DNA from: Hygrophila difformis
Lineage: Eukaryota > Streptophyta > Magnoliopsida > Lamiales > Acanthaceae
DNA length: 64,000 nucleotides
Direction of reading: 5' to 3'
Assembly: GCA_030278955.1 (NCBI GenBank)
Contig: JAOANR010000004.1
Location: 52,579,459 to 52,643,458 of the forward strand
Part shown: positions 1-64,000 of the stretch, in pieces
Numbering within the stretch: position 1 is the stretch's first letter
How the letters are laid out: every line of letters begins with the position of its first letter
The notes under the pieces: model-generated
What the model saw: the letters and a program-made list of their open reading frames with translations, nothing else
The model's database searches: none
What the model was told of the DNA's origin: nothing
Position numbers and translations under genes: made by a program

Positions 1-613
1 TTAGGTCCCGAGCTTATTGAGCAAACCACTGAAATTGTGCGGGTGATTAGAGATAGAATGAAGGAAGCTCAGGACCGTTAGAAGAATTATGCAGACTTAT
101 CAAGGAGGGACATCGAGTTTGTTGTTGGTGATTGGGTACTTTTGAGAGTCTCACCGATGCGGGGTGTGAGACGATTTGGGAAGATAGAGAAATTGAGTCC
201 CTGGTTTATAGGTCCTTCGAGATCGTCAAGAAAGTTGGGAAGGTGGTTATCGTTTGGAATTACCTACCGAGGTAGGGAGTGTGCATAACGTGTTCCACGT
301 ATCGCAGTTGAGGAAATACATTTCCGATTCCGACAAGATCATTCAACCGGATGAGGTGGAGTTGGATGATAGCTTGGAGTTGGAGGAGTATCCCGTAGCG
401 ATTTTGGATACCAAGGAGAAAGTACTTCGCAACAAGGTGATCAAGATGGTGAAAGCACTTTGGTCTAGGCATGGTGTAGAAGATGCCACTTGGGAGGCCG
501 GTAATAGTATGTTGGAGCGATATCCTGAATTGGATTTGACTCCAAATCAATGAGGTAACCTACTCAATCCATATTCTTGCATTCGAGGACGAATGATCCT
601 AAGGGGGAGGGAT
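1..613 (+). pseudogene. 3' end of Ty3/gypsy (chromovirus-type) pol, decayed
   Basis: Translation shows the C-terminal part of an integrase: a GPELIEQT-like helix region, then the GDWVLLRVSP segment, then a tail from about 254 to 553 ending in a chromodomain-like block (VKALWSRHGVEDATWE). It is broken by an in-frame TAG at 79-81 and by at least one frame change between about 215 and 260, so no intact polyprotein is possible. The coding part ends with TGA at 551-553 and is followed by a purine-rich tract (600-612) and an LTR, the normal order at the 3' end of a gypsy element. The rest of the element lies outside the window to the left. Chromovirus assignment (Tekay/Del-like) is from memory of the family. 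Confidence 0.85.
600..612 (+). other. Polypurine tract of gypsy element 1
   Basis: A purine-rich run (AAGGGGGAGGGA) lies immediately before the TGTAAC start of the LTR. This is where plus-strand priming occurs in LTR retrotransposons. Confidence 0.75.
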
Positions 614-3154
614 TGTAACACCCCGATTTAATTAACACATGATTAATTTAATTAATTATGGGTAATTAATAAAGGATTTACTATATGGATATTTTGTAGG
701 TATGATTTTAATGAAGTGGAGAAATAAGTGGGTTCAAACTCACAAGAGAATAAGAGTTCAAGTGCTCAAATGGGTGAAAGGTGGTCAAGACAAGTGGTGC
801 AACCCATTAACCCACATTCCAACCCGACCCGTGTCTGACCTGGGTTGACCCATACCCAAATAAGAACCCCCAAAATCAGCCATAAGCCTCATGGTCTCTC
901 AACACTCAAAAAAAACTAGGGCATTCCCGTTTTTGAGAGCAAGGGTGGAGAAAAGTGGACTTGTGAAGAGATTTTGGTGTCTTCTTGCTAAAATCTGTTG
1001 GGGGAATCAATTCTACTACCTTGGGTAAGTATTTTTCCATCATTGTTGCTTGTTTTCCTTGAGTTTGGAGTGGATATTGGGGCTGTTTTAAAAAGTGACG
1101 AAAATTGGTGTTTTGGTTGGAATTTTTGTAGTGTGGTTTATTGGTGGCTTGAATCTTCATTCTTGGAGCTTGGAGACACCTTGAAGAAGTTGAGGTAAGA
1201 GTTTGGTGTTGATTTGGTTGAGCCTTGTTGGGAAATTCTAGCTTAACCTCTTGCATGTTGGAAGAACTCATGTTCTTGGGAGAATGTTGATAATTTGGTG
1301 GTTGATTCTTGAATTGTAGCTTGCTTTGGTGTTTGGAGAAGCTTGGGAGCTGGGGTTGAAGGCTTTGGGACTCCAAAACACAAGGCAAGAGTAGGATTTA
1401 GCTCAAAGTGGGGGAAAATTGGAAGAAAGGGGTGAAAATCGCGGATTCTGCCCCTGTTTGGTGCTTCAGAGGCGCCGCATTGCCTTTGCGGCGCCCAAAA
1501 GTGGCCTGGAGCGCCACTTCGGCGCCCCGGACCGCAGAGCCTTCAGTACAGGCGCCACATTGCCTGTGTGGCGCCTAGAAATAGGCTTAAGCACCACAAT
1601 TGGCGCCACCTGTGCACCCAAAAACTCACAAACTTGAATCGGCTCTAACTTACTCGTTTCTAATCCGATTTTCGCAAACCATATATGAATCTGACCCTAC
1701 TCGGAACAAGGATTTCAAATATGCATTCAGATTTCAGAGATAATGACTCTTTAAAAAGTCAAAAATTGGAATTTGTAGTCCGGGGTGTCACATGCGGGCC
1801 CGATTTGCTGTTTTCTTCCATTTTTCATCCCCTTCTCGTATTTTATCACTTCTCACTCATTTCTAGGTCTTGGAATATGCTTAAAACTTATCTAGGATAT
1901 GTTAGTGTCTATCATGAGTATTGATTGAACTTAGAAGATTCACCTAGCCTTAGTTTCGGAGGGAATCTTGCGTTGCTTCTATCACTATGTATGTGAGTCG
2001 AGTGCCGATATGTGGGACGTGGCACACCCTGGAATATGTCTAACTCATGTGGTACTGTTGTGATCCGATGTATGGGGTTGACAACCCGAATATTGTATGT
2101 AGTCTGCGGACTGAGAAATTACACTAAATGTTTACGAGTCGGTATCCGACTGGACATTGTGTAAGGTGATTGTGATCGGTATGAAATTATGCTTTCGTGG
2201 ATGTTAGATATCCTAACAATGTTTACGAGTCGGTATCCGACTGGGCATAGTTAGTATCTCTCCCGGGCATGTTGGCCTTTGAGAGCGAGATGCTCTGGGC
2301 TAGTACCCGCCATGACCGTAAGCCACTTATTTCAGCTGTTAGTGTCCGCGGCGGGGGCACTGTGGGTATCTCTTCTGACCATTAGGGGAGTGGACCCTAT
2401 TTGGAGAGGAATACCGACCATGGTACTTAGGTTGCGCGCTAGGCATACTTCTGTGCTGCATTTAGCGTAGATAGACAATTTAGGTCATAACATTTCATCT
2501 CATCATCCATCATTCATCTTATTATTGTTTTGCAGTGTATGACGTGGTTGAAGCACCGGTATGGGACGGTGTGATGTTAAATTATTTAATTATGCTATTA
2601 TAAACTGTTAATTAACCTCTAAAATCTTGTTCCCTGTTTCCCAGCTTTTCCTACTCTTGCTCAGTACTTTATGTACTGACACCTTGTTTTTTGTCTGTTT
2701 TATAGATTCTCCGAGGAGGACGCAGTGCATGAGCATAACGACGGGTTTGGGGCTGAGTGATCTAGTAGGATTGCATTGATAGGTCTTGATTGAGTTGCTG
2801 TATTAGACTCTATGCTATCTAGTTGTGACTAGCTTGTTATTTTTTAGTATTGTCTGACGGTTGGGATTGGCTTGAGAACCCTTGTTTTGTTATTTTCCCT
2901 GTATACTTGGTATTTGGACAGGTTAACGTGAGTACCGAGGTGAGGTACTGTATGTGGCTTGTAGCCGAGACTTGATGATTATGTGTTAGACATGTTTCTG
3001 TTGCTTACTCTTTTACTCTATTGTTATTCTCTATTGGATTTTCTGATTACCAGGCTTCGTGTTATTGAACTTAAATTGATTGGCCAACAGTTTAAGTGAG
3101 GTAACACGGCAGTGACGTTAGCAAAAATTAGTTTAAAATTTTTGGGGCGTTACA
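614..3154 (+). repeat. 3' LTR of gypsy element 1 (2.54 kb)
   Basis: The LTR begins TGTAACACCCCG and ends GGGGCGTTACA, giving the inverted ends TGTAAC...GTTACA. It follows the polypurine tract and the dead pol gene. Inside are GC-rich inverted units (about 1470-1612), a duplicated segment containing GAGTCGGTATCCGACTG (about 2128 and 2220), and near 2544 a short block also found in the second gypsy element's LTRs. Short open frames inside (for example 906-1388 on the minus strand and 1419-1637) look like chance frames. The 5' LTR is outside the window, so a target duplication cannot be checked. Confidence 0.85.
1470..1612. repeat. GC-rich GGCGCC inverted units inside LTR 1
   Basis: Three imperfect units of roughly 45-80 bases each contain GGCGCC flanking a short arm, for example a GGCGCCACATTG arm facing a TGTGGCGCC arm. 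Each could fold back. The block is far more GC-rich than the surrounding LTR. Confidence 0.6.
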
Positions 3155-3489
3155 TCCTAAAAGTAATATACAATTATATAGTTGCTAATCGTTAAAGAAT
3201 ATGTTTTATAATTATATCATTCTAATTGTTTATAAATATAAATATATACTAAATAAAATAAGTCTTATTTATATTTTATTATACTAAAAATAATATCACA
3301 AAATTATAATTATTAAGAGAATTGTGAAAATTCATATTCTATGGATAATTCATTTAGAAAGCATATTATAAATAAAAGAATCGGGAGTATAAAGTGTCAT
3401 TGGGGTGCGAATAGATCCATCAGTAAATAAAGAAGAAAAATTTTATTTTTTAAAATCTATTTTTTAAGAAATACTTCGTTTATCTATAT

Positions 3490-5399
3490 TTTAACAGATT
3501 TGCTATTGACGGAAGAACAAATATAAATATAGCTTTATTAGAAATTGAAAGGCTATTTGCTACAAATTCTATAAATTTGAAAATTTTCTCTGGAATGCCG
3601 GTACTGAATGAAGTTTTAACGTCTGATACAGATAATCTATTGATACTAGAAGAGATACATTATAATAAGGAAGAAATAAATGCGGATCATGCAAGCTATT
3701 ACCATTGTTGATTAATGAGCAGATGAATGTTTATAATAAAATAATGTATGTAGTTGATAGTGATGAGGGTTGATTCTTTTTTTTCTTTATGTGGTGGAAC
3801 TGATAAGACATTTATCGAGAATTTATCTAAAAAATATTATGTTTAGCCTTTCGTTGGAGAAGTGATATTTGTGTTACATGTAGCAACAGTGGAATAGCAT
3901 CAATACTCCTTCCAAGAGGTAGAACTGCACATTCTAGATTTTGTATTCCACTAGATTGTGACGAGAATTCTACATGCAAAAAACTTATCCCAGAAAATTA
4001 TTTAACCTCTCTTCTCATTAAAATAAAACTCATTATTTGGGATGAAAATTCTTGATTGGTAGAATGATTATGAGCCCATTTGAATTAACCAAATTCCTCA
4101 TTCGATTTCAGAGGAAAGCGTCACACTCGCATTTTGTTTTACTATGATTATAAAAAAAAAGTCAATGTCAATCTTTAAAAAATGTTGGACTCTATCTTCA
4201 AAAATCAGTTTTTACCCATGTTAGTGATATGTTGCAATATGTTGTGTCACTGGAAAAAGGGAATTCGAAGTATTAATATGTCATTAAGATGGATTAACCC
4301 AAAATACTTCAAGAAATATTATTTACAATGAAAATTATATATGACAGAAATTTACACAATGAATTCTTCATGTAGGTGATGGTAATTTGTAAATCTGATT
4401 AGATGCGACTTTTATAGATGATAATTTTATCAACTCTACGGGAGATCCTATAGCTGCAATTGTTGAGAGTACTTATACAAATATAAACTGCACCACTTCA
4501 AATCCAGATATTTTTAATGATATTTTTAATGATATTGCTATACTAATCCCTACTAATGAGATTGTTGATACGATCAATGATTACATCATGGAAAAACGTA
4601 TGTATGCAAGTGAAAAAATATATATATATATATATCAGTTGTAACAATATTTGTCAAGATGATGAAAGCGTAGATAATGACAATGAATTATTTTCACTGG
4701 AATATCTAAACACGATCATTTGTTATGGATTACTGAATGATGAAATATAGATGAATTAGGGTTGCATAGTCATGCTTAAAGGGTATCGGGATAAGCTGCA
4801 TGAAAATTGATTATTTGCTTATTGTGTTTTCAAAACATAAATAATCAGTTTAACCGCTAAAAAAAAGGTGTTGCAAACCTTATTATTTGCGTTTTGAAAA
4901 TGCAATAATCAAATAATCTATTTTATATCGCTAATTCAAACACCCTCTTATTAGAAATATAGATCCATCAAATAAAGTATGCAATGTAAGTAGATTGATA
5001 GTAACCAAGATGCAGAACCATATTATTGAGGTTAAACAAATTTTCGGGAAACCATGAAAGTAAAAAATTCTTGATTGGTAAAATGATTATGAGCATATCT
5101 AGTTTAACCAAATTACTCATTCGATTTCAGATGAGAAAAATTCAACTTATAGTTTGTTCTGCTATGATTATAAACAAAAGTCAATGTCAATCTTTAGAGA
5201 ATATTAGACCTTATCTTCCAAAACCAGTTTTTAGCCATAAATATTTATGTTGCAATATTTCATGTCACTAGCAAGATTATGCTTAAAGTATTAATATGCA
5301 ATTAAGAATGATTAACTCAAGATACTACAAGAAATGTTGTTTACAATAAAATTTATATATGACATAAAATTTATAAAATGGATATTTGATGAAGGTGAC
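3490..5399 (+). pseudogene. Helitron helicase (Pif1-like) pseudogene, rearranged
   Basis: Several blocks of a Helitron Rep/helicase protein are readable in broken frames. About 3870-4060 reads GIASILLPRGRTAHSRFCIP followed by a LIIWDE box (Walker B region). About 4395-4580 reads a block with GDPIAAIVESTY and LIPTNEIVD. About 5100-5250 reads the C-terminal block MIINKSQCQSLE...YLPKPVFSH. Stops and frame changes are everywhere. A second, poorer copy of the C-terminal block lies at about 4080-4240, ahead of the middle block, so the gene has been internally duplicated or shuffled. The frame resumes after the LINE at 6219. No Rep nuclease part was recognised. Confidence 0.75.
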
Positions 5400-5414
5400 A
5401 GTAAGGTCGGTATT

Positions 5415-6218
5415 TTTTATTTTTTTTTGAGGGGAAAAACTTTATTTATTGCAAATATGGTCCATATCCACCAGGAAACATGGGGCTCTTACAGTACACC
5501 ATACCTATCACATCCTCATTTTACAAGCAGCAAACCAGTGCAGACAGAATACAAAAACAAAACCTCAATACCGAGGCATGAAGAAAATCAGACAGCGAAC
5601 CAGACCAGACACAACACAAAACAAAACACCATTCTGAGGCATTAAACAATTGAACAGCGAATTGATTATAACATTAGTACCACTCTTCTATTTTAACACC
5701 ACCGGCCGCACCATTTTTAGCCCACCCATCGGCGAGTGAGTTTCGCTCCCTCAAAATATGTTGGAATTTCACTTCGCCCGCAAAATGCATAATCGAAATT
5801 ATTGGTCCAATGTGACGATGTAGTCTCCATGGAACTTCCCTCGGTTCAGCCATCCATTTCACCACATTTATAGAATCGCACTCAAAAATTAACTTTGGAA
5901 GTGGAAATCTGTGATCACGTATAAGTGCTTGACATACCCGGCTAATGGCCATAAGCTCTGCCTCCGTTGAATCTGCACTCCCGATTGTGTCTGACAAAAT
6001 GAAGATCACCTTCCCATCTGCATCTCGGACTACCCCCTCCGATCCCGGCTGGACCCGGATTACCAAGGGATGATCCATCTGTATTAATCTTCCATCATCC
6101 CGAGTCCGGCCGAGTCCAAGATAGTCCGTGTCGAGCCTTTTTTATCCCTGCTCTACCGAAGTGAATCAGCCCATCCATAAAGGTATCGTCTGAACTATAC
6201 ACCCCAATCTCAACAAAT
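5415..6218 (-). mobile_element. 5'-truncated LINE fragment in Helitron copy 1
   Basis: The insert is bounded by perfect 15-base direct repeats AGTAAGGTCGGTATT at 5400-5414 and 6219-6233. It begins on the plus strand with a T-rich run (5415-5429), i.e. an A-tail on the minus strand, and codes for an RNase H domain on the minus strand. Long target duplication, A-tail and truncation are the hallmarks of LINE retrotransposition. Helitron copy 2 has no insert at the matching position (about 10307), giving an empty site. Confidence 0.85.
5674..6078 (-). pseudogene. LINE-type RNase H domain (RVT_3-like) fragment
   Basis: An open stretch of 134 codons encodes a plant LINE RNase H-like domain. The visible signature includes the AELMAI helix with its acidic residue, the FECDS motif, and the late ERNSLADGWAK motif. 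It is only the C-terminal domain of a LINE ORF2; the reverse transcriptase was lost by 5' truncation. The upstream minus-strand sequence (6079-6218) continues the domain with frame damage. It is a relic and not a host gene. Confidence 0.8.
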
Positions 6219-6746
6219 AGTAAGGTCGGTATTGATTTTGAAGATCTACAATTAGATGTGACATTTCTGAATGATAATTCTTATAAACTCTACGGGTGAT
6301 CCTATAGCGACAATTTTTAAGAGTACGTACACAAACATAAATTGCACAACTTCAAATTCAGACATTTTTAAAGTATACTAGCCCATACCAATGAGATTTT
6401 CAGGAATGAAATTTTCAGCAAATTGTGAGGGAATTTTCATATTATGCTTAATAGTTATATTTAAATTTTATTTTATTTTAATTTAAATTTCAAATTAAAT
6501 AAATATATTATTTTAATAATTATTTTTATTTATTTGTTAGATTTGTACTGGACAATCTACATAAGCTAAAGAAGACGGTATAATATTATTTCTTATAAGT
6601 TTTAAAAGTAATTAAATTATATTATCATATACATACTCTTTCGAATAAATATAAAATCATTACAAATTTTTCATTACTTATAATATAATTTTTTTTATTA
6701 TTTTATACAATATAAGTATATATATTATATAAAATATATAATTATG

Positions 6747-6776
6747 CCCGTCGAGTCTCGACGGGTTACTTACTAG
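6747..6776 (+). other. Helitron 3' terminal hairpin and CTAG end (copy 1)
   Basis: Stem CCCGTCGA (6747-6754), loop GTC, stem TCGACGGG (6758-6765), then 11 bases ending CTAG at 6776. The next base is T, as expected for Helitron insertion between A and T. The same terminus recurs at 11022-11051 and 11731-11760. Confidence 0.9.
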
Positions 6777-6875
6777 TTTTTGCTTATATACAATTTGAGT
6801 TACAAACATTTAAAAATGTATCTTGGACTGCGTGAAATGCAGAAATGAAGCATTTATATGAGAACGGACGAAGTA

Positions 6876-7071
6876 TATTAAATAACAATAATTTTTTTTT
6901 TAAAAAGAAAAAATAGTAATAAAATTTCTCTTGGCAGCAATAAAAATACTAGCAAAGGAAAGTAACTATTCACTACCAGCAACAGTAATAAATATTATAA
7001 ATATTATTGGAGAGTAAAAGATTAAAGAATTCATTACTAATAAATAATAATACTACTACTAGTGTTTAAAA
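6876..7071 (-). pseudogene. Relic of an RBR gene 3' end / 3' UTR
   Basis: This stretch is colinear with 12238-12424, which contains the last codons and downstream region of the RBR gene at 12413-13949. Shared blocks include TTACTAATAAATAATAATAC and AAGGAAAGTAACTATT. Similarity ends at 7071, just where the coding part would begin, so no protein remains. It shows that part of the RBR locus was duplicated here and then mostly lost or replaced. Confidence 0.7.
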
Positions 7072-7449
7072 TTTCGACCGAAATCCCGAAATTATGGGTT
7101 TCGGGACACCTCAAAGCAAAATTTTACCTACAATATTTTTTTTCTCGAAACCCAAAATTTAATAAATTTAACCGATATTTTTTACTTTTTTATAAAAAAT
7201 ATTTTTTCTAAATTTTAAAATATCTTTTTTTTAAAAAAATAAAATTTATGCTTCAACACATGTTGATTATGTCATCGATTTTAAATTAAAATCTTTTCAG
7301 TCAATAAGATTCATGATATCAACAATATTATGAACATAGTATATTATGGAATGAATATTTTCAGTATATTACTAGTTTATATAGCAACAGAGATGAGATA
7401 TTTTGGAATATGTTCGAAATATTGAGTCCATTTAGTTCCCGTGCAATAA
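7072..7449. other. AT-rich spacer, no gene seen
   Basis: Very AT-rich sequence with an inverted-looking pair of GAAACCC/GGGTTTCG stretches near 7095-7150. No reading frame or known element was recognised. Confidence 0.5.
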
Positions 7450-8624
7450 TCTATATATTATTAAAACCATTAGTGGTCAACCAAGTCAACATTTAATGTG
7501 GTGTCTCCATTCTAAATTTCTAATTTTCTTAGATTTTTGCATTTTCTATTAATTAAATTTAGATTTTTGTATTTGTTATTTATTTACTATTTATTTATGT
7601 CAAAATATTTATTGATTTGTATTACAAAAAAATATTTATTGATTTGGATATGAAATCATCATTCCCATTTTTAAAAAGATATAAAATTTTCAATTTATAT
7701 GGAATTTCCATAATTACCAATTTTAAAAGATTTAAAATTTGAAATTTTATATATTTGCATGTATTTATATTAGATTTTTGCACTTTTTATTCCAATAATT
7801 TTAATTTTTACATAATTTTTAGTTTTTAACAGATATAAAATTTTAAACTTATATGGAATTCCTACAATTTTTAGCTTTTAAAAGATTTCAAATTTCAATT
7901 TTGCGTTTATTTATTTATTCTAGATTTTGCATTGTATTATTATTTTAGATTTCTGCATTATTTATTTATTTTTTATTTTAGATTTTGCATTCTTTTATTC
8001 ACATAATTTTCAGCTTAAAAAGATATGGAATTTTTAATTTATATGAAATCAAGAAATGGTTCGACACATTGTTATTAACTGGTTATTTTTTATTTGAAAT
8101 TAAAAAAAAGCGATACATAAATAATGGGATGTAATTAATATTATTTATTTTAGTTACATAAAAAATAATAAAAAGAAAATTTAAATAGGCTACCAGAGGG
8201 TTGTGATTTCCATTTTTGGACCATAATGAAGTGTTTTGAACAACATGTGGTCCGTTTTGGCCCTTTTTGTGGGTCCGAAAGCCTTGTAGTGACCCAAAAT
8301 TGTAAATGAAAAAATAATGGTTAAAATCTGAAAATTGATCATTCTGATGGTCTAAAAAAATTATTATCTCTAAAAATAATTAGAAACGATTATAATTATT
8401 AAGGAAATGTGAAAATTTATATTCTTTGGATAATTGGTCTAAAGTAAATTAATTATTTTCATAAAGCATATTGTAAATAAACGAATCTGATGTATAAAGA
8501 TTTATTTTGAGTGCGAATAGATCCATCAATAAATAAAGGAAAATTTTATTTTTTAATCTACTTTTTAAGAAATAATTCATTAGTCTATATTTTAATAGAT
8601 TTGTAATTGGCGGAATAACAAATA

Positions 8625-8883
8625 CTTCCTCCGTTTTTTAAAGATAGCTACTGACCAACCCAGCACGCAGTCCAATACACAATTTAAACCATTAATAATT
8701 CAAATTCGGTAGAAGTAAAAATTCTAAAACTTCGGTATTTAAAAACTACAAGATGAGACGAATCTAACAAGATCTCACTTGGCTATATTTTAACTTGTAT
8801 ATCTATGATAAAATTTCAAATCAAGTGTTTAAGTGAATAATGTCAATTTTGCCAATGTAGCTATCTTTTCTAAACGGGGGGAG
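8625..8883. mobile_element. Stowaway-like MITE (259 bp) in Helitron copy 2
   Basis: Terminal inverted repeats CTTCCTCCGTTTTTTAAAGA... and ...TCTTTTCTAAACGGGGGGAG are flanked by TA on both sides (8623-8624 and 8884-8885). Helitron copy 1 has the unoccupied site (ACAAATATAAATATAG near 3509), so the TA duplication is directly supported. Confidence 0.9.
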
Positions 8884-8886
8884 TAT

Positions 8887-10560
8887 AAATATAGCTTTAT
8901 ATAAGTTTAAAATTTTTCTCTGGAATGCCGATACTGAATGAAGTTTTAACGTCTGAAACATATAATCTATTGATACTAGCACATACATGTTATAATAAGG
9001 AAGTGATGAAGGCGGGTCATGCTAAGCTATTATCTTTCTTGATTGATGAACGTAATAATGTTTATAATAAAAAATAATGTCTGTAGTTGATACTGATGAT
9101 GTTTGATTTTTTTCTCTTTATGTCGTGAAAATGATAATATATTTATCAATAATTTATCTAAAAAATATTATGTATAGCCCTTCGTGGAAGAGGTGATATA
9201 GTGTTGCCTGTAGCATCCAGTGGAATAGTATCTAGTGGACTGCATATTCTAAATTTAGTGTTCAACTAGATTGTGACGAGAATTATACCTGCAAAAAACT
9301 TACTCCATAAAATTATTTAACATCACTTCTCAATAAAACAAAACTCATTATTTGGGATGAAAATTCTTACTTGGTAGAATGTTTATGAACCAGTCTGAAT
9401 TAACCAAATTCTCCATTTGATTTCAGAGGAAAAAATACTCAACTCACAGTTTGTGTTACTATGACTATTAAAAAAATCTCATTTGCACTATGAATATTTC
9501 ATATACACGATGGTAATTGGTAAAGCGATATTTATAATTTTATAAAATATATGGAAGATCATATAGCGGTATTTATTCAGAGTACTTATACAAATATGAA
9601 CTGCACCATTTCAAATCCATATATTTTTAAAGATTATGTTATACTAACCCATACCAATGATTGCTCATACGATCAATGATTACATCATGGAACATATATC
9701 TAGAAATGAAATTGTATATATATATATACCAGTTCTAACAATATTTATCAAGATGATGAAAGCATAAGTAAAGTCAATGAATTAGTTTTGCTATAATATC
9801 TAAACACAATCAATTGTTCTGAATTAACGAAAAATATAGTTAAATGAGGGTTGCATAGTCATGTATCTTAGTAATATAGATCCATCAAATAAATTATGCA
9901 ACGGAAGTAGGTTGATCGTAACTAAGATGCAGAACAATATAATTGATGTTAAATTAATTTTCGAAAAACCATGAAATAGAAAATTCTGTTGGGTAGAATA
10001 ATTATGAGCTTATCTGATTTAATCAAATTCCCCATTCGATTTCAGATGAGAAAATTCTCACTCGCAGTTTGTTTTGCTATGATTATAAACAAAAGTCAAT
10101 GTTAATCTTTAAAGAATGTTGGACTTTATCTTCCAAAATCAATTTTTAGCCATTAACAGTTATGTTGCAATATTTCGTGTCACTAGCAAGATGTGACTTA
10201 AATATTAATATAAAATTAAGAATGATTAACTCAACATACCACAAGAAATATTTACAATGAAATTTATATATGACAAAAAATTTACAAAATTGATACTTGA
10301 TGTAGGTGATGGTAAAGTTATTATTGAATTTGGAGATGTACAATCTATTGTGACATTTCCGGATGATATTCTTATAAACTCTACGGGTGATGCTATAACG
10401 GCAATTTTTTATAGTACTACATATACAAATATAAACTGCACCACTTATAATACAGACATTTTTAAGGATAGTGTTATACTAGCCCTTACCAATAAGATTT
10501 TCAACAATGAAATTTTCAGCAAATTGCAGGGGAATTTTTCATATTATGCTTAATACTTAT
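8887..10560 (+). pseudogene. Helitron helicase pseudogene, copy 2
   Basis: Colinear with the helicase relic of copy 1 and equally broken. The clearest part is an open stretch of 98 codons at 10257-10553 containing a GDGKV block, FPDDILINSTGDAITAIF, and a block matching the LIPTNE region. Earlier parts (about 9180-9360) retain the block around LDCDENYTCKKLTP. Stops interrupt all other sections. It produces no intact helicase. Confidence 0.75.
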
Positions 10561-10734
10561 ATTTAAATTTTATTTTATTTTAATTTAAATTTCAAACTAA
10601 ATAAAAATTTATTTTAATAATTATTTTTATTGATATGTTAGGTTTGTACCGGACAAGCCACAAAAATTAAAGAATACGGTATAATATGATTTCTTTGTTA
10701 GTTTTCAAAATAATTAAATTATTATTAATTTATA

Positions 10735-10981
10735 CTCCCTCCGTCCCACTTAACTTGTCTTGTTTCACTTTTGCACACAATCCAATACACTTTTTCAACC
10801 GTTAATATCTCAAAATGTGTATAACAAAAAATTATGTAAAAAACTACATGATAATACGATTCTAACAAGACCCAACTTGACTATTTTTTCCAAATATATA
10901 CATGCAATAAAATCAAGTCAAAGTAGAACAATGAACAATGTCAAAAAGTCAAACAGGACACGTTAGCTGGGACGGAGGGAG
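10735..10981. mobile_element. Stowaway-like MITE (247 bp)
   Basis: Starts CTCCCTCCGTCCCAC and ends GCTGGGACGGAGGGAG, with TA on each side (10733-10734, 10982-10983). The short frame at 10760-10966 lies entirely in the MITE and is not a gene. Confidence 0.92.
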
Positions 10982-11051
10982 TATAATATAATATAAATAT
11001 TATATAAAATATATACATATGCCCGTCGAGTCTCGACGGGTTACTTGCTAG

Positions 11052-11202
11052 TTTATTTAATTAAATTATTCTCGACTTCACGGGCTCTCGGGAATTAAAT
11101 TCCTCTTTGAATTAAATTCAATTTCTCTTTTCATCTTTTATTTTAATTAATTATTTATTATTTATTTATTTATTTATGTGCCTAATTTCGCGGGTATTAC
11201 AG
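11052..11202. other. Spacer between Helitron copies, possibly an LTR end
   Basis: Short AT-rich interval ending in CGCGGGTATTACA, which resembles the 3' end of a gypsy LTR. It may be the remnant of an LTR element that split Helitron copy 3, but only the end motif supports this. Confidence 0.35.
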
Positions 11203-11760
11203 ATGGTAAAGCCGATATTGATTTTGAAGGTGTACAATCAGATGTGATATTTCCGCATGATATTCTTATAAACTCTACGGGTAATTCTATAACAATTTTT
11301 TTTTAGAGTACATATACAAATATAAACTGTACCACTTCAGATTCAGACATTTTTTAAGATAGTATTATACTAGCCTCTACCAATGAGATATTCAGCAATG
11401 AAATTTCAGCAAATCGTGAGAGTATTTTTCATATTACGATTAATACTTATATTTAAATTTTGTTTTATTTTAATTTAAATTTCAAATTAAATAAAAATAT
11501 ATTTTGAATAATTATTTTTATTAATATATTAGTTTGTATCGGATAAACCACAGAAACTAAAGAAGATGGTATAATATGATTTCTTTGTTAATTTTAAAAA
11601 TAATTAAATTAAATTATCATATACATGCTATTTCGAATATATATAAAATTAGTACAAATTTTTCATTACTCAAAATATAATTTATTATTAGTTTATAATA
11701 TAAATATATATTATAAAATATATAATTATGCCCGTCGAGTTTCGACGGGTTATTTACTAG
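11203..11760 (+). mobile_element. Helitron copy 3, 3' fragment
   Basis: Begins inside the helicase relic (GATGGTAAAGCCGATATTG, matching copy 1 and 2) and runs colinear to the family's 3' end. The terminal hairpin CCCGTCGA/TCGACGGG is at 11731-11749 and CTAG at 11757-11760, followed by T. Only about 560 bases remain. Confidence 0.85.
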
Positions 11761-11959
11761 TTTGATCAAATTTTAACAAACGTGAGGTGTATACTATACA
11801 AATTTTTTTAATATTAAATATATTTATAAAATATTTTTAAAAAATTCTTATAATAAAATATATAAGGAAAAAAAATCAAAACATCATATTCACTAATGGA
11901 AATGCAACATCAAAAAACATACAAAGAAAAAGAAAGTAAAAAAACAAATGCAGAAAGTT

Positions 11960-12213
11960 TTTACGTGAATACCAGGGTATCCCCGGGCCACATTGGACCA
12001 AAAACTAATCCCTCGAGCATCTGCCAGGGCAATTAAGGGCGTGAATACGAGGGTATCCTCGGGCCAAATTGGACCTAAGACTAATCCCTCGAGGATCTGC
12101 AAGGGCAATTAAGGGCACCTCTCCAAAAGTAATTTTTTGCATACACAAGGCTCGAACCGAGACCTTGCTTTAGCGACTAGAGCCCATATCCACTCAAGCT
12201 AACTGCTGTTGGT
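11960..12213 (-). mobile_element. tRNA-derived SINE with duplicated body
   Basis: Flanked by the perfect 14-base direct repeat AAATGCAGAAAGTT (11946-11959 and 12214-12227). Read on the minus strand it starts with a tRNA-like head: A box TAGCTTGAGTGG (12190-12201) and B box GGTTCGAGCC (12149-12158). The 3' body contains a 76-base segment present twice in tandem (11964-12039 and 12040-12115). It lies just downstream of the RBR gene. Confidence 0.85.
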
Positions 12214-12412
12214 AAATGCAGAAAGTTGATTATGTATATCAAATAACAATACTTTTTTTAAAAAAGAAAAATAGTAATAAATTTACTCTTGGGAGCAATA
12301 AAAAATAGTAAAGGAAAGTAACTATTTACTACCAGCAACAATAATAAATATTATAAATATTATTGGGCGAGTGAAGGATTAAAGAATTCATTACTAATAA
12401 ATAATAATACTA

Positions 12413-13949
12413 CTACCAGTGTTTGTACCATGCAAATCCGGATAAGAAGATAAGCACAATTGCGAGAAATATGAGAAAAAAACACATCAGGTAATCGAGG
12501 AACATGGAAGTAGCGTAACAACGACACCAGTGCTGATAAACTGGCTTCCCACACTTGTAGCAGAAACTGATCCCGCATCTGCACCAACAACACAAGTGAT
12601 TAGTATTAGTGTAATTACACTACACATGAAAAGTTATAAAGATGAACTGACCAGTGTAGAAATTACGCATTGCCTGAGAACATATAAAAGGATTGTTTAC
12701 TTTTTATCTTTAGATGATATGTGCTAGAGATGAAATCAAATCTTGCCTAGCTAGAGGGCAAATTTAAACAAGAGAGTTTTTTTTTATTGGTAAATGATAA
12801 GGCAAAGGGATGAAGCACACTTCTGTATATACTTATGCAGCAGAATTGAAAGGAGTTTGCTCTCAATCAACAAAAGAAAACAAAGATCGTGATAAGCCAC
12901 GGCAAGAATGTCAATTGCCATATTGACACAAGCAATGAATATCATATAATCCGGCAAAGGAAAAACCAAATACAAAGGTACAAACAACAAAAACAAAGTG
13001 CAAAGCTCGACCTAAGTTAAGTTTTACTATACTGTCCTCATATTTGACAGTTTCTTGCACAAAGCCTCGAGTGCAAATCCTACGAATAAACCATGACACG
13101 AGTATTGAGCAAATTATCAATTTTAAGTTGTTTTAAACTCCCAAGGTCGATGAATTTTTCCGCAACTACATTAATAGAGCTCCAAATTCTTCCAACCTTG
13201 TCGATCAAAATGGTGAGACATAGTAGCAAAGCGAAAAATTAAATTAAAATTCCGGAATCATAAAGAAAGAAAGAAAAAAAAATTTAAATTCACCTGCATC
13301 GCACAATCAGACAGCCTGCCCTGAGTTCTACAAAATGTCTACAGCGGGGGCACCTCATCCACCGCTTCTGCTCCGCAAGCCTCCCGAACGCCACGTCATT
13401 CCGATCCCTTAGCTCCCCACTCTCCTCGCACCCAAACCCAGCGTGCCAAACCATCTTGCACTGGAAGCAGAAACACCTCTTGCAGCTAGGGCAGCTCGAT
13501 TTTCTCACGGTTCCCCCGCACTCATTCAAAATCAGGACGTTGCAGTTCCGGTAGGGGCAGTAACAGCGGTCAAATTCCGCAATCGTCCCCTCACAGAGCG
13601 CGTCGCACCACCGGACGAAGAGTGCTTCTCCGACTAGAGAGGCGCAGGCGAGCGGATCGAGCGTGCGATCGCAGTTGTTAGCCGGGCACTTTATTTCCCC
13701 GGTGCCGTACTCCTCGAGGCGGACGCGGATGTACTTGATCGCACAGTCGGTGCAGAACGGGTGCGCGCAATCGGCACCGTTCCGGAAGCGGCTGGCCGGA
13801 GTGGGCATTGGCTCGATGCAGATTTCGCAAGTGGACTGCGAATTATCATCACATTCACATGAGGGGAAATTACTGTCCCCTAATTCTTGTTCTGGGGTTT
13901 CCTTGGGCGCCGGAATTGGGGGAAGAGGGTGCAGAGGAGTATTTCCCAT
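12413..13949 (-). CDS. RBR-type E3 ubiquitin ligase, membrane-anchored (paralogue 1)
   Basis: Two exons, 13949-13294 and 12578-12413 (GT-AG intron 12579-13293), give 273 residues. RING1 is at about 41-93 (CEIC...CAHPFCTDC...CPANNC), the IBR domain about 110-174, RING2 about 200-236 (CPRC...CRCGISFCYKCG), and the C-terminus has one hydrophobic segment (about 248-268). The architecture fits the plant RNF144-like RBR group, which carries ubiquitin as a thioester on a RING2 cysteine before passing it to substrate. The cysteine at the catalytic position is Cys213; the histidine two residues on, important in parkin and HHARI, is Ile215 here. ATG at 13949 opens the conserved MGNT start also used by paralogue 2. 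The terminal anchor suggests an internal-membrane location. Substrates are unknown. Confidence 0.88.
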
Positions 13950-14110
13950 GCCTATTTTCTTCTTCCGTACGGGGGATTGAGAGTTGAGACCTGGGAGTCG
14001 GTGTATTTATAAGTGCGTGCGTAGGTAGATTACCGAATTTGAAAAGATTTGATATTAGTATTTTTTTCGCGAAGCGCCAGGAAAAAGATTTGATATACTA
14101 CTCTGAAGTA

Positions 14111-14364
14111 CTTCCTCCGTTTTTTTTTAAATTCACCATTAGCATAGTACATACATTGAGTAACTTTAATTCAATTTTTTCATATAGTTATATAAGATAA
14201 AACATAGTCAAGTGAGATCTTGTTAGATTCGTCTAATTACGTAGTTTTGGAATATCAAATTTTTATAATTTTTACTTATATATAATATGAGATATTGATG
14301 ATTGAAAATGCGCATTGGATTGCGTGCAGTGCAGGATGGGTGAAGTTAAAAAAAATGGAGGGAG
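14111..14364. mobile_element. Stowaway-like MITE upstream of RBR 1
   Basis: Starts CTTCCTCCG, ends ATGGAGGGAG, with TA on each side (14109-14110, 14365-14366). It lies about 160 bases upstream of the RBR start codon, in the promoter region. Confidence 0.85.
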
Positions 14365-15159
14365 TAGAAGTATTAATTTGCCTTTGCCTCTGCCTTTGAC
14401 TTTTGGGATGGATCTTGTGAATTTTATTTATTTATTTTTATTATTATAATTTTTTAATTTGTTTATTTGCAAATCCATGACAAGAGATATTATCGATGAT
14501 AGCAGTTAATGCCATTACACTAAAATAATATATTGTGGAATATAAAATATTTGACCACTCAACCAAGTTGTGATCCTCAATTCTTCTAAATATTGCATTG
14601 AGATTTAATTGTATGCTTATACTAAATTCGTGTCGTTGTATTTGTTTACGTTTGGTAAATTGTTATTATTTACACATAAATTTTCACTTAAAGTTTTATC
14701 ATAGTTATACAACTTAAAATATAACCAAGTGGGTTTTTGTTGGATTCGTCTTGTAGTTATAAAACTTGAGGTATTAATAATTTAAAATGTGCATTGAACT
14801 GCATAAAAAATGTGAGTATAAAAAATATAACGAGACGGAGGAAGTATATGGGAAGGATGTTTGAATTAGCTTATAGTTTTATTATCAATACAATCTTTGA
14901 TGTATTTTCTTAATTCATAGTAAATTGTGTAGCCAAAAATTCATAGAAAATTTCTGATTTTTTTTTTCTTTTCTTCTAAACCGTCTATACAAGCAAGTAA
15001 ATAGGTGGCGGAACTCTATGCCACATAATTTATAAAGGAAAAAATAGAAAGATAGGGGATCAAGTGAGGAATTAACCCCAAAATTATATGGTTCATTTGC
15101 ACAACTTTTCATATGCACAATTACTTATATATAAACAGATTTATTTTTATTTCACAAGT

Positions 15160-15780
15160 AATGAAATTATAGTCCCACAGCTTTGTTTTGTGTTGTTTTT
15201 ATTTTTGTTTTTTAAAATAAAAAAAAAACAGTGACTCACAACATCGGCTAAATGGAAAACAAAAAAAGAAATAAAGACTAAGAAGAGAAGAAATGAGAAA
15301 GAACTTATATCACCGATACCAAGTACCCACAAAATAAGTTGCAAGCAGAGCACGCGCCTCATCCGAAAGATACGCCCAAGTAGTGAAGAACTCGTCCAAG
15401 CGCGCCTCATGTTTAGCTAAAGAGTCCGCCACCGAATTCCCTTCACATAGAATATGAGCCCAAAGGTAACCATGATGAAGATCATGCAACTCAACAATAC
15501 TCTTGAGGATGGGAGATAGAAGGCAGTCATCAACATGAGCTTGCCGGATGAGTCGGAGGGCAACAATAGAATTGTAATATCAATCTGCCGCCACCACCCC
15601 AAGAGCATATAAATGCAGCATGCCTTTTGCCATGTAACTCCGCCACCAAATTAGAAGCAAACCCCACGAATCCTGAAGAACACTCAACCCAGACACTTCT
15701 CCGCGCGAATCACCCACCTGAATCCATCCGGTCCCGAGTGATGACCCATCAACATGCACAACAACACCTATAGGTTCATT
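15160..15780 (-). pseudogene. LINE RNase H fragment, decayed
   Basis: On the minus strand, starting near 15780, the frame reads VVVHVDGSSLGTGWIQVGDS, a LINE RNase H start (the aspartate of VDGS), then degenerates through stops. The plus-strand left end is T/A-rich (15186-15230), suggesting an A-tail. The homologous spacer at 34400-34500 lacks this block, so it inserted after the duplication. No clear target duplication was found. Confidence 0.65.
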
Positions 15781-15828
15781 TTGTAATATTTTTTAGTTCA
15801 TAACCCAATAATTTTCATTGGGATGAGA

Positions 15829-16085
15829 CAAAAACTTGGTGCAGTGGTTAAGTCATTTTATTTCTAGGTTATTAAATTTTTTTTTTTTTTGGAATTGTTT
15901 GCTCTTTTTTTATTGGTTTGAATCTTGTTTACACATAGTTATTTATTTTTATTTTTGTCTATAAAATAAATTTACTAATCTTTAAACGATAAAAAATAAT
16001 TATTTATTATGTATTCTAAAGTGATTAAATACTTTATCTCTTCATTTCCAACTTTATGCTTTGGGTTCGATTCCCACCGGCCAGA
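15829..16085 (+). repeat. SINE-like relic split by an AT-rich insert
   Basis: TGGTGCAGTGGTTAAGTC (A-box-like, about 15838) and GGGTTCGATTCCC (B-box-like, about 16063) occur in tRNA order, but about 210 bases apart instead of roughly 35. An insertion between the two boxes would explain it. A similar GGGGTTCGATTTCC occurs near 17223. Confidence 0.4.
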
Positions 16086-16871
16086 GGCATACCTACTACG
16101 GGGCCTGGGGTGCCTAGGCCCCACCAATATTTTTTATTTTTTCTATATATACACCTATATTTTTATTTTATATAATTAATCATTTTTTTCTTCTCCAATT
16201 CAAGTCAAAAATCATAAATTATTTTCATTTTTTTTAAAAATTTTTTGTAAATTTAATTGTAAAATCCTCTCAGCCCAATTGTGAATATTATCGACTAGTT
16301 AATTGTTTAATTCTTAAAAGCAAAGCTAAGATAAATTTAATTGTTATTTCAAATTATAAGATCCAACTTGTAACTAAGTTATCTCAATAAAATTTAAGTT
16401 CGGATATGTAGTCCAGCCCTAGTATACTAAATGAGAATAATATCTATTTGAGAAAAGTTATTTGGTAACGAAAGAAATTGTCAAATCATATTATGAGATT
16501 CAATTTGTAAATTTGTATCTATGTTGTGCTAATAAATGTCAATTTTAGACATGAAGAACCGAAACATAATTTAAGAATGAATCAGTTCATCTAATAGGAG
16601 TACCAATTTTGCACCTCATAATCAGATATTGGCTAATTGCAAGCATGACAACGGAAGTATTCTGGCTGTGTATTAATAAAAGTTGAGAGTGAAGGGACAT
16701 AACCACTAAATCAAATACCCATCTAGCACACCAAGAATTTTGAACCATCGTATATTTAATAACGCTTCATTAAAGAATATTATAAAACTGAACAATGAAA
16801 AGATTAAATACTTAGTTAATTTTAGGAAGTAATATAATTTCTCTTCAATATTCTAGGTTCTCAAGGAAGTA

Positions 16872-17160
16872 CTCACTCTATTTTCAAAAAATTTTAACAT
16901 TTAAAAAAATTACAAAATTGTGACATTTAGATATTTTACGCAATTCAATGTACATTTTTAACGCTTAACATCTCAAATTGTGTAAAAGTAAAAATTATTA
17001 AAATTTGATATTTTAAAACTATACGATTAGACGAATCCAACAAGATCTCACTTGACTATGTTTTACTTATATAACCGTCTTAAAAAATTGAATTAAAATT
17101 ACTCAATAAATAGTACTAAAAACTATTCAAATCATTTCAATTTTAAAGAAACGGAGCGAG
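16872..17160. mobile_element. Stowaway-like MITE, decayed ends
   Basis: CTCACTCTATTTTC at the left and GAAACGGAGCGAG at the right are imperfect inverted ends, with TA on both sides (16870-16871, 17161-17162). Inner sequence matches the other MITEs (TAACAAGATCTCACTTG-type motif). Confidence 0.75.
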
Positions 17161-17750
17161 TATATATAAGGGAATGAGACTTTATCAAGGTAGTCATGTT
17201 CTCTGATTTCCAACTATAGGTTGGGGTTCGATTTCCACCCGGCCCCTATCGCTCCCTTTTATCTCCCTTTATAATTTGTGTAGCTTAGGCTCGAAGTATA
17301 TCTAAGGACACGTGTTATGGGGGGGACTCCAGCCCCCCTGTGCATATCTATACAATTCATCAACTGCCCCACCTCAAGCCAAAGTGCCAGATCCGGAACA
17401 CTCTGCCTGTGGTTGTGGAATGTGGATGCATCCGAGAGTCGGGATTCCGGGAGCTCCCAATACGAAACATTCAGTTAATACTACTTCGCTTGCGCCATAA
17501 TTGAAACAAAGAACAGATGATTTACAAGAAGTAAAGAAATCAGAAACTTTGCAGAGGCAGAACAAAAGGGAGAGGAAATTATATGCAAAAACCAATAGAA
17601 CCATCCCCTAATTTTGTACAAAATGCACTTAATTCATCTCCATTATATTTACCCCTTAATATACTTGTATCAAAGGTAGCTCCCCACCAACCCGCTGAAT
17701 CCCCTCGGATGTTCCCATTCAGGTTCTATGGTTAGCCAACTGCATTGTAT
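17161..17750. other. Downstream region of RBR 2, no separate gene
   Basis: Holds a SINE-like B box near 17223 and a short C-rich patch. The frames at 17312-17500 and 17374-17604 are short, unsupported and judged to be chance. The right part is probably the RBR 2 3' UTR. Confidence 0.5.
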
Positions 17751-19352
17751 TCACCGTGTAATGTGTTTGTACCTTCCAGCTTGCCATGTCAAGAAGAAAA
17801 CACCTAATGTGAGGAAGATGAGAACTATACACATTCTGTAACAGAGCTCGCAGCACATAGAAGTGGTGTCACAACGACACCAATGCTGATGAACTTGCTT
17901 CCCACACTTATAGCAGAAATTGATCCCGCATCTGCACCAAGAACAGAACTGATATTACACTACACATGAAAGGTAAGATGAACTGACCAGGCTGTAGAAA
18001 TTACACAGTGCCTAGAGAGCAAATTTAATCAAAAGAGTGTTTTATTGGTAAATGATAAGGCAAAAGGAGAAAGCACTCTATATATGCAGCAGAATTGGAC
18101 GGAGTTTGCTCTCAATCAACAAAAGGAAACAAAGATCATGATAAGCCACGGCAAGAATGGCAATTGCCATATTGCAACAGGCAATGAATATCATATAATC
18201 CGGCAAAGGGCAAACCAAATACAACAATACAAACAACAAAAACAAAGTGCCAAGCTCTTCAACAGAGCTCACCGCATAGTATAAAATAAGGTCCACTGAA
18301 AAACATAGTGAAAGGCTTCCAAAATGATCACCCGAGAATTAATCTACTTTCCTCATACTATTTGACAATTTCTTCCTTGCCTTCTTCAAACATGCCTTGG
18401 CAAACAAAATTGAAAAGCAAATTTCCCCTCTTAAAAATGAATTGAAATCCACATAAATTAAAGAGAACCCAAATACAAATAAACGTAACACAGGCAAAAT
18501 GAGCAAATTATCAATTTATGTTGTTTTAAACTCCCAAGGTCGATGAATTTTTGTGCAATTACATTAATAGAGCTCCAAATTCTTCCAACCTCGTCGATCA
18601 AAACGGTGAGCAAAATCAACACAGTACCAAAGTGAAACATTAAACACTAAAATCCCAGAATCATCAACAAAGAAACAAAATAAATAAATTAACCTGCATC
18701 GCACAATCTGGCAGCCTTCCATGAGTTCCACAAAATGCCTACACTTGGGGCACCTCATCCACCGCTTCTGCTCCGCCAGCCTCCCGAACGCCACGTCGTT
18801 CCGATCCCTTAGCTCCCCACTCTCCTCGCACCCAAACCCAGCGTGCCAAGCCCTCTTGCACTGGAAGCAGAAACACCTCTTGCAGCTAGGGCAGCTCGAT
18901 TTCCTCACAGTTCCCCCGCACTCATTCACAATCAGGACGCTGCAGTTCCGGTAGGGGCAGTAACAGCGGTCAAATTCCGCAATCGTTCCCTCACAGAGCG
19001 CGTCGCACCACCGGACGAAGAGCGCGTCGCCGACCAGAGAGGCGCAGGCGAGCGGATCGAGCTTGCGATCGCAGTTGTAAGCCGGGCACTTGATTTCCCC
19101 GGTGCTGTACTCCTCGAGGCGGGCGCGGATGTACTTGATCACGCAGTCGGTGCAGAACGGGTGCACGCAATCGGCGGCACCGTTCCGGAAGAGGCTGGCC
19201 GGAGTGGGCATTGGCTCGATGCAGATTTCACAAGTGGACTGCGTATTATCATCGTCACCTTCACATGAGGGGCAATTGCTGTTCCCCAATTGCTGTTCTG
19301 GGGTTTCGTTTGGGGCCGGAATTGGGGGAAGAGAGTGCAGAGTATTTCCCAT
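17751..19352 (-). CDS. RBR-type E3 ubiquitin ligase, membrane-anchored (paralogue 2)
   Basis: Two exons, 19352-18694 and 17931-17751 (intron 17932-18693), give 279 residues. Domains follow paralogue 1: RING1 about 41-94, IBR about 111-175, RING2 about 201-237 with CPKC and CRCGINFCYKCG, then a hydrophobic C-terminal segment. The catalytic-position cysteine is Cys214 and the +2 residue is again Ile (216) instead of His. Exon 1 is nearly identical between the paralogues, but the C-terminal tail after RING2 differs: here it ends WQAGRYKHITR, longer than paralogue 1. The introns are also homologous (TTATTGGTAAATGATAAGGCA at about 12786 and 18041), so this is a tandem duplication with two presumably functional copies. 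Confidence 0.88.
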
Positions 19353-21267
19353 GCCTATTTTCTTCTTGCGTCTGCGGGGGGTTGAGAGTTGAGACTTGGG
19401 AGGCAGTACTCACAAAGCTTTGTGCTGTTTTTTTTCCTTCTTAAGATAGTACTGCTGGTAGTGTTTTACAATAATATCCCCTAAAAATAATAATAATAAA
19501 TAAAATCGGGAGAGTGAGAAATGAGAATACGTACCAAAAGGGCTTTGTGAGTTTCGGACACGTCTTGGGGTGTGCAGTTTGCCCTTCCTTTCCTCGCTTT
19601 TATGGAGTGTATTTTGTTTGTACTGAAACTGAAGGAGGTTCCCTCGAGTAAAATGCTCCGGAGATTATTTACAGCGTTCCCATGTAACTTAATAATATTT
19701 TAAGTCCAAAGGTAAACTATAGTCTATACATACAAAGTTTAATAATAAGTTATAAATCCATGAGTATATGTTGGGAATTGAAATTAGTAGGGAATTTCGC
19801 ATTATTCCATGGGAAATTTTATATGGGCTTATTTATCTTTCATTAAATATTCTATTCTATTTGTCACAGTCCCTCATTTCAAAATTATTTAGGTACATAC
19901 TACACTTTAGGAACAGGGTTAACGGTTTAGTTTATTAAACAGATTTTACTTTGTCTGTAGGGCGTCAGTTAAGGGAGCAGGTTGAGGTTTTTCCCCGTCT
20001 CTTTAAATAAAAACAATATGTGTAGATGTATTATATAGGTCTCCTATGATAGCGATTTAAATTTTATGAATATTTAAAGTTCGTCATTTTTGTTCACCGA
20101 AAGGAAAAGAAAAAAAAAAGGTTCGTCATTTTTGTTCATTATTATCCATAACGAAGATAAATTATTGTTAAGAATGGTAAATTGTATCGTGTGAGCTGAG
20201 TAAAACCGAGGAAACATGAAAAAATAAAGTACTAATATACAAACCGATAATCAAGCAAGAATGTGCGCAGTACTACTTCTATAGTGTGGAAGATGAAGCT
20301 TATTTTTGTAGATATAAAATAAAACAAATAATAGTACCAGTTTTTTCTTTATGTTTTTGTATTTTTTTTTCTTTTAATTGTATCTCATCTTTGTTTGCAA
20401 TAATTATTGTTATCGACTAACGTCCAAATCAATTGATATGGTGACGATTGATAATAAGGATTAAGGGATATCATATGGGAAACTTCAAGGAAAAGAAGTG
20501 GAAACAATTGGAGCAGTGTACGTATATGAAAAGAATGCACACATACACAATTATATACTTCCTCCATTTTTTAAAGATAGCTACAGACCCACTCAGCACC
20601 CAGTCCAATGCACATTTTAAACCATTAATAATTCAAATTCGTTACATGTAAAAATTCTAAAAGTTCGATATTTAAAATCTACAAGACGAGACGAATCTAA
20701 CAAGATCACATTTGGCTATATTTAACTTGTATAACCATGAGAAAACTTTAAGTCAAAGTATATAAGTGAACAATACTCATTAGTCAACAGTAGCTAACAA
20801 AAAAACGGAGGAGTACTATTGACGATGGATTAATCCAATCCAATAATAGGATGGGACTTTAATTTCCTAACAACCAAGGAAGGATCGATATAAATTAATT
20901 CAAATTGTAAAGGCATGCATCATGTACCTTCTTGCTAAATTGGGCTCTTCTTCATTTTCACCTTTTTCCAGCTTTCACAACCCAATTTGGGGCTTAATGA
21001 CAATGACAAGTTGAGTCGTCCTTCTCTTCTGACAAAACTAATACGTACCATTAAGTGAACATGGACTAAAATTAGACAAAAGTAATTTATTGAAATAAAC
21101 TTAACATACCAAACATCACCATATTACTTTATTGTGTAGATTAAGACTATCATTATCCATAACTATGACCACCCAACCACCCAACCATCTCATTATTTAA
21201 TTAATTTTTCTCTTCGCCAACTCATCAATCTCCAACCCAACCCAACCACCTAAATTTTACATCTATA
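19353..21267. other. Upstream region of RBR 2 and spacer, no gene seen
   Basis: The RBR 2 promoter should lie at its left edge. Apart from the MITE at 20558-20813, only short chance frames (20385-20567, 20448-20651) are present. CCCAACCA-rich stretches occur at 21170-21250. Confidence 0.55.
20558..20813. mobile_element. Stowaway-like MITE (256 bp)
   Basis: CTTCCTCCATTTTTTAAAGA at the left and CAAAAAAACGGAGGAG at the right, TA on both sides (20556-20557, 20814-20815). The inner sequence is close to the MITE at 8625-8883 (CAGTCCAATGCACA, GACGAATCTAACAAGATC). Confidence 0.85.
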
Positions 21268-23343
21268 TCTATATATATAAAAGTAATATAGTCTAATTTT
21301 CCCCCCACTTCCCCACCCCCCGTTTTCAACATCTCATCCGACTTTTTTCTTCAATTTCAACAATCATATATATTCACTAAATCTAATATATATATATGAT
21401 CTAATTCAACTACATCAATCATATATACTTCATAAATCTATAATATATATAAAATCTAATAGTATTTAATTTCAAAAAACTCAATCATATCATATATACT
21501 CCCTAAATCTATAATCTATAATACTCTTAAAATTTTAAATTATTTTCAACAACCACATTCACATAATTAAAATAAAAAATCTAGAAAAAAATCTAATATA
21601 TATTTGAATAACGTATAATATCACTAATTAATATATACAATTACCGATTTTCCCTTATTTCCCATTGAGATCACATATAATCTATATAAGTATTATAATC
21701 TAATTCCCCCCACTTCCCCACCCCATTTCTTCAACAACTCATCCACCTATCCTCACCATTTTTCAACAACCTAAATCACATATGAAAATAATTAAAATAA
21801 AAATTCTAAATCTAAAATCTTATATTTAATTTATTAGTCTAAATAGAAGAAAAAAATATATTATCCTGATATATATATTTTGGGATTTGGATTTAAATCC
21901 AATATTCAATTTCTTAGTCTAAAAGAAAAATCTAATACTATTTACTTTCTTATATATTTTATATCTATATTATCCTAATAAAAATATGATAATATATTTA
22001 ACCATAATATTACATATTTTTAGAAGATTACTTCCATTCTTCTAAGATTTGAAACTATAAAATTCATTCTCATTGAGATCAAATAAATATATATGTATAT
22101 AATATTTATATCTATAATATCCTAATAAAATCTTAATAAAATATTATAATATCTTTAATTTATACTATTATATATTTTAGATGATCACATCAAATCCAAT
22201 TCCACCTCTCCTATTGCTCTATAAATACTCCATTCATTTATCTAATCTCACGGTGATCTTGAAGTTCTCACCCTCTCATATTTTATTTCTTTATTCTTAT
22301 TCTCCATTATTTTCTTATGTCTTCTTAACTTTGATTTTATATTTAAACATTTTTTTTATTTCTCACATCAATGTTTTCCTAATATTTATTTTGTTCCAGG
22401 TTAATTTTTCTCTCTTTTATTGAAAAATATTCTTTATCTTTATATTCATGTAAGAATATTTTTTTTCTTTCTGTTACTCTGCGTGTGAATAATATTAATA
22501 ATTTTTTTTAAACGTAATGTTAAATATATATTTTTAATGCTTTTCCATTGTCTTTTGTACGATTACATGTTGTTGTAATGTAGGATTGCAATGAAGTCAT
22601 ATTCTACAAATTATTTTTGTCATTTTAATTTGGATACTACTCAAAATTATTTGTATAGCATAAAGTTTGTTTTATATTGATTTTGTTTTTGTTTGTTGGT
22701 TGTCTTTATTCATGATTTGAAAGTAGTGAAAAAAATTGAAGAGTGTAAATTTGGAGATGTTCCCCTTTATTTGATGTATTTTTTTCTTTTGTTAATAGAT
22801 TATTCACATTTTGATATTTTGTCTTTTGGATACAATTTTTATATATTTTTTTATATTGATTTAAGTTCACTATAAAATATAAAATAACAACATTTTAATT
22901 GAATTGGAAAATTTGGGAAGATAATCCAATAAATTAAATACTTACCCTGCATAAATTTAAATTAGGTAATAATATAATTATAATATTTTTTTAAAAAATT
23001 TGGCAAATTGATATCTGCTTTAATTAAAATTAAAATTCAATCTATAGAATTTATGTGGAATTCATTATTAAGATTTGTATGTAGAACATAATTTATTTTA
23101 TTCAATTAATTAAAATTGAAAATATTAATAAATACCTTATTAGCCATTAGAACTTAAATGTCCGGCTAAAGTTGAAATATTAATTTGGCATTAATTAACT
23201 TTCTTTTCACTTTTAATTAGTGATGTAATATAAATTTATTTTTATATTTAATTTTATGAATATATATATATATGGTATTTTTTTTACCTTTTAAGATATT
23301 ATTCATATCATATATGGAGTATCTTTTAGGTTAATAATATATA

Positions 23344-23603
23344 CTATCTCTGTTTTTTAATAACTGCACCATTCCTATATTTCACGCAATCCAAGACATA
23401 TTTTTAACCATTAATAACTCTAACTATATATAAGTAAAAATTATAAAAAAATTTATATTATAAAACTACGTGATTAGATGAATTTAACAATATCCCACTT
23501 GACTATATTTTTCTTATATAACTATGTTAAAAAAATTAATCAAAGTTACTCAATAAATAATAATTACTATGTAAATGGTTCAGTTATTTGAGAACGGAGG
23601 AAG
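23344..23603. mobile_element. Stowaway-like MITE nested in the Helitron
   Basis: CTATCTCTGTTTTTTAATAA at the left and TGAGAACGGAGGAAG at the right, TA on both sides (23342-23343, 23604-23605). Inner sequence matches the other MITEs of the window. Confidence 0.78.
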
Positions 23604-23829
23604 TATCTTCTACCATTGTCATTTAAACCCGCCTCATTATAACTGAAATTTTGAAATCCACAACAAATGAGTTTAAACACTGGAATTATATAATAGTAGT
23701 AGTTGGGGAATAGAGAATTATTTAAATTAATTATTTATTTTTTTTCCAATTCTTTATTTGGTATAATGATTTGTGATTATTCTAAAATATTTTAATTTGT
23801 TATTATTTTAAAATATTTTAATCCAATTT

Positions 23830-24500
23830 TAAAATAGTTGGGGGTTTTAGGCAGCTGGCCAGCGGAGGGGCGGCCTTCGGCCCAGCCCAACCCACAGGCG
23901 GATTGCGGGTCAGGCGGTCTTTTTAATTAATTAAAAAAAATTTATTATAAAATATTTTTATTTATTTAAATTTAATATATTATCTAATTTAAAATTAAAA
24001 GTATTTTTGAAAAAAAATAAAATGTTTTTTATATTATTTTTTAAGAAATTAGCTTTAAATTAATATAGAAAGTAATTTTTTTTTGTGGAACTATAAAAAG
24101 TAATATAAATAACCCAATAGATATGTACCGACCAAAAAATTGTTTTAGTTTAATTTAGTTAGCATCAAGTCAATTTCATAATTCTTTAGTAGTATTTTAC
24201 AAAAATAATGTATAAAATTAAATTATATATTATCAAATTAACGTTATATGATTTAAAATAACATATAACCAACAAACATTAATATAATCATCATGTTATT
24301 TAACTTTCATAGCAAACTTAAAAAATTAAAAAAAATAAAAAATAGCTTGGCCCGCAAGCTGACCCGCACCCGCCGCGTGCTTGCCCTAGCGACGACATGT
24401 TTAGACCGGCTTCGAAATGAGCATCTATTTGTTCAATCCAACACAACATTTAGGGAAGGTGGGGTGGGCTGGCCAACGGGCCCAACCAATTTTGACATTT
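23830..24500. other. Possible nested element with GC-rich GGCC borders
   Basis: GC-rich segments near 23850-23920 (containing GGCCTTCGGCCCAGCCCAAC) and 24345-24490 (GGGCTGGCCAACGGGCCCAAC) border an AT-rich middle. They stand out from the AT-rich Helitron body and may be the ends of another element. No clean inverted repeat or target duplication was established. Confidence 0.3.
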
Positions 24501-25296
24501 TTATGTAAAGTGGATATCATATATTTATATGTAAGTTATTACTTAATATTAAAGGTATAATAACACTCCAAAAATAAGAGAAAAAACTAATTTGATATTC
24601 AACTATTTTTAACTTCGTTTAATTGAATAGATATAATATGATAATTATGAATTAATTATTAAATGTATATTAGTCACTGCACGTTTATGTTCACAATGTT
24701 ACAAGATTATATTTTTTCTTTTTTCTTTTCTTTTTTTCCATCTCTATTACCATTATTCATGATTATAATTTTGCTATGTTTCTTTAAATTACTTTAAGTT
24801 CACATAAAGTTGAAGAACAATATTGATTTGGAAAAAATTGGGAAAATAAATCTAATAAACCGAAAGACGAATGTACTACATGATGACATTTATAAATTAA
24901 ATTAAGTAATGATTACAAATATATCTAGCAAAATGATATATTAAAAAATGCAAAATCAAATATATTACAAAAAAATTTATTGTAAATTTATAAATTAAGT
25001 AATGTAAAATTTTTATGCATGGGCTAAATCAATCAAATAAGAAGATTATGAAAATAGCTTGACTGTCAAAGTTACTAAACTACTTTGTCATATTTTTACT
25101 TACAAACCACTTTGTCATATTTTTCTCAATAATGTGGTTAGAAAATTGGCATAACCCAAAATTACGTAATAAAATATTTAAAAACTGAAAATATTATGTT
25201 ATTTCTTTTTTCAATGTAAATTTTACTTCCCGCGCATTGCGCGGGCGGGTATGCTAGTACTTTATCAATAACCACTCAACCATCCAACCACAATAT

Positions 25297-28058
25297 TGTA
25301 ACATCCCGATTAATTAACGCATAATTGATTTAAGTAATTGTGGTTAATTAATAAAGATAACTAATATGAATTTTTGTGTAAGGGAGTTATTGGATTGAAG
25401 TGGAAGTATAAGTGGGTAGCAAACCCACAAGTTAATAAGAGCCAAAGTGCTTAAAAAAAATGGACCGCGACTTGTTAGAATAAAAGAAGTTGGAAGGAGA
25501 CACAACATCATGACCCGATCCGGATATAATTTTTATTAAAAATGGGAAGTGGGTTTGAGACCCACCTTCCTCTCTCCATTTTTCCTTTTCTTCCCTTTCC
25601 CCATTTTTCCTTTCTTCTTCCTCTCTCCATTTCTTCTCCTTCCTGTAGCCCTCCTTGGCCAAGAACAATCTTCATATTGGCTTGAAATCAAGTTGGGAAA
25701 TTCATATTCATGCTTTTGGTAAGTGATTTATTGTTATTAGTTCTTGATTTTGTTAAGATTTGGAGGTGTTTTGGGTGTTGACCGTGGGTGAAAATTGGGG
25801 GTTTTTGTATTTTGTTGAGTTAAGCTTTAATCCTTGAATATTTAGACTCAAATATATGTTTTAGATATATTCGTGAGCTTAATGGTGTTGATTTTGGAGT
25901 TGGTTGTTGATTTTAGGTTTTGGGTTGATTTTGTTCGATTGAAGCTTGTAATCGACGAATCGGAGGCCGGTTTTTGTTGGAAGACATCAGGCAAGGGATT
26001 ATATTGCTTAAATTACGTGTTTGGGGGGTATTTGGGGGTCGGATTCCGGCGAAATCGCCGAAAACCGATTGGAAAATCGGAGAAGACGATGAACAGTAAC
26101 TGCTACAGTACTGCTACAGTAGGTGTACAGTAGTTACCGCGGTAACTCGCGTAGTTACCGCAGTAATTCGTCACAGTAATTACCACGGTAATTTGAACAG
26201 TAATTACCACGGTAATTTGAACAGTAACTTGTACAGTAGTTACCACAGTAACTTGCTACAGTAATTACTACAGTAATTCGCTACAGTAATTACCGCAGTA
26301 ACTCGCTACAGTAATTACAACAGTAACTTGCTACAGTAATCGCTACAGTACTGGGATGCGTATGTCACGCGTTGTACGCGCGCGGGTGCGCAGTGAGCGC
26401 AGGAAGGCTCTGTTTGGTCATTTTTGTGCGATTTTGATTATATAATGATGTTTTCTTTGCACCAATTATTGTTATGACTTCCCCAAATGTTATTGGTAAA
26501 CCTGGGATAATCAATTGGCCCGTGGGGGTTGCTGAATTGCTTAGGGGAACTGTTGAATTATTATATCATTAATGCCTTAGCCTAGAGGGCTATGTATTGA
26601 ATTCCTTATATGTTGAGAAGCATGCGAACCTAGTGTGTACGTGTTTGAATATCACTGTATTGTTATATGCATGTTATTGCAGTGGAATTGGCAGTTATTA
26701 ACCCGATGGGTTGTTATAATGTTTATGATTGATCGGGCAGCCTTCACAAGTGTTGTTGAGTCCCGATGACCCTGCGGGGTGGATTATTGGTTGTTATTCC
26801 TGTTGGCCCTTTTGGGCTGGTTATTATAATGCATGGTATTGCATTATGAATGGATGGACATAATGGAAATGTCTGATCGGGCAGCCTTTACCGGTGTTGT
26901 TGAGTCCCGATGACCCTGCGGGGTGGATTATTGGTTGTTATTCCTGTTGGCCCTTTTGGGCTGGTTATTATAATGCATGGTATTGCATTATAAATGGATG
27001 GACATATTGGAAATGTCTGATCGGGCAGCCTTTACCGGTGTTGTTGAGTCCCGATGGCCCTGCGGGGTGATTATTAGGCTGTGATGCCTGTGATTTGGCT
27101 GCGATGCCTGTGATTATTTGGCTGTTATGCCTGTGATTAGGTTGTGATGCCTGTGGTCCCTGCGGGGATGGTGTATGTTACCCTGTAACGGGTTGGAGTT
27201 GATGATATCCTCACCCGTGGGTTCATACCGCCCGGGTTTAGGTTGCCGGCTAGGCATATTCAATTGCATTTGCATATAGGGTAGATAGGTGTATGTTAGG
27301 CCATGCATCACGTGCATAAATTGTATGTCTGTGGTTGAAGCACCGGTATGGGATGGTGTGATGATTTATTTATGTCAATTGTATGATCGTGGTTGAAGCA
27401 CCGGTATGGGACGGTGTGGTGTTTAACTGCTTTATTTATATTCTGCCGTTATTAATATGTTTATTTATTACCTATATTTACTATCTTAAGATGTGGTTCT
27501 GTTTTCCCTTACTCCCCGGCACGTAGCCTTGCTCAGTACGTTGTACTAACCCCCTTTGCTTTTGTCTGTTTTATAGATCCTGCTGGAGGCGCTGGAGCAT
27601 GATTTAGGTTTGGGGTATTGAGAGATCACATAGATAGGAGTATATAGGACGCGTTCATTATGCTAATGTGATATTATGTGACTATCTGTGGTTGGTATTT
27701 GGACTACTGCTGGTTGAGGCCTGTGAGCTTGGGATTTACATACTGTCGGCCGGTGGCCTTATGTGATTTACAGCTTTGGGCTGGTAGCCCTGTTTGAGAT
27801 ATTGGTATGCTGTTGGGAGGCTTGTAGCCTGGATGGGTCGCTGGGACCGTTATTTGATTATTATTGGGTGACATTTTTATGTGCCTATGTGTTTTTAATT
27901 TATTTATAGCTTCTGCATTAAACTGGATTAATCAGATGATCACTTTAGGTTTACCCAGTGTTGTACTAGCTGTTTTAAATTAGCTGGCCACTAGTTTAGA
28001 ATAGTTAGTACATCGGTAATGCTTGCGAAAATCAGGTTTGAATTTTCGGGGTGTTACA
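25297..28058 (+). repeat. 5' LTR of gypsy element 2 (2.76 kb)
   Basis: Begins TGTAACATCCCG and ends GGGGTGTTACA. It contains an array of ACAGTAATTACC/GCAGTAACT units (about 26090-26360) and a 144-base tandem repeat beginning GATCGGGCAGCC at 26731, 26875 and 27019 (about 2.3 copies). Twice, near 27332 and 27392, it carries the GAAGCACCGGTATGGGA block also seen in LTR 1. The minus-strand frame 25432-25668 and the plus-strand frame 25873-26133 are mirrored in the 3' LTR and are not supported as genes. Confidence 0.9.
26090..26360. repeat. ACAGTAATTACCGCAGTAACT tandem array in LTR
   Basis: Roughly a dozen alternating units of (A)CAGTAATTACC and (A)CAGTAACTTG or CGCTACAGTAAT. The matching array in the 3' LTR (about 32157-32445) has a different unit order at its left end, so it changes quickly. 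Confidence 0.8.
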
Positions 28059-28061
28059 GAG

Positions 28062-28073
28062 TGGTATCAGAGC
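28062..28073 (+). other. tRNA-Met primer-binding site of gypsy element 2
   Basis: TGGTATCAGAGC, complementary to the 3' end of plant initiator tRNA-Met, three bases after the LTR end. Confidence 0.93.
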
Positions 28074-28933
28074 CTGTGTGCTCTTTTATCTTATTAAAAC
28101 TTGTATAGACATAGGTGGTGAGCTGTGTGTGGGGTACATATAGCATATAATTGTATTTTTATTATATCTGATTATTTCTGCGCACACCAGGTTAATTCAC
28201 AGTTGGGGAACTGTGAGGGAACCATGGTACTCCAGTCAGGATCCTTGTTATCTCACAGTTATTGAGGACTATGAATGACTTTTGATCGTTTATTTAATTT
28301 TGTCATTTATATATACTGCTTTGTATATGATTGGTGATTTCTGCTAACATTGTTTGTTGATGTTCTAATCTAAGTTGACTGAATAGTCTGGAAAGGCCTC
28401 ATGGAAGCCTGGGCTATTCGAATGGCGATCCAATCGGGATCAATCTGTTGAATGGTGTACAGATGGGTTTGACGTACCCTCGAGAGTGAGATAGGGTACT
28501 GAGAAAGTCTCCATTGTGCGATAACCCACTGGGGTGATATAGATATTTGCAGTCCGCCTGCATGCGAAGGATGGTGGAAACCATTTCGAGGCAATGCCAG
28601 TGAGGGTATAGTCGGATTTGGTTAAAACGAATAATGATATGAAGTGGCATAGAATTGACACTGGGTCAATCAAAAGAACATTAGATGGTTTTCGAAGCGT
28701 TGAATGCCTGTCGCCTGAGACGAGGCAAGGTGACTGTTCTGCATAGAAAGATCGGTAATGTGAAGGGGCCGATATCACTGGGGCGAGTCCGAACTAGGGG
28801 ACTTCCTAGTATGTTGTCTTTATGTGATGGAAAAGTTACGTTGATTGGATAACGTTTTGGCATGTGTGTAATTCATGTATCATAGGTGTTTCTTCTTGAC
28901 TCTCTGGTTAAGAGATAAACCCGTTTCCCTGAT

Positions 28934-31250
28934 ATGGGAATTATTTTTGTCGCATTTTGTGTTGCTGTTATTGTGTTTGATTCTGGAGCCTTATGTTCAT
29001 TTGAGACTCTAAATTTCATTCGTAAGCATGGAGTAGATGCTACCACTGCTACGAATCCTTCTGCCTTAGTACTGTGCGATTCGGAAGCCTCGTGTTATTT
29101 AGTGGCTTTGCGAATTGTACAAGAGCACAGAGTAGGACCGTTGGCGTCGTACCACATGCTAGTTTCTTTACCTTCGGGTGATAATATTTGTAGTGATCAT
29201 TTGGTGCAAGATGCTGTGTTGAGCATCAAGGGTCATGAATTCAGAGGGCTGACCTGGTGGTCTATAGCCTGACTGATTTTTTACGTAATACTGGGCATGG
29301 ATTGGCTGTTTTGCCATCATGCTGTGATTGATTGTGGTATTTCATGAATATCCTTTTAGGATTCTTTGGGTAAGTGTGTTTCTTACTGACATCCTTTGAT
29401 TCCACCTGTTATTGGTGTGGTTTCTGTTGCCTTGTTGTGTGACTTGATATCTAGGGGTTGTTCTATTTCCCTGTGGCAAATGAGGGATCTTCGAGCAGAA
29501 GTTTCTGCTTCTTCGAATGTCCCTGTTGTATCTGAGTTCGGGGATTTATTTCCCGATAAAATTCCTGGTCTCCCACCTCCTCGGGAGATTGATTTTACTA
29601 TTGAGTTGATGCCTGATGCAACTTCTATTTCTAAAGCTCATTATCATATGGCTCCTGTGAACTGAAGGAGTTGAAGGATCAATTGAATGAGTTTACCAAT
29701 AAGGGGTATATTCAGCCGAGTAGCTCGCCTTGAGGAGCTCATGTTTTGTTTGTTAAGAAGAATGATGGGTCGATGAGGAAGTGCATCGATTCCAGAGGTT
29801 TGAACCGAATCACGGGAAAAACAAGTATCCTTTACCTTGGATTGAGAATCTGTTTGATTAGTTGAGAGGGGCCAGTATGTTCAGTAAGATTGATTTGAGA
29901 TCGGGCTACCACCAGATATGGGTGGCGAAGGCTGATAGGCCTAAGACAGCTTTCAGGACTCGTTATGGACATTTTGAATTCACGGTCATGCCTTTTGGTT
30001 TGACTAACACACTAGCGATCTTCATGGATCTCATGTATAGGGTATTCCATCCCCTGCTGGATGTGTGTGTGGTTGTGTTCATAGATGATATCCTGGTTTA
30101 TTCGCCAATGCGTGAGACACACGGGTCACTTGAGGGCGGTCTTGAACGTATTGCGAGAGCATATGTTGTATGCTAAACTCTCCAAATGTGAATTTTGGTT
30201 GGAGAGTGTGTCTTTTCCGGGACACATTGTTTCCAGTAATGGTATATCTGTTGATCCTGCCAAGGTAGAAGCTGTGTTGAAATGGCAAGCCACAAACATT
30301 GTGGGGGAGATACGGGGTTTCTTGGATCTTGTTAGTTACTACAATAGGTTTATTGAGGGATTTTCTAGCATTGCTAGACCTCAGATGAGATTGTTCTGTA
30401 ACGATGTTAAATTCCAGTGGGATGATGATTGTGAGCGTTCGAACTTTGGAAGAATGTAATGACAAAGGCATTTGTATTGACTCTACCTCATGAGTCAGGT
30501 GAGTACGAAGTTTTGACCAACACCTCACTTAAAGGTTTGGGTGGTGTGTTGATGCAGAATGAGAATTGTGATCAATAGAACTACCCGACGCATGATTTGA
30601 AGACGGAAGTGGTAGTTCATGTTTTGAAAATCTAGTGGCTCCCTTTGAGGCATTGTATGGGAGAAAGCGTATGAGTCCATTATGTTGGAATGATCCAATA
30701 GATAAGGTGAATGTGGGTCCTGAGATGATTGAGCAGACAATCGAGTTGGTGAAGATCATCAGGGATCGAATGAAAGAGGTTCAGGACAGACAGTGGAGCT
30801 ATGCTGATTTAGCTCGTCGAGATGTGGAGTTTGAGGTTGGTGATAGCATATTTTTGCGGGTATCGCCTCTGAAAGGGGTACGCCTGTTTAGTAAGAAGCC
30901 AAGCTGATTCCGAGATATATATTGGATCCTATGAGATTGTGGAGAGAGTTGGTAAAGTGGCTTATAGGGTGATTTTGCCAGCTGAAGTGGGACGAGCCCA
31001 TGATATGTTCTATACTTCCCAATTCAGGAAATTTTTTTTTGATCCAGCTAAGATCATTCAGCTTGCTAAAGTTGAATTGGATGCTAGTCTTAATTTCGAG
31101 GAGTTCCAGATCGGGTGATTGATACAAATGATGAGGTTCCGATGAATAAAACCATGTTGATGGTTAAGGTGTTGTGGTCTAGACACAGAGCTGAATATGC
31201 TACTTGAAGAAACTGGGGAGCGTATGAAACTGAAGTAGCCAGACTTTAAT
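28934..31250 (+). pseudogene. Degenerate gypsy pol (protease, RT, partial integrase)
   Basis: Readable pieces in shifting frames: a protease-like VIVFDSGALCSF (about 28970-29000); an RT entry block from 29540; the RT core at 29880-30108 with [20 protein letters not shown] and [10 protein letters not shown]; part of RNase H to about 30550; and the integrase C-terminal region with FEALYGRKRMSPLCW at about 30640 and GDSIFLRVSPLKG at about 30840. Most of RNase H and the integrase core are missing, and many stops are present. No gag was recognised in 28074-28930. The element cannot code for its own movement. Confidence 0.85.
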
Positions 31251-31340
31251 TTTTACTTCTCATAAAGAAGTAACATTTTTCCCTTGATTGTTCATTGATG
31301 ATCATGTGGTTGATTATGCATTTCGGGGGCGAAATGATCC

Positions 31341-31354
31341 TAAAGGGGAGAGAT
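31341..31354 (+). other. Polypurine tract of gypsy element 2
   Basis: TAAAGGGGAGAGAT immediately before the 3' LTR start, similar in position and sequence to the tract of element 1. Confidence 0.75.
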
Positions 31355-33729
31355 TGTAACATCCCGATTAATTAACGCATAATTGATTTAAGTAATTGTG
31401 GTTAATTAATAAAGATAACTAATATGAATTTTTGTGTAAAGGAGTTATTGGATTGAAGTGGAAGTATAAGTGGGTAGCAAACCCACAAGTTAATAAGAGC
31501 CAAAGTGCTTAAAAAAAATGGACCGCGACTTGTTAGAATAAAAGAAGTTGGAAGGAGACACAACATCATGACCCGATCCGGATATAATTTTTATTAAAAA
31601 TGGGAAGTGGGTTTGAGACCCACCTTCCTCTCTCCATTTTTCCTTTTCTTCCCTTTCCCCATTTTTCATTTCTTCTTCCTCTCTCCATTTCTTCTCCTTC
31701 CCGTAGCCCTCCTTGGCCAAGAACAATCTTCATATTGGCTTGAAATCAAGTTGGAAAATTCATATTCATGCTTTTGGTAAGTGATTTATTGTTATTAGTT
31801 CTTGATTTTGTTAAGATTTGGAGGTGTTTTGGGTGTTGACCATGGGTGAAAATTGGGGGTTTTTGTATTTTATTGAGTTAAGCTTTAATCCTTGAATATT
31901 TAGACTCAAATATATGTTTTAGATATATTCGTGAGCTTAATGGTGTTGATTTTGGAGTTGGTTGTTGATTTTAGGTTTTGGGTTGATTTTGTTCGATTGA
32001 AGCTTGTAATCGACGAATCGGAGGCCGATTTTTGTTGGAAGACATCAGGCAAGGGATTATATTGCTTAAATTACGTGTTTGGGGGGGGGGGGGATTTGGG
32101 GGTCGGATTCCGGCGAAATCGCCGGAAAATCGATTGGAAAATCGGAGAAGACGATGAACAGTAACTGCTACAGTAATTCGTCACAGTAATTACCGCGTTA
32201 ACTCGCGTAGTTACTGCAGTAATTCGTCACAGTAATTACCACGGTAATTTGAACAGTAATTACCACGGTAATTTGAACAGTAACTACCACAGTAACTTGT
32301 ACAGTAGTTACCGCAGTAACTCACTACAGTAGTTACCGCAGTAACTTGCTACGGTAATTACTACAGTAATTCGCTACAGTAATTACCGCAGTAACTCGCT
32401 ACAGTAATTACAACAGTAACTTGCTACAGTAATCGCTACAGTACTGGGCTGCGTATGTCACGCGTTGTACGCGCGCGGGCGCGCAGTGAGCGCAGGAAGG
32501 CTCTGTTTGGTCATTTTTGTGCGATTTTGATTATATAATGATGTTTTCTTTGCACCAATTATTGTTATGACTTCCCCAAATGTTATTGGTAAACCTGGGA
32601 TAATCAATTGGCCCGTGGGGGTTGCTGAATTGCTTAGGGGAACTGTTGAATTATTATATCATTAATGCCTTAGCCTAGAGGGCTATGTATTGAATTCCTT
32701 ATATGTTGAGAAGCATGCGAACCTAGTGTGTAGGTGCTTGAATATCACTGTATTGTTATATGCATGTTATTGCAGTGGAATTGGCAGTTATTAACCCGAT
32801 GGGTTGTTATAATGTTTATGATTGATCGGGCAGCCTTCACAGGTGTTGTTGAGTCCCGATGACCCTGCGGGGTGGATTATTGGTTGTTATTCCTGTTGGC
32901 CCTTTTGGGCTGGTTATTATAATGCATGGTATTGCATTATGAATGGATGGACATAATGGAAATGTCTGATCGGGCAGCCTTTACCGGTGTTGTTGAGTCC
33001 CGATGACCCTGCGGGGTGGATTATTGGTTGTTATTCCTGTTGGCCCTTTTGGGCTGGTTATTATAATGCATGGTATTGCATTATGAATGGATGGACATAT
33101 TGGAAATGTCTGATCGGGCAGCCTTTACCGGTGTTGTTGAGTCCCGATGACCCTGCGGGGTGATTATTAGGCTGTGATGCCTGTGATTTGGCTGCGATGC
33201 ATGTGATTATTTGGTTGTTATGCCTGTGATTAGGCTGTGATGCCTGTGGTCCCTGCGGGGATGGTGTATGTTACCCTGTAACGGGTTGGAGTTGATGATA
33301 TCCTCACCCGTGGGTTCATACCGTCCGGGTTTAGGTTGCCGGCTAGGCATATTCAATTGCATTTGCATATAGGGTAGATAGGTGTATGTTAGGCCATGCA
33401 TCACGTGCATAAATTGTATGTCTGTGGTTGAAGCACCGGTATGGGATGGTGTGATGATTTATTTATGTCAATTGTATGATCGTGGTTGAAGCACCGGTAT
33501 GGGACGGTGTGGTGTTTAACTGCTTTATTTATATTCTGCCGTTATTAATATGTTTATTTATTACCTATATTTACTATCTTAAGATGTGGTTCTGTTTTCC
33601 CTTACTCCCCGGCACGTAGCCTTGCTCAGTACGTTGTACTGACCCCCTTTGCTTTTGTCTGTTTTATAGATCCTGCTGGAGGCGCTGGAGCATGATTTGG
33701 GTTTGGGGTATTGAGAGATCACATAGATA
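31355..33729 (+). repeat. 3' LTR of gypsy element 2, truncated
   Basis: Starts TGTAACATCCCG and matches the 5' LTR almost base for base until ACATAGATA (33721-33729); the last roughly 430 bases of the LTR are missing and MITE-like sequence follows. A G-run at about 32082-32093 is longer than in the 5' LTR. Confidence 0.88.
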
Positions 33730-33990
33730 TTTGGAAAAAATAGTCGACTTTTTGTTTGACTTTTTGACACTGTTCATTGTTCAACTTTGACTCGATTTTA
33801 TTGGAAATATATATTTGGAAAAAATAGTCGAGCTGGATCTTGTTAGAATCGTGTATAATTATGTAGTTTTAGAATATATATTTCACATAATTTTCTGTTG
33901 TATATATTTTGAGATATTAATGAAAATTTAAAACGTGCATTGAATTGTGTGCAAAAGTCAAAGAAGACAAGTTAAATGGGATGGAGGGAG
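33730..33990. mobile_element. Stowaway-like MITE, left end lost or rearranged
   Basis: The right end GGGATGGAGGGAG is followed by TA (33991-33992) and the interior matches the family (TTGACTCGATTTTATTG, AACGTGCATTGAATTGTGTG). The left CTCCCTCCG end is absent and a 20-base TTTGGAAAAAATAGTCGA motif appears twice (about 33730 and 33812). The break coincides with the truncated LTR, so one deletion may have removed both. Confidence 0.7.
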
Positions 33991-33992
33991 TA

Positions 33993-35781
33993 TTTCCTTA
34001 ATTCATAGAAAAATCCCATTATTCATTTTCACAGCTTTCATATGTATAATAATTATACTCCCTCCGTCCCACAATAATGTTTCCATTTGACTTTTTGACA
34101 CTGTTCAATGTTCATTATTCAACTTTGACTCGATATTATTGTAATTATATATTTGAAAAAAATAGTCGAGTTCGGTCTTGTTAGATTCGTCAAATCGTAT
34201 AGTTTTAGAATATATATTTTACATAATTTCTACTTGTATATATTTTGAGATATTAACAATTTAAAAAGTGCATTGGATTGTGTGTAGAAATGAAATGGGA
34301 ACATTATTGTGGGACGGAGGGAGTATTAATTATTACGTATACATATAGATATATTTTATTTTTTATTTCATAAGGAATATGCGGTTATACTTTATTTTGT
34401 TGAGAGTCCTATAGCCCTGGGCCATTTGTTAGTTCTTTTTTTCTTTTTCTTTTTAAATTTCTTTGTACTTTTATTTTACTTCTATTTTGTAGCCCATAAC
34501 CCAATAATTTTCATCGACTTGTTCTCTTTTTGTAACTGTATTTTTTGACGTATATCGATTATTTTCAGACCACTCTTTTTCTTGGTCGGATTTTGTATAT
34601 ACATTGTTGTCTTTTTTTTTTAAAAAAAAATAATAATAAAAAATAAAAATAAAATCTACAATACAAATTTACTAATTAACCATCAAATGTATTCTAACGT
34701 GATTAACTACTTAGAGTACATGCAAGAGGGGTGCCATTGAATTTAATTTATAAAATAAAGGAGCACAAGCCCATCTCGTGCCTCGTGGATTCAAATGGGT
34801 AAGATATTTAAAATGAAAACAAGAAAAGAAAAAGAATGCAGGTGAGGTGAAATTAGATGGATATAAAGAAGAAAATGCATGAGAGTTTTGATGTAGAGTT
34901 GTTACACCAAAGTCAAGGCTCCCGAGTCAATAATGTCAATAATTAAACTAAACTCTCCAAAGGGAAAACGTCTGTTCACATCAACACCATTTGCATTTTC
35001 TCTATCCGATGGGCGATAGAAGCCTTATGGACCGACCACTAAGGTTGAAAAACCACCTCAACTGTCCCATGGTCTCCACTTCAATTCAAACCATTCATGT
35101 TTCAAAGCTAAGGGTCAGAATCAGATTTCACAATAATAAGTTCAGTACATGTTATAACACATATGTGTGTTGAGTAATACTTACTTGCCTTTGATGCCCT
35201 TTCTGAGGAAGATATTCCATCATCTCCCAAAACATTTGGCAGATCCAAGAATTTTGAACCAGAGTATATTATTCGGTTACAGCCATAAGGCGAGCTAAGA
35301 AAAAAAAAACAAATATCAAGATAAAAAACTTAACCACGGCCCCAACCGGCTCACAGGCTGGGTTCATTAAAGAATATTAAAATCAATTTAGAGCATCGAG
35401 TTCATACCGGCTGTACTTTTCTGTAATTTTAAAACATGAATTGAACTTGCACTGAAAGCAAATCTAAAGTTGGCATTGAACTTTTGTGCACCCTAATAAC
35501 TCAAATTAAGAATATACTAGCTAACTTCCAACCCAAAATCGAATACATTTAAATACCATTCTGAATATGCATCTTATTGAATAATGAATAATACAATCTA
35601 CACAGAATCGATATTGCCACAAAATGCTTATAAATAAAAATTTAAAATTAAGATGAATATTATACAGTACGGATCTAGAACTTATGCATAGAAACACACA
35701 AATACTTTTAATCTCTCAACCCATTCATAATCTCACATACATTTTCCTTTTTCACATACTGAACATTTCAGCTTGTAACCC
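33993..35781. other. Duplicated RBR upstream spacer, no gene
   Basis: From 33995 to about 35400 this is colinear with 14870-16850, i.e. the spacer next to RBR paralogue 1. It is therefore the far part of the original RBR 2 upstream spacer, pushed away by TE insertions. A MITE is at 34058-34323. The 60-codon frame at 34991-35173 has no support. 35401-35781 holds nothing recognisable and probably includes the receptor kinase 3' UTR. Confidence 0.65.
34058..34323. mobile_element. Stowaway-like MITE (266 bp), long inverted ends
   Basis: CTCCCTCCGTCCCACAATAA at the left pairs with the right end TTATTGTGGGACGGAGGGAG, a perfect 20-base inverted repeat; TA on both sides (34056-34057, 34324-34325). 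The homologous spacer at about 15110 lacks it. Confidence 0.95.
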
Positions 35782-38720
35782 TCATCGACCATTTAGAGCA
35801 TTAAACTGTGAAAACATAGCCGTTCCCGAGTGATCGATGTCCCCCGGCATCTCCGCCGGCACCCTGGGCGACCCACTTTCCGACGACGACGAGCTACCCG
35901 CTGGCTGCGGCGGCTTAATGGTAGAAGTAGGGCTGGGAAGCGGCTTGTGCTCCTCCTCCGACTTGCCTTGCTCCGAATTCTCCTGAAGCTGCAGAGCATA
36001 CTCCAAATTCCACAGCACATCGCCCATGGTCGGCCTATCGACGCCGTACTCAGCCAAACACTTCTCGGCAGCCTCCGCGAACTTCTTCAACGACTCGGTG
36101 TTGATGTGGCCGACAAGTAACGGATCCATTATTTTCTCGAGCATCCCTTTACGTTTCCACTGCATTGCCCATTCGGCCAGGTTCACTTGCTCCCTCGGCA
36201 GGGCGGGGTTGATCGCCGGACGGGCGCAGATCGCCTCTAATAAGACCACACCGAACGAGTACACGTCGGATTTCTCCGTGAGCTGTTGTTTCCAGAAGTA
36301 TTCAGGATCGAGGTACCCGAAGCTCCCCTTAACCGCCGTGCTCACGTGCGTTTGATCGGTTGTGGGAGCGTCTTTGGATAACCCGAAATCGGCCATTTTC
36401 GCCACGAAGTTCTCGTCGAGAAGGATGTTTGTGGTCTTCACATCACGGTGTATGATTCCCTGCGCCGATCCCGTGTGTAAGTAATGCAGACCTCGGGCGG
36501 CGCCGATGCAGATTTCCAGCCGCTGTTTCCACGTCAGGGTAGGTAAGTCTTTGCCGTAGAGGTGGTCGCGGAAAGGTCCGTTCGCCATGTACTCGTAGAC
36601 TAAGATCATCTCCGAATTCTCGTTGCAGTAGCCGATCAACGACACCAGATGGCGGTGCCTGAGCTTGGACAGGATTTGGATCTCTGTTTGGAATTCGTTG
36701 ATCCCCTGTTCCGATTGCGGGTTGCCGCGTTTTATCCCGACTTTCTGGCCGTCGGTTAGGACACCATAGTACACATTGCCGAATCCGCCGACACCGACGA
36801 TGTTGTCCGTGCTCCAATTGTTTGTGGCTTCTTGCATTTCGGCAAACGTGAAGCACCTTCCGAGGCCCACCATGGACGAGTTGAATTGGCTCTTACGCGA
36901 CCCATGGTTCGACGACATGAAAGCTGTGTCGCCAGCGTGGATTGGCAGTAGCCATGAGGAAAAGCTATTCGCTTTCTGCCAGTTTTGCGGCCGTTTTTTC
37001 CACTTGACTGCCATTGCGCCCAACCCGATGAAGGCTCCAACCATCATTGTGAAACCAACTGCTGCCACCGCCCCGCGGTGGCTGAGGCCGCCCGATTCGT
37101 CCGGACCAAATGTTCCATCAAGGCTGCCGATGGAGTTGTTCATTTTGAATACTTCTAGGCCATTTAATAAGGCGTTTTTAGTGCCCGTGTTGTCCAATGT
37201 CGGACCTACTTGAACTGTTATTGGATCCAAGGAGGTAACCATGGTGGAATTCACCACAAAATCGGCGAAGTAGGCGGCGGTTAGGCCCCCGGCAACTGTG
37301 GTTAAATCCAAGCCGGAAATGACTATCTGCCCGTTGATGTAGACGTTGAAGTAGAGTTCATTTGGAGCTCTGCTCACAATATCGGCAAAGTGAAGACGGA
37401 TGAGGTATTGGAATGACGGATCGATCTTTAATTTCCATGTGATGTTGAAATTGGGAACCTAAATTTTCAAATACAATTTGGAAATGTAAATGGTTTAATT
37501 ATTCATGCATGAGCTTCAAACCCTAGATTTATTTTTATTTGGAAATATAAATGGTTTAATTATTCATGCATGAGCTTCAAACCCTAGATTTATTTTTATT
37601 TGGAAATATAAATGGTTTAATTATTCATGCAAGAGCTTCAAACCCTAAATTTATTTTTATCTCAAAACGTCTTTAACCTTTTGATATTTATTGCATAGCT
37701 CTTAAATTGATTTTATCTGAAATTAATCATCAAAATGAAGTGATTCAAATCTTCAATTTGTGTTATTGTTATACTACTGACCTGAACATTGGCGTTCGCC
37801 ATCTGCGTGGCGCTGGCGTAGACCACCGGTGGCGCAATTAGTGGCGACTCGCCCTCCGGGTAGGTGATCACCTTTGGCTCGACGGTGACAGCTGTTCCGG
37901 CAATTTTCGGGTCAAGGTACGGCTCATCCGGCTCCCAAGACCTTCCGATGGTATCATTTAGGGGTGTGATCGTCGGACCACCGGAGTTCAACCGGTAAAC
38001 CGTCTGATACGCGACGGATGACGGGCCAGAGTAATCTCCCCTGGGGAAAACCGCCTTGGCGACGTTGCTGAGCCCTATATCCGGTGCCGACACGAACTCT
38101 ATGCCGTTGATAAACGCCGCGCTGCCCTCGTCCGGCTGGAACGCGATTGAAAATTGTTCCGTCACAACATTGACCAGATATTCCTTCATCGACCACCGCT
38201 TCTTGGGATCCAATTCGGATTTGAAACCATAGGTGAGCATTACTCCATTGCCTGTTTGCACCTTGAATTTCGCCTCGTTCAAATCGATCACGCTCGGCGT
38301 CGGCGCAAAGTGGAGCCTGACCCAATGCCATCCGGGTCGGGTCACGCGGAAGATATAAATTGCCTCGGCGTCGAACACCCTGCACGAACGGTAAATCGGC
38401 GACGGAACGCTCTGGTCATCCGGCGGAAGCAGGCCCCGAATGTCCTGGCCTTTGTAATTTAAAAACTTCTGGCCTTCCTGATCGCCGATGAAGACGCGGT
38501 TGCCGGGTAGCGTCGTGGTGGCGGGGTTGCCACAGTCGAGGAGGAAATTGTCCGGAGGGGTAAAGGCGAAGGATTTCGCCGGAGCGTCGATTAGCGCGGC
38601 CTGGGTTAGCATTGCCCCAAATGATAGGAAGAAGAACAGAACCATGAGAACCGCCGCCGCGGCAGAGGCGGCGGAGGAGGAGCACCGAAGGGGGAGCCGC
38701 CATGGAGGTGTTTTCTCCAT
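35782..38720 (-). CDS. CrRLK1L receptor-like kinase (malectin-like domains, BUPS-like)
   Basis: Two exons, 38720-37782 and 37458-35782, joined by a 323-base GT-AG intron, give 871 residues. A signal peptide (about 1-41) precedes two malectin-like extracellular domains (about 50-430), then a transmembrane segment (about 442-465) and a Ser/Thr kinase. Kinase features are the glycine loop GVGGFGNV (about 534-542), lysine 556 (VGIK, where VAIK is usual), HRD 650-652 and DFG 670-672, all intact. The tail is Ser/Pro-rich and ends AMFSQFNALNGR. CrRLK1L proteins sense RALF peptides and cell-wall state at the plasma membrane. The ANGPFRDHLYG and CARPAINPALPREQVNLAEWAMQWKRKG motifs remind me of the Arabidopsis BUPS1/2 subgroup (pollen-tube integrity); this is from memory. 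Most CrRLK1L genes lack introns, so the intron is of interest. Confidence 0.92.
37478..37660. repeat. 61-bp triplication inside the receptor-kinase intron
   Basis: Three head-to-tail copies of a 61-base unit (37478-37538, 37539-37599, 37600-37660), each containing AAATGGTTTAATTATTCATG and GAGCTTCAAACCCTA. Copies 1 and 2 are almost identical; copy 3 has a few changes. They make up more than half of the intron. Confidence 0.92.
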
Positions 38721-40084
38721 ATCGACTCTCCTGCTGAGGAGGAGGAGGAGGAGGAAAACAGGAACAATTCAGGAATTAATTGTGGGGGGAAGAATTAAAA
38801 GGGGGGGAATTTTTTAAGGGATGCTGAAGAAAAGCATCGTTTGTGATTTGCGTTTTTTTGGTGTTTCGCCCGAGATTGGTATTAGCGGCGATTGAACTCT
38901 TATTTTGGCACTCCCATGCTGTCGGGAGATTGTGCGGTTGACTCTAATTTCTATTTTTAGTAACTGTGAGTTCTTCTTTTCTATTTTTGGTAACTACGAC
39001 TTTTTCGGTTTCTTTGTCAAGTACTCGAATTTTAGAAAGGAACAGAATTTTCATCATTCCACATTTTCATATTAATTTTAAACATTGCTATATATTCACC
39101 CAGCACACAGTCCAATGCATTTTTAAATAATTAATAATTTAAATTCAATATATATAAAAATTCTAAAAATTAGATATTTCAAAAATTACAAGACGATACG
39201 AATCTAACAAGATCTCACTTGGCTATATTTTAACTTATATAACCATGATAAAAGTTTAAATTAAAATATATAAATAAACAGTAGGCATTTATCAAACTTA
39301 ACTAACACAAAAAAATGAAGTATATAACAAACAAAGCATCTAACCCATCCGTTCTCTACTAGTAAATTTTATTTACGACTTAAATACAGGCTAAAATATA
39401 TATACATATAGTATTATATATTTGAGAAATATTTAGATGACCATTGACCAAACAGGTCAACAAAAGTTTGTGTTAAAGAGAGCACACTACGTCACTACCT
39501 ATTTGCCACCACTCCCAAGGACGAATAATCTTATAGGGAACAAATTCAAAAGCCACTAGGCACTAGGACGAAAAGTTCTCGTTGGACTCGTAGTCCAATA
39601 TATTTATTTAATAATTAATATATTAATATGTGAAAATAAATATTTTATAAGATACCATTCGACTAAATTTTTTTATATAATTGCAACAAAATTCATTGCA
39701 ATCTTATACTAAAGCCCCATAATTTATTGCAACCTTATACTTCTCCTACCAGAACAAAATTTAGACGATTGCCGTCTTTCCTACACATCATGGATTGTGA
39801 ACCATCGGGTAGTTATCTAATGAAAATGGAACCCAAGAATATAAGGTACAACTATTTTCCGGATGCTATTAATAGCAGAAAATTTTACTTGTATTCAATG
39901 GGCAATTTAGATAAAAGCAGGGGTGAGTAAACTACTCCATAGAGTCTCGTTTTATATTGGGGCAAATTATAGTAAAGGACCCATTAGATTTAGTTTGTAT
40001 TTTAAAAAGACCCATTGTAAAAAACTTACAAAAAAGGACCCATTTAAGTTTTGACTTTAAAATAGTACCCACCTAACTTCCCAA
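38721..40084. other. Receptor-kinase promoter side and spacer, no gene
   Basis: The 5' UTR and promoter of the minus-strand kinase lie at the left, including a CTCCTC run (about 38730-38760). A decayed MITE is at about 39079-39320 (CAGTCCAATGCA, ACGAATCTAACAAGATCTC). The 67-codon frame at 39727-39930 is unsupported. The left border of the viral insert falls somewhere between about 39950 and 40177. Confidence 0.5.
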
Positions 40085-40176
40085 TAAATTTATCTTTAAG
40101 CATGAGACACACTCTACAATTTGAGCAAAAATTCCATTTACTTTGTAAACCCACTAAAATAATTAACTTATAAAAA

Positions 40177-40443
40177 ATGAATCAAGAAGAAATAAATTCA
40201 TTAATATATGAATATGGAATATATTTACAAACTATGGAAGAAAGAATTGAAAATTGGAATGACATTGTTTACACTATACTCATATTTTTAACTGAATATA
40301 ATCAAAAGGTATATCCCTATTCGGAAGAAAAAAGTTTTTGGGACAAAATAATTTTACTCAGAATAGGATCAGATAGTGAAAATTATGATGAAGAACAACC
40401 AGACAATTTAAGTAATTATGGTGAATATTATTTTTCTGATTAA
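40177..40443 (+). CDS. Small viral ORF A upstream of the primer site (88 aa)
   Basis: ATG at 40177, 88 residues, acidic with a DSENYDEEQPDN stretch near the C-terminus. It lies before the primer-binding site, so on the pregenomic RNA it would be the last open frame of the leader region. Base composition matches the other viral frames. I do not recognise a domain; by position it could be compared with the small leader-proximal ORFs of other caulimovirids, but no function is claimed. Confidence 0.6.
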   Translation: MNQEEINSLIYEYGIYLQTMEERIENWNDIVYTILIFLTEYNQKVYPYSEEKSFWDKIILLRIGSDSENYDEEQPDNLSNYGEYYFSD

Positions 40444-40500
40444 AACCAGTAACACAACAAAATTAATTAAAATATTTTTATTCCACCCCTTTTTACAATT

Positions 40501-40512
40501 TGGTATCAGAGC
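40501..40512 (+). other. tRNA-Met primer-binding site of the pararetrovirus
   Basis: TGGTATCAGAGC is complementary to the 3' end of plant initiator tRNA-Met, the standard minus-strand DNA primer in Caulimoviridae. By convention it marks nucleotide 1 of the circular genome. Confidence 0.95.
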
Positions 40513-40532
40513 CCAGAACGATTAATCTGGAC

Positions 40533-41267
40533 ATGAGTAATCATAATCATAATGATCATATATTAAACTATCATATGTCAAGATTAAGATTAAATACTTC
40601 AGAACAACTATACCCAGAATATATTCCAACAGCAAGATATCCTTTAGATGAAAATCAAGAAATAGATTATCCACTAAGTACGATTAATCCACTCGATACT
40701 GAAAACTATATAATAAATAGAAATAATGAATATACACAAAATAACACCGAAAGCTTGATGATACAAGCAAGAATTGAAAGAGCCTTTCTAAACAGAATAA
40801 GAGGATTGGAACCACAAATAAGACCAATTACAGACATAAGAACCAACAATAATCGTAGATTTTTAACACCCACATTTAATCCTGATCATGAAATAAGTCA
40901 AGGAGAAATAGAAAATATGGATCAACAAATAGAAGAAAGAAAAACATACATAGACAGAAGAAGAAGAAGATTAAATAGATTGCAAAACGATGAAGAATTT
41001 GGAATAAGACTAGGAAATAGAGGAAAAAGATTACTTTGGATAGGAAACTATATAATTGAAACGGAAGAATATAATGGTAATTTAATACAAATTATATCAA
41101 AAAGAGATGAAGAACAAGAGTTAGTATCACAAGTCAAATTATCTATAATCAACAATGAAATTACAACTTACAGAATGTTTCCAGGATATATAACACACAA
41201 CACCATGTTTACTAGAGCACCTTCACCCGAATTTTCAGATCAAGAATCAAATTATAGTGAAGACTAA
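40533..41267 (+). CDS. Viral ORF B, unknown function (244 aa)
   Basis: The first ATG in frame is at 40533; the frame is open further upstream to 40500 but only with a TTG across the primer site, so 40533 is preferred. 244 residues, rich in Asn, Arg and Glu, with an arginine cluster DRRRRRLNRLQ at about 143-153 and an acidic end (SDQESNYSED). No domain recognised. It holds the position of the movement protein in caulimo- and soymoviruses but shows none of the 30K signature, and the movement protein is found further downstream. ORF C begins four bases after its stop. Confidence 0.7.
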   Translation: MSNHNHNDHILNYHMSRLRLNTSEQLYPEYIPTARYPLDENQEIDYPLSTINPLDTENYIINRNNEYTQNNTESLMIQARIERAFLNRIRGLEPQIRPITDIRTNNNRRFLTPTFNPDHEISQGEIENMDQQIEERKTYIDRRRRRLNRLQNDEEFGIRLGNRGKRLLWIGNYIIETEEYNGNLIQIISKRDEEQELVSQVKLSIINNEITTYRMFPGYITHNTMFTRAPSPEFSDQESNYSED

Positions 41268-41271
41268 TAAG

Positions 41272-41598
41272 ATGCCAGGAATAAAGTTAGAAAATGAAAC
41301 AATAGAAAGACTGACTAATAAAATTCATGAAATAGAAAGTCAACCACAAGATATAAGTACCATAATAATGAAACAAAAACTATTAAGAATAAAATTCAAG
41401 ATTTCTAAAATGATAGATGAAAGAGAAGCATATGTAATTATACAAAAACACATAGATCCAGAAAAAGAAGAATCGGAGTTAATAAAAGAATGGTATTTAA
41501 ATGAATTAGAAACAATAGAAATAGAAGAATTAGAAAGGGAAACTGAAATAGATGAAGTAAACGACTTCATTAGAAACATAAGAAATATTAGAAGATGA
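41272..41598 (+). CDS. Viral ORF C, small charged protein (108 aa)
   Basis: ATG at 41272, 108 residues, rich in Glu, Lys and Ile with heptad-like spacing suggesting helical coiled coil, ending in IEELERETEIDEVND and a basic tail. Its stop overlaps the start of ORF D (ATGA at 41595). By position it might correspond to the aphid-transmission or virion-associated small proteins of caulimoviruses; the sequence alone does not show this. Confidence 0.65.
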   Translation: MPGIKLENETIERLTNKIHEIESQPQDISTIIMKQKLLRIKFKISKMIDEREAYVIIQKHIDPEKEESELIKEWYLNELETIEIEELERETEIDEVNDFIRNIRNIRR

Positions 41599-41948
41599 GT
41601 TATCTAGAAGATTTAGAAACAATAAAAGATGGAATTGAACTAATAAAAGAACTAATGATAAGTCTAGATACAAGACTCTACAATATCGAAAGATACATAG
41701 ACAAAACAATAATTAAAACTCCACAAAAGCAAGTAGAATTAGAAAAGTCACTCCCTCTACCAAAATGGGAGAAGACACCAGAACCAGGAAGTCTCGATCA
41801 TAGAGTAATGATGAAAGAAATAGAAAAACTAAACAAACAAAATAAAATTAGAATTCTTATAGACAAAGTAGAAAAATTAAAAAAGATAAATGAAGAACTA
41901 AAGGAAGAAAAATTAGAAAGTAGAGAAGATAAAGAAGAAACAGAATGA
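41595..41948 (+). CDS. Viral ORF D, coiled-coil protein, VAP-like by position (117 aa)
   Basis: ATG at 41595 within ATGA shared with the ORF C stop. The first 40 residues have regular hydrophobic spacing (LETIKDGIELIKELMISL), then a Pro/Lys segment, then a highly charged helix. A small coiled-coil protein immediately before the coat protein is reminiscent of the caulimovirus virion-associated protein, but no sequence proof is available. Its stop overlaps the coat protein start (ATGA at 41945). Confidence 0.65.
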   Translation: MSYLEDLETIKDGIELIKELMISLDTRLYNIERYIDKTIIKTPQKQVELEKSLPLPKWEKTPEPGSLDHRVMMKEIEKLNKQNKIRILIDKVEKLKKINEELKEEKLESREDKEETE

Positions 41949-43414
41949 ATACAAGTATAGAAGACTTAATAAATGAATTAAGTAGTGATTTAGAACGACT
42001 AAATTTAGAACCAATATATACAGGAACATTTTCAGAAACAGAATTAGAAACTAATGAAAGTGATTTGGAAGAACAACATAAAGTCTTTATGAATAATCAT
42101 AGATTATATTTACCATCATCAGAAGTAGTTGAAGAAACTAGCACTACCTTGCCAAGAGAAGGTGTAACAGGAACTATACCAATGGAAGTAGATCAAACTA
42201 CAAATAGACAAAATGTAGACAATTATCAAAGTAGATTACAAAATTTACCTTCAAGAAATTTTCCAATAAGAAAAACAACCTCTAAAAAAGAAATTTGGAA
42301 ATACAATGAAGATTTTGAGTTAAAAGAAACAAGAATAGGAAATGTGAGACCAGGAGATGCAATATTCCTAAACCTGGATTGTCTTAAACAGCCAAGTCTA
42401 GAACTAGAAAAATGGAAACAGATAATAAGAATACATTTAATGTCAGAAGAAAGTACGTCAAGAGCAAAAACATTAAAAATATGGAATTTAGTCCAAGGAA
42501 ATGTGGCACAATTCCTTGCAGGAATTTCATCAAATACAAAACAAACTTATATGAATACAATTACTCAAGGATTTGGACAAGATGTAAACACAGGAATAGA
42601 GGAATTTATCAATATCATACAAGAAGAATTCCTAGGAGTACAAAGCTTAGATAATAATGCTATAATAGAAGAACGAGATCAAGCGTTACTAAGATTAAAT
42701 AAAATAAGACTAAGAGATTTATGCTTTTTTGATCAATTCTCTGAACAATTTAAAAGTTACTATTATACAGCTTATACAAGCTCACAAAATAATGAACACA
42801 CCATGAACTCTATATTTTCAAAACTACCATCACCATGGGATGAATATATGTGGAAAACATGGATTCAAAATAAAAATGACTATCCGAATAATTTAGGAAG
42901 CCGAATAAGATTAATAAGACAGGTAATAACTGAGTTATGTTACCAAAGAAAAATATTAGATCACACTAAAATATATAATAAAGCTGCTGATTTATGCTGT
43001 CAAGAAAATGCAGAAAATTTTGAATGGGGAAAAAATAAAACATATAGAAAAAATAAGAGATTTAAAAAATTTAAACCAATAAAAAGAAAATTTAAGAAAG
43101 GAAAAAGATTTAAAATCTTTAATAAGAAAAAATTCTTTAAGCCAAAATTTGGAAGAAAATATTATAAAAGAAGAAATGACAAAAGACAAAATAAAAAGAA
43201 TCCAACCACATGTAAATGTTATAACTGTGGAGAAATAGGACACTTTGCAAGTGATTGTACAAAACCAAAGAAAAAACAAGTAAGATTTATGGAATATGAT
43301 ATTATAGATGAACAAATATTCAAAGAAATAGAATCAGATCTAGAAAGTATAAGTGAACCAGAATCAGGAGATGAGATATATGAAGTAAAATTCTCTGAAA
43401 TAGAAAATGAATAA
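41945..43414 (+). CDS. Pararetrovirus coat protein with CCHC zinc knuckle (489 aa)
   Basis: 489 residues. The N-terminus is acidic and the middle (about 110-340) is the capsid-like helical region. A strongly basic stretch (about 365-420, Lys/Arg/Phe-rich) follows, then a CCHC knuckle at residues 425, 428, 433 and 438 (CYNCGEIGHFASDC) and an acidic end. This order, basic region plus one zinc knuckle plus acidic tail, is characteristic of caulimovirid coat proteins, which package the DNA genome and bind its RNA. The frame is intact. It overlaps ORF D by 4 bases and the movement-protein frame by 8 bases. Confidence 0.9.
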   Translation: MNTSIEDLINELSSDLERLNLEPIYTGTFSETELETNESDLEEQHKVFMNNHRLYLPSSEVVEETSTTLPREGVTGTIPMEVDQTTNRQNVDNYQSRLQNLPSRNFPIRKTTSKKEIWKYNEDFELKETRIGNVRPGDAIFLNLDCLKQPSLELEKWKQIIRIHLMSEESTSRAKTLKIWNLVQGNVAQFLAGISSNTKQTYMNTITQGFGQDVNTGIEEFINIIQEEFLGVQSLDNNAIIEERDQALLRLNKIRLRDLCFFDQFSEQFKSYYYTAYTSSQNNEHTMNSIFSKLPSPWDEYMWKTWIQNKNDYPNNLGSRIRLIRQVITELCYQRKILDHTKIYNKAADLCCQENAENFEWGKNKTYRKNKRFKKFKPIKRKFKKGKRFKIFNKKKFFKPKFGRKYYKRRNDKRQNKKNPTTCKCYNCGEIGHFASDCTKPKKKQVRFMEYDIIDEQIFKEIESDLESISEPESGDEIYEVKFSEIENE

Positions 43415-44783
43415 AGATAAAGAAATAATCACAGAAGAACAAGAAGAAACAAAAGAAATAGAATATGTAGAACAATATGAAGGACAAAGAGGATATGCAA
43501 TAAAAGCTATCCTAAGTCCAGAACAAATTAATAAAATACAAGGATTAGATCTAAAACATGGATTCAAGCATACAAATTTTAATATACTATCAAGAACATT
43601 CTCAAGAAATAATATAGTAATTCATGAATATCATGAACTAGAAAAAACAGTGGATGTATGTAACACTAATACTACTCTAAAACTGCACCTTTTAACAAAA
43701 GATATAATAAATAAAGGGCTAGAAAAATTAAGTAGAAAGAAAACAGAGAAAATACAATACGTACATTTAGCAGGAGTAAAGATTCTAATAAAATCTTTAT
43801 TTAGAAGTGGAATAGACTTACCAGTAACAATAAGCCTACATGATTCAAGATTATTAAATCCACAAGACTCACACTTAGGAACTATTAATGGAAACCTGAT
43901 TTACCAAAAACTACTATTTACATGTTACCCAAACTATTGTGTATCTTTACAAGATCAAAATATAGACGAAACATTAACCCTATACATAAAAGTACATAGG
44001 AATGATGTAATGAAAAATGAAAGTAAAATATTTACAGTACATTATAGTGCTTTTTATAGCTACCTAAATAGCAATAGACTAAAACCTTATGATGATAAAA
44101 AGACAATAGAAATACACGAAGCATGTAGAGACACAATAGCAGATCTAATATTACCAGAATTGAATAATCCAACGTTACAAGATGATTGGATAATTGATCT
44201 TGCAGACAAGAAAAATACAATAGAAATTGGAAAACCATTAGAAAATAGGAGACCACAATTATCCTATGTAGGAAGAACAATGAGTAGTAGAAAAAGTATA
44301 GATTATAGCCCAAGAACAAATCTAATACTTGATCAACCAAGACATAGTATTGATATCCCATACGAAAAGAGTAAACAAAAAGCCCAAACATGGAGGATTA
44401 ATATAGAATATTATAATGGCACAAACTGGATAAAAGGACCAAACATATTAGTAGACACTGGAGCTGGTAAGAATCATATAGGAAAAACTTGTATAAATGG
44501 ATTAACAAAGCATATAGGAACAGAATATAGATATACTACTTTTGAAGGAGAAGTAAAAAGAGTAAATGAAATAGTAATAGTACCAATAAAACTAGGTACA
44601 GACTTAATAGAAGAAGTAAAATGTTATGTAGCAGAAGAAGAAGGAACATCTAGTAGCACCTATCATGTCTTGTTAGGCAATGAGTTTTTAGACTCATTAA
44701 ACAAATATACGATAACAGGAGAAATTTTTAGTGGAAAAACAAAAAATGGAAAAGCTTTCGTAATAGGAAAAGCATATATATGA
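43407..44783 (+). CDS. 30K movement protein fused to a retropepsin-like domain (458 aa)
   Basis: ATG at 43407 inside ATGAATAA, sharing 8 bases with the coat-protein stop. Residues about 55-225 match the 30K movement-protein pattern: a VHLAGVKILIKSLFR strand, the conserved aspartate in LHDSRLL, then GNLIYQKLLFTCYPN. Such proteins form tubules through plasmodesmata. After a Ser/Arg-rich linker, residues about 325-450 look like an aspartic protease of the retropepsin fold: VDTGAG at 349-354 (Asp350) and a late LLGNEFL. This is separate from the protease in the next frame. Whether it cleaves anything is unknown; it may be structural or may process the movement/coat proteins. Frame intact. Confidence 0.85.
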   Translation: MNKDKEIITEEQEETKEIEYVEQYEGQRGYAIKAILSPEQINKIQGLDLKHGFKHTNFNILSRTFSRNNIVIHEYHELEKTVDVCNTNTTLKLHLLTKDIINKGLEKLSRKKTEKIQYVHLAGVKILIKSLFRSGIDLPVTISLHDSRLLNPQDSHLGTINGNLIYQKLLFTCYPNYCVSLQDQNIDETLTLYIKVHRNDVMKNESKIFTVHYSAFYSYLNSNRLKPYDDKKTIEIHEACRDTIADLILPELNNPTLQDDWIIDLADKKNTIEIGKPLENRRPQLSYVGRTMSSRKSIDYSPRTNLILDQPRHSIDIPYEKSKQKAQTWRINIEYYNGTNWIKGPNILVDTGAGKNHIGKTCINGLTKHIGTEYRYTTFEGEVKRVNEIVIVPIKLGTDLIEEVKCYVAEEEGTSSSTYHVLLGNEFLDSLNKYTITGEIFSGKTKNGKAFVIGKAYI

Positions 44784-46702
44784 AAGAAATTAGATTTCCA
44801 ACAACAGTATACCTAGAGTTAACTATACTACAAACAAATATAACAACATGTGCTATACTAGATACAGGAGCAGAAATCACATTAATACAAGAACATTTAA
44901 TAAAAGAATTGGAAGAAAATAAAAGACCAATAGAAGTACATGGAGCTACTGGACATAGTCTAATTATTAATAAAATAGCTAAAGATGTTCAAATGATTTT
45001 AGGTAATAAAATATTTACAATACAAGAAGTATATTTTAGCCCAGTAAAAACAATTGATGTATTATTAGGGACAAATTTTACAAGTTTATTTCAAAGCTTT
45101 AGAGTAGATAGATATAATATTCAACTTAGATCAGCATGTAACCACTATATTACTATTCCGAGGATAAGGAAACCATACAGAGTGCTTCAGAAACGTGGTG
45201 AAAAAGGAGAAATTATAAAACAACCAATTACTTATTACATAAAATTTAAAATTCACAAAATTAAAAAACAAGTGCTAATTCAAAAGCCGGAAGATTTTGA
45301 TAAATATGAACTTCATGAGACAATAAAATACATCTCTGAAAACTATGGAGAAAATCCAATTGAAAAATGGAATCTTAATAAAATATATGCAGAATTAAAA
45401 ATGAAAAACGACGATATAATAATAAGAACTCAACCTATGATGCATAATCAAGAAGATATTGAAGAACTTCGAAAACAAATAAATGAATTGTTAGAATTAG
45501 ATCTTATTCAAGAATCTATAGCAGAACATAATAGTCAGGCTTTCTTGGTTAGAAATCGTAATGAACAAATAAGAAAGAAACCAAGGTTAGTAATAAACTA
45601 TAAGGAACTAAACAAAAACATGATATTTGATGGATACTTTCTACCTAACAAAGAAAATCTAATAGGATTAGCTAGAGGTAGAACTATCTATTCAAAATTT
45701 GACTGTAAAAATGGATTTTGGCAAATTAAAATGCATCCAGATAGTATAAAATATACAGCCTTTAGTACACCACAAGGACACTATGAATGGAAAGTTATGC
45801 CGTTTGGAATAAAAAATGGACCACAAATATTTCAAAGAAAAATGGATAAAACATTTAAAAAATTTAGTAACTTTATATTTGTATACGTAGATGATATACT
45901 AATAGCCTCAAACACTATAGAAGAACATAAAAAACATTTAGATATATTTGCAAAACTTTGTAAAGATCATGGATTAATCTTATCAGAAAAGAAAGCAGAA
46001 ATATTCAAAAATGAAATAGAATTTTTGGGTCTAATATTAAACAAACTTGGAATTAAAATGCAACCACACATAAGTACAAAACTTGTTAAAATGCCTGATG
46101 AACTTAGGAATAAATTAAACATACAAAGATTTCTTGGAATTCTAAATTATGCAGAAGGATTTATATCAAATTTAGCAAAAAAGACAAATGATTTAAGAAA
46201 GTTGATCAGAAAAAATAATAAAATAGGATGGAATGATCAACATACTGAAATTGTTAAACAATTAAAAGAAGAATGCTCCAAATTACCACCGTTAAGATTA
46301 CCTGATGAAAAAGATAATTTAATAGTACAAACCGATAGCTCAGACTACCATTGGGCAGGATTATTAAAAACCGATACTGGTGAAATTTGTAGATATGCAT
46401 CAGGAACATTACAAGGAGCAGCCATAAACTATAGTACAAATGAAAAAGAATTACTTGCAGTAATTAAATCAATAGATAAATTTTCATTTTGGTTATTAAG
46501 TAGAAGGTTTAAAGTATTAACTGACAATACACAAGTAAAACCTTTAATTTATAATAAAGTTCCAAATAAACCCCAATATAGAAGAATAATAAGATATCAG
46601 ACTTTTTTGTCAATGTATGACTTTACTGTTGAATATATTAAAGGGACTGAAAATTATCTAGCTGATTTTTTGAGCAGGAACCCTGAATATGGAGAACAAT
46701 GA
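44780..46702 (+). CDS. Pararetrovirus protease - reverse transcriptase - RNase H (640 aa)
   Basis: ATG at 44780 in ATGA with the previous stop. Domains: retropepsin (about 15-115) with DTGAE (Asp28) and LLGTNF; reverse transcriptase (about 215-440) with SKFDCKNGFWQIK, MPFGIKNGP and YVDD at 369-372; RNase H (about 510-635) with aspartate 519 in QTDSSD, the glutamate of STNEKELLA and aspartate 582 in TDNTQ. There is no integrase, as expected for Caulimoviridae. The protein copies the pregenomic RNA into DNA. All active-site residues are present and there are no internal stops. It overlaps the next frame by 14 bases. Confidence 0.96.
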   Translation: MKEIRFPTTVYLELTILQTNITTCAILDTGAEITLIQEHLIKELEENKRPIEVHGATGHSLIINKIAKDVQMILGNKIFTIQEVYFSPVKTIDVLLGTNFTSLFQSFRVDRYNIQLRSACNHYITIPRIRKPYRVLQKRGEKGEIIKQPITYYIKFKIHKIKKQVLIQKPEDFDKYELHETIKYISENYGENPIEKWNLNKIYAELKMKNDDIIIRTQPMMHNQEDIEELRKQINELLELDLIQESIAEHNSQAFLVRNRNEQIRKKPRLVINYKELNKNMIFDGYFLPNKENLIGLARGRTIYSKFDCKNGFWQIKMHPDSIKYTAFSTPQGHYEWKVMPFGIKNGPQIFQRKMDKTFKKFSNFIFVYVDDILIASNTIEEHKKHLDIFAKLCKDHGLILSEKKAEIFKNEIEFLGLILNKLGIKMQPHISTKLVKMPDELRNKLNIQRFLGILNYAEGFISNLAKKTNDLRKLIRKNNKIGWNDQHTEIVKQLKEECSKLPPLRLPDEKDNLIVQTDSSDYHWAGLLKTDTGEICRYASGTLQGAAINYSTNEKELLAVIKSIDKFSFWLLSRRFKVLTDNTQVKPLIYNKVPNKPQYRRIIRYQTFLSMYDFTVEYIKGTENYLADFLSRNPEYGEQ

Positions 46703-47777
46703 ACAATTGGATGATGCTGGTCTGACTGACCACATTTACAATGAAATAGATCGACTACAAAAACTACTCCAGTCGACTATGGACAGACAACTAAAACTGC
46801 AACAATTGATTGTTGGGAGTTTTATGGACGAACATAAGACTATCAATGACGATATATATGAATGTAACAAATGTTTGCAGGGATTACTAACTACTATGGA
46901 AGAATACTTTTACACCCCTGAAGAACTAAATACTGGTGTTTCAAACCAGGAAGGGAAAGCTAATCCTGTTCCACAAGAGGACAAACAAGCAAAACAATCT
47001 GGGGATGCAAGACCTTCGACCTCGTCGAAAAACATTGCAGAAACTAAGAAGTATTTTTGCGACAATATTCCTCAACCAACACCCATTAGCCCTGAAACAA
47101 GAAACTTTTTAGCAGAATACCATACCTTAAGCAGCTACATATACTCTTTACCCAGACAAGAAACATCATTCTACACAGAATTCACCAAATCCCTACATCC
47201 ACAAGTAACTATTTTACCAGGCTGCGACCCAAACTTTGTTTCGAACTGTTTCAAATTCGGCTTTATCAGAACTATTTTCCTGTCCCCTTTACGAACCGAA
47301 ATATCCAAATTACCTGTATTAATTGAAGCCCTAAACATAAGACCAAAAACCCAGAAACTGAAAATATTTTCTATCAGTCCAGAAGTCAAACACCCTTCCT
47401 ACCATCTTGCTATTGCAGAAGAAATCACTAAACCAGAAAGTTATCCTCAAGACTATGGAACCCCCAAAACAGAAATCTTCAATGACAAATACATCCACTT
47501 CAAAAGAGCAATGGGGATACGTGCTGTCCATGAACAGATGAAAAGACTATACAACCAAGGAGCAGGAATCTTTTTTGGAAATGAAGAAATTGTAGTGATT
47601 GAACAATTGAACACTCCAGGATTCAGATCAGGAAACTTAGCAGGACTAATTCAGAAATTTGACACATACAATTTTGAATGCTCAGAAGAAGTCAAGAGTA
47701 TCTGGAAGAAAGCTGTAGAAAAATCCACCACAAGTCTAAAGACAAGAACATTTCTTCGGAAAGAGACAACGAAGTGA
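46689..47777 (+). CDS. Transactivator / inclusion-body protein-like (362 aa)
   Basis: ATG at 46689, 362 residues. Last frame before the pregenomic promoter, the place of the translational transactivator (TAV) in caulimo-, soymo-, cavemo- and solendoviruses. The N-terminal third is coiled-coil-like and polar with a Ser/Pro/Lys linker (about 75-120); the rest (about 125-330) is a compact domain with GCDPNFVSNCFKFGF and MGIRAVHEQMKRLY. TAVs let ribosomes reinitiate on polycistronic RNA and build virus factories. Assignment rests mainly on position and general shape. The tight start/stop overlaps of the upstream frames fit such a mechanism. Confidence 0.7.
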   Translation: MENNEQLDDAGLTDHIYNEIDRLQKLLQSTMDRQLKLQQLIVGSFMDEHKTINDDIYECNKCLQGLLTTMEEYFYTPEELNTGVSNQEGKANPVPQEDKQAKQSGDARPSTSSKNIAETKKYFCDNIPQPTPISPETRNFLAEYHTLSSYIYSLPRQETSFYTEFTKSLHPQVTILPGCDPNFVSNCFKFGFIRTIFLSPLRTEISKLPVLIEALNIRPKTQKLKIFSISPEVKHPSYHLAIAEEITKPESYPQDYGTPKTEIFNDKYIHFKRAMGIRAVHEQMKRLYNQGAGIFFGNEEIVVIEQLNTPGFRSGNLAGLIQKFDTYNFECSEEVKSIWKKAVEKSTTSLKTRTFLRKETTK

Positions 47778-48070
47778 GGTAAGCAGTGACGACAAAGAGG
47801 AACAATGTAGCACTAAGAAGAGAATAATGCAGCAAGACGTATGCCATGACGAATGCACACAAACAAACAAAGAAGAAAGATAATAAACAAGTGAATTATT
47901 GAAGACAATAATGTATAGCCACCGGATGAATTATTACAAGAAGACAGCTCAAAGTGCATGATTAAAGAAGAAAGTGACAGCCACCAAACATCAATAATGG
48001 AGAAGAAAAGAAGGGAGAAGATGATGCCACGTACCTCAATTCAGGACCATTAGATCTTCAGAACTCCATC

Positions 48071-48077
48071 TATAAAA
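48071..48077 (+). promoter_or_regulatory. TATA box of the pregenomic RNA promoter
   Basis: TCTATAAAAGGAGGC, the typical 35S-type TATA context of caulimovirids, about 290 bases after the last viral frame. Transcription would start about 30 bases downstream, near 48100. Confidence 0.8.
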
Positions 48078-48203
48078 GGAGGCAATGCTTATGAAGAAGG
48101 CAGAAGTGAAGATACCTATCATAGTATTCTTTCTCTTGCATTTCTTTGTAATCTTTAGTTCTCTCTGTGTGATGTAAAACTATGAGTGATTTTAAAAGCT
48201 TTC

Positions 48204-48209
48204 AATAAA
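48204..48209 (+). terminator. Viral poly(A) signal
   Basis: AATAAA about 100 bases downstream of the expected start site. In caulimovirids the signal sits just past the cap site so that the RNA is terminally redundant; it is bypassed on first passage and used on the second. Confidence 0.75.
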
Positions 48210-48713
48210 AGATGATCGGCTAAGTACAATAGCCTGATCATTCCAGTAAATATCTTCGAGTATATTTTTCTAAAAGTCTACCAAAATTCTGAATATATGT
48301 GAGTGAGTGAAACATATGTTGAGAGTCATGTCATCGATACAGTGATTTCCGAGAGGTCATGCATACCGGAGTAAGGCAGGAGGCCTGAAAGAAGGATAGC
48401 AGACGAGGAAAGAAGGTTACTCGTTGAAGGACTTGATCAGAAGTTTCAACCACAAAGCTTATACTACGGAAGCGAGGTAGACCCTGAAATTTTACTTTGA
48501 ATGATAAATACTGTGAATGATCATGGCATATATTTCAATTATTTACGTTCTCTGCAAAAGATCATTAAATAGAATCTATAACATAATATTTGATATTGTA
48601 AGAACAAATACAACAGAAAATTTACTACAATACAAGTCTTTCACTTTTCATATATTAGATTGTTCGATAAAAATACACAATACACAGAACCACTAGATAA
48701 GAAGGATAAAAAT

Positions 48714-48832
48714 ATTTAATAATAATAATAATAAATAATTAATTAAATAATAAATAATAATAATAAATTAATTAATAATAATCAGTAAATTAAATATAAA
48801 TAAATAAATAAATAATAAAATTAAGGATATTT
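48714..48832. repeat. AT-only simple repeat at the viral right border
   Basis: Almost pure A/T (AATAATAAT, TTAATTAAATAAT and AAATAAATAAAT runs). It separates the viral leader from the RPT4 upstream region and is a likely integration point or filler. Confidence 0.8.
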
Positions 48833-49204
48833 TAATATTTCCTATCAATCATTTTAGAACAGGTTAATCTTTAAATGTTAAATAAGTTTCAAAGTTTTGG
48901 GGTCCCTATCTCTAAACTTATGAAAAGGGGGTCTTTGACCCTAATATTATGTTTCAAGAGGTCCCTCTCCCAAACTACCCCTTTATATTGATTGAGCTGG
49001 GCCTTGAATTTTAATTAAATATTATGCTATCGGGCTTTTACTGACGGCCCATTTCAAGGGGTAGAGAGTGATGGTTCCTTTCTTGGCCAACAAGTTCAAA
49101 TACTGAATCGAGGTTATGGTGTTCAGAAATTGAATTTATTGGGAATTTCTGGAGGAGAGGGCAGACCGGCTCAGGAAATTACATAGAAAAGGAAGAGAAC
49201 GGAA
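48833..49204. promoter_or_regulatory. RPT4 upstream region and 5' UTR
   Basis: Contains GGTCC-rich stretches at 48898-48970 of a kind often seen at plant repeat edges. The 5' UTR must be in the right part. No clear core promoter motif was identified. Confidence 0.45.
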
Positions 49205-52028
49205 ATGGCTACCGAAGGTGGTGAAGATGCCGGCCGCCGCAAGGCGATTCAGGATTACAGGCGAAAGCTGCTAAACCACAAGGAACTCGAAGGGCGCGTT
49301 CGATCTGGTTTCTATTTATTAAACCCTAGTTTTCTACATTTGGTTTCTTGATAAAAAAATGTATATTTATTTATTTTATACAAGAGCTTGATTTTGATGA
49401 CTTATACTTGCTTAGTGAAGGATTTGATCTGTTTTGTGTGAAATTTTCTTGGGTTCTAGTCATTTTGGGATTCAGCGCCGGGTTGTTGTGGTTTATTTTG
49501 GGCAAACGAACGATGTGGTGGGAAGTGGAGGAGGAGCGGATTGGGATTTGGGATCCTAGTGTTTTTAATTTGAAATTGGATATATGTATGGTTGAGATTT
49601 GTGCTTCATCTTGATAATTTGATGTTGGATTGGATCTTTCTTAAGACGAACAGTCGAATTGAGTGAGCTCATTTTTGAAGCTTTAATTGGAAATATTGAA
49701 CTGTTTTATTATGGTTGTATTGTTGTAGAGTTCTGTCTGAATCTTAATAGTAACTACTGAGTGGCCTTGGTTTTTGAATGGAAGTGCCATTTTCGAAGGG
49801 TAAACTGTGCTAGTGCTCACAATATTCTTCAATTGTACTAGTATTCTTCTTGGAGCATTTTCGGGGTAAACTCGCAGAGAAGTGTTTGTGCAATAGGGTT
49901 GAGTCAGAATTTATTGACATGAGTTGTTTTGTGTGTGCTGCATTTTGATTATTTCTCTGAATTTTTTTGACAAATATTGCTTATATTTTTGGCTTCTTGA
50001 CGATCAATGTTGAACTAGTTCAGTACTGATGGTGAATTTTTACCTATGAAGTACTTTATCTTCAAGTTGACACTATTGTCCTTACTAATTAAATATTGTA
50101 TGATTTGAACAGCGAGGGAGAATTTAAGAACTGAAAAGAAGGAGTATGCCAAGACAGAAGATGATTTGAAGTCTCTTCAGAGCGTTGGACAGATTATAGG
50201 CGAAGTTCTCAGGCCATTGGACAATGAACGTTGTAAGATTTTTACTTGCTTTCTTTTTAAGCTCAATATCTCCAATCCCGATTCTTACTTGCTTTCTTTT
50301 TTAAGTTTATTGCTTCCAATCCTCCATGTTCGCCTCTTCTGTTCAAACTTAACTCTTTTTCTTAATTCAGTTGATAGAAACTTTTATTCCATAGTTCTTT
50401 CTATATGGAAGGTCGCTAGTATATTAGGATTTTCAGGCATTGTGGTTTTTCTGGTTTTAATGGATTGCTTTTCAAACACAAATTGAGGATGTTATTACCA
50501 TTTTTAGTGATAGTCAAAGCAAGCAGCGGCCCAAGATATGTGGTTGGGTGTCGTAATAAAGTGGACAAAGATAAACTTACCGCAGGCACCAGGGTGGTTC
50601 TTGATATGACAACCCTTACAATTATGCGAGCTCTTCCACGTGAGGTATAGAAATGTCTGCAATACTGCTAAGCTTGCCTGGTTAAAGCTCCTTTTGATAA
50701 TTTGATTCAATCCCCATCTTTTTATTAACTGTTTTTTGTCTTGTTGAATGGTGTAGGTAGATCCAGTTGTTTACAACATGCTTCATGAGGACCCTGGAAA
50801 TGTTAGTTATTCTGCTGTCGGTGGACTAGGTGATCAAATTCGAGAATTGAGAGAATCAATAGAATTGCCTCTAATGAATCCTGAGCTGTTTCTTAGAGTT
50901 GGAATAAAACCTCCCAAAGGTGTACTTCTTTATGGACCTCCTGGAACCGGCAAGACGCTGCTGGCCAGAGCTATTGCCAGTAACATAGATGCCAATTTCT
51001 TGAAGGTTGATAAAAATGCAAAACAATGTTTATTACAGTGATCTTATCATTTGATTCCTACTTATAAGATGCCATTAAATAGGTTGTATCAAGTGCTATT
51101 ATTGACAAGTACATAGGTGAGAGTGCAAGATTGATCAGGGAAATGTTTGGCTATGCACGTGACCACCAGGTATGCATTAGATGCAATGTCTGTTTGTCTA
51201 TAAAAGTGCTTTATTATCTAATTTATTTTCTACCTTTCTTTTGTCTGAAGCCGTGCATCATATTTATGGATGAGATTGATGCCATTGGTGGGCGTCGATT
51301 TAGTGAGGGAACAAGTGCAGATCGGGAAATTCAGAGGACCCTGATGGAGCTATTAAACCAACTTGATGGTTTTGATCAGCTTGGAAAGGTGTTGTTTTGC
51401 TATCAATTGTTGAATTTGAATTCTTGCATGAAACTGCCTGGGCCTGAATAGGGTTGGGTTGAGTTATCTTCAGGTTAAAATGATAATGGCAACGAACAGA
51501 CCTGATGTTCTGGATCCTGCCCTTCTCCGCCCCGGCCGTTTGGACAGGAAAATCGAGATACCATTGCCTAATGAACAATCGAGGATGGAAATTCTCAAGA
51601 TTCATGCTGCTGGAATAGCCAAACATGGGGAAATTGATTATGAAGCTGTTGTAAAGCTTGCTGAGGTAAAAATTTAGGAAAAACAAATCAAAACAAAAGT
51701 TGAAGTGCTTGATTAACCTTTTATCCAATATCATGCATGTCTGATGGCTGATGGCTGATGTGTTCCATTGTCTAGGGATTTAACGGGGCTGATCTTCGCA
51801 ACATATGTACAGAGGCTGGCATGTCAGCAATTCGTGCAGAGCGTGACTATGTTATCCATGAAGATTTCATGAAGGTAAAATTTCCTAACTTGAGATGTTG
51901 AATTTGGCAGTATGAAGAAAATCAGTGGTATTTATGATTGAAAAATATGACAGGCTGTACGGAAACTGAATGAGGCTAAGAAACTTGAATCAAGTGCCCA
52001 TTATAGTGCTGACTTAGGGAAAGATTAG
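49205..52028 (+). CDS. RPT4: 26S proteasome regulatory ATPase subunit RPT4
   Basis: Nine exons: 49205-49307, 50113-50232, 50508-50644, 50757-51005, 51083-51169, 51251-51388, 51474-51665, 51776-51874, 51954-52028; all introns GT-AG. They join without frame change into 399 residues, the length I know for plant RPT4. N-terminal coiled coil and OB domain (about 20-120) precede the AAA ATPase: Walker A GPPGTGKT at 180-187, Walker B FMDEID near 238-242, and the second-region-of-homology block [18 protein letters not shown] near 285-302. RPT4 is one of six ATPases of the 19S base that unfold ubiquitinated proteins and feed them to the 20S core, in cytosol and nucleus. The C-terminus (LGKD) lacks the HbYX motif, as expected for RPT4. 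Confidence 0.96.
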
Positions 52029-52955
52029 CAGCCTGGGGAGTCTTCCTTTTGAAACCAATGAAGACAATGGTAATCCGTTCACTTTTGAGAAGATATATGA
52101 GTGATTGTGCCGCTATCAGGAGATTGTTATGTTATATTGTGTTCTACGCTCGGCCTGTCTTTGTATTCTTGTTTAACAACCGCTGCCTAGCTCCAAACAG
52201 CCTAAATTCTCTTTCAATCTTTTGGATATATCATATTCTGCTTATTTATAAAATTATGCGGCCATGATCATAAAATGGATTCCTACCGTTAAGAATTCCC
52301 AAACTTGATACTATATGCATATGCTTGCTGAATTTATCCTTTTAAGGGCAATCAACATATGTACCTACATTTACCGAGTAGTGTTTTCTTTTTTTCTTTA
52401 AAAAAGAATTGAAAAATCATTTCTACTAATGTCGAGTCAAAAGGTACAAAATTTTGACAAGAAAAGGAAGTTCATTCAACAGAAAACAGTGGTATCAGGC
52501 ATGTGTTTCCGACCCAAATAAGTGAGTTTACGAAAAAAATTGTGGATGGATGAGGAAAGCAAATAAGAAAGTTCCTGAAAGAAATGTCGAATATTCAAAC
52601 CAAACAAGGATGTTTGTGAAAAAAGATAGAAACATTCTGTCAATATAGAAGAGTGGTATGCTCCATCCAAACCCCGAGTCACTAATTCAATCCATTCATT
52701 CACCTAAAAAGTTTCGATTGTACTCCATATACAAATACTGGGCTCTGGGCACGACTGTGTTGGTCTTCATTCTATATTCGCACAATCGTTATCTCAACAA
52801 TCCAACCAGCATTTATATTAGTTTTTTTTTTAAGTTACAACAGCTTCTTGTAATAAATAAGTTAGGCTATCAACCATCTGCTTCATCAAAAGGTACAACA
52901 ACACGTTTTTTTTGTTATTTCAGTCATGGTCCTTGAAGCTTCTCCCTCCACAAGC
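52029..52955. other. Convergent intergenic region (RPT4 and EF-hand gene 3' ends)
   Basis: The two genes end toward each other here, so the interval holds both 3' UTRs. No gene was recognised; short frames (52049-52267, 52476-52703, 52658-52936) are not supported. Confidence 0.6.
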
Positions 52956-55900
52956 TTAGGGTGATGACGGCTGCAGGAGGGTCGAGGATGATGACAGTGG
53001 CTCATGCACCACTGAGTTTATCGACACTGAAACTGGGCTGCCTTCCAACTGTAGCATTATGCTTCCGAGGACTTCAGTCAGCAATTTCTTGAACTCGTCT
53101 TCTTTCACCGTTTTCCCATCACCTGCTTCCACCATTTTCAGGGCTTCATTCATAATGATATCCATCTGTGAGGCAAACATGCAAATCATTGCACACTACA
53201 GTTCCATCGCCTTCGCAAAAATCACACTAATGGATAACAACTTGCCAGTAACAAATGAAAATTTTGATTTGAGCTGACATGGAAATTACCTGGTCGATAG
53301 CCCCTAGTGGTGGTAGGCCAGCAGATGCAGCCATAGAATCAAGGGCAACACCCAGATGCTCCTTTGATAGTTTACCATTCCGGTCCTTGGGAATGCTCTT
53401 TAAGACAGATTCCATTGTCTGCACGAAATTAGTAAAATGAAGTTGCTACTTTGCAAACCGAATCACTATGTTGATAATTTGGCATTTAGAAAGGGGTATT
53501 AAAGCACGAGCAGTCCTATGGAACAATTGGAATAGTACCTAAACGAGTCACTAACCTTTTCCAGCTCGAATTTGTTTGACAACAGTCTCTTGATGCCATT
53601 CCCGTCAAACGTATTCTGGCTGTGGGCAACAATAGCTGGTTGTTCCTTCAGGTGTTGCACCATACACTCTGCAGCTCGTTTAAACTCGGATAAAAATGAC
53701 TCCTGAGAAACTGGTTGCTGAAGGGTAGCCCCAAGTAAATTTAGTGATGGTTCTACGATGTTGCTCATAACCTACAAATGGTGGGAGCCCTTGTTCAATG
53801 GATTTATGGGAAGTATCAAACAACCAGAGCAAATGATGCCATTGGCTCAACACCAAATTGAAGGCATCATAACACCACATGGGGAGATTATTGTGCACTA
53901 TCATAAACTCCATTTTGAAAGATAAGGAAAATAGTAGTTAATGAAGATTTTGATTTTTACCCAAGGATCTGCGACAGGAGGCATTCCTTTGTCAACAGTG
54001 AGCTTCTCCAAAGCCTTGATGATGTAATCTTTAAGGGATCCATTAGTCAATTTGATCTCAGAATAAACACAAAGCATCTCCGGTTCAAATATTGGACTCT
54101 GGAGAAACTCATGGAGGTCTTCACCATCAATACGAAGAATCACAACAGGATCTCGTTTCAAACCAGCTGCCATGCCCAGTAGAAAATCCGACAAAACCTC
54201 TTTGAATGTACTCTTGCTTATCTTTCCTTTTTTCCCGTGCGTAAATTCATTAAGGACCTGGATAAGATCAGAAACAAGAAAAACTTCTATTATCCAGAAA
54301 GGTAGTTCGAAGAGAACTCGATTTTAACATCTAGCCATTTGCCTTCATTAAACAATCACGTCAATATATACACTTCTTCTACACTTTTACATGTCCAAAC
54401 CAAAAGCAAAATACTGAAATAAAATCCAAGACAAAATATTTCATTCTGACCAAAAGACAACCACCAATCCAATGTAGCTTATGGGTGTGTAAGTGTGTGT
54501 GGCTAACAAGTCAAGGCACAAGATTTTCTCATAATATTATCATTTGCCTTTCAACTTTCACAACTAGTTTAGGTAACTAAGGCATATATATAGAGGCATC
54601 AAAGTTCACAAATCCACCTCACTTTGGTGCTGAATGATGTTTCTGTCAAAACCCCTTAAATTGTTCTCATTTCAACAGAGACAGGGTAGTACACTTTCGG
54701 TTCATGAAAAAGTGGAGCACTTTCCTTTTATACTGTCTTTTGAGGTGAAAAAGAGCCCAACACCTTAGTGCTTAAATAAACAATGAATTAAATTAGGCAT
54801 GAACTTGTTGTGTCTCTATCAAGCCTTTTGAGCAATTGAGTTAACCAAAAAAGTCTTCTAACGAGGCTCATCGAACTTGCAGGTTCTGGGGCTGCAAAAC
54901 TTTCATTTGGTCCCAGCGCCATTTTCCAGAAGTAAAAAAGTATCCTCTTAACTTTTCACTAGATTCTGATTTATTAAAGATAACAAGAAAAGCAATTCAG
55001 GAAGTTATCCAAAAAGGCAAGAGATTAACCCAAAATTAGTAATAGCGCGCCTAAAATTGGCCTGGCATCAAGGTCAGGAACTTTGGGTGCTTCATAAACC
55101 AAGATCATACAGGTGATGTTAGTTAATGCCACCACAACTACCTAAATGTTGATAGTATGTCAACGAAGTTCGCAAAATTCAGTTTTCAGCATGAAATATA
55201 TGAGGTGTGATGCATTAGCCACTATATAGCTTCTAGAAACTAATTTTACTAGAAGAGCCTCTACTTGTTAAAGATGCATATTGAATGGCTGCTCTAGGCC
55301 AAGAATTTACTTACACTCAAGTTCCCAAAGAAGTATACCAGGAAATCCACAAATCCAGCATTTCATAAAGAGCAAACACGCAGGAACCAACCAAAGTTGA
55401 TGATTTTGCCTTCAAAACTTATTATTCCAATATGTAAATGGATTCATGGTGTTTATTTATTTATTTAAATAATATGTAAATGATTCCAATTACAGGATGT
55501 TCTCTTCAATTTCATTTCCTATAAATAAATTTTTTATGTAACCAAAACGCTTCCAATTTTTGAAACACATATACAGCCGTAGAAAACTAGCAACGAAAAC
55601 AGAATTATGCAATTACTTGAGGCAAAAATTGTGATTTATGAATTTGATCGTGTAAATTCAGCCACAAACAAGAAAACGAATCCGAAAGTAGCAATAAAAA
55701 GGAAACAAAAACCTCAGCATAAATACGATCGGACTCGGGGGAAGTCCCCTGAGCGGGCAAGCCGAGCGCGGCGCCGATATCGGCCACGGCAGGTTGAAGC
55801 TCTTTGACCGAAAGTTTCCCGTCGCAGTCGGCGTCGAGTTCCTGAAACTTGCGGCTGACAAATCTGCTAAATACTTTCTCGTTCTCAACCAACTCCTTTA

Positions 55901-55961
55901 TATCGGAACCATCCATCACCTCATGACTCTTAGTACCGCTGCTGCTGGTTTTGTCGTTCAT
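52956..55961 (-). CDS. EF-hand calcium-binding family protein
   Basis: Five exons: 55961-55713, 54257-53961, 53771-53556, 53418-53290, 53165-52956; all introns GT-AG, joining to 366 residues. ATG at 55961 is chosen over an upstream TTG frame extension. One canonical EF-hand loop is at residues 43-54 (DADCDGKLSVKE). Three later segments look like weakened hands: around HSQNTFDGNGIKRLL, KDRNGKLSKEHLG and GDGKTVKEDEFKKLL. This matches an uncharacterised plant EF-hand family with several divergent hands; role probably calcium sensing, target unknown. No signal peptide or membrane segment seen. The first intron is 1.45 kb (54258-55712). Confidence 0.85.
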
Positions 55962-56492
55962 TTTTTCGAAAGCCTCAACTTTTTCTTTCCTCAATTAATG
56001 CCTTCCCCTTGTTTCATGTGACTCCTGTGACTCCTTATCTCCACTGTTGGGTTCGTCTTTTTCGTGATCCTTCTGGGGGGAATTCTATGCGGACTGACAG
56101 TCGGCTGTCGGCGTGGGTGTGAACACGCGGGAAATGGATCTGTTACCGCGTAACTGCTAGATATTGTTTCCTCATCCTGAACCGCATTTGGGGAACCGAC
56201 GGTTAGGGTTTAGGTTTTCATGGTGGTGGGTGGCGAGCAATAATTGATCAAATTATGGAATGATGATTCAGTAAGTGATTTGGGAGGGAGTTGGTACTCG
56301 GTAGTGAGTAGGAACATAGAGAATGCGGTGGAAGACTAGGGAAGTAGTCGCGTTTGCTGAAATTGGAAACAGCGAGACACGCTTTTCCCCGCCAGGCGCC
56401 ACCAAGTCCAAGAGCCTTCAAGACACAGAGGTATTTGGATAGGGCACGTAATAATGAATGCATGGGCGGGCACGTGTCTGTTGCCCAGACTA
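55962..56492. other. EF-hand gene upstream region
   Basis: Promoter and 5' UTR of the minus-strand EF-hand gene. No separate gene; the frame at 56248-56463 is not supported. Confidence 0.5.
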
Positions 56493-56500
56493 CTCATGTA

Positions 56501-57026
56501 TAGGGGTGAAAGCGGTACGGTAAATATCCGACCGATCCGATGCCGTATCCGATTATATTCGAATCCGAATCCATTTTCGACTATCCGGCCGGATATTTCA
56601 ATATCCGTATCCGAATCCGAATCCGTATTTTAATATCCGCATTCGTATTCGTATTCGAAAATATCTGACCGTATCCGATAATATCCGACCGTATCCGAAA
56701 ATTGATAGGATATTATCCGGATTTTAAATATGGATATCCGGATATATTAATATATTATTATTTAATAATTAAAAATTATTAATAATTATTAAAAAAATAT
56801 CAAATTTTCAAAAAAGATTATAAAAAATTATCCGATAATCTGTATCCGATTGAATCCGTATCCGTCATATATCCGTCCTGTATCCGTACCGTATCCGTAA
56901 TCCGAAATATCCGAAACCGTATTCGTATCCGGCCCATCCGTATTCGATACCGAATTCAACGAAACAAATATGGATAATATCCGTATCCGACACTATCCGA
57001 CCGTATCCGTACCGTTTTCATCCCTA
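56501..57026. mobile_element. Ac/Ds-like hAT non-autonomous element (526 bp)
   Basis: Ends TAGGGGTGAAAGCGGTACGG and CCGTACCGTTTTCATCCCTA form a near-perfect inverted repeat of the TAGGGATGAAA type known from Ac/Ds. It is flanked by the perfect 8-base direct repeat CTCATGTA (56493-56500 and 57027-57034), the hAT target-duplication length. The interior is packed with ATCCG/TATCCG/ATTCG motifs on both sides of an AT-rich core, like the sub-terminal transposase sites of hAT elements. It has no coding capacity. Confidence 0.92.
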
Positions 57027-57288
57027 CTCATGTAAGAAACTGCCTACTTTTATTATGTAACTGTAGTAGTGATAAATTTGTGCCTATACTGTAGTCTGTA
57101 CACATCCACACCACATACCTCACTTTTGCATTCTGTACAGGATGATTTGGGGATTTATGGTTCGAGAGGAGGCAACTAGGTCTGGTCCTTGGTTTGAAAA
57201 TAGGATTGTTGGATAGCATTCATATCCCACATCCGAAGAATAGAAGCATAGAATTATAAATATAAGAATTCACCAAATGTAGGAGACT

Positions 57289-57608
57289 TTTGGTGTGTTT
57301 GGGAGACAGAAGATTGCAAAATAGCAGATAGTAAATTTGACCAGCTGATTTGAATAGCAGATATGAAGAGTAGATTTGACTAGCAGACAGTAATAATAGA
57401 TTTTATTGTTTGGTAGATTAGCATATAGGAAGATATTTTAGTGATTGTCCAATATGCTTGTTAATCTGCTTCAGAAAGAAGCAGATGAGATTTGAGCAGA
57501 TGGAGCCCATTATGCTCTTCTAATCTACTGCTTGCCAAACACAGGAAAATAACACATTGGTAATTGGCCATATGTTGTAGAATCCGCTGGCAACCAAACG
57601 GGACTTTT
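57289..57608. mobile_element. Candidate small inverted-repeat element
   Basis: Left GGTGTGTTTGGGAGACAG and right GCAACCAAACGGGACTTTT are weak inverted ends of a type common in plant hAT-like MITEs; the interior repeats AGCAGATxxxATTTGA motifs. A decayed Stowaway-like right half follows at about 57610-57750. The target duplication is unclear. Confidence 0.4.
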
Positions 57609-57750
57609 ATCGTACTAGAATCGTCTTCTCTTGTAGTTTTAGAATATTAAATTTTTATAATTTTTACATGTACATAATATAAGTTATTCATTGTTAAAAA
57701 TACGCATTGGATTGTAAATGTTGCAGATTCATGAAAACAGATGAAGTATT

Positions 57751-58940
57751 TAATAGCCTTATTTGCAATTAGGTAATTTGAATGCACCCTTTCAACACAC
57801 ATCCAATCATCACAATCTGTTGTTTCGATACCATTGAAGTAATTTAGAGTAATTTTAACATCAATCATTTGTAAAAATTAGTGGACAACGTGATGTTGAT
57901 GATGATGTGATAAAATAGTAGACATCTATCCTGATGTTGATGATTATCTACTAGGGTTGAAAAAGGGACATTTATATTAAATGATTGTTAAAATGGCTTT
58001 TTCTGTCCACTCATCTTTTTTCAGTATCAATAGCATACTACAAAATCTTTTGGTACTCATAATATTTATAGAGGAAGGGACTACAATTTCGATTTCAAGC
58101 TACAAAATTTTTGGATTTGCAATATATTCCACCAAATTGCTTGTGCGGAGAGATTGGTTGGATTCAGACATTGGCTTGATGATGTCAAACAAATACGGGA
58201 GAGACTACCGCCGCCTATGGGATGTGCCAAAAGAGCTGGGAGTAGGGGGGATGATGCTGCAAAATCTTAATCTTTTGGTTGATTATTGGTATATTTGGGA
58301 GCAAGCGGATCCACTAGCAGATAGCATATTCGAAGAGCAGATTGTCTCACAATTCTCTCTCCGAATCCACTACCCGCTAACTCTCAAACATCTCTATATA
58401 TGTGCGCTGCTGCTCTACATTTTAGTAATGGTAGTATTCAACTAATTGGAGTGTAGATTGCTTCCTTGAGGGCGGTATAGAGGTGCCCTGGTGTATTAGT
58501 GTGGGGTAGTTTGGTGGGACAGAGTGGAATGTCCTATTTTGAAGTGCGTAAATGGTTATCTCGTGTACTATGATGCAACGAACATGTTTTGTGTGGTCAA
58601 TGAAACGCATTCCGATTTGTTACACTTGGAGTGCTCTTTATTGATATACTCTTACATGGTTTTGAATTGCTTCAGGTGGTATTGTGCATATACCACAATC
58701 GAATACTCGTAATTTATAAATGACCATTTGATGCAATGAGCAAATCAAGTAATTCATTACTACAACTTACATATGACACATTGGGATTGGACTGTGGGTT
58801 AGTGAATTGGACAAAAAATGAAATTACCCCAACAGACTCAGAGTTAGCATTACAAGAGATTGTACTAAGAAATTGGTCGGGGCACTCTGCGCTCAATTTT
58901 CTTGGAATTGAAGCCACGACCTATTTGGGCAAACGGGCAT
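57751..58940. other. PPR upstream spacer, no gene seen
   Basis: A 154-codon frame (57981-58445) opens here, but its composition and lack of any recognisable motif suggest chance. AGCAGAT motifs like those of the neighbouring element recur near 58317, so it may be repeat-derived. Confidence 0.45.
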
Positions 58941-60365
58941 ATGTTGCCCCAAATCAAGTTTCTGGAAGCCCGAAATTTTCAATCCATTATTGGATTTTTG
59001 AATCAATGTACTCAAAGGAGGAATCTTGGCGCAGTTAAGGAGGTACATGCCCACGTACTCACCACAGGCTTGTTTTTCAATTTCCCGATTCTTCAAACCA
59101 AACTGGGATTGGCATACGCCCAATGCAGCGATGAGAACAAATTTAAGATTCTATCCCACTTTCTGAAGGGCCTCGGCGTCAGAAACCCGTTGCCATTTAA
59201 TTCCATGATTGCTCAGTTTTGTCAGCAGGGGCTGGATAACTTCTCCCTCCATACCCTTTGTTTTATGCATAGTAACAGTGTTGATGTAGATTCATACGCT
59301 TTGTGCAGCTCTATAAAATCAGCTTCTTGTTTGAATAATATTTGTTTCGTGAAAATTATGCAAGCCTATGTCGTGAAATCGGGATGGTTATCTAGTGTGT
59401 TTGTGGGCAGTGCCTTGGTGGATTATTATGGAAAGTGGCTGTATATCGATGACGCAGCTAAAATGTTCGATGAAATGCCTGTGAAGAATACCGTTTGTGT
59501 TAATGCGCTTCTGTCAGGATTTGCTGAGGCTAAAATGTGGGGGAAATTAAGTGAATTGATTAGGAGGATGCCGTTGTTGAATTTAGCTGCTGACAACTTT
59601 ACTCTGTCGGCTGCACTCCACGCTTGCTGCGGGTTGTGTGATGTAGAATTAGGTAAGCAGGTACATTCAAAAATTACTCGTTGCATAATGGATGTTGGAA
59701 GTGATGTATATGTACAGAGTTTGCTGATCGAAATGTATGGGAAGTGCGGACAGCTGGAAAATGCGAAGAAAATTTTCAATATGGTTGGATATGGTGCAGG
59801 GGAGAGAAGAAGGGATGTTTTCTTGTGGACTTCGATATTAGGTGTGTGTGGAAGGGCTGGAGATTATATGGAAGTTATCAAGTTGTTCAAAGACATGGTA
59901 ACAGAAGGGATAAATCCTGATGGGGTGGCATTTTTGACAGTTATCTCTGCTTGCAGTCACACCGGCCAAGTGGATCTCGGTCTGGAGTACTTTGAGTCTA
60001 TGACGCGTGACTTCGGATTGGTTGCAAGTCTGGAGCATTATAGTTGCATTGTTGACTTGCTCTGTCGTGCCGGAGAGTTGGAGAGGGCTTTCGAATTTCT
60101 GAGTGAGATGCCGGATTCGGAGGAAGAGAATGGTTCAAGGTCCATGTGGGGTGCGTTGCTAAGCGCATGCAACGAGTTTGGGAATATCAAATTGGGAAAA
60201 CTGGCAGCTCAAAGAGCACTTGAGCTGGACCCAAGCAACGTTGGATATTATGTTCTGCTGTCAAATATGTATGCCAAGAATGGCATGTGGGCTGAGAATG
60301 TGCAATTGAGGGAGCTAATGCAAAGAAGAGGATTGAAGAAGGATTTGGGTTGGAGTTCAATATGA
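58941..60365 (+). CDS. PLS-type pentatricopeptide repeat protein with E-type C-terminus
   Basis: Single exon; the frame is open from 58902, but the first ATG is 58941, giving 474 residues. It shows successive PPR motifs: KEVHAHVLTTG near 34-44, FVGSALVDYYGKWLYIDDAAKMFDEMPVKN, YVQSLLIEMYGKCGQLENAKKIF, a VFLWTSILGVCGRAGDYMEVIKLFKDM block, VAFLTVISACSHTGQVDLGLEYFESM, and the E-motif region ALELDPSNVGYYVLLSNMYAKNGMW ending GLKKDLGWSSI. There is no DYW deaminase domain. Such proteins bind organelle RNA, often as editing-site recognition factors that recruit a DYW partner. No convincing organelle presequence is visible from this start, so the true start may be upstream. Nine or fewer repeats make it a short member. 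Confidence 0.88.
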   Translation: MLPQIKFLEARNFQSIIGFLNQCTQRRNLGAVKEVHAHVLTTGLFFNFPILQTKLGLAYAQCSDENKFKILSHFLKGLGVRNPLPFNSMIAQFCQQGLDNFSLHTLCFMHSNSVDVDSYALCSSIKSASCLNNICFVKIMQAYVVKSGWLSSVFVGSALVDYYGKWLYIDDAAKMFDEMPVKNTVCVNALLSGFAEAKMWGKLSELIRRMPLLNLAADNFTLSAALHACCGLCDVELGKQVHSKITRCIMDVGSDVYVQSLLIEMYGKCGQLENAKKIFNMVGYGAGERRRDVFLWTSILGVCGRAGDYMEVIKLFKDMVTEGINPDGVAFLTVISACSHTGQVDLGLEYFESMTRDFGLVASLEHYSCIVDLLCRAGELERAFEFLSEMPDSEEENGSRSMWGALLSACNEFGNIKLGKLAAQRALELDPSNVGYYVLLSNMYAKNGMWAENVQLRELMQRRGLKKDLGWSSI

Positions 60366-60816
60366 GCAGGGAATTCAATTAAAGGGGACACAGCTGCAAA
60401 TGCATGATAGGAACTGTGCAGATTGAGTGAGGATGTCCTGTGATGAAAATTGAAAGGTGGGCGGCTCCCTGGTTGTATCCTGTTCTTTTTTCTTTCCGAA
60501 TGTCAGATGGCTGAATTCTCTGCTGAGTACCCTTTCCACTAAATGAATGCAGATTGAAAATCCAAGCAAGATTTTATTCCTCTAGGATTATGGTTTATTC
60601 TCCCTATTGGACACTCTGAAGCACACCTTTTTTATCATAGTTGTTTTCCTTTCTTGAAGCATCCATGTCGGCGACCCACAAGGTAATATTGTTGTGTCAT
60701 TCAAGAGGTGTGGGTTGAGATGCAGTGAGCAAGCTCTGTGACAGTACCTGGGAGATTGTGCGATACTCTCCTGTCCTAAAAGAACACGGAATGAATCAAG
60801 ATCAAGTGTATAGTGT
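60366..60816. other. PPR 3' region, no gene
   Basis: Probably the PPR gene 3' UTR. No reading frame of note. Confidence 0.5.
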
Positions 60817-61155
60817 AAACATCATTTGGTGATTCATTCTTCAAAGTTCCTTGAGCTTGGCCGATATAGAACACGTCCTAATGGCATGTCCAATTACTTC
60901 ATCATTCCTGCATTGGTACACAGAAAGTCGACAAGGTAAATTATACAGTTTTTTCACCTGGAAGATCATTATTGTAATCCAGTTGCAAACATCATTTGGT
61001 GATTCATTCTTCAAAGTTCTTTGAGCTTGGCCTACATAGAAAACATGCCCTAATGCATGTCCAGTTACTTTATCATTCTTGCATTCGGTACAAAGAAAGT
61101 CGACAAGGTAATAATACCTTTTTCCCCCTAGAAGATCATTATTATAATCCAACTG
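60817..61155. repeat. 170-bp direct tandem duplication
   Basis: Two copies, 60817-60986 and 60987-61155, each beginning AAACATCATTTGGTGATTC and ending near GGAAGATCATTATTGTAATCC. They differ by scattered substitutions and small indels. A 107-codon minus-strand frame crosses both copies and repeats itself, but shows no known domain. Confidence 0.85.
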
Positions 61156-64000
61156 GAATCCCAAAAATTCACTGCGCTAATTATTCATTACAGTTAGAAT
61201 CAATCAGCAAATTTGAAGGAGATAAACCAGGGGATTTAGGCACCATTGGCTGCCAGCCATGTCACGCCCTTACTCTGCCTTGCCTCAAGGCCCTATGTTA
61301 GGTACATTTCAAACTACACTGTCCATGTTATCTTAGATGTTGAGCATATTGAGGGTTTAGATTTCGAAACTAATTTCACTCCTAAATGAGTCTTGGAGAC
61401 AAACCAATGGCATTGATTGAATAAGCATGCTTTGTTTCTACTACAATTTTATTGCTGGCTTGTGCTGAGATAGTTTACCTTATCCTTAACCTCACATATT
61501 CTTTTCTTACAATATTATATTTTTGGATATTTTGATCCCAATAAATTATGTATATTCAGTATTTCGGTTGGCACATACTCTCCAGTTTTTCTTTTTTTCC
61601 CTGAGATTTGCATTTATTGCCGCGGAAATAATACAGAGTTGGTGATCAATCCAGGGTTGTTGTGCTCCAGGTTTTTTAGTAGTTATTACATCAAATTGGC
61701 TGAGCTGTTTGTTGCCCCTACTATCTTCAATACTCACTTCTGAGATGGCCCATGCACATTTTATTATATCTATATATTCATATTCATGTTGGCCATTTCT
61801 TTGCTCCACTGCACTACACACCTATGCCCCATGTGTATGACTATGTCTTCTTACCTTTCCTCCAAATACTCTTAAGTCCATTTCCTGATGTCCATGGTTG
61901 TGAAATTTTCTGGGTTATAACTCATTCTCTAAGTTAATGGACCCTAGAGTAGGCATAAGTGGGGCATCGGATCTAGACTTGTTTATTCAAACACGGTTAG
62001 TTGATAACTTAACTTGGCTCAAATATCAGTGACTGTAATAAGATCAGAAGAACTGAAGTAAAATTTTAGCTCACTCAAACTTAGTAACTTATTTAGGACT
62101 AATCAAAATAATAAAATTTTCATTTTAATTTCTCGAGAAACTAAAAAAAAGGGAGTCTAGATTAATGGACAACTCTATTGAAGACTGAAGAGAACATGGC
62201 AGTACACATGTATGAAGCATTTGTTGTCAGTTAACAATGATTGTAAAATACTAGTATTAATTAATTACAATGATAATGATTACATGCAGGATATTGTATT
62301 TTGTAATGAAGTTAGTTGGAGGAAGTTAAAAAGGTGGGAAAGATAATGGATGATAGATTGAGGTAGTTGGAATTAAGGTACTAACATGGCCTTCATGTGC
62401 CACCCTTACTCATCCATCCATCAATTATTTATACAACATGGACATATGCACAATCACACACAGCCCCAAATTCTTTGAATATGATTGATATCTAGGGATT
62501 TTTATGATTCATTATTATTATTATAATTACATTTCTGCATATCCCTGATGCTCACCACCACACTTTTAAAGGGACCACCTTCCTTATTTACATCTATTAT
62601 TTTATTTAATTTCCCTATCCAATGTGATATTGAGAACATGGGATTGGGGCCATGAGTCCTCTTTCAGCCACCGTACCAGCTTCATAATGTTAATATTGTT
62701 TGCTTCTCTCTCTCTCTCTCATCTGTACTATCAAGGACTGCACTGCATTCTGCAGGAATCTTACATATGTGTACTGTATACACATACTTATATTTTTCTG
62801 TGTTCATTTGAGAGAGTAAAAACAAGAGTAGAAGACAAATATGCTAGCTTTTTTGCAGATCATATTCTGAGCCTTAGAACATGCATGACAGATACATACA
62901 TTACTTGATGATGGAATTACATTCATAATAAATACTACTACTAGTGTATGCAAATACTTTGTATATATGTTTATGCATCATTATCATATCCTCACTCACA
63001 CATATAGTTGGCAACTGGGAATACATACATGATACATATATGGTGATGGAGCCAGGCTCAAGTATTATGAGTGGTGCTCCTTCCTAGTGGCCTTTCATTT
63101 CATCCACCATAATACTTAACCCCAACCCCATATGTATCTAATAGTACTATTTTATTAAGCCTGAATATCATTCTTTCACCACAGATACAACCTAGTTTTA
63201 CAAAATATCCCTTGCTTTACATCAATTTCTTTGATATACATGGTTGCCCAACTTGACCAACTTTCTGCATCACTTGCTATCTTCATCCCTAGTTCCATCT
63301 TTTATTTGGTACTACAATAAAGTGAACCCAGTTACTGTACTCTATATCATTGGATTTTTTTATTTTCAGTTATTTTAATGTAAAAATTTACTATTTTATA
63401 AGGGTAAGCACATGCATTTGTGTATAACTGTATATTACGTAAAGGGTAGAATTTAATCTAACCTCTTGTGTCTTACCTTTATGGCTATATATGTTATTGT
63501 TATGGAAAAAAAAGGTAAAAACGTCCTTTATCTTTCCAAAAATTTCAAATCCGTCCTTTTTCTATTTTATTACCGATTTAGTCCGCTACAAATGCTAATT
63601 ATGTTCAAATCAGTCATTTTTTCACTAATTATATTCTAATTGCTGACGTGGCAAGGGTTTTAATTTAAACCTGACACGTGTGCATAATATTAGTCCTTTT
63701 TCTTTTATCTTTTGCCAATTCAGTCCTAAACTTTTATTTTGTTCTATTTAGTCCTCTACCCCAATCACTCATTTTTATATTAATTGGCCTCAAACCTTTC
63801 AAATTATTTCATTTTAGGCCCAGAACCTTAAATTTTTTATTATTACTAATACATTTATCAAATAAATGCCCAACACACTTCCGTAAATAAAATTAAATAC
63901 CAAACCTCATACATTGGGTTTGACCGCCTTGTTACCGGGTCTTTGAAGCCGAATTTTACGGACTCTCTCTAACCACCCGACCGTAACGATGGTTCATTGG
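61156..64000. other. Right-end intergenic region, no gene recognised
   Basis: AT-rich, with a short (TC)n run at about 62706-62722. The segment from about 63510 has the style of a plant repeat edge (GTCCTTT..., CCGATTTAGTCCG). None of the frames (61546-61821, 62624-62908, 63678-63890 and others) has recognisable content. No tRNA gene or known miRNA hairpin was recognised. Confidence 0.45.

What the first reader, a model, noticed from the sequence alone, without database searches (positions are those of the whole stretch)
40177..47777. Endogenous pararetrovirus with all eight frames open
Seen: eight plus-strand frames without stops or frameshifts over 7.6 kb, with intact YVDD, two DTGA, CCHC and RNase H residues. 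Known: most endogenous caulimovirids in plants are broken and rearranged. Inferred: this copy is young, under constraint, or a close copy of a virus that still circulates.
Basis: partly seen in the sequence, partly recalled or inferred. Interest (0 to 1): 0.92.

Follow-up and report, generated by a model that had tools for sequence, protein, structure and literature searches.

The report
Plant virus with jumping-gene ends
A complete reverse-transcribing plant virus lies in many near-identical copies across this plant genome, and most of the copies examined have fixed ends and a 9-letter target duplication like those of a jumping gene, which suggests how a virus without its own integration enzyme might enter chromosomes.

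Summary
The eight open frames (40177-47777) are real, and the gene order (capsid; movement protein + protease; second protease + RT + RNase H; conserved last ORF) is that of 'Wendovirus', a caulimovirid genus proposed in 2022 from endogenous copies. New here: the copy is a 9,022-bp unit (39960-48981) with short imperfect inverted ends and a perfect 9-bp target-site duplication (TTTATATTG), as in Mutator-like DNA transposons. At least 92 copies, 98-100% identical in the movement protein/protease, lie on contigs C1-C15 and a few small ones. Of 40 copies whose ends were read, 32 have an exact 9-bp duplication, against 1 of 1560 mispaired controls. Five types of ends exist; 5' and 3' types match in all 36 copies where both were found. 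Between lineages pN/pS is below 1 in all eight genes (RT 0.04-0.09), so they multiplied as functional viruses rather than as dead cargo. Best reading: a pararetrovirus whose genome carries transposon ends and is inserted by a host Mutator-like transposase. Neither the transposase (its search did not complete) nor a joined-ends form was found.

The parts
39951..39959 (.). 5' copy of the 9-bp target-site duplication TTTATATTG
   Evidence: identical to 48982-48990; read
39960..40169 (+). 5' terminal region (type A); outermost 22 bp form a short imperfect inverted repeat with the 3' end
   Evidence: seven other type A copies start at the same place; 40 full-length places of 97-100%, the window's own included; inverted-repeat test
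40177..40443 (+). ORF1, 88 aa, unknown
   Evidence: open in the B, B', C and D copies compared; pN/pS 0.13-0.30
40501..40512 (+). primer-binding site for initiator tRNA-Met (TGGTATCAGAGC)
   Evidence: exact match; 0.16 expected by chance in the window at up to 1 mismatch; the motif is also given for a caulimovirid in PMC13308828
40533..41267 (+). ORF2, 244 aa, unknown
   Evidence: pN/pS 0.30-0.53, one copy per type; no Pfam or NCBIfam match
41272..41598 (+). ORF3, 108 aa, unknown
   Evidence: pN/pS 0.11-0.50 on few changes; only a sub-threshold DUF match
41595..41948 (+). ORF4, 117 aa; by position and heptad-like sequence a possible virion-associated protein (inference)
   Evidence: pN/pS 0.05-0.38; broken in the type B copy examined
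41945..43414 (+). capsid protein, 489 aa, with CCHC zinc knuckle
   Evidence: PF22909 8.9e-11, PF00098 9.7e-8; pN/pS 0.16 between copy clusters
43407..44783 (+). movement protein (30K) with a C-terminal aspartic protease, 458 aa
   Evidence: PF01107 6.9e-39, PF13975 1.7e-7; DTG and LGN kept in four relatives of 37-39% identity, although Pfam scores the protease there only weakly in one of them
44780..46702 (+). Pol: second aspartic protease, reverse transcriptase, RNase H, 640 aa
   Evidence: PF02160, PF00078, PF17917/PF17919; RT pN/pS 0.037-0.087 between end types; protease part 0.38 between clusters
46689..47777 (+). ORF8, 362 aa, in the place of the transactivator (recalled); conserved, unknown
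   Evidence: pN/pS 0.07-0.13; no homolog at E <= 0.001 among 1680 candidates of a 5.8-billion-protein search
48070..48076 (+). TATA box (CTATAAA) of the likely pregenomic promoter; TGACG boxes at 47787 and 47847
   Evidence: pattern scan; function inferred
48204..48209 (+). AATAAA, likely polyadenylation signal
   Evidence: function inferred
48231..48535 (+). long leader hairpin (approximate limits)
   Evidence: fold z = -2.0, 4 of 100 shuffles as good, weak on its own; 48100-48499 is 95-98% identical between types A and B while 47800-48099 is 62-72%
48731..48981 (+). 3' terminal region (type A), ending ...CAAACTACCCC
   Evidence: shared end in the seven type A copies
48982..48990 (.). 3' copy of the 9-bp target-site duplication TTTATATTG
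49205..49309 (+). host gene beside the insertion: first codons of the 26S proteasome ATPase RPT4 (subunit 10B), about 215 bp downstream of the element
   Evidence: phmmer to PDB chains named RPT4/10B, 5.6e-5 over 23 residues

Best explanation
This is one of many copies of a wendovirus-type caulimovirid whose genome carries DNA-transposon ends. Shown: copies of one type end at the same points, with short imperfect inverted termini and, in 34 of 36 copies with both ends found, a 9-bp target duplication (32 exact); several lineages with different ends exist; pN/pS between lineages is below 1 in all eight viral genes. Inferred: the two ends sit side by side in the circular viral genome, between leader and ORF1; a Mutator-like transposase supplied by the host acts at them and inserts the viral DNA; copies later return to a circular form from which the pregenomic RNA is transcribed and reverse transcribed. 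So the virus alternates between viral replication, which keeps the genes functional, and transposition, which gives the dispersed, exactly bounded copies.
For: Shared ends in copies of one type. Exact 9-bp duplication in 32 of 40 copies; 2 more with one mismatch, 2 with both ends but no duplication, 4 with one end not found. Mispaired ends give 1 of 1560; the 10th base agrees in only 1 of 32. Five end types, 5' and 3' types matching in the 36 copies with both ends found. Ends pair in register as inverted repeats, 71 of 110 positions, against 25-44 off register. Between end types pN/pS of RT 0.037-0.087 and, with one or two copies per type, ORF1 0.13-0.30, ORF8 0.07-0.13; capsid 0.16 between copy clusters. 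Ten further copies found by the type A 5' end alone: 10 of 10 carry viral sequence next to it, 8 of 10 still match the MP-protease. Position: 70% of 86 copies in the outer fifths of their contigs, 40% expected. MULE duplications are 8-11 bp and some MULEs have short or no inverted repeats (PMC6446971, passages).
Against: No recognised transposase is encoded by the element, and the search for MULE transposases in the genome did not complete. No exact joined-ends junction of type A (gap 0-20) exists in the assembly; other types were not searched. The inverted repeats are short and poor (13-16 of 22; shuffle p over 50 bp from 0.57 for type A to 0.001 for type C), so the case rests on fixed ends and duplications. 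Two of 36 copies with both ends lack the duplication; three of the 32 exact ones are near-runs of A, and the two one-mismatch ones lie in simple sequence, where a match says less. ORF2 (0.30-0.53) and the pol protease (0.38) are only weakly constrained. Copies sampled by their end, not by protein, include decayed ones.
Confidence: 0.6

Rival explanations
1. Passive cargo: a whole wendovirus was once caught between the ends of a non-autonomous Mutator-like element (a giant Pack-MULE) and has since spread only by DNA transposition; the viral genes do nothing.
For: Fixed ends and 9-bp duplications need only a transposase in trans; MULEs tend to acquire host gene fragments (PMC6446971, abstract start in the listing). 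Within type B pN/pS is 0.44, and some copies are decayed.
Against: Between end types RT has on average 10.8-34.8 synonymous but 1.8-9.8 non-synonymous changes; with 4.5 times more non-synonymous sites, neutral cargo would show the reverse. ORF1, ORF8 and capsid agree. At least five end types carry the same cargo. Selection on the movement protein, needed between cells, is hard to explain for cargo, though that gene was also the search query.
Confidence: 0.17
2. The element makes its own recombinase: one of the unknown proteins (ORF2, ORF3, ORF8) is an unrecognised transposase.
For: ORF1-4 and ORF8 have no significant Pfam or NCBIfam match, and ORF8 no homolog, so a new enzyme cannot be excluded; viral sequence adjoins the ends in 10 of 10 sampled copies.
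Against: ORF8 sits where the caulimovirid transactivator sits (recalled) and wendoviruses have a conserved unknown ORF there (PMC9794742); ORF2-4 are short; a 9-bp duplication is the habit of a known transposase superfamily of plants.
Confidence: 0.13
3. Ordinary endogenous pararetrovirus: repeated infection and illegitimate (end-joining) integration of a circulating virus, as reviewed for endogenous caulimovirids.
For: Low divergence and many copies would fit repeated infection; end joining or filler DNA is the mechanism the review favours (PMC10377300, passages). Two copies with both ends lack a duplication.
Against: End joining gives no fixed ends and no duplication of fixed length; here ends are fixed and 32 of 40 copies have exactly 9 bp.
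Confidence: 0.04
4. Assembly artefact or contaminating episome joined into the contig.
For: None found; reads were not available.
Against: Copies on contigs C1-C15 with different flanks and different duplications.
Confidence: 0.01

Closest known systems
'Wendovirus' (proposed genus, Caulimoviridae; de Tomas and Vicient 2022, PMC9794742)
   Same: CP with zinc finger, then MP + PF13975 protease, then second protease + RT + RNase H, then a conserved unknown ORF; present only as endogenous copies; about 7.7 kb (passages)
   Different: Described with four ORFs; here eight. No fixed ends, inverted repeats or target duplications are mentioned in the passages I read. A later tree found the OTU holding it polyphyletic (PMC13308828, passages)
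Teratorn (herpesvirus fused with a piggyBac transposon, medaka; PMC10175614)
   Same: A complete virus bounded by DNA-transposon machinery and multiplied in the host genome (passages)
   Different: Herpesvirus of about 180 kb with its own transposase, in fish; here a 9-kb reverse-transcribing plant virus without a recognised transposase
Mutator-like elements, VANDAL-type and Pack-MULEs (PMC6446971)
   Same: 9-bp duplication; short or degenerate inverted repeats are known among them (passages); insertion just upstream of a gene in this one case (MULE preference recalled)
   Different: Carries a whole pararetrovirus under selection and no recognised transposase
High-copy endogenous caulimovirids (florendo-, petu-, solendoviruses)
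   Same: Many near-identical copies; Capsicum annuum has 951 identical solendovirus RT sequences (PMC9794742)
   Different: Integration is put down to end joining or filler DNA at (TA)n repeats, with template switching or a hijacked integrase as suggestions (PMC10377300), not to fixed ends

Membership tests
Caulimoviridae | 30K movement protein, caulimovirid capsid domain, A3-type protease, RT and RNase H, no integrase | tested here: met
   Pfam; no integrase family among the matches
Caulimoviridae | tRNA-Met primer-binding site | tested here: met
   exact TGGTATCAGAGC at 40501
Caulimoviridae | circular episomal dsDNA in virions | not testable with these tools
   no reads or particles
'Wendovirus' | Two aspartic proteases in two ORFs, PF13975 behind the MP and PF00077 before the RT | tested here: met
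   PF13975 above cut-off behind the MP; before the RT PF02160 is best and PF00077 is 20.6 bits against a cut-off of 20.7; DTG in both
'Wendovirus' | ORF order CP / MP-AP / AP-RT-RH / conserved unknown | tested here: met
'Wendovirus' | RT falls in the Wendovirus clade | not tested
   reference RT sequences not held; the clade itself may not be monophyletic (PMC13308828)
'Wendovirus' | four ORFs in all | tested here: not met
   eight ORFs; the published count may have left out short ORFs, so this lowers the exactness of the match, not the gene order. I therefore file it as wendovirus-type, not as a certain member
Mutator-like transposon | 8-11 bp target-site duplication at fixed ends | tested here: met
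   9 bp exact in 32 of 40
Mutator-like transposon | terminal inverted repeats | tested here: inconclusive
   13-16 of 22 positions; in register 71/110 against 25-44; individually weak
Mutator-like transposon | MULE transposase, own or in trans | tested here: inconclusive
   none recognised in the eight ORFs; the genome search with PF10551 (accession recalled) did not complete
LTR retrotransposon | long terminal repeats and integrase | tested here: not met
   no LTR in 38500-50500; no integrase

The most novel reading that the evidence does not exclude
A new class of mobile element: a reverse-transcribing plant virus that has taken DNA-transposon ends into its own circular genome and uses a host Mutator-like transposase as its integrase, so that it has a true proviral stage, unlike any caulimovirid described in the papers I saw. 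Because both ends are one contiguous block in the circle, recombination between virus lineages swaps them as a module, which explains five matched end types on nearly the same genes.
Probability: 0.45. Interest if true: 0.95.

Novelty: new variant of a known kind. Interest (0 to 1): 0.9.

Why it matters
How pararetroviruses without an integrase enter plant chromosomes and multiply there is an open question: a 2023 review says of endogenous pararetroviruses that the mechanism of integration and propagation is unknown (PMC10175614, passage). CAULIFINDER's authors mention hybrid mechanisms involving transposable elements as a possibility but found no such chimeras among the consensus sequences of one run (PMC9719215, passages). 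A family with exact ends and 9-bp duplications makes transposase-driven integration directly testable, would give plants a counterpart to Teratorn, and warns that repeat annotation may file such viruses as transposons or miss their ends.

Tried and rejected
Long terminal repeats: none. Relatives in viral contigs: none by pol or by the MP-protease alignment. Homologs of ORF8: none at E <= 0.001. AlphaFold of MP-protease: useless (mean pLDDT 31.6), so no fold search was made. Rfam: no match at gathering scores in the window. Joined-ends junction: 0 exact matches for type A; a looser script scan of 118 held loci gave 4 matches, which I judged to be single element ends or flanks; the type C pattern did not complete. 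I first took the gene order for a solendovirus or cavemovirus from memory and dropped that when PMC9794742 fitted. A guess at the host from contig number and size (recalled) found no support and is not claimed.

Sampling caution: copies are the best 92 of 1848 candidates ranked by MP-protease similarity, so selection measured on that gene is biased; capsid, RT, ORF1-4 and ORF8 were not the ranking criterion, but they come from the same copies. The first ten copies whose ends were read came from the top 20; the other 30 were drawn at random from the remaining 72. Rows dropped: 6 of 20 loci with indels; 10 of 40 RT rows without a certain end type; type D rests on one RT row. Within-type RT pN/pS: A 0.13, B 0.44, B' 0.17, C 0.03. 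Of the eight end-sampled copies that match MP-protease, five were counted: nonsyn 4-32 against syn 6-13, stops in 2 of 5 (ungapped, so frameshifts inflate it).
Full report
Observation. Eight plus-strand frames are open between 40177 and 47777. In 500 shuffles of the region no open frame exceeded 212 aa, while five real ones exceed 260 codons. An exact initiator-tRNA primer-binding site lies at 40501, a TATA box at 48070 and AATAAA at 48204, followed by a leader that can fold into a long hairpin (z -2.0).

What virus it is. A capsid / movement protein + protease / protease-RT-RNase H / conserved unknown order with two proteases is the description of 'Wendovirus' (PMC9794742; outline and passages), a proposed genus known from endogenous copies; a later tree found its OTU polyphyletic (PMC13308828, passages). 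The protease behind the movement protein looks used: in four metagenomic relatives that reach it (37-39% identical overall) the DTG and LGN motifs are kept, although Pfam scores the domain there only weakly in one, and it shows no amino-acid change between the copy clusters compared here (this gene was also the search query). The four short upstream ORFs and ORF8 have open, constrained counterparts in other lineages of the family, with ORF4 broken in one copy and ORF8 shorter in another, so I count eight genes rather than four.

Copies. A search of the window's own genome (915 Mb, 246 contigs; unnamed) with the MP-protease protein scored 92 of 1848 candidate places; all 92 match over the full length at 98-100% identity, 87 without a stop, 88 of them on contigs C1-C15. 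The type A 5' end alone gives 40 full-length places of 97-100% (40 scored of 230 candidates); by position about 29 of them are not in the first list. The counts are lower bounds.

Ends. Comparing the flanks of ten copies with the window, the seven of the window's type share its ends, 39960 and about 48981. Just outside, the window has TTTATATTG on both sides, and these copies each have their own 9-mer. Three copies of another type (B) have different terminal sequences but again fixed ends and 9-bp duplications. I then drew 30 copies at random from the other 72 and read their ends. In all, 32 of 40 copies have an exact 9-bp duplication; 2 more have one mismatch, 2 have both ends but no duplication, and in 4 one end was not found in the piece. 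Swapping ends between copies gives 1 of 1560, and the 10th base agrees in 1 of 32, so the duplication is 9 bp. The 24 of the first 30 copies that pass the stricter pattern are all distinct and 88% A+T; three of the 32 are near-runs of A. Five end types occur (A, B, B', C, D), and 5' and 3' types match in the 36 copies with both ends found. The outer 22 bases of the two ends pair as inverted repeats in register (71 of 110 against 25-44 off register), though most pairs alone are weak.

Selection. In RT (693 bp; window, 20 random and 19 top copies, 30 of these 40 with a certain end type), pN/pS between end types is 0.037-0.087, with pS up to 0.28 for the single type D row; within types it is 0.13 (A), 0.44 (B), 0.17 (B') and 0.03 (C), the B value at pS 0.005 being what mutations after insertion would give. 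Between copy clusters capsid gives 0.16 and the pol protease 0.38; against one or two copies of each other type, and for ORF2-4 a second type A copy, ORF1 gives 0.13-0.30, ORF2 0.30-0.53, ORF3 0.11-0.50, ORF4 0.05-0.38, ORF8 0.07-0.13. The lineages that differ in their ends therefore diverged while their viral proteins were in use, RT and ORF8 most clearly. Copies sampled by their 5' end, not by protein, include decayed ones: 2 of 10 have lost the MP-protease at the expected place and others have frameshifts or stops. This is a mixture of ages.

Mosaic structure. Types A and B are about 98% identical in the 4.4 kb of capsid-to-RT sequence compared and 95-98% in the leader (48100-48499), but 62-72% around the promoter (47800-48099) and 50-58% in the outermost stretches. 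With synonymous divergence of about 7-10% this is hard to explain by drift alone; it points to exchange of blocks. In a circle the two terminal regions are one neighbouring block, so one exchange would replace both ends together, which is what is seen. The need for matching ends would also keep them paired, so this is an inference.

Surroundings. The window copy lies about 215 bp upstream of the start codon of the proteasome gene RPT4; on its other side are an ORF without Pfam match (37713-38720) and a protein-kinase ORF (35782-37377), both on the minus strand. Of 86 copies on contigs of known length 70% lie in the outer fifths (40% expected), and 5 of 67 within 5 Mb of the Ty3 clusters (11.5 expected, with cluster centres set by hand as a rough stand-in for centromeres). 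A review describes endogenous caulimovirids of beet, petunia and tomato as preferring pericentromeric regions (PMC10377300, passages).

Mechanism. Shown: fixed ends, 9-bp duplications, lineage-specific ends, purifying selection. Inferred: integration by a Mutator-like transposase in trans, and a circular stage with joined ends from which the pregenomic RNA is made. Not found: a transposase (the genome search did not complete), or the junction (type A only). I put 0.6 on the model as a whole, about 0.95 on the ends and duplications being real.

Literature. Held-library searches for pararetrovirus or Caulimoviridae with target-site duplication, inverted repeat, Mutator, Pack-MULE, transposase or Teratorn (listings, the first 20 of 171) showed me no report of a caulimovirid with transposon ends; most subscription papers are not in that library. 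CAULIFINDER reports no transposon chimeras in one run (PMC9719215, passages); the review PMC10377300 (passages) mentions a suggestion that a transposon-derived integrase might be hijacked.

On rereading the calls I softened 'nearly every copy' to 'most', corrected the promoter identity range, added the within-type ratios, the low-complexity duplications and the weak Pfam scores of the relatives, and disclosed a majority-codon step.

Noticed in passing
window 28062-28073 and about 26000-34000: A second exact initiator-tRNA primer-binding site inside a stretch of strong GC skew, probably an LTR retrotransposon.
   Followed up: no
window 13290-13949 and 18564-19352 (-): Two ORFs with IBR domains about 5 kb apart, possibly a tandem pair.
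   Followed up: no
L033 392-1463: The 5' end of one type B copy is present as three tandem units of about 354 bp, the outermost carrying the target duplication.
   Followed up: partly
G000 C6:3536784-3544800: Two MP-protease matches facing each other only 5.3 kb apart, too close for two whole elements: probably an inverted rearrangement.
   Followed up: no
P0003-P0007, P0009-P0014: Metagenomic contigs (ENA) encode MP-protease relatives of 37-45% identity; the four longest reach the protease; whether plant DNA or free virus is unknown.
   Followed up: partly
window 47800-48100: The promoter region differs strongly between types A and B while the leader just after it is 95-98% identical.
   Followed up: partly
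window 39964-40044: Short repeated motif (AAAGGACCCATT) inside the 5' terminal region, possibly a protein-binding array (family D10).
   Followed up: no
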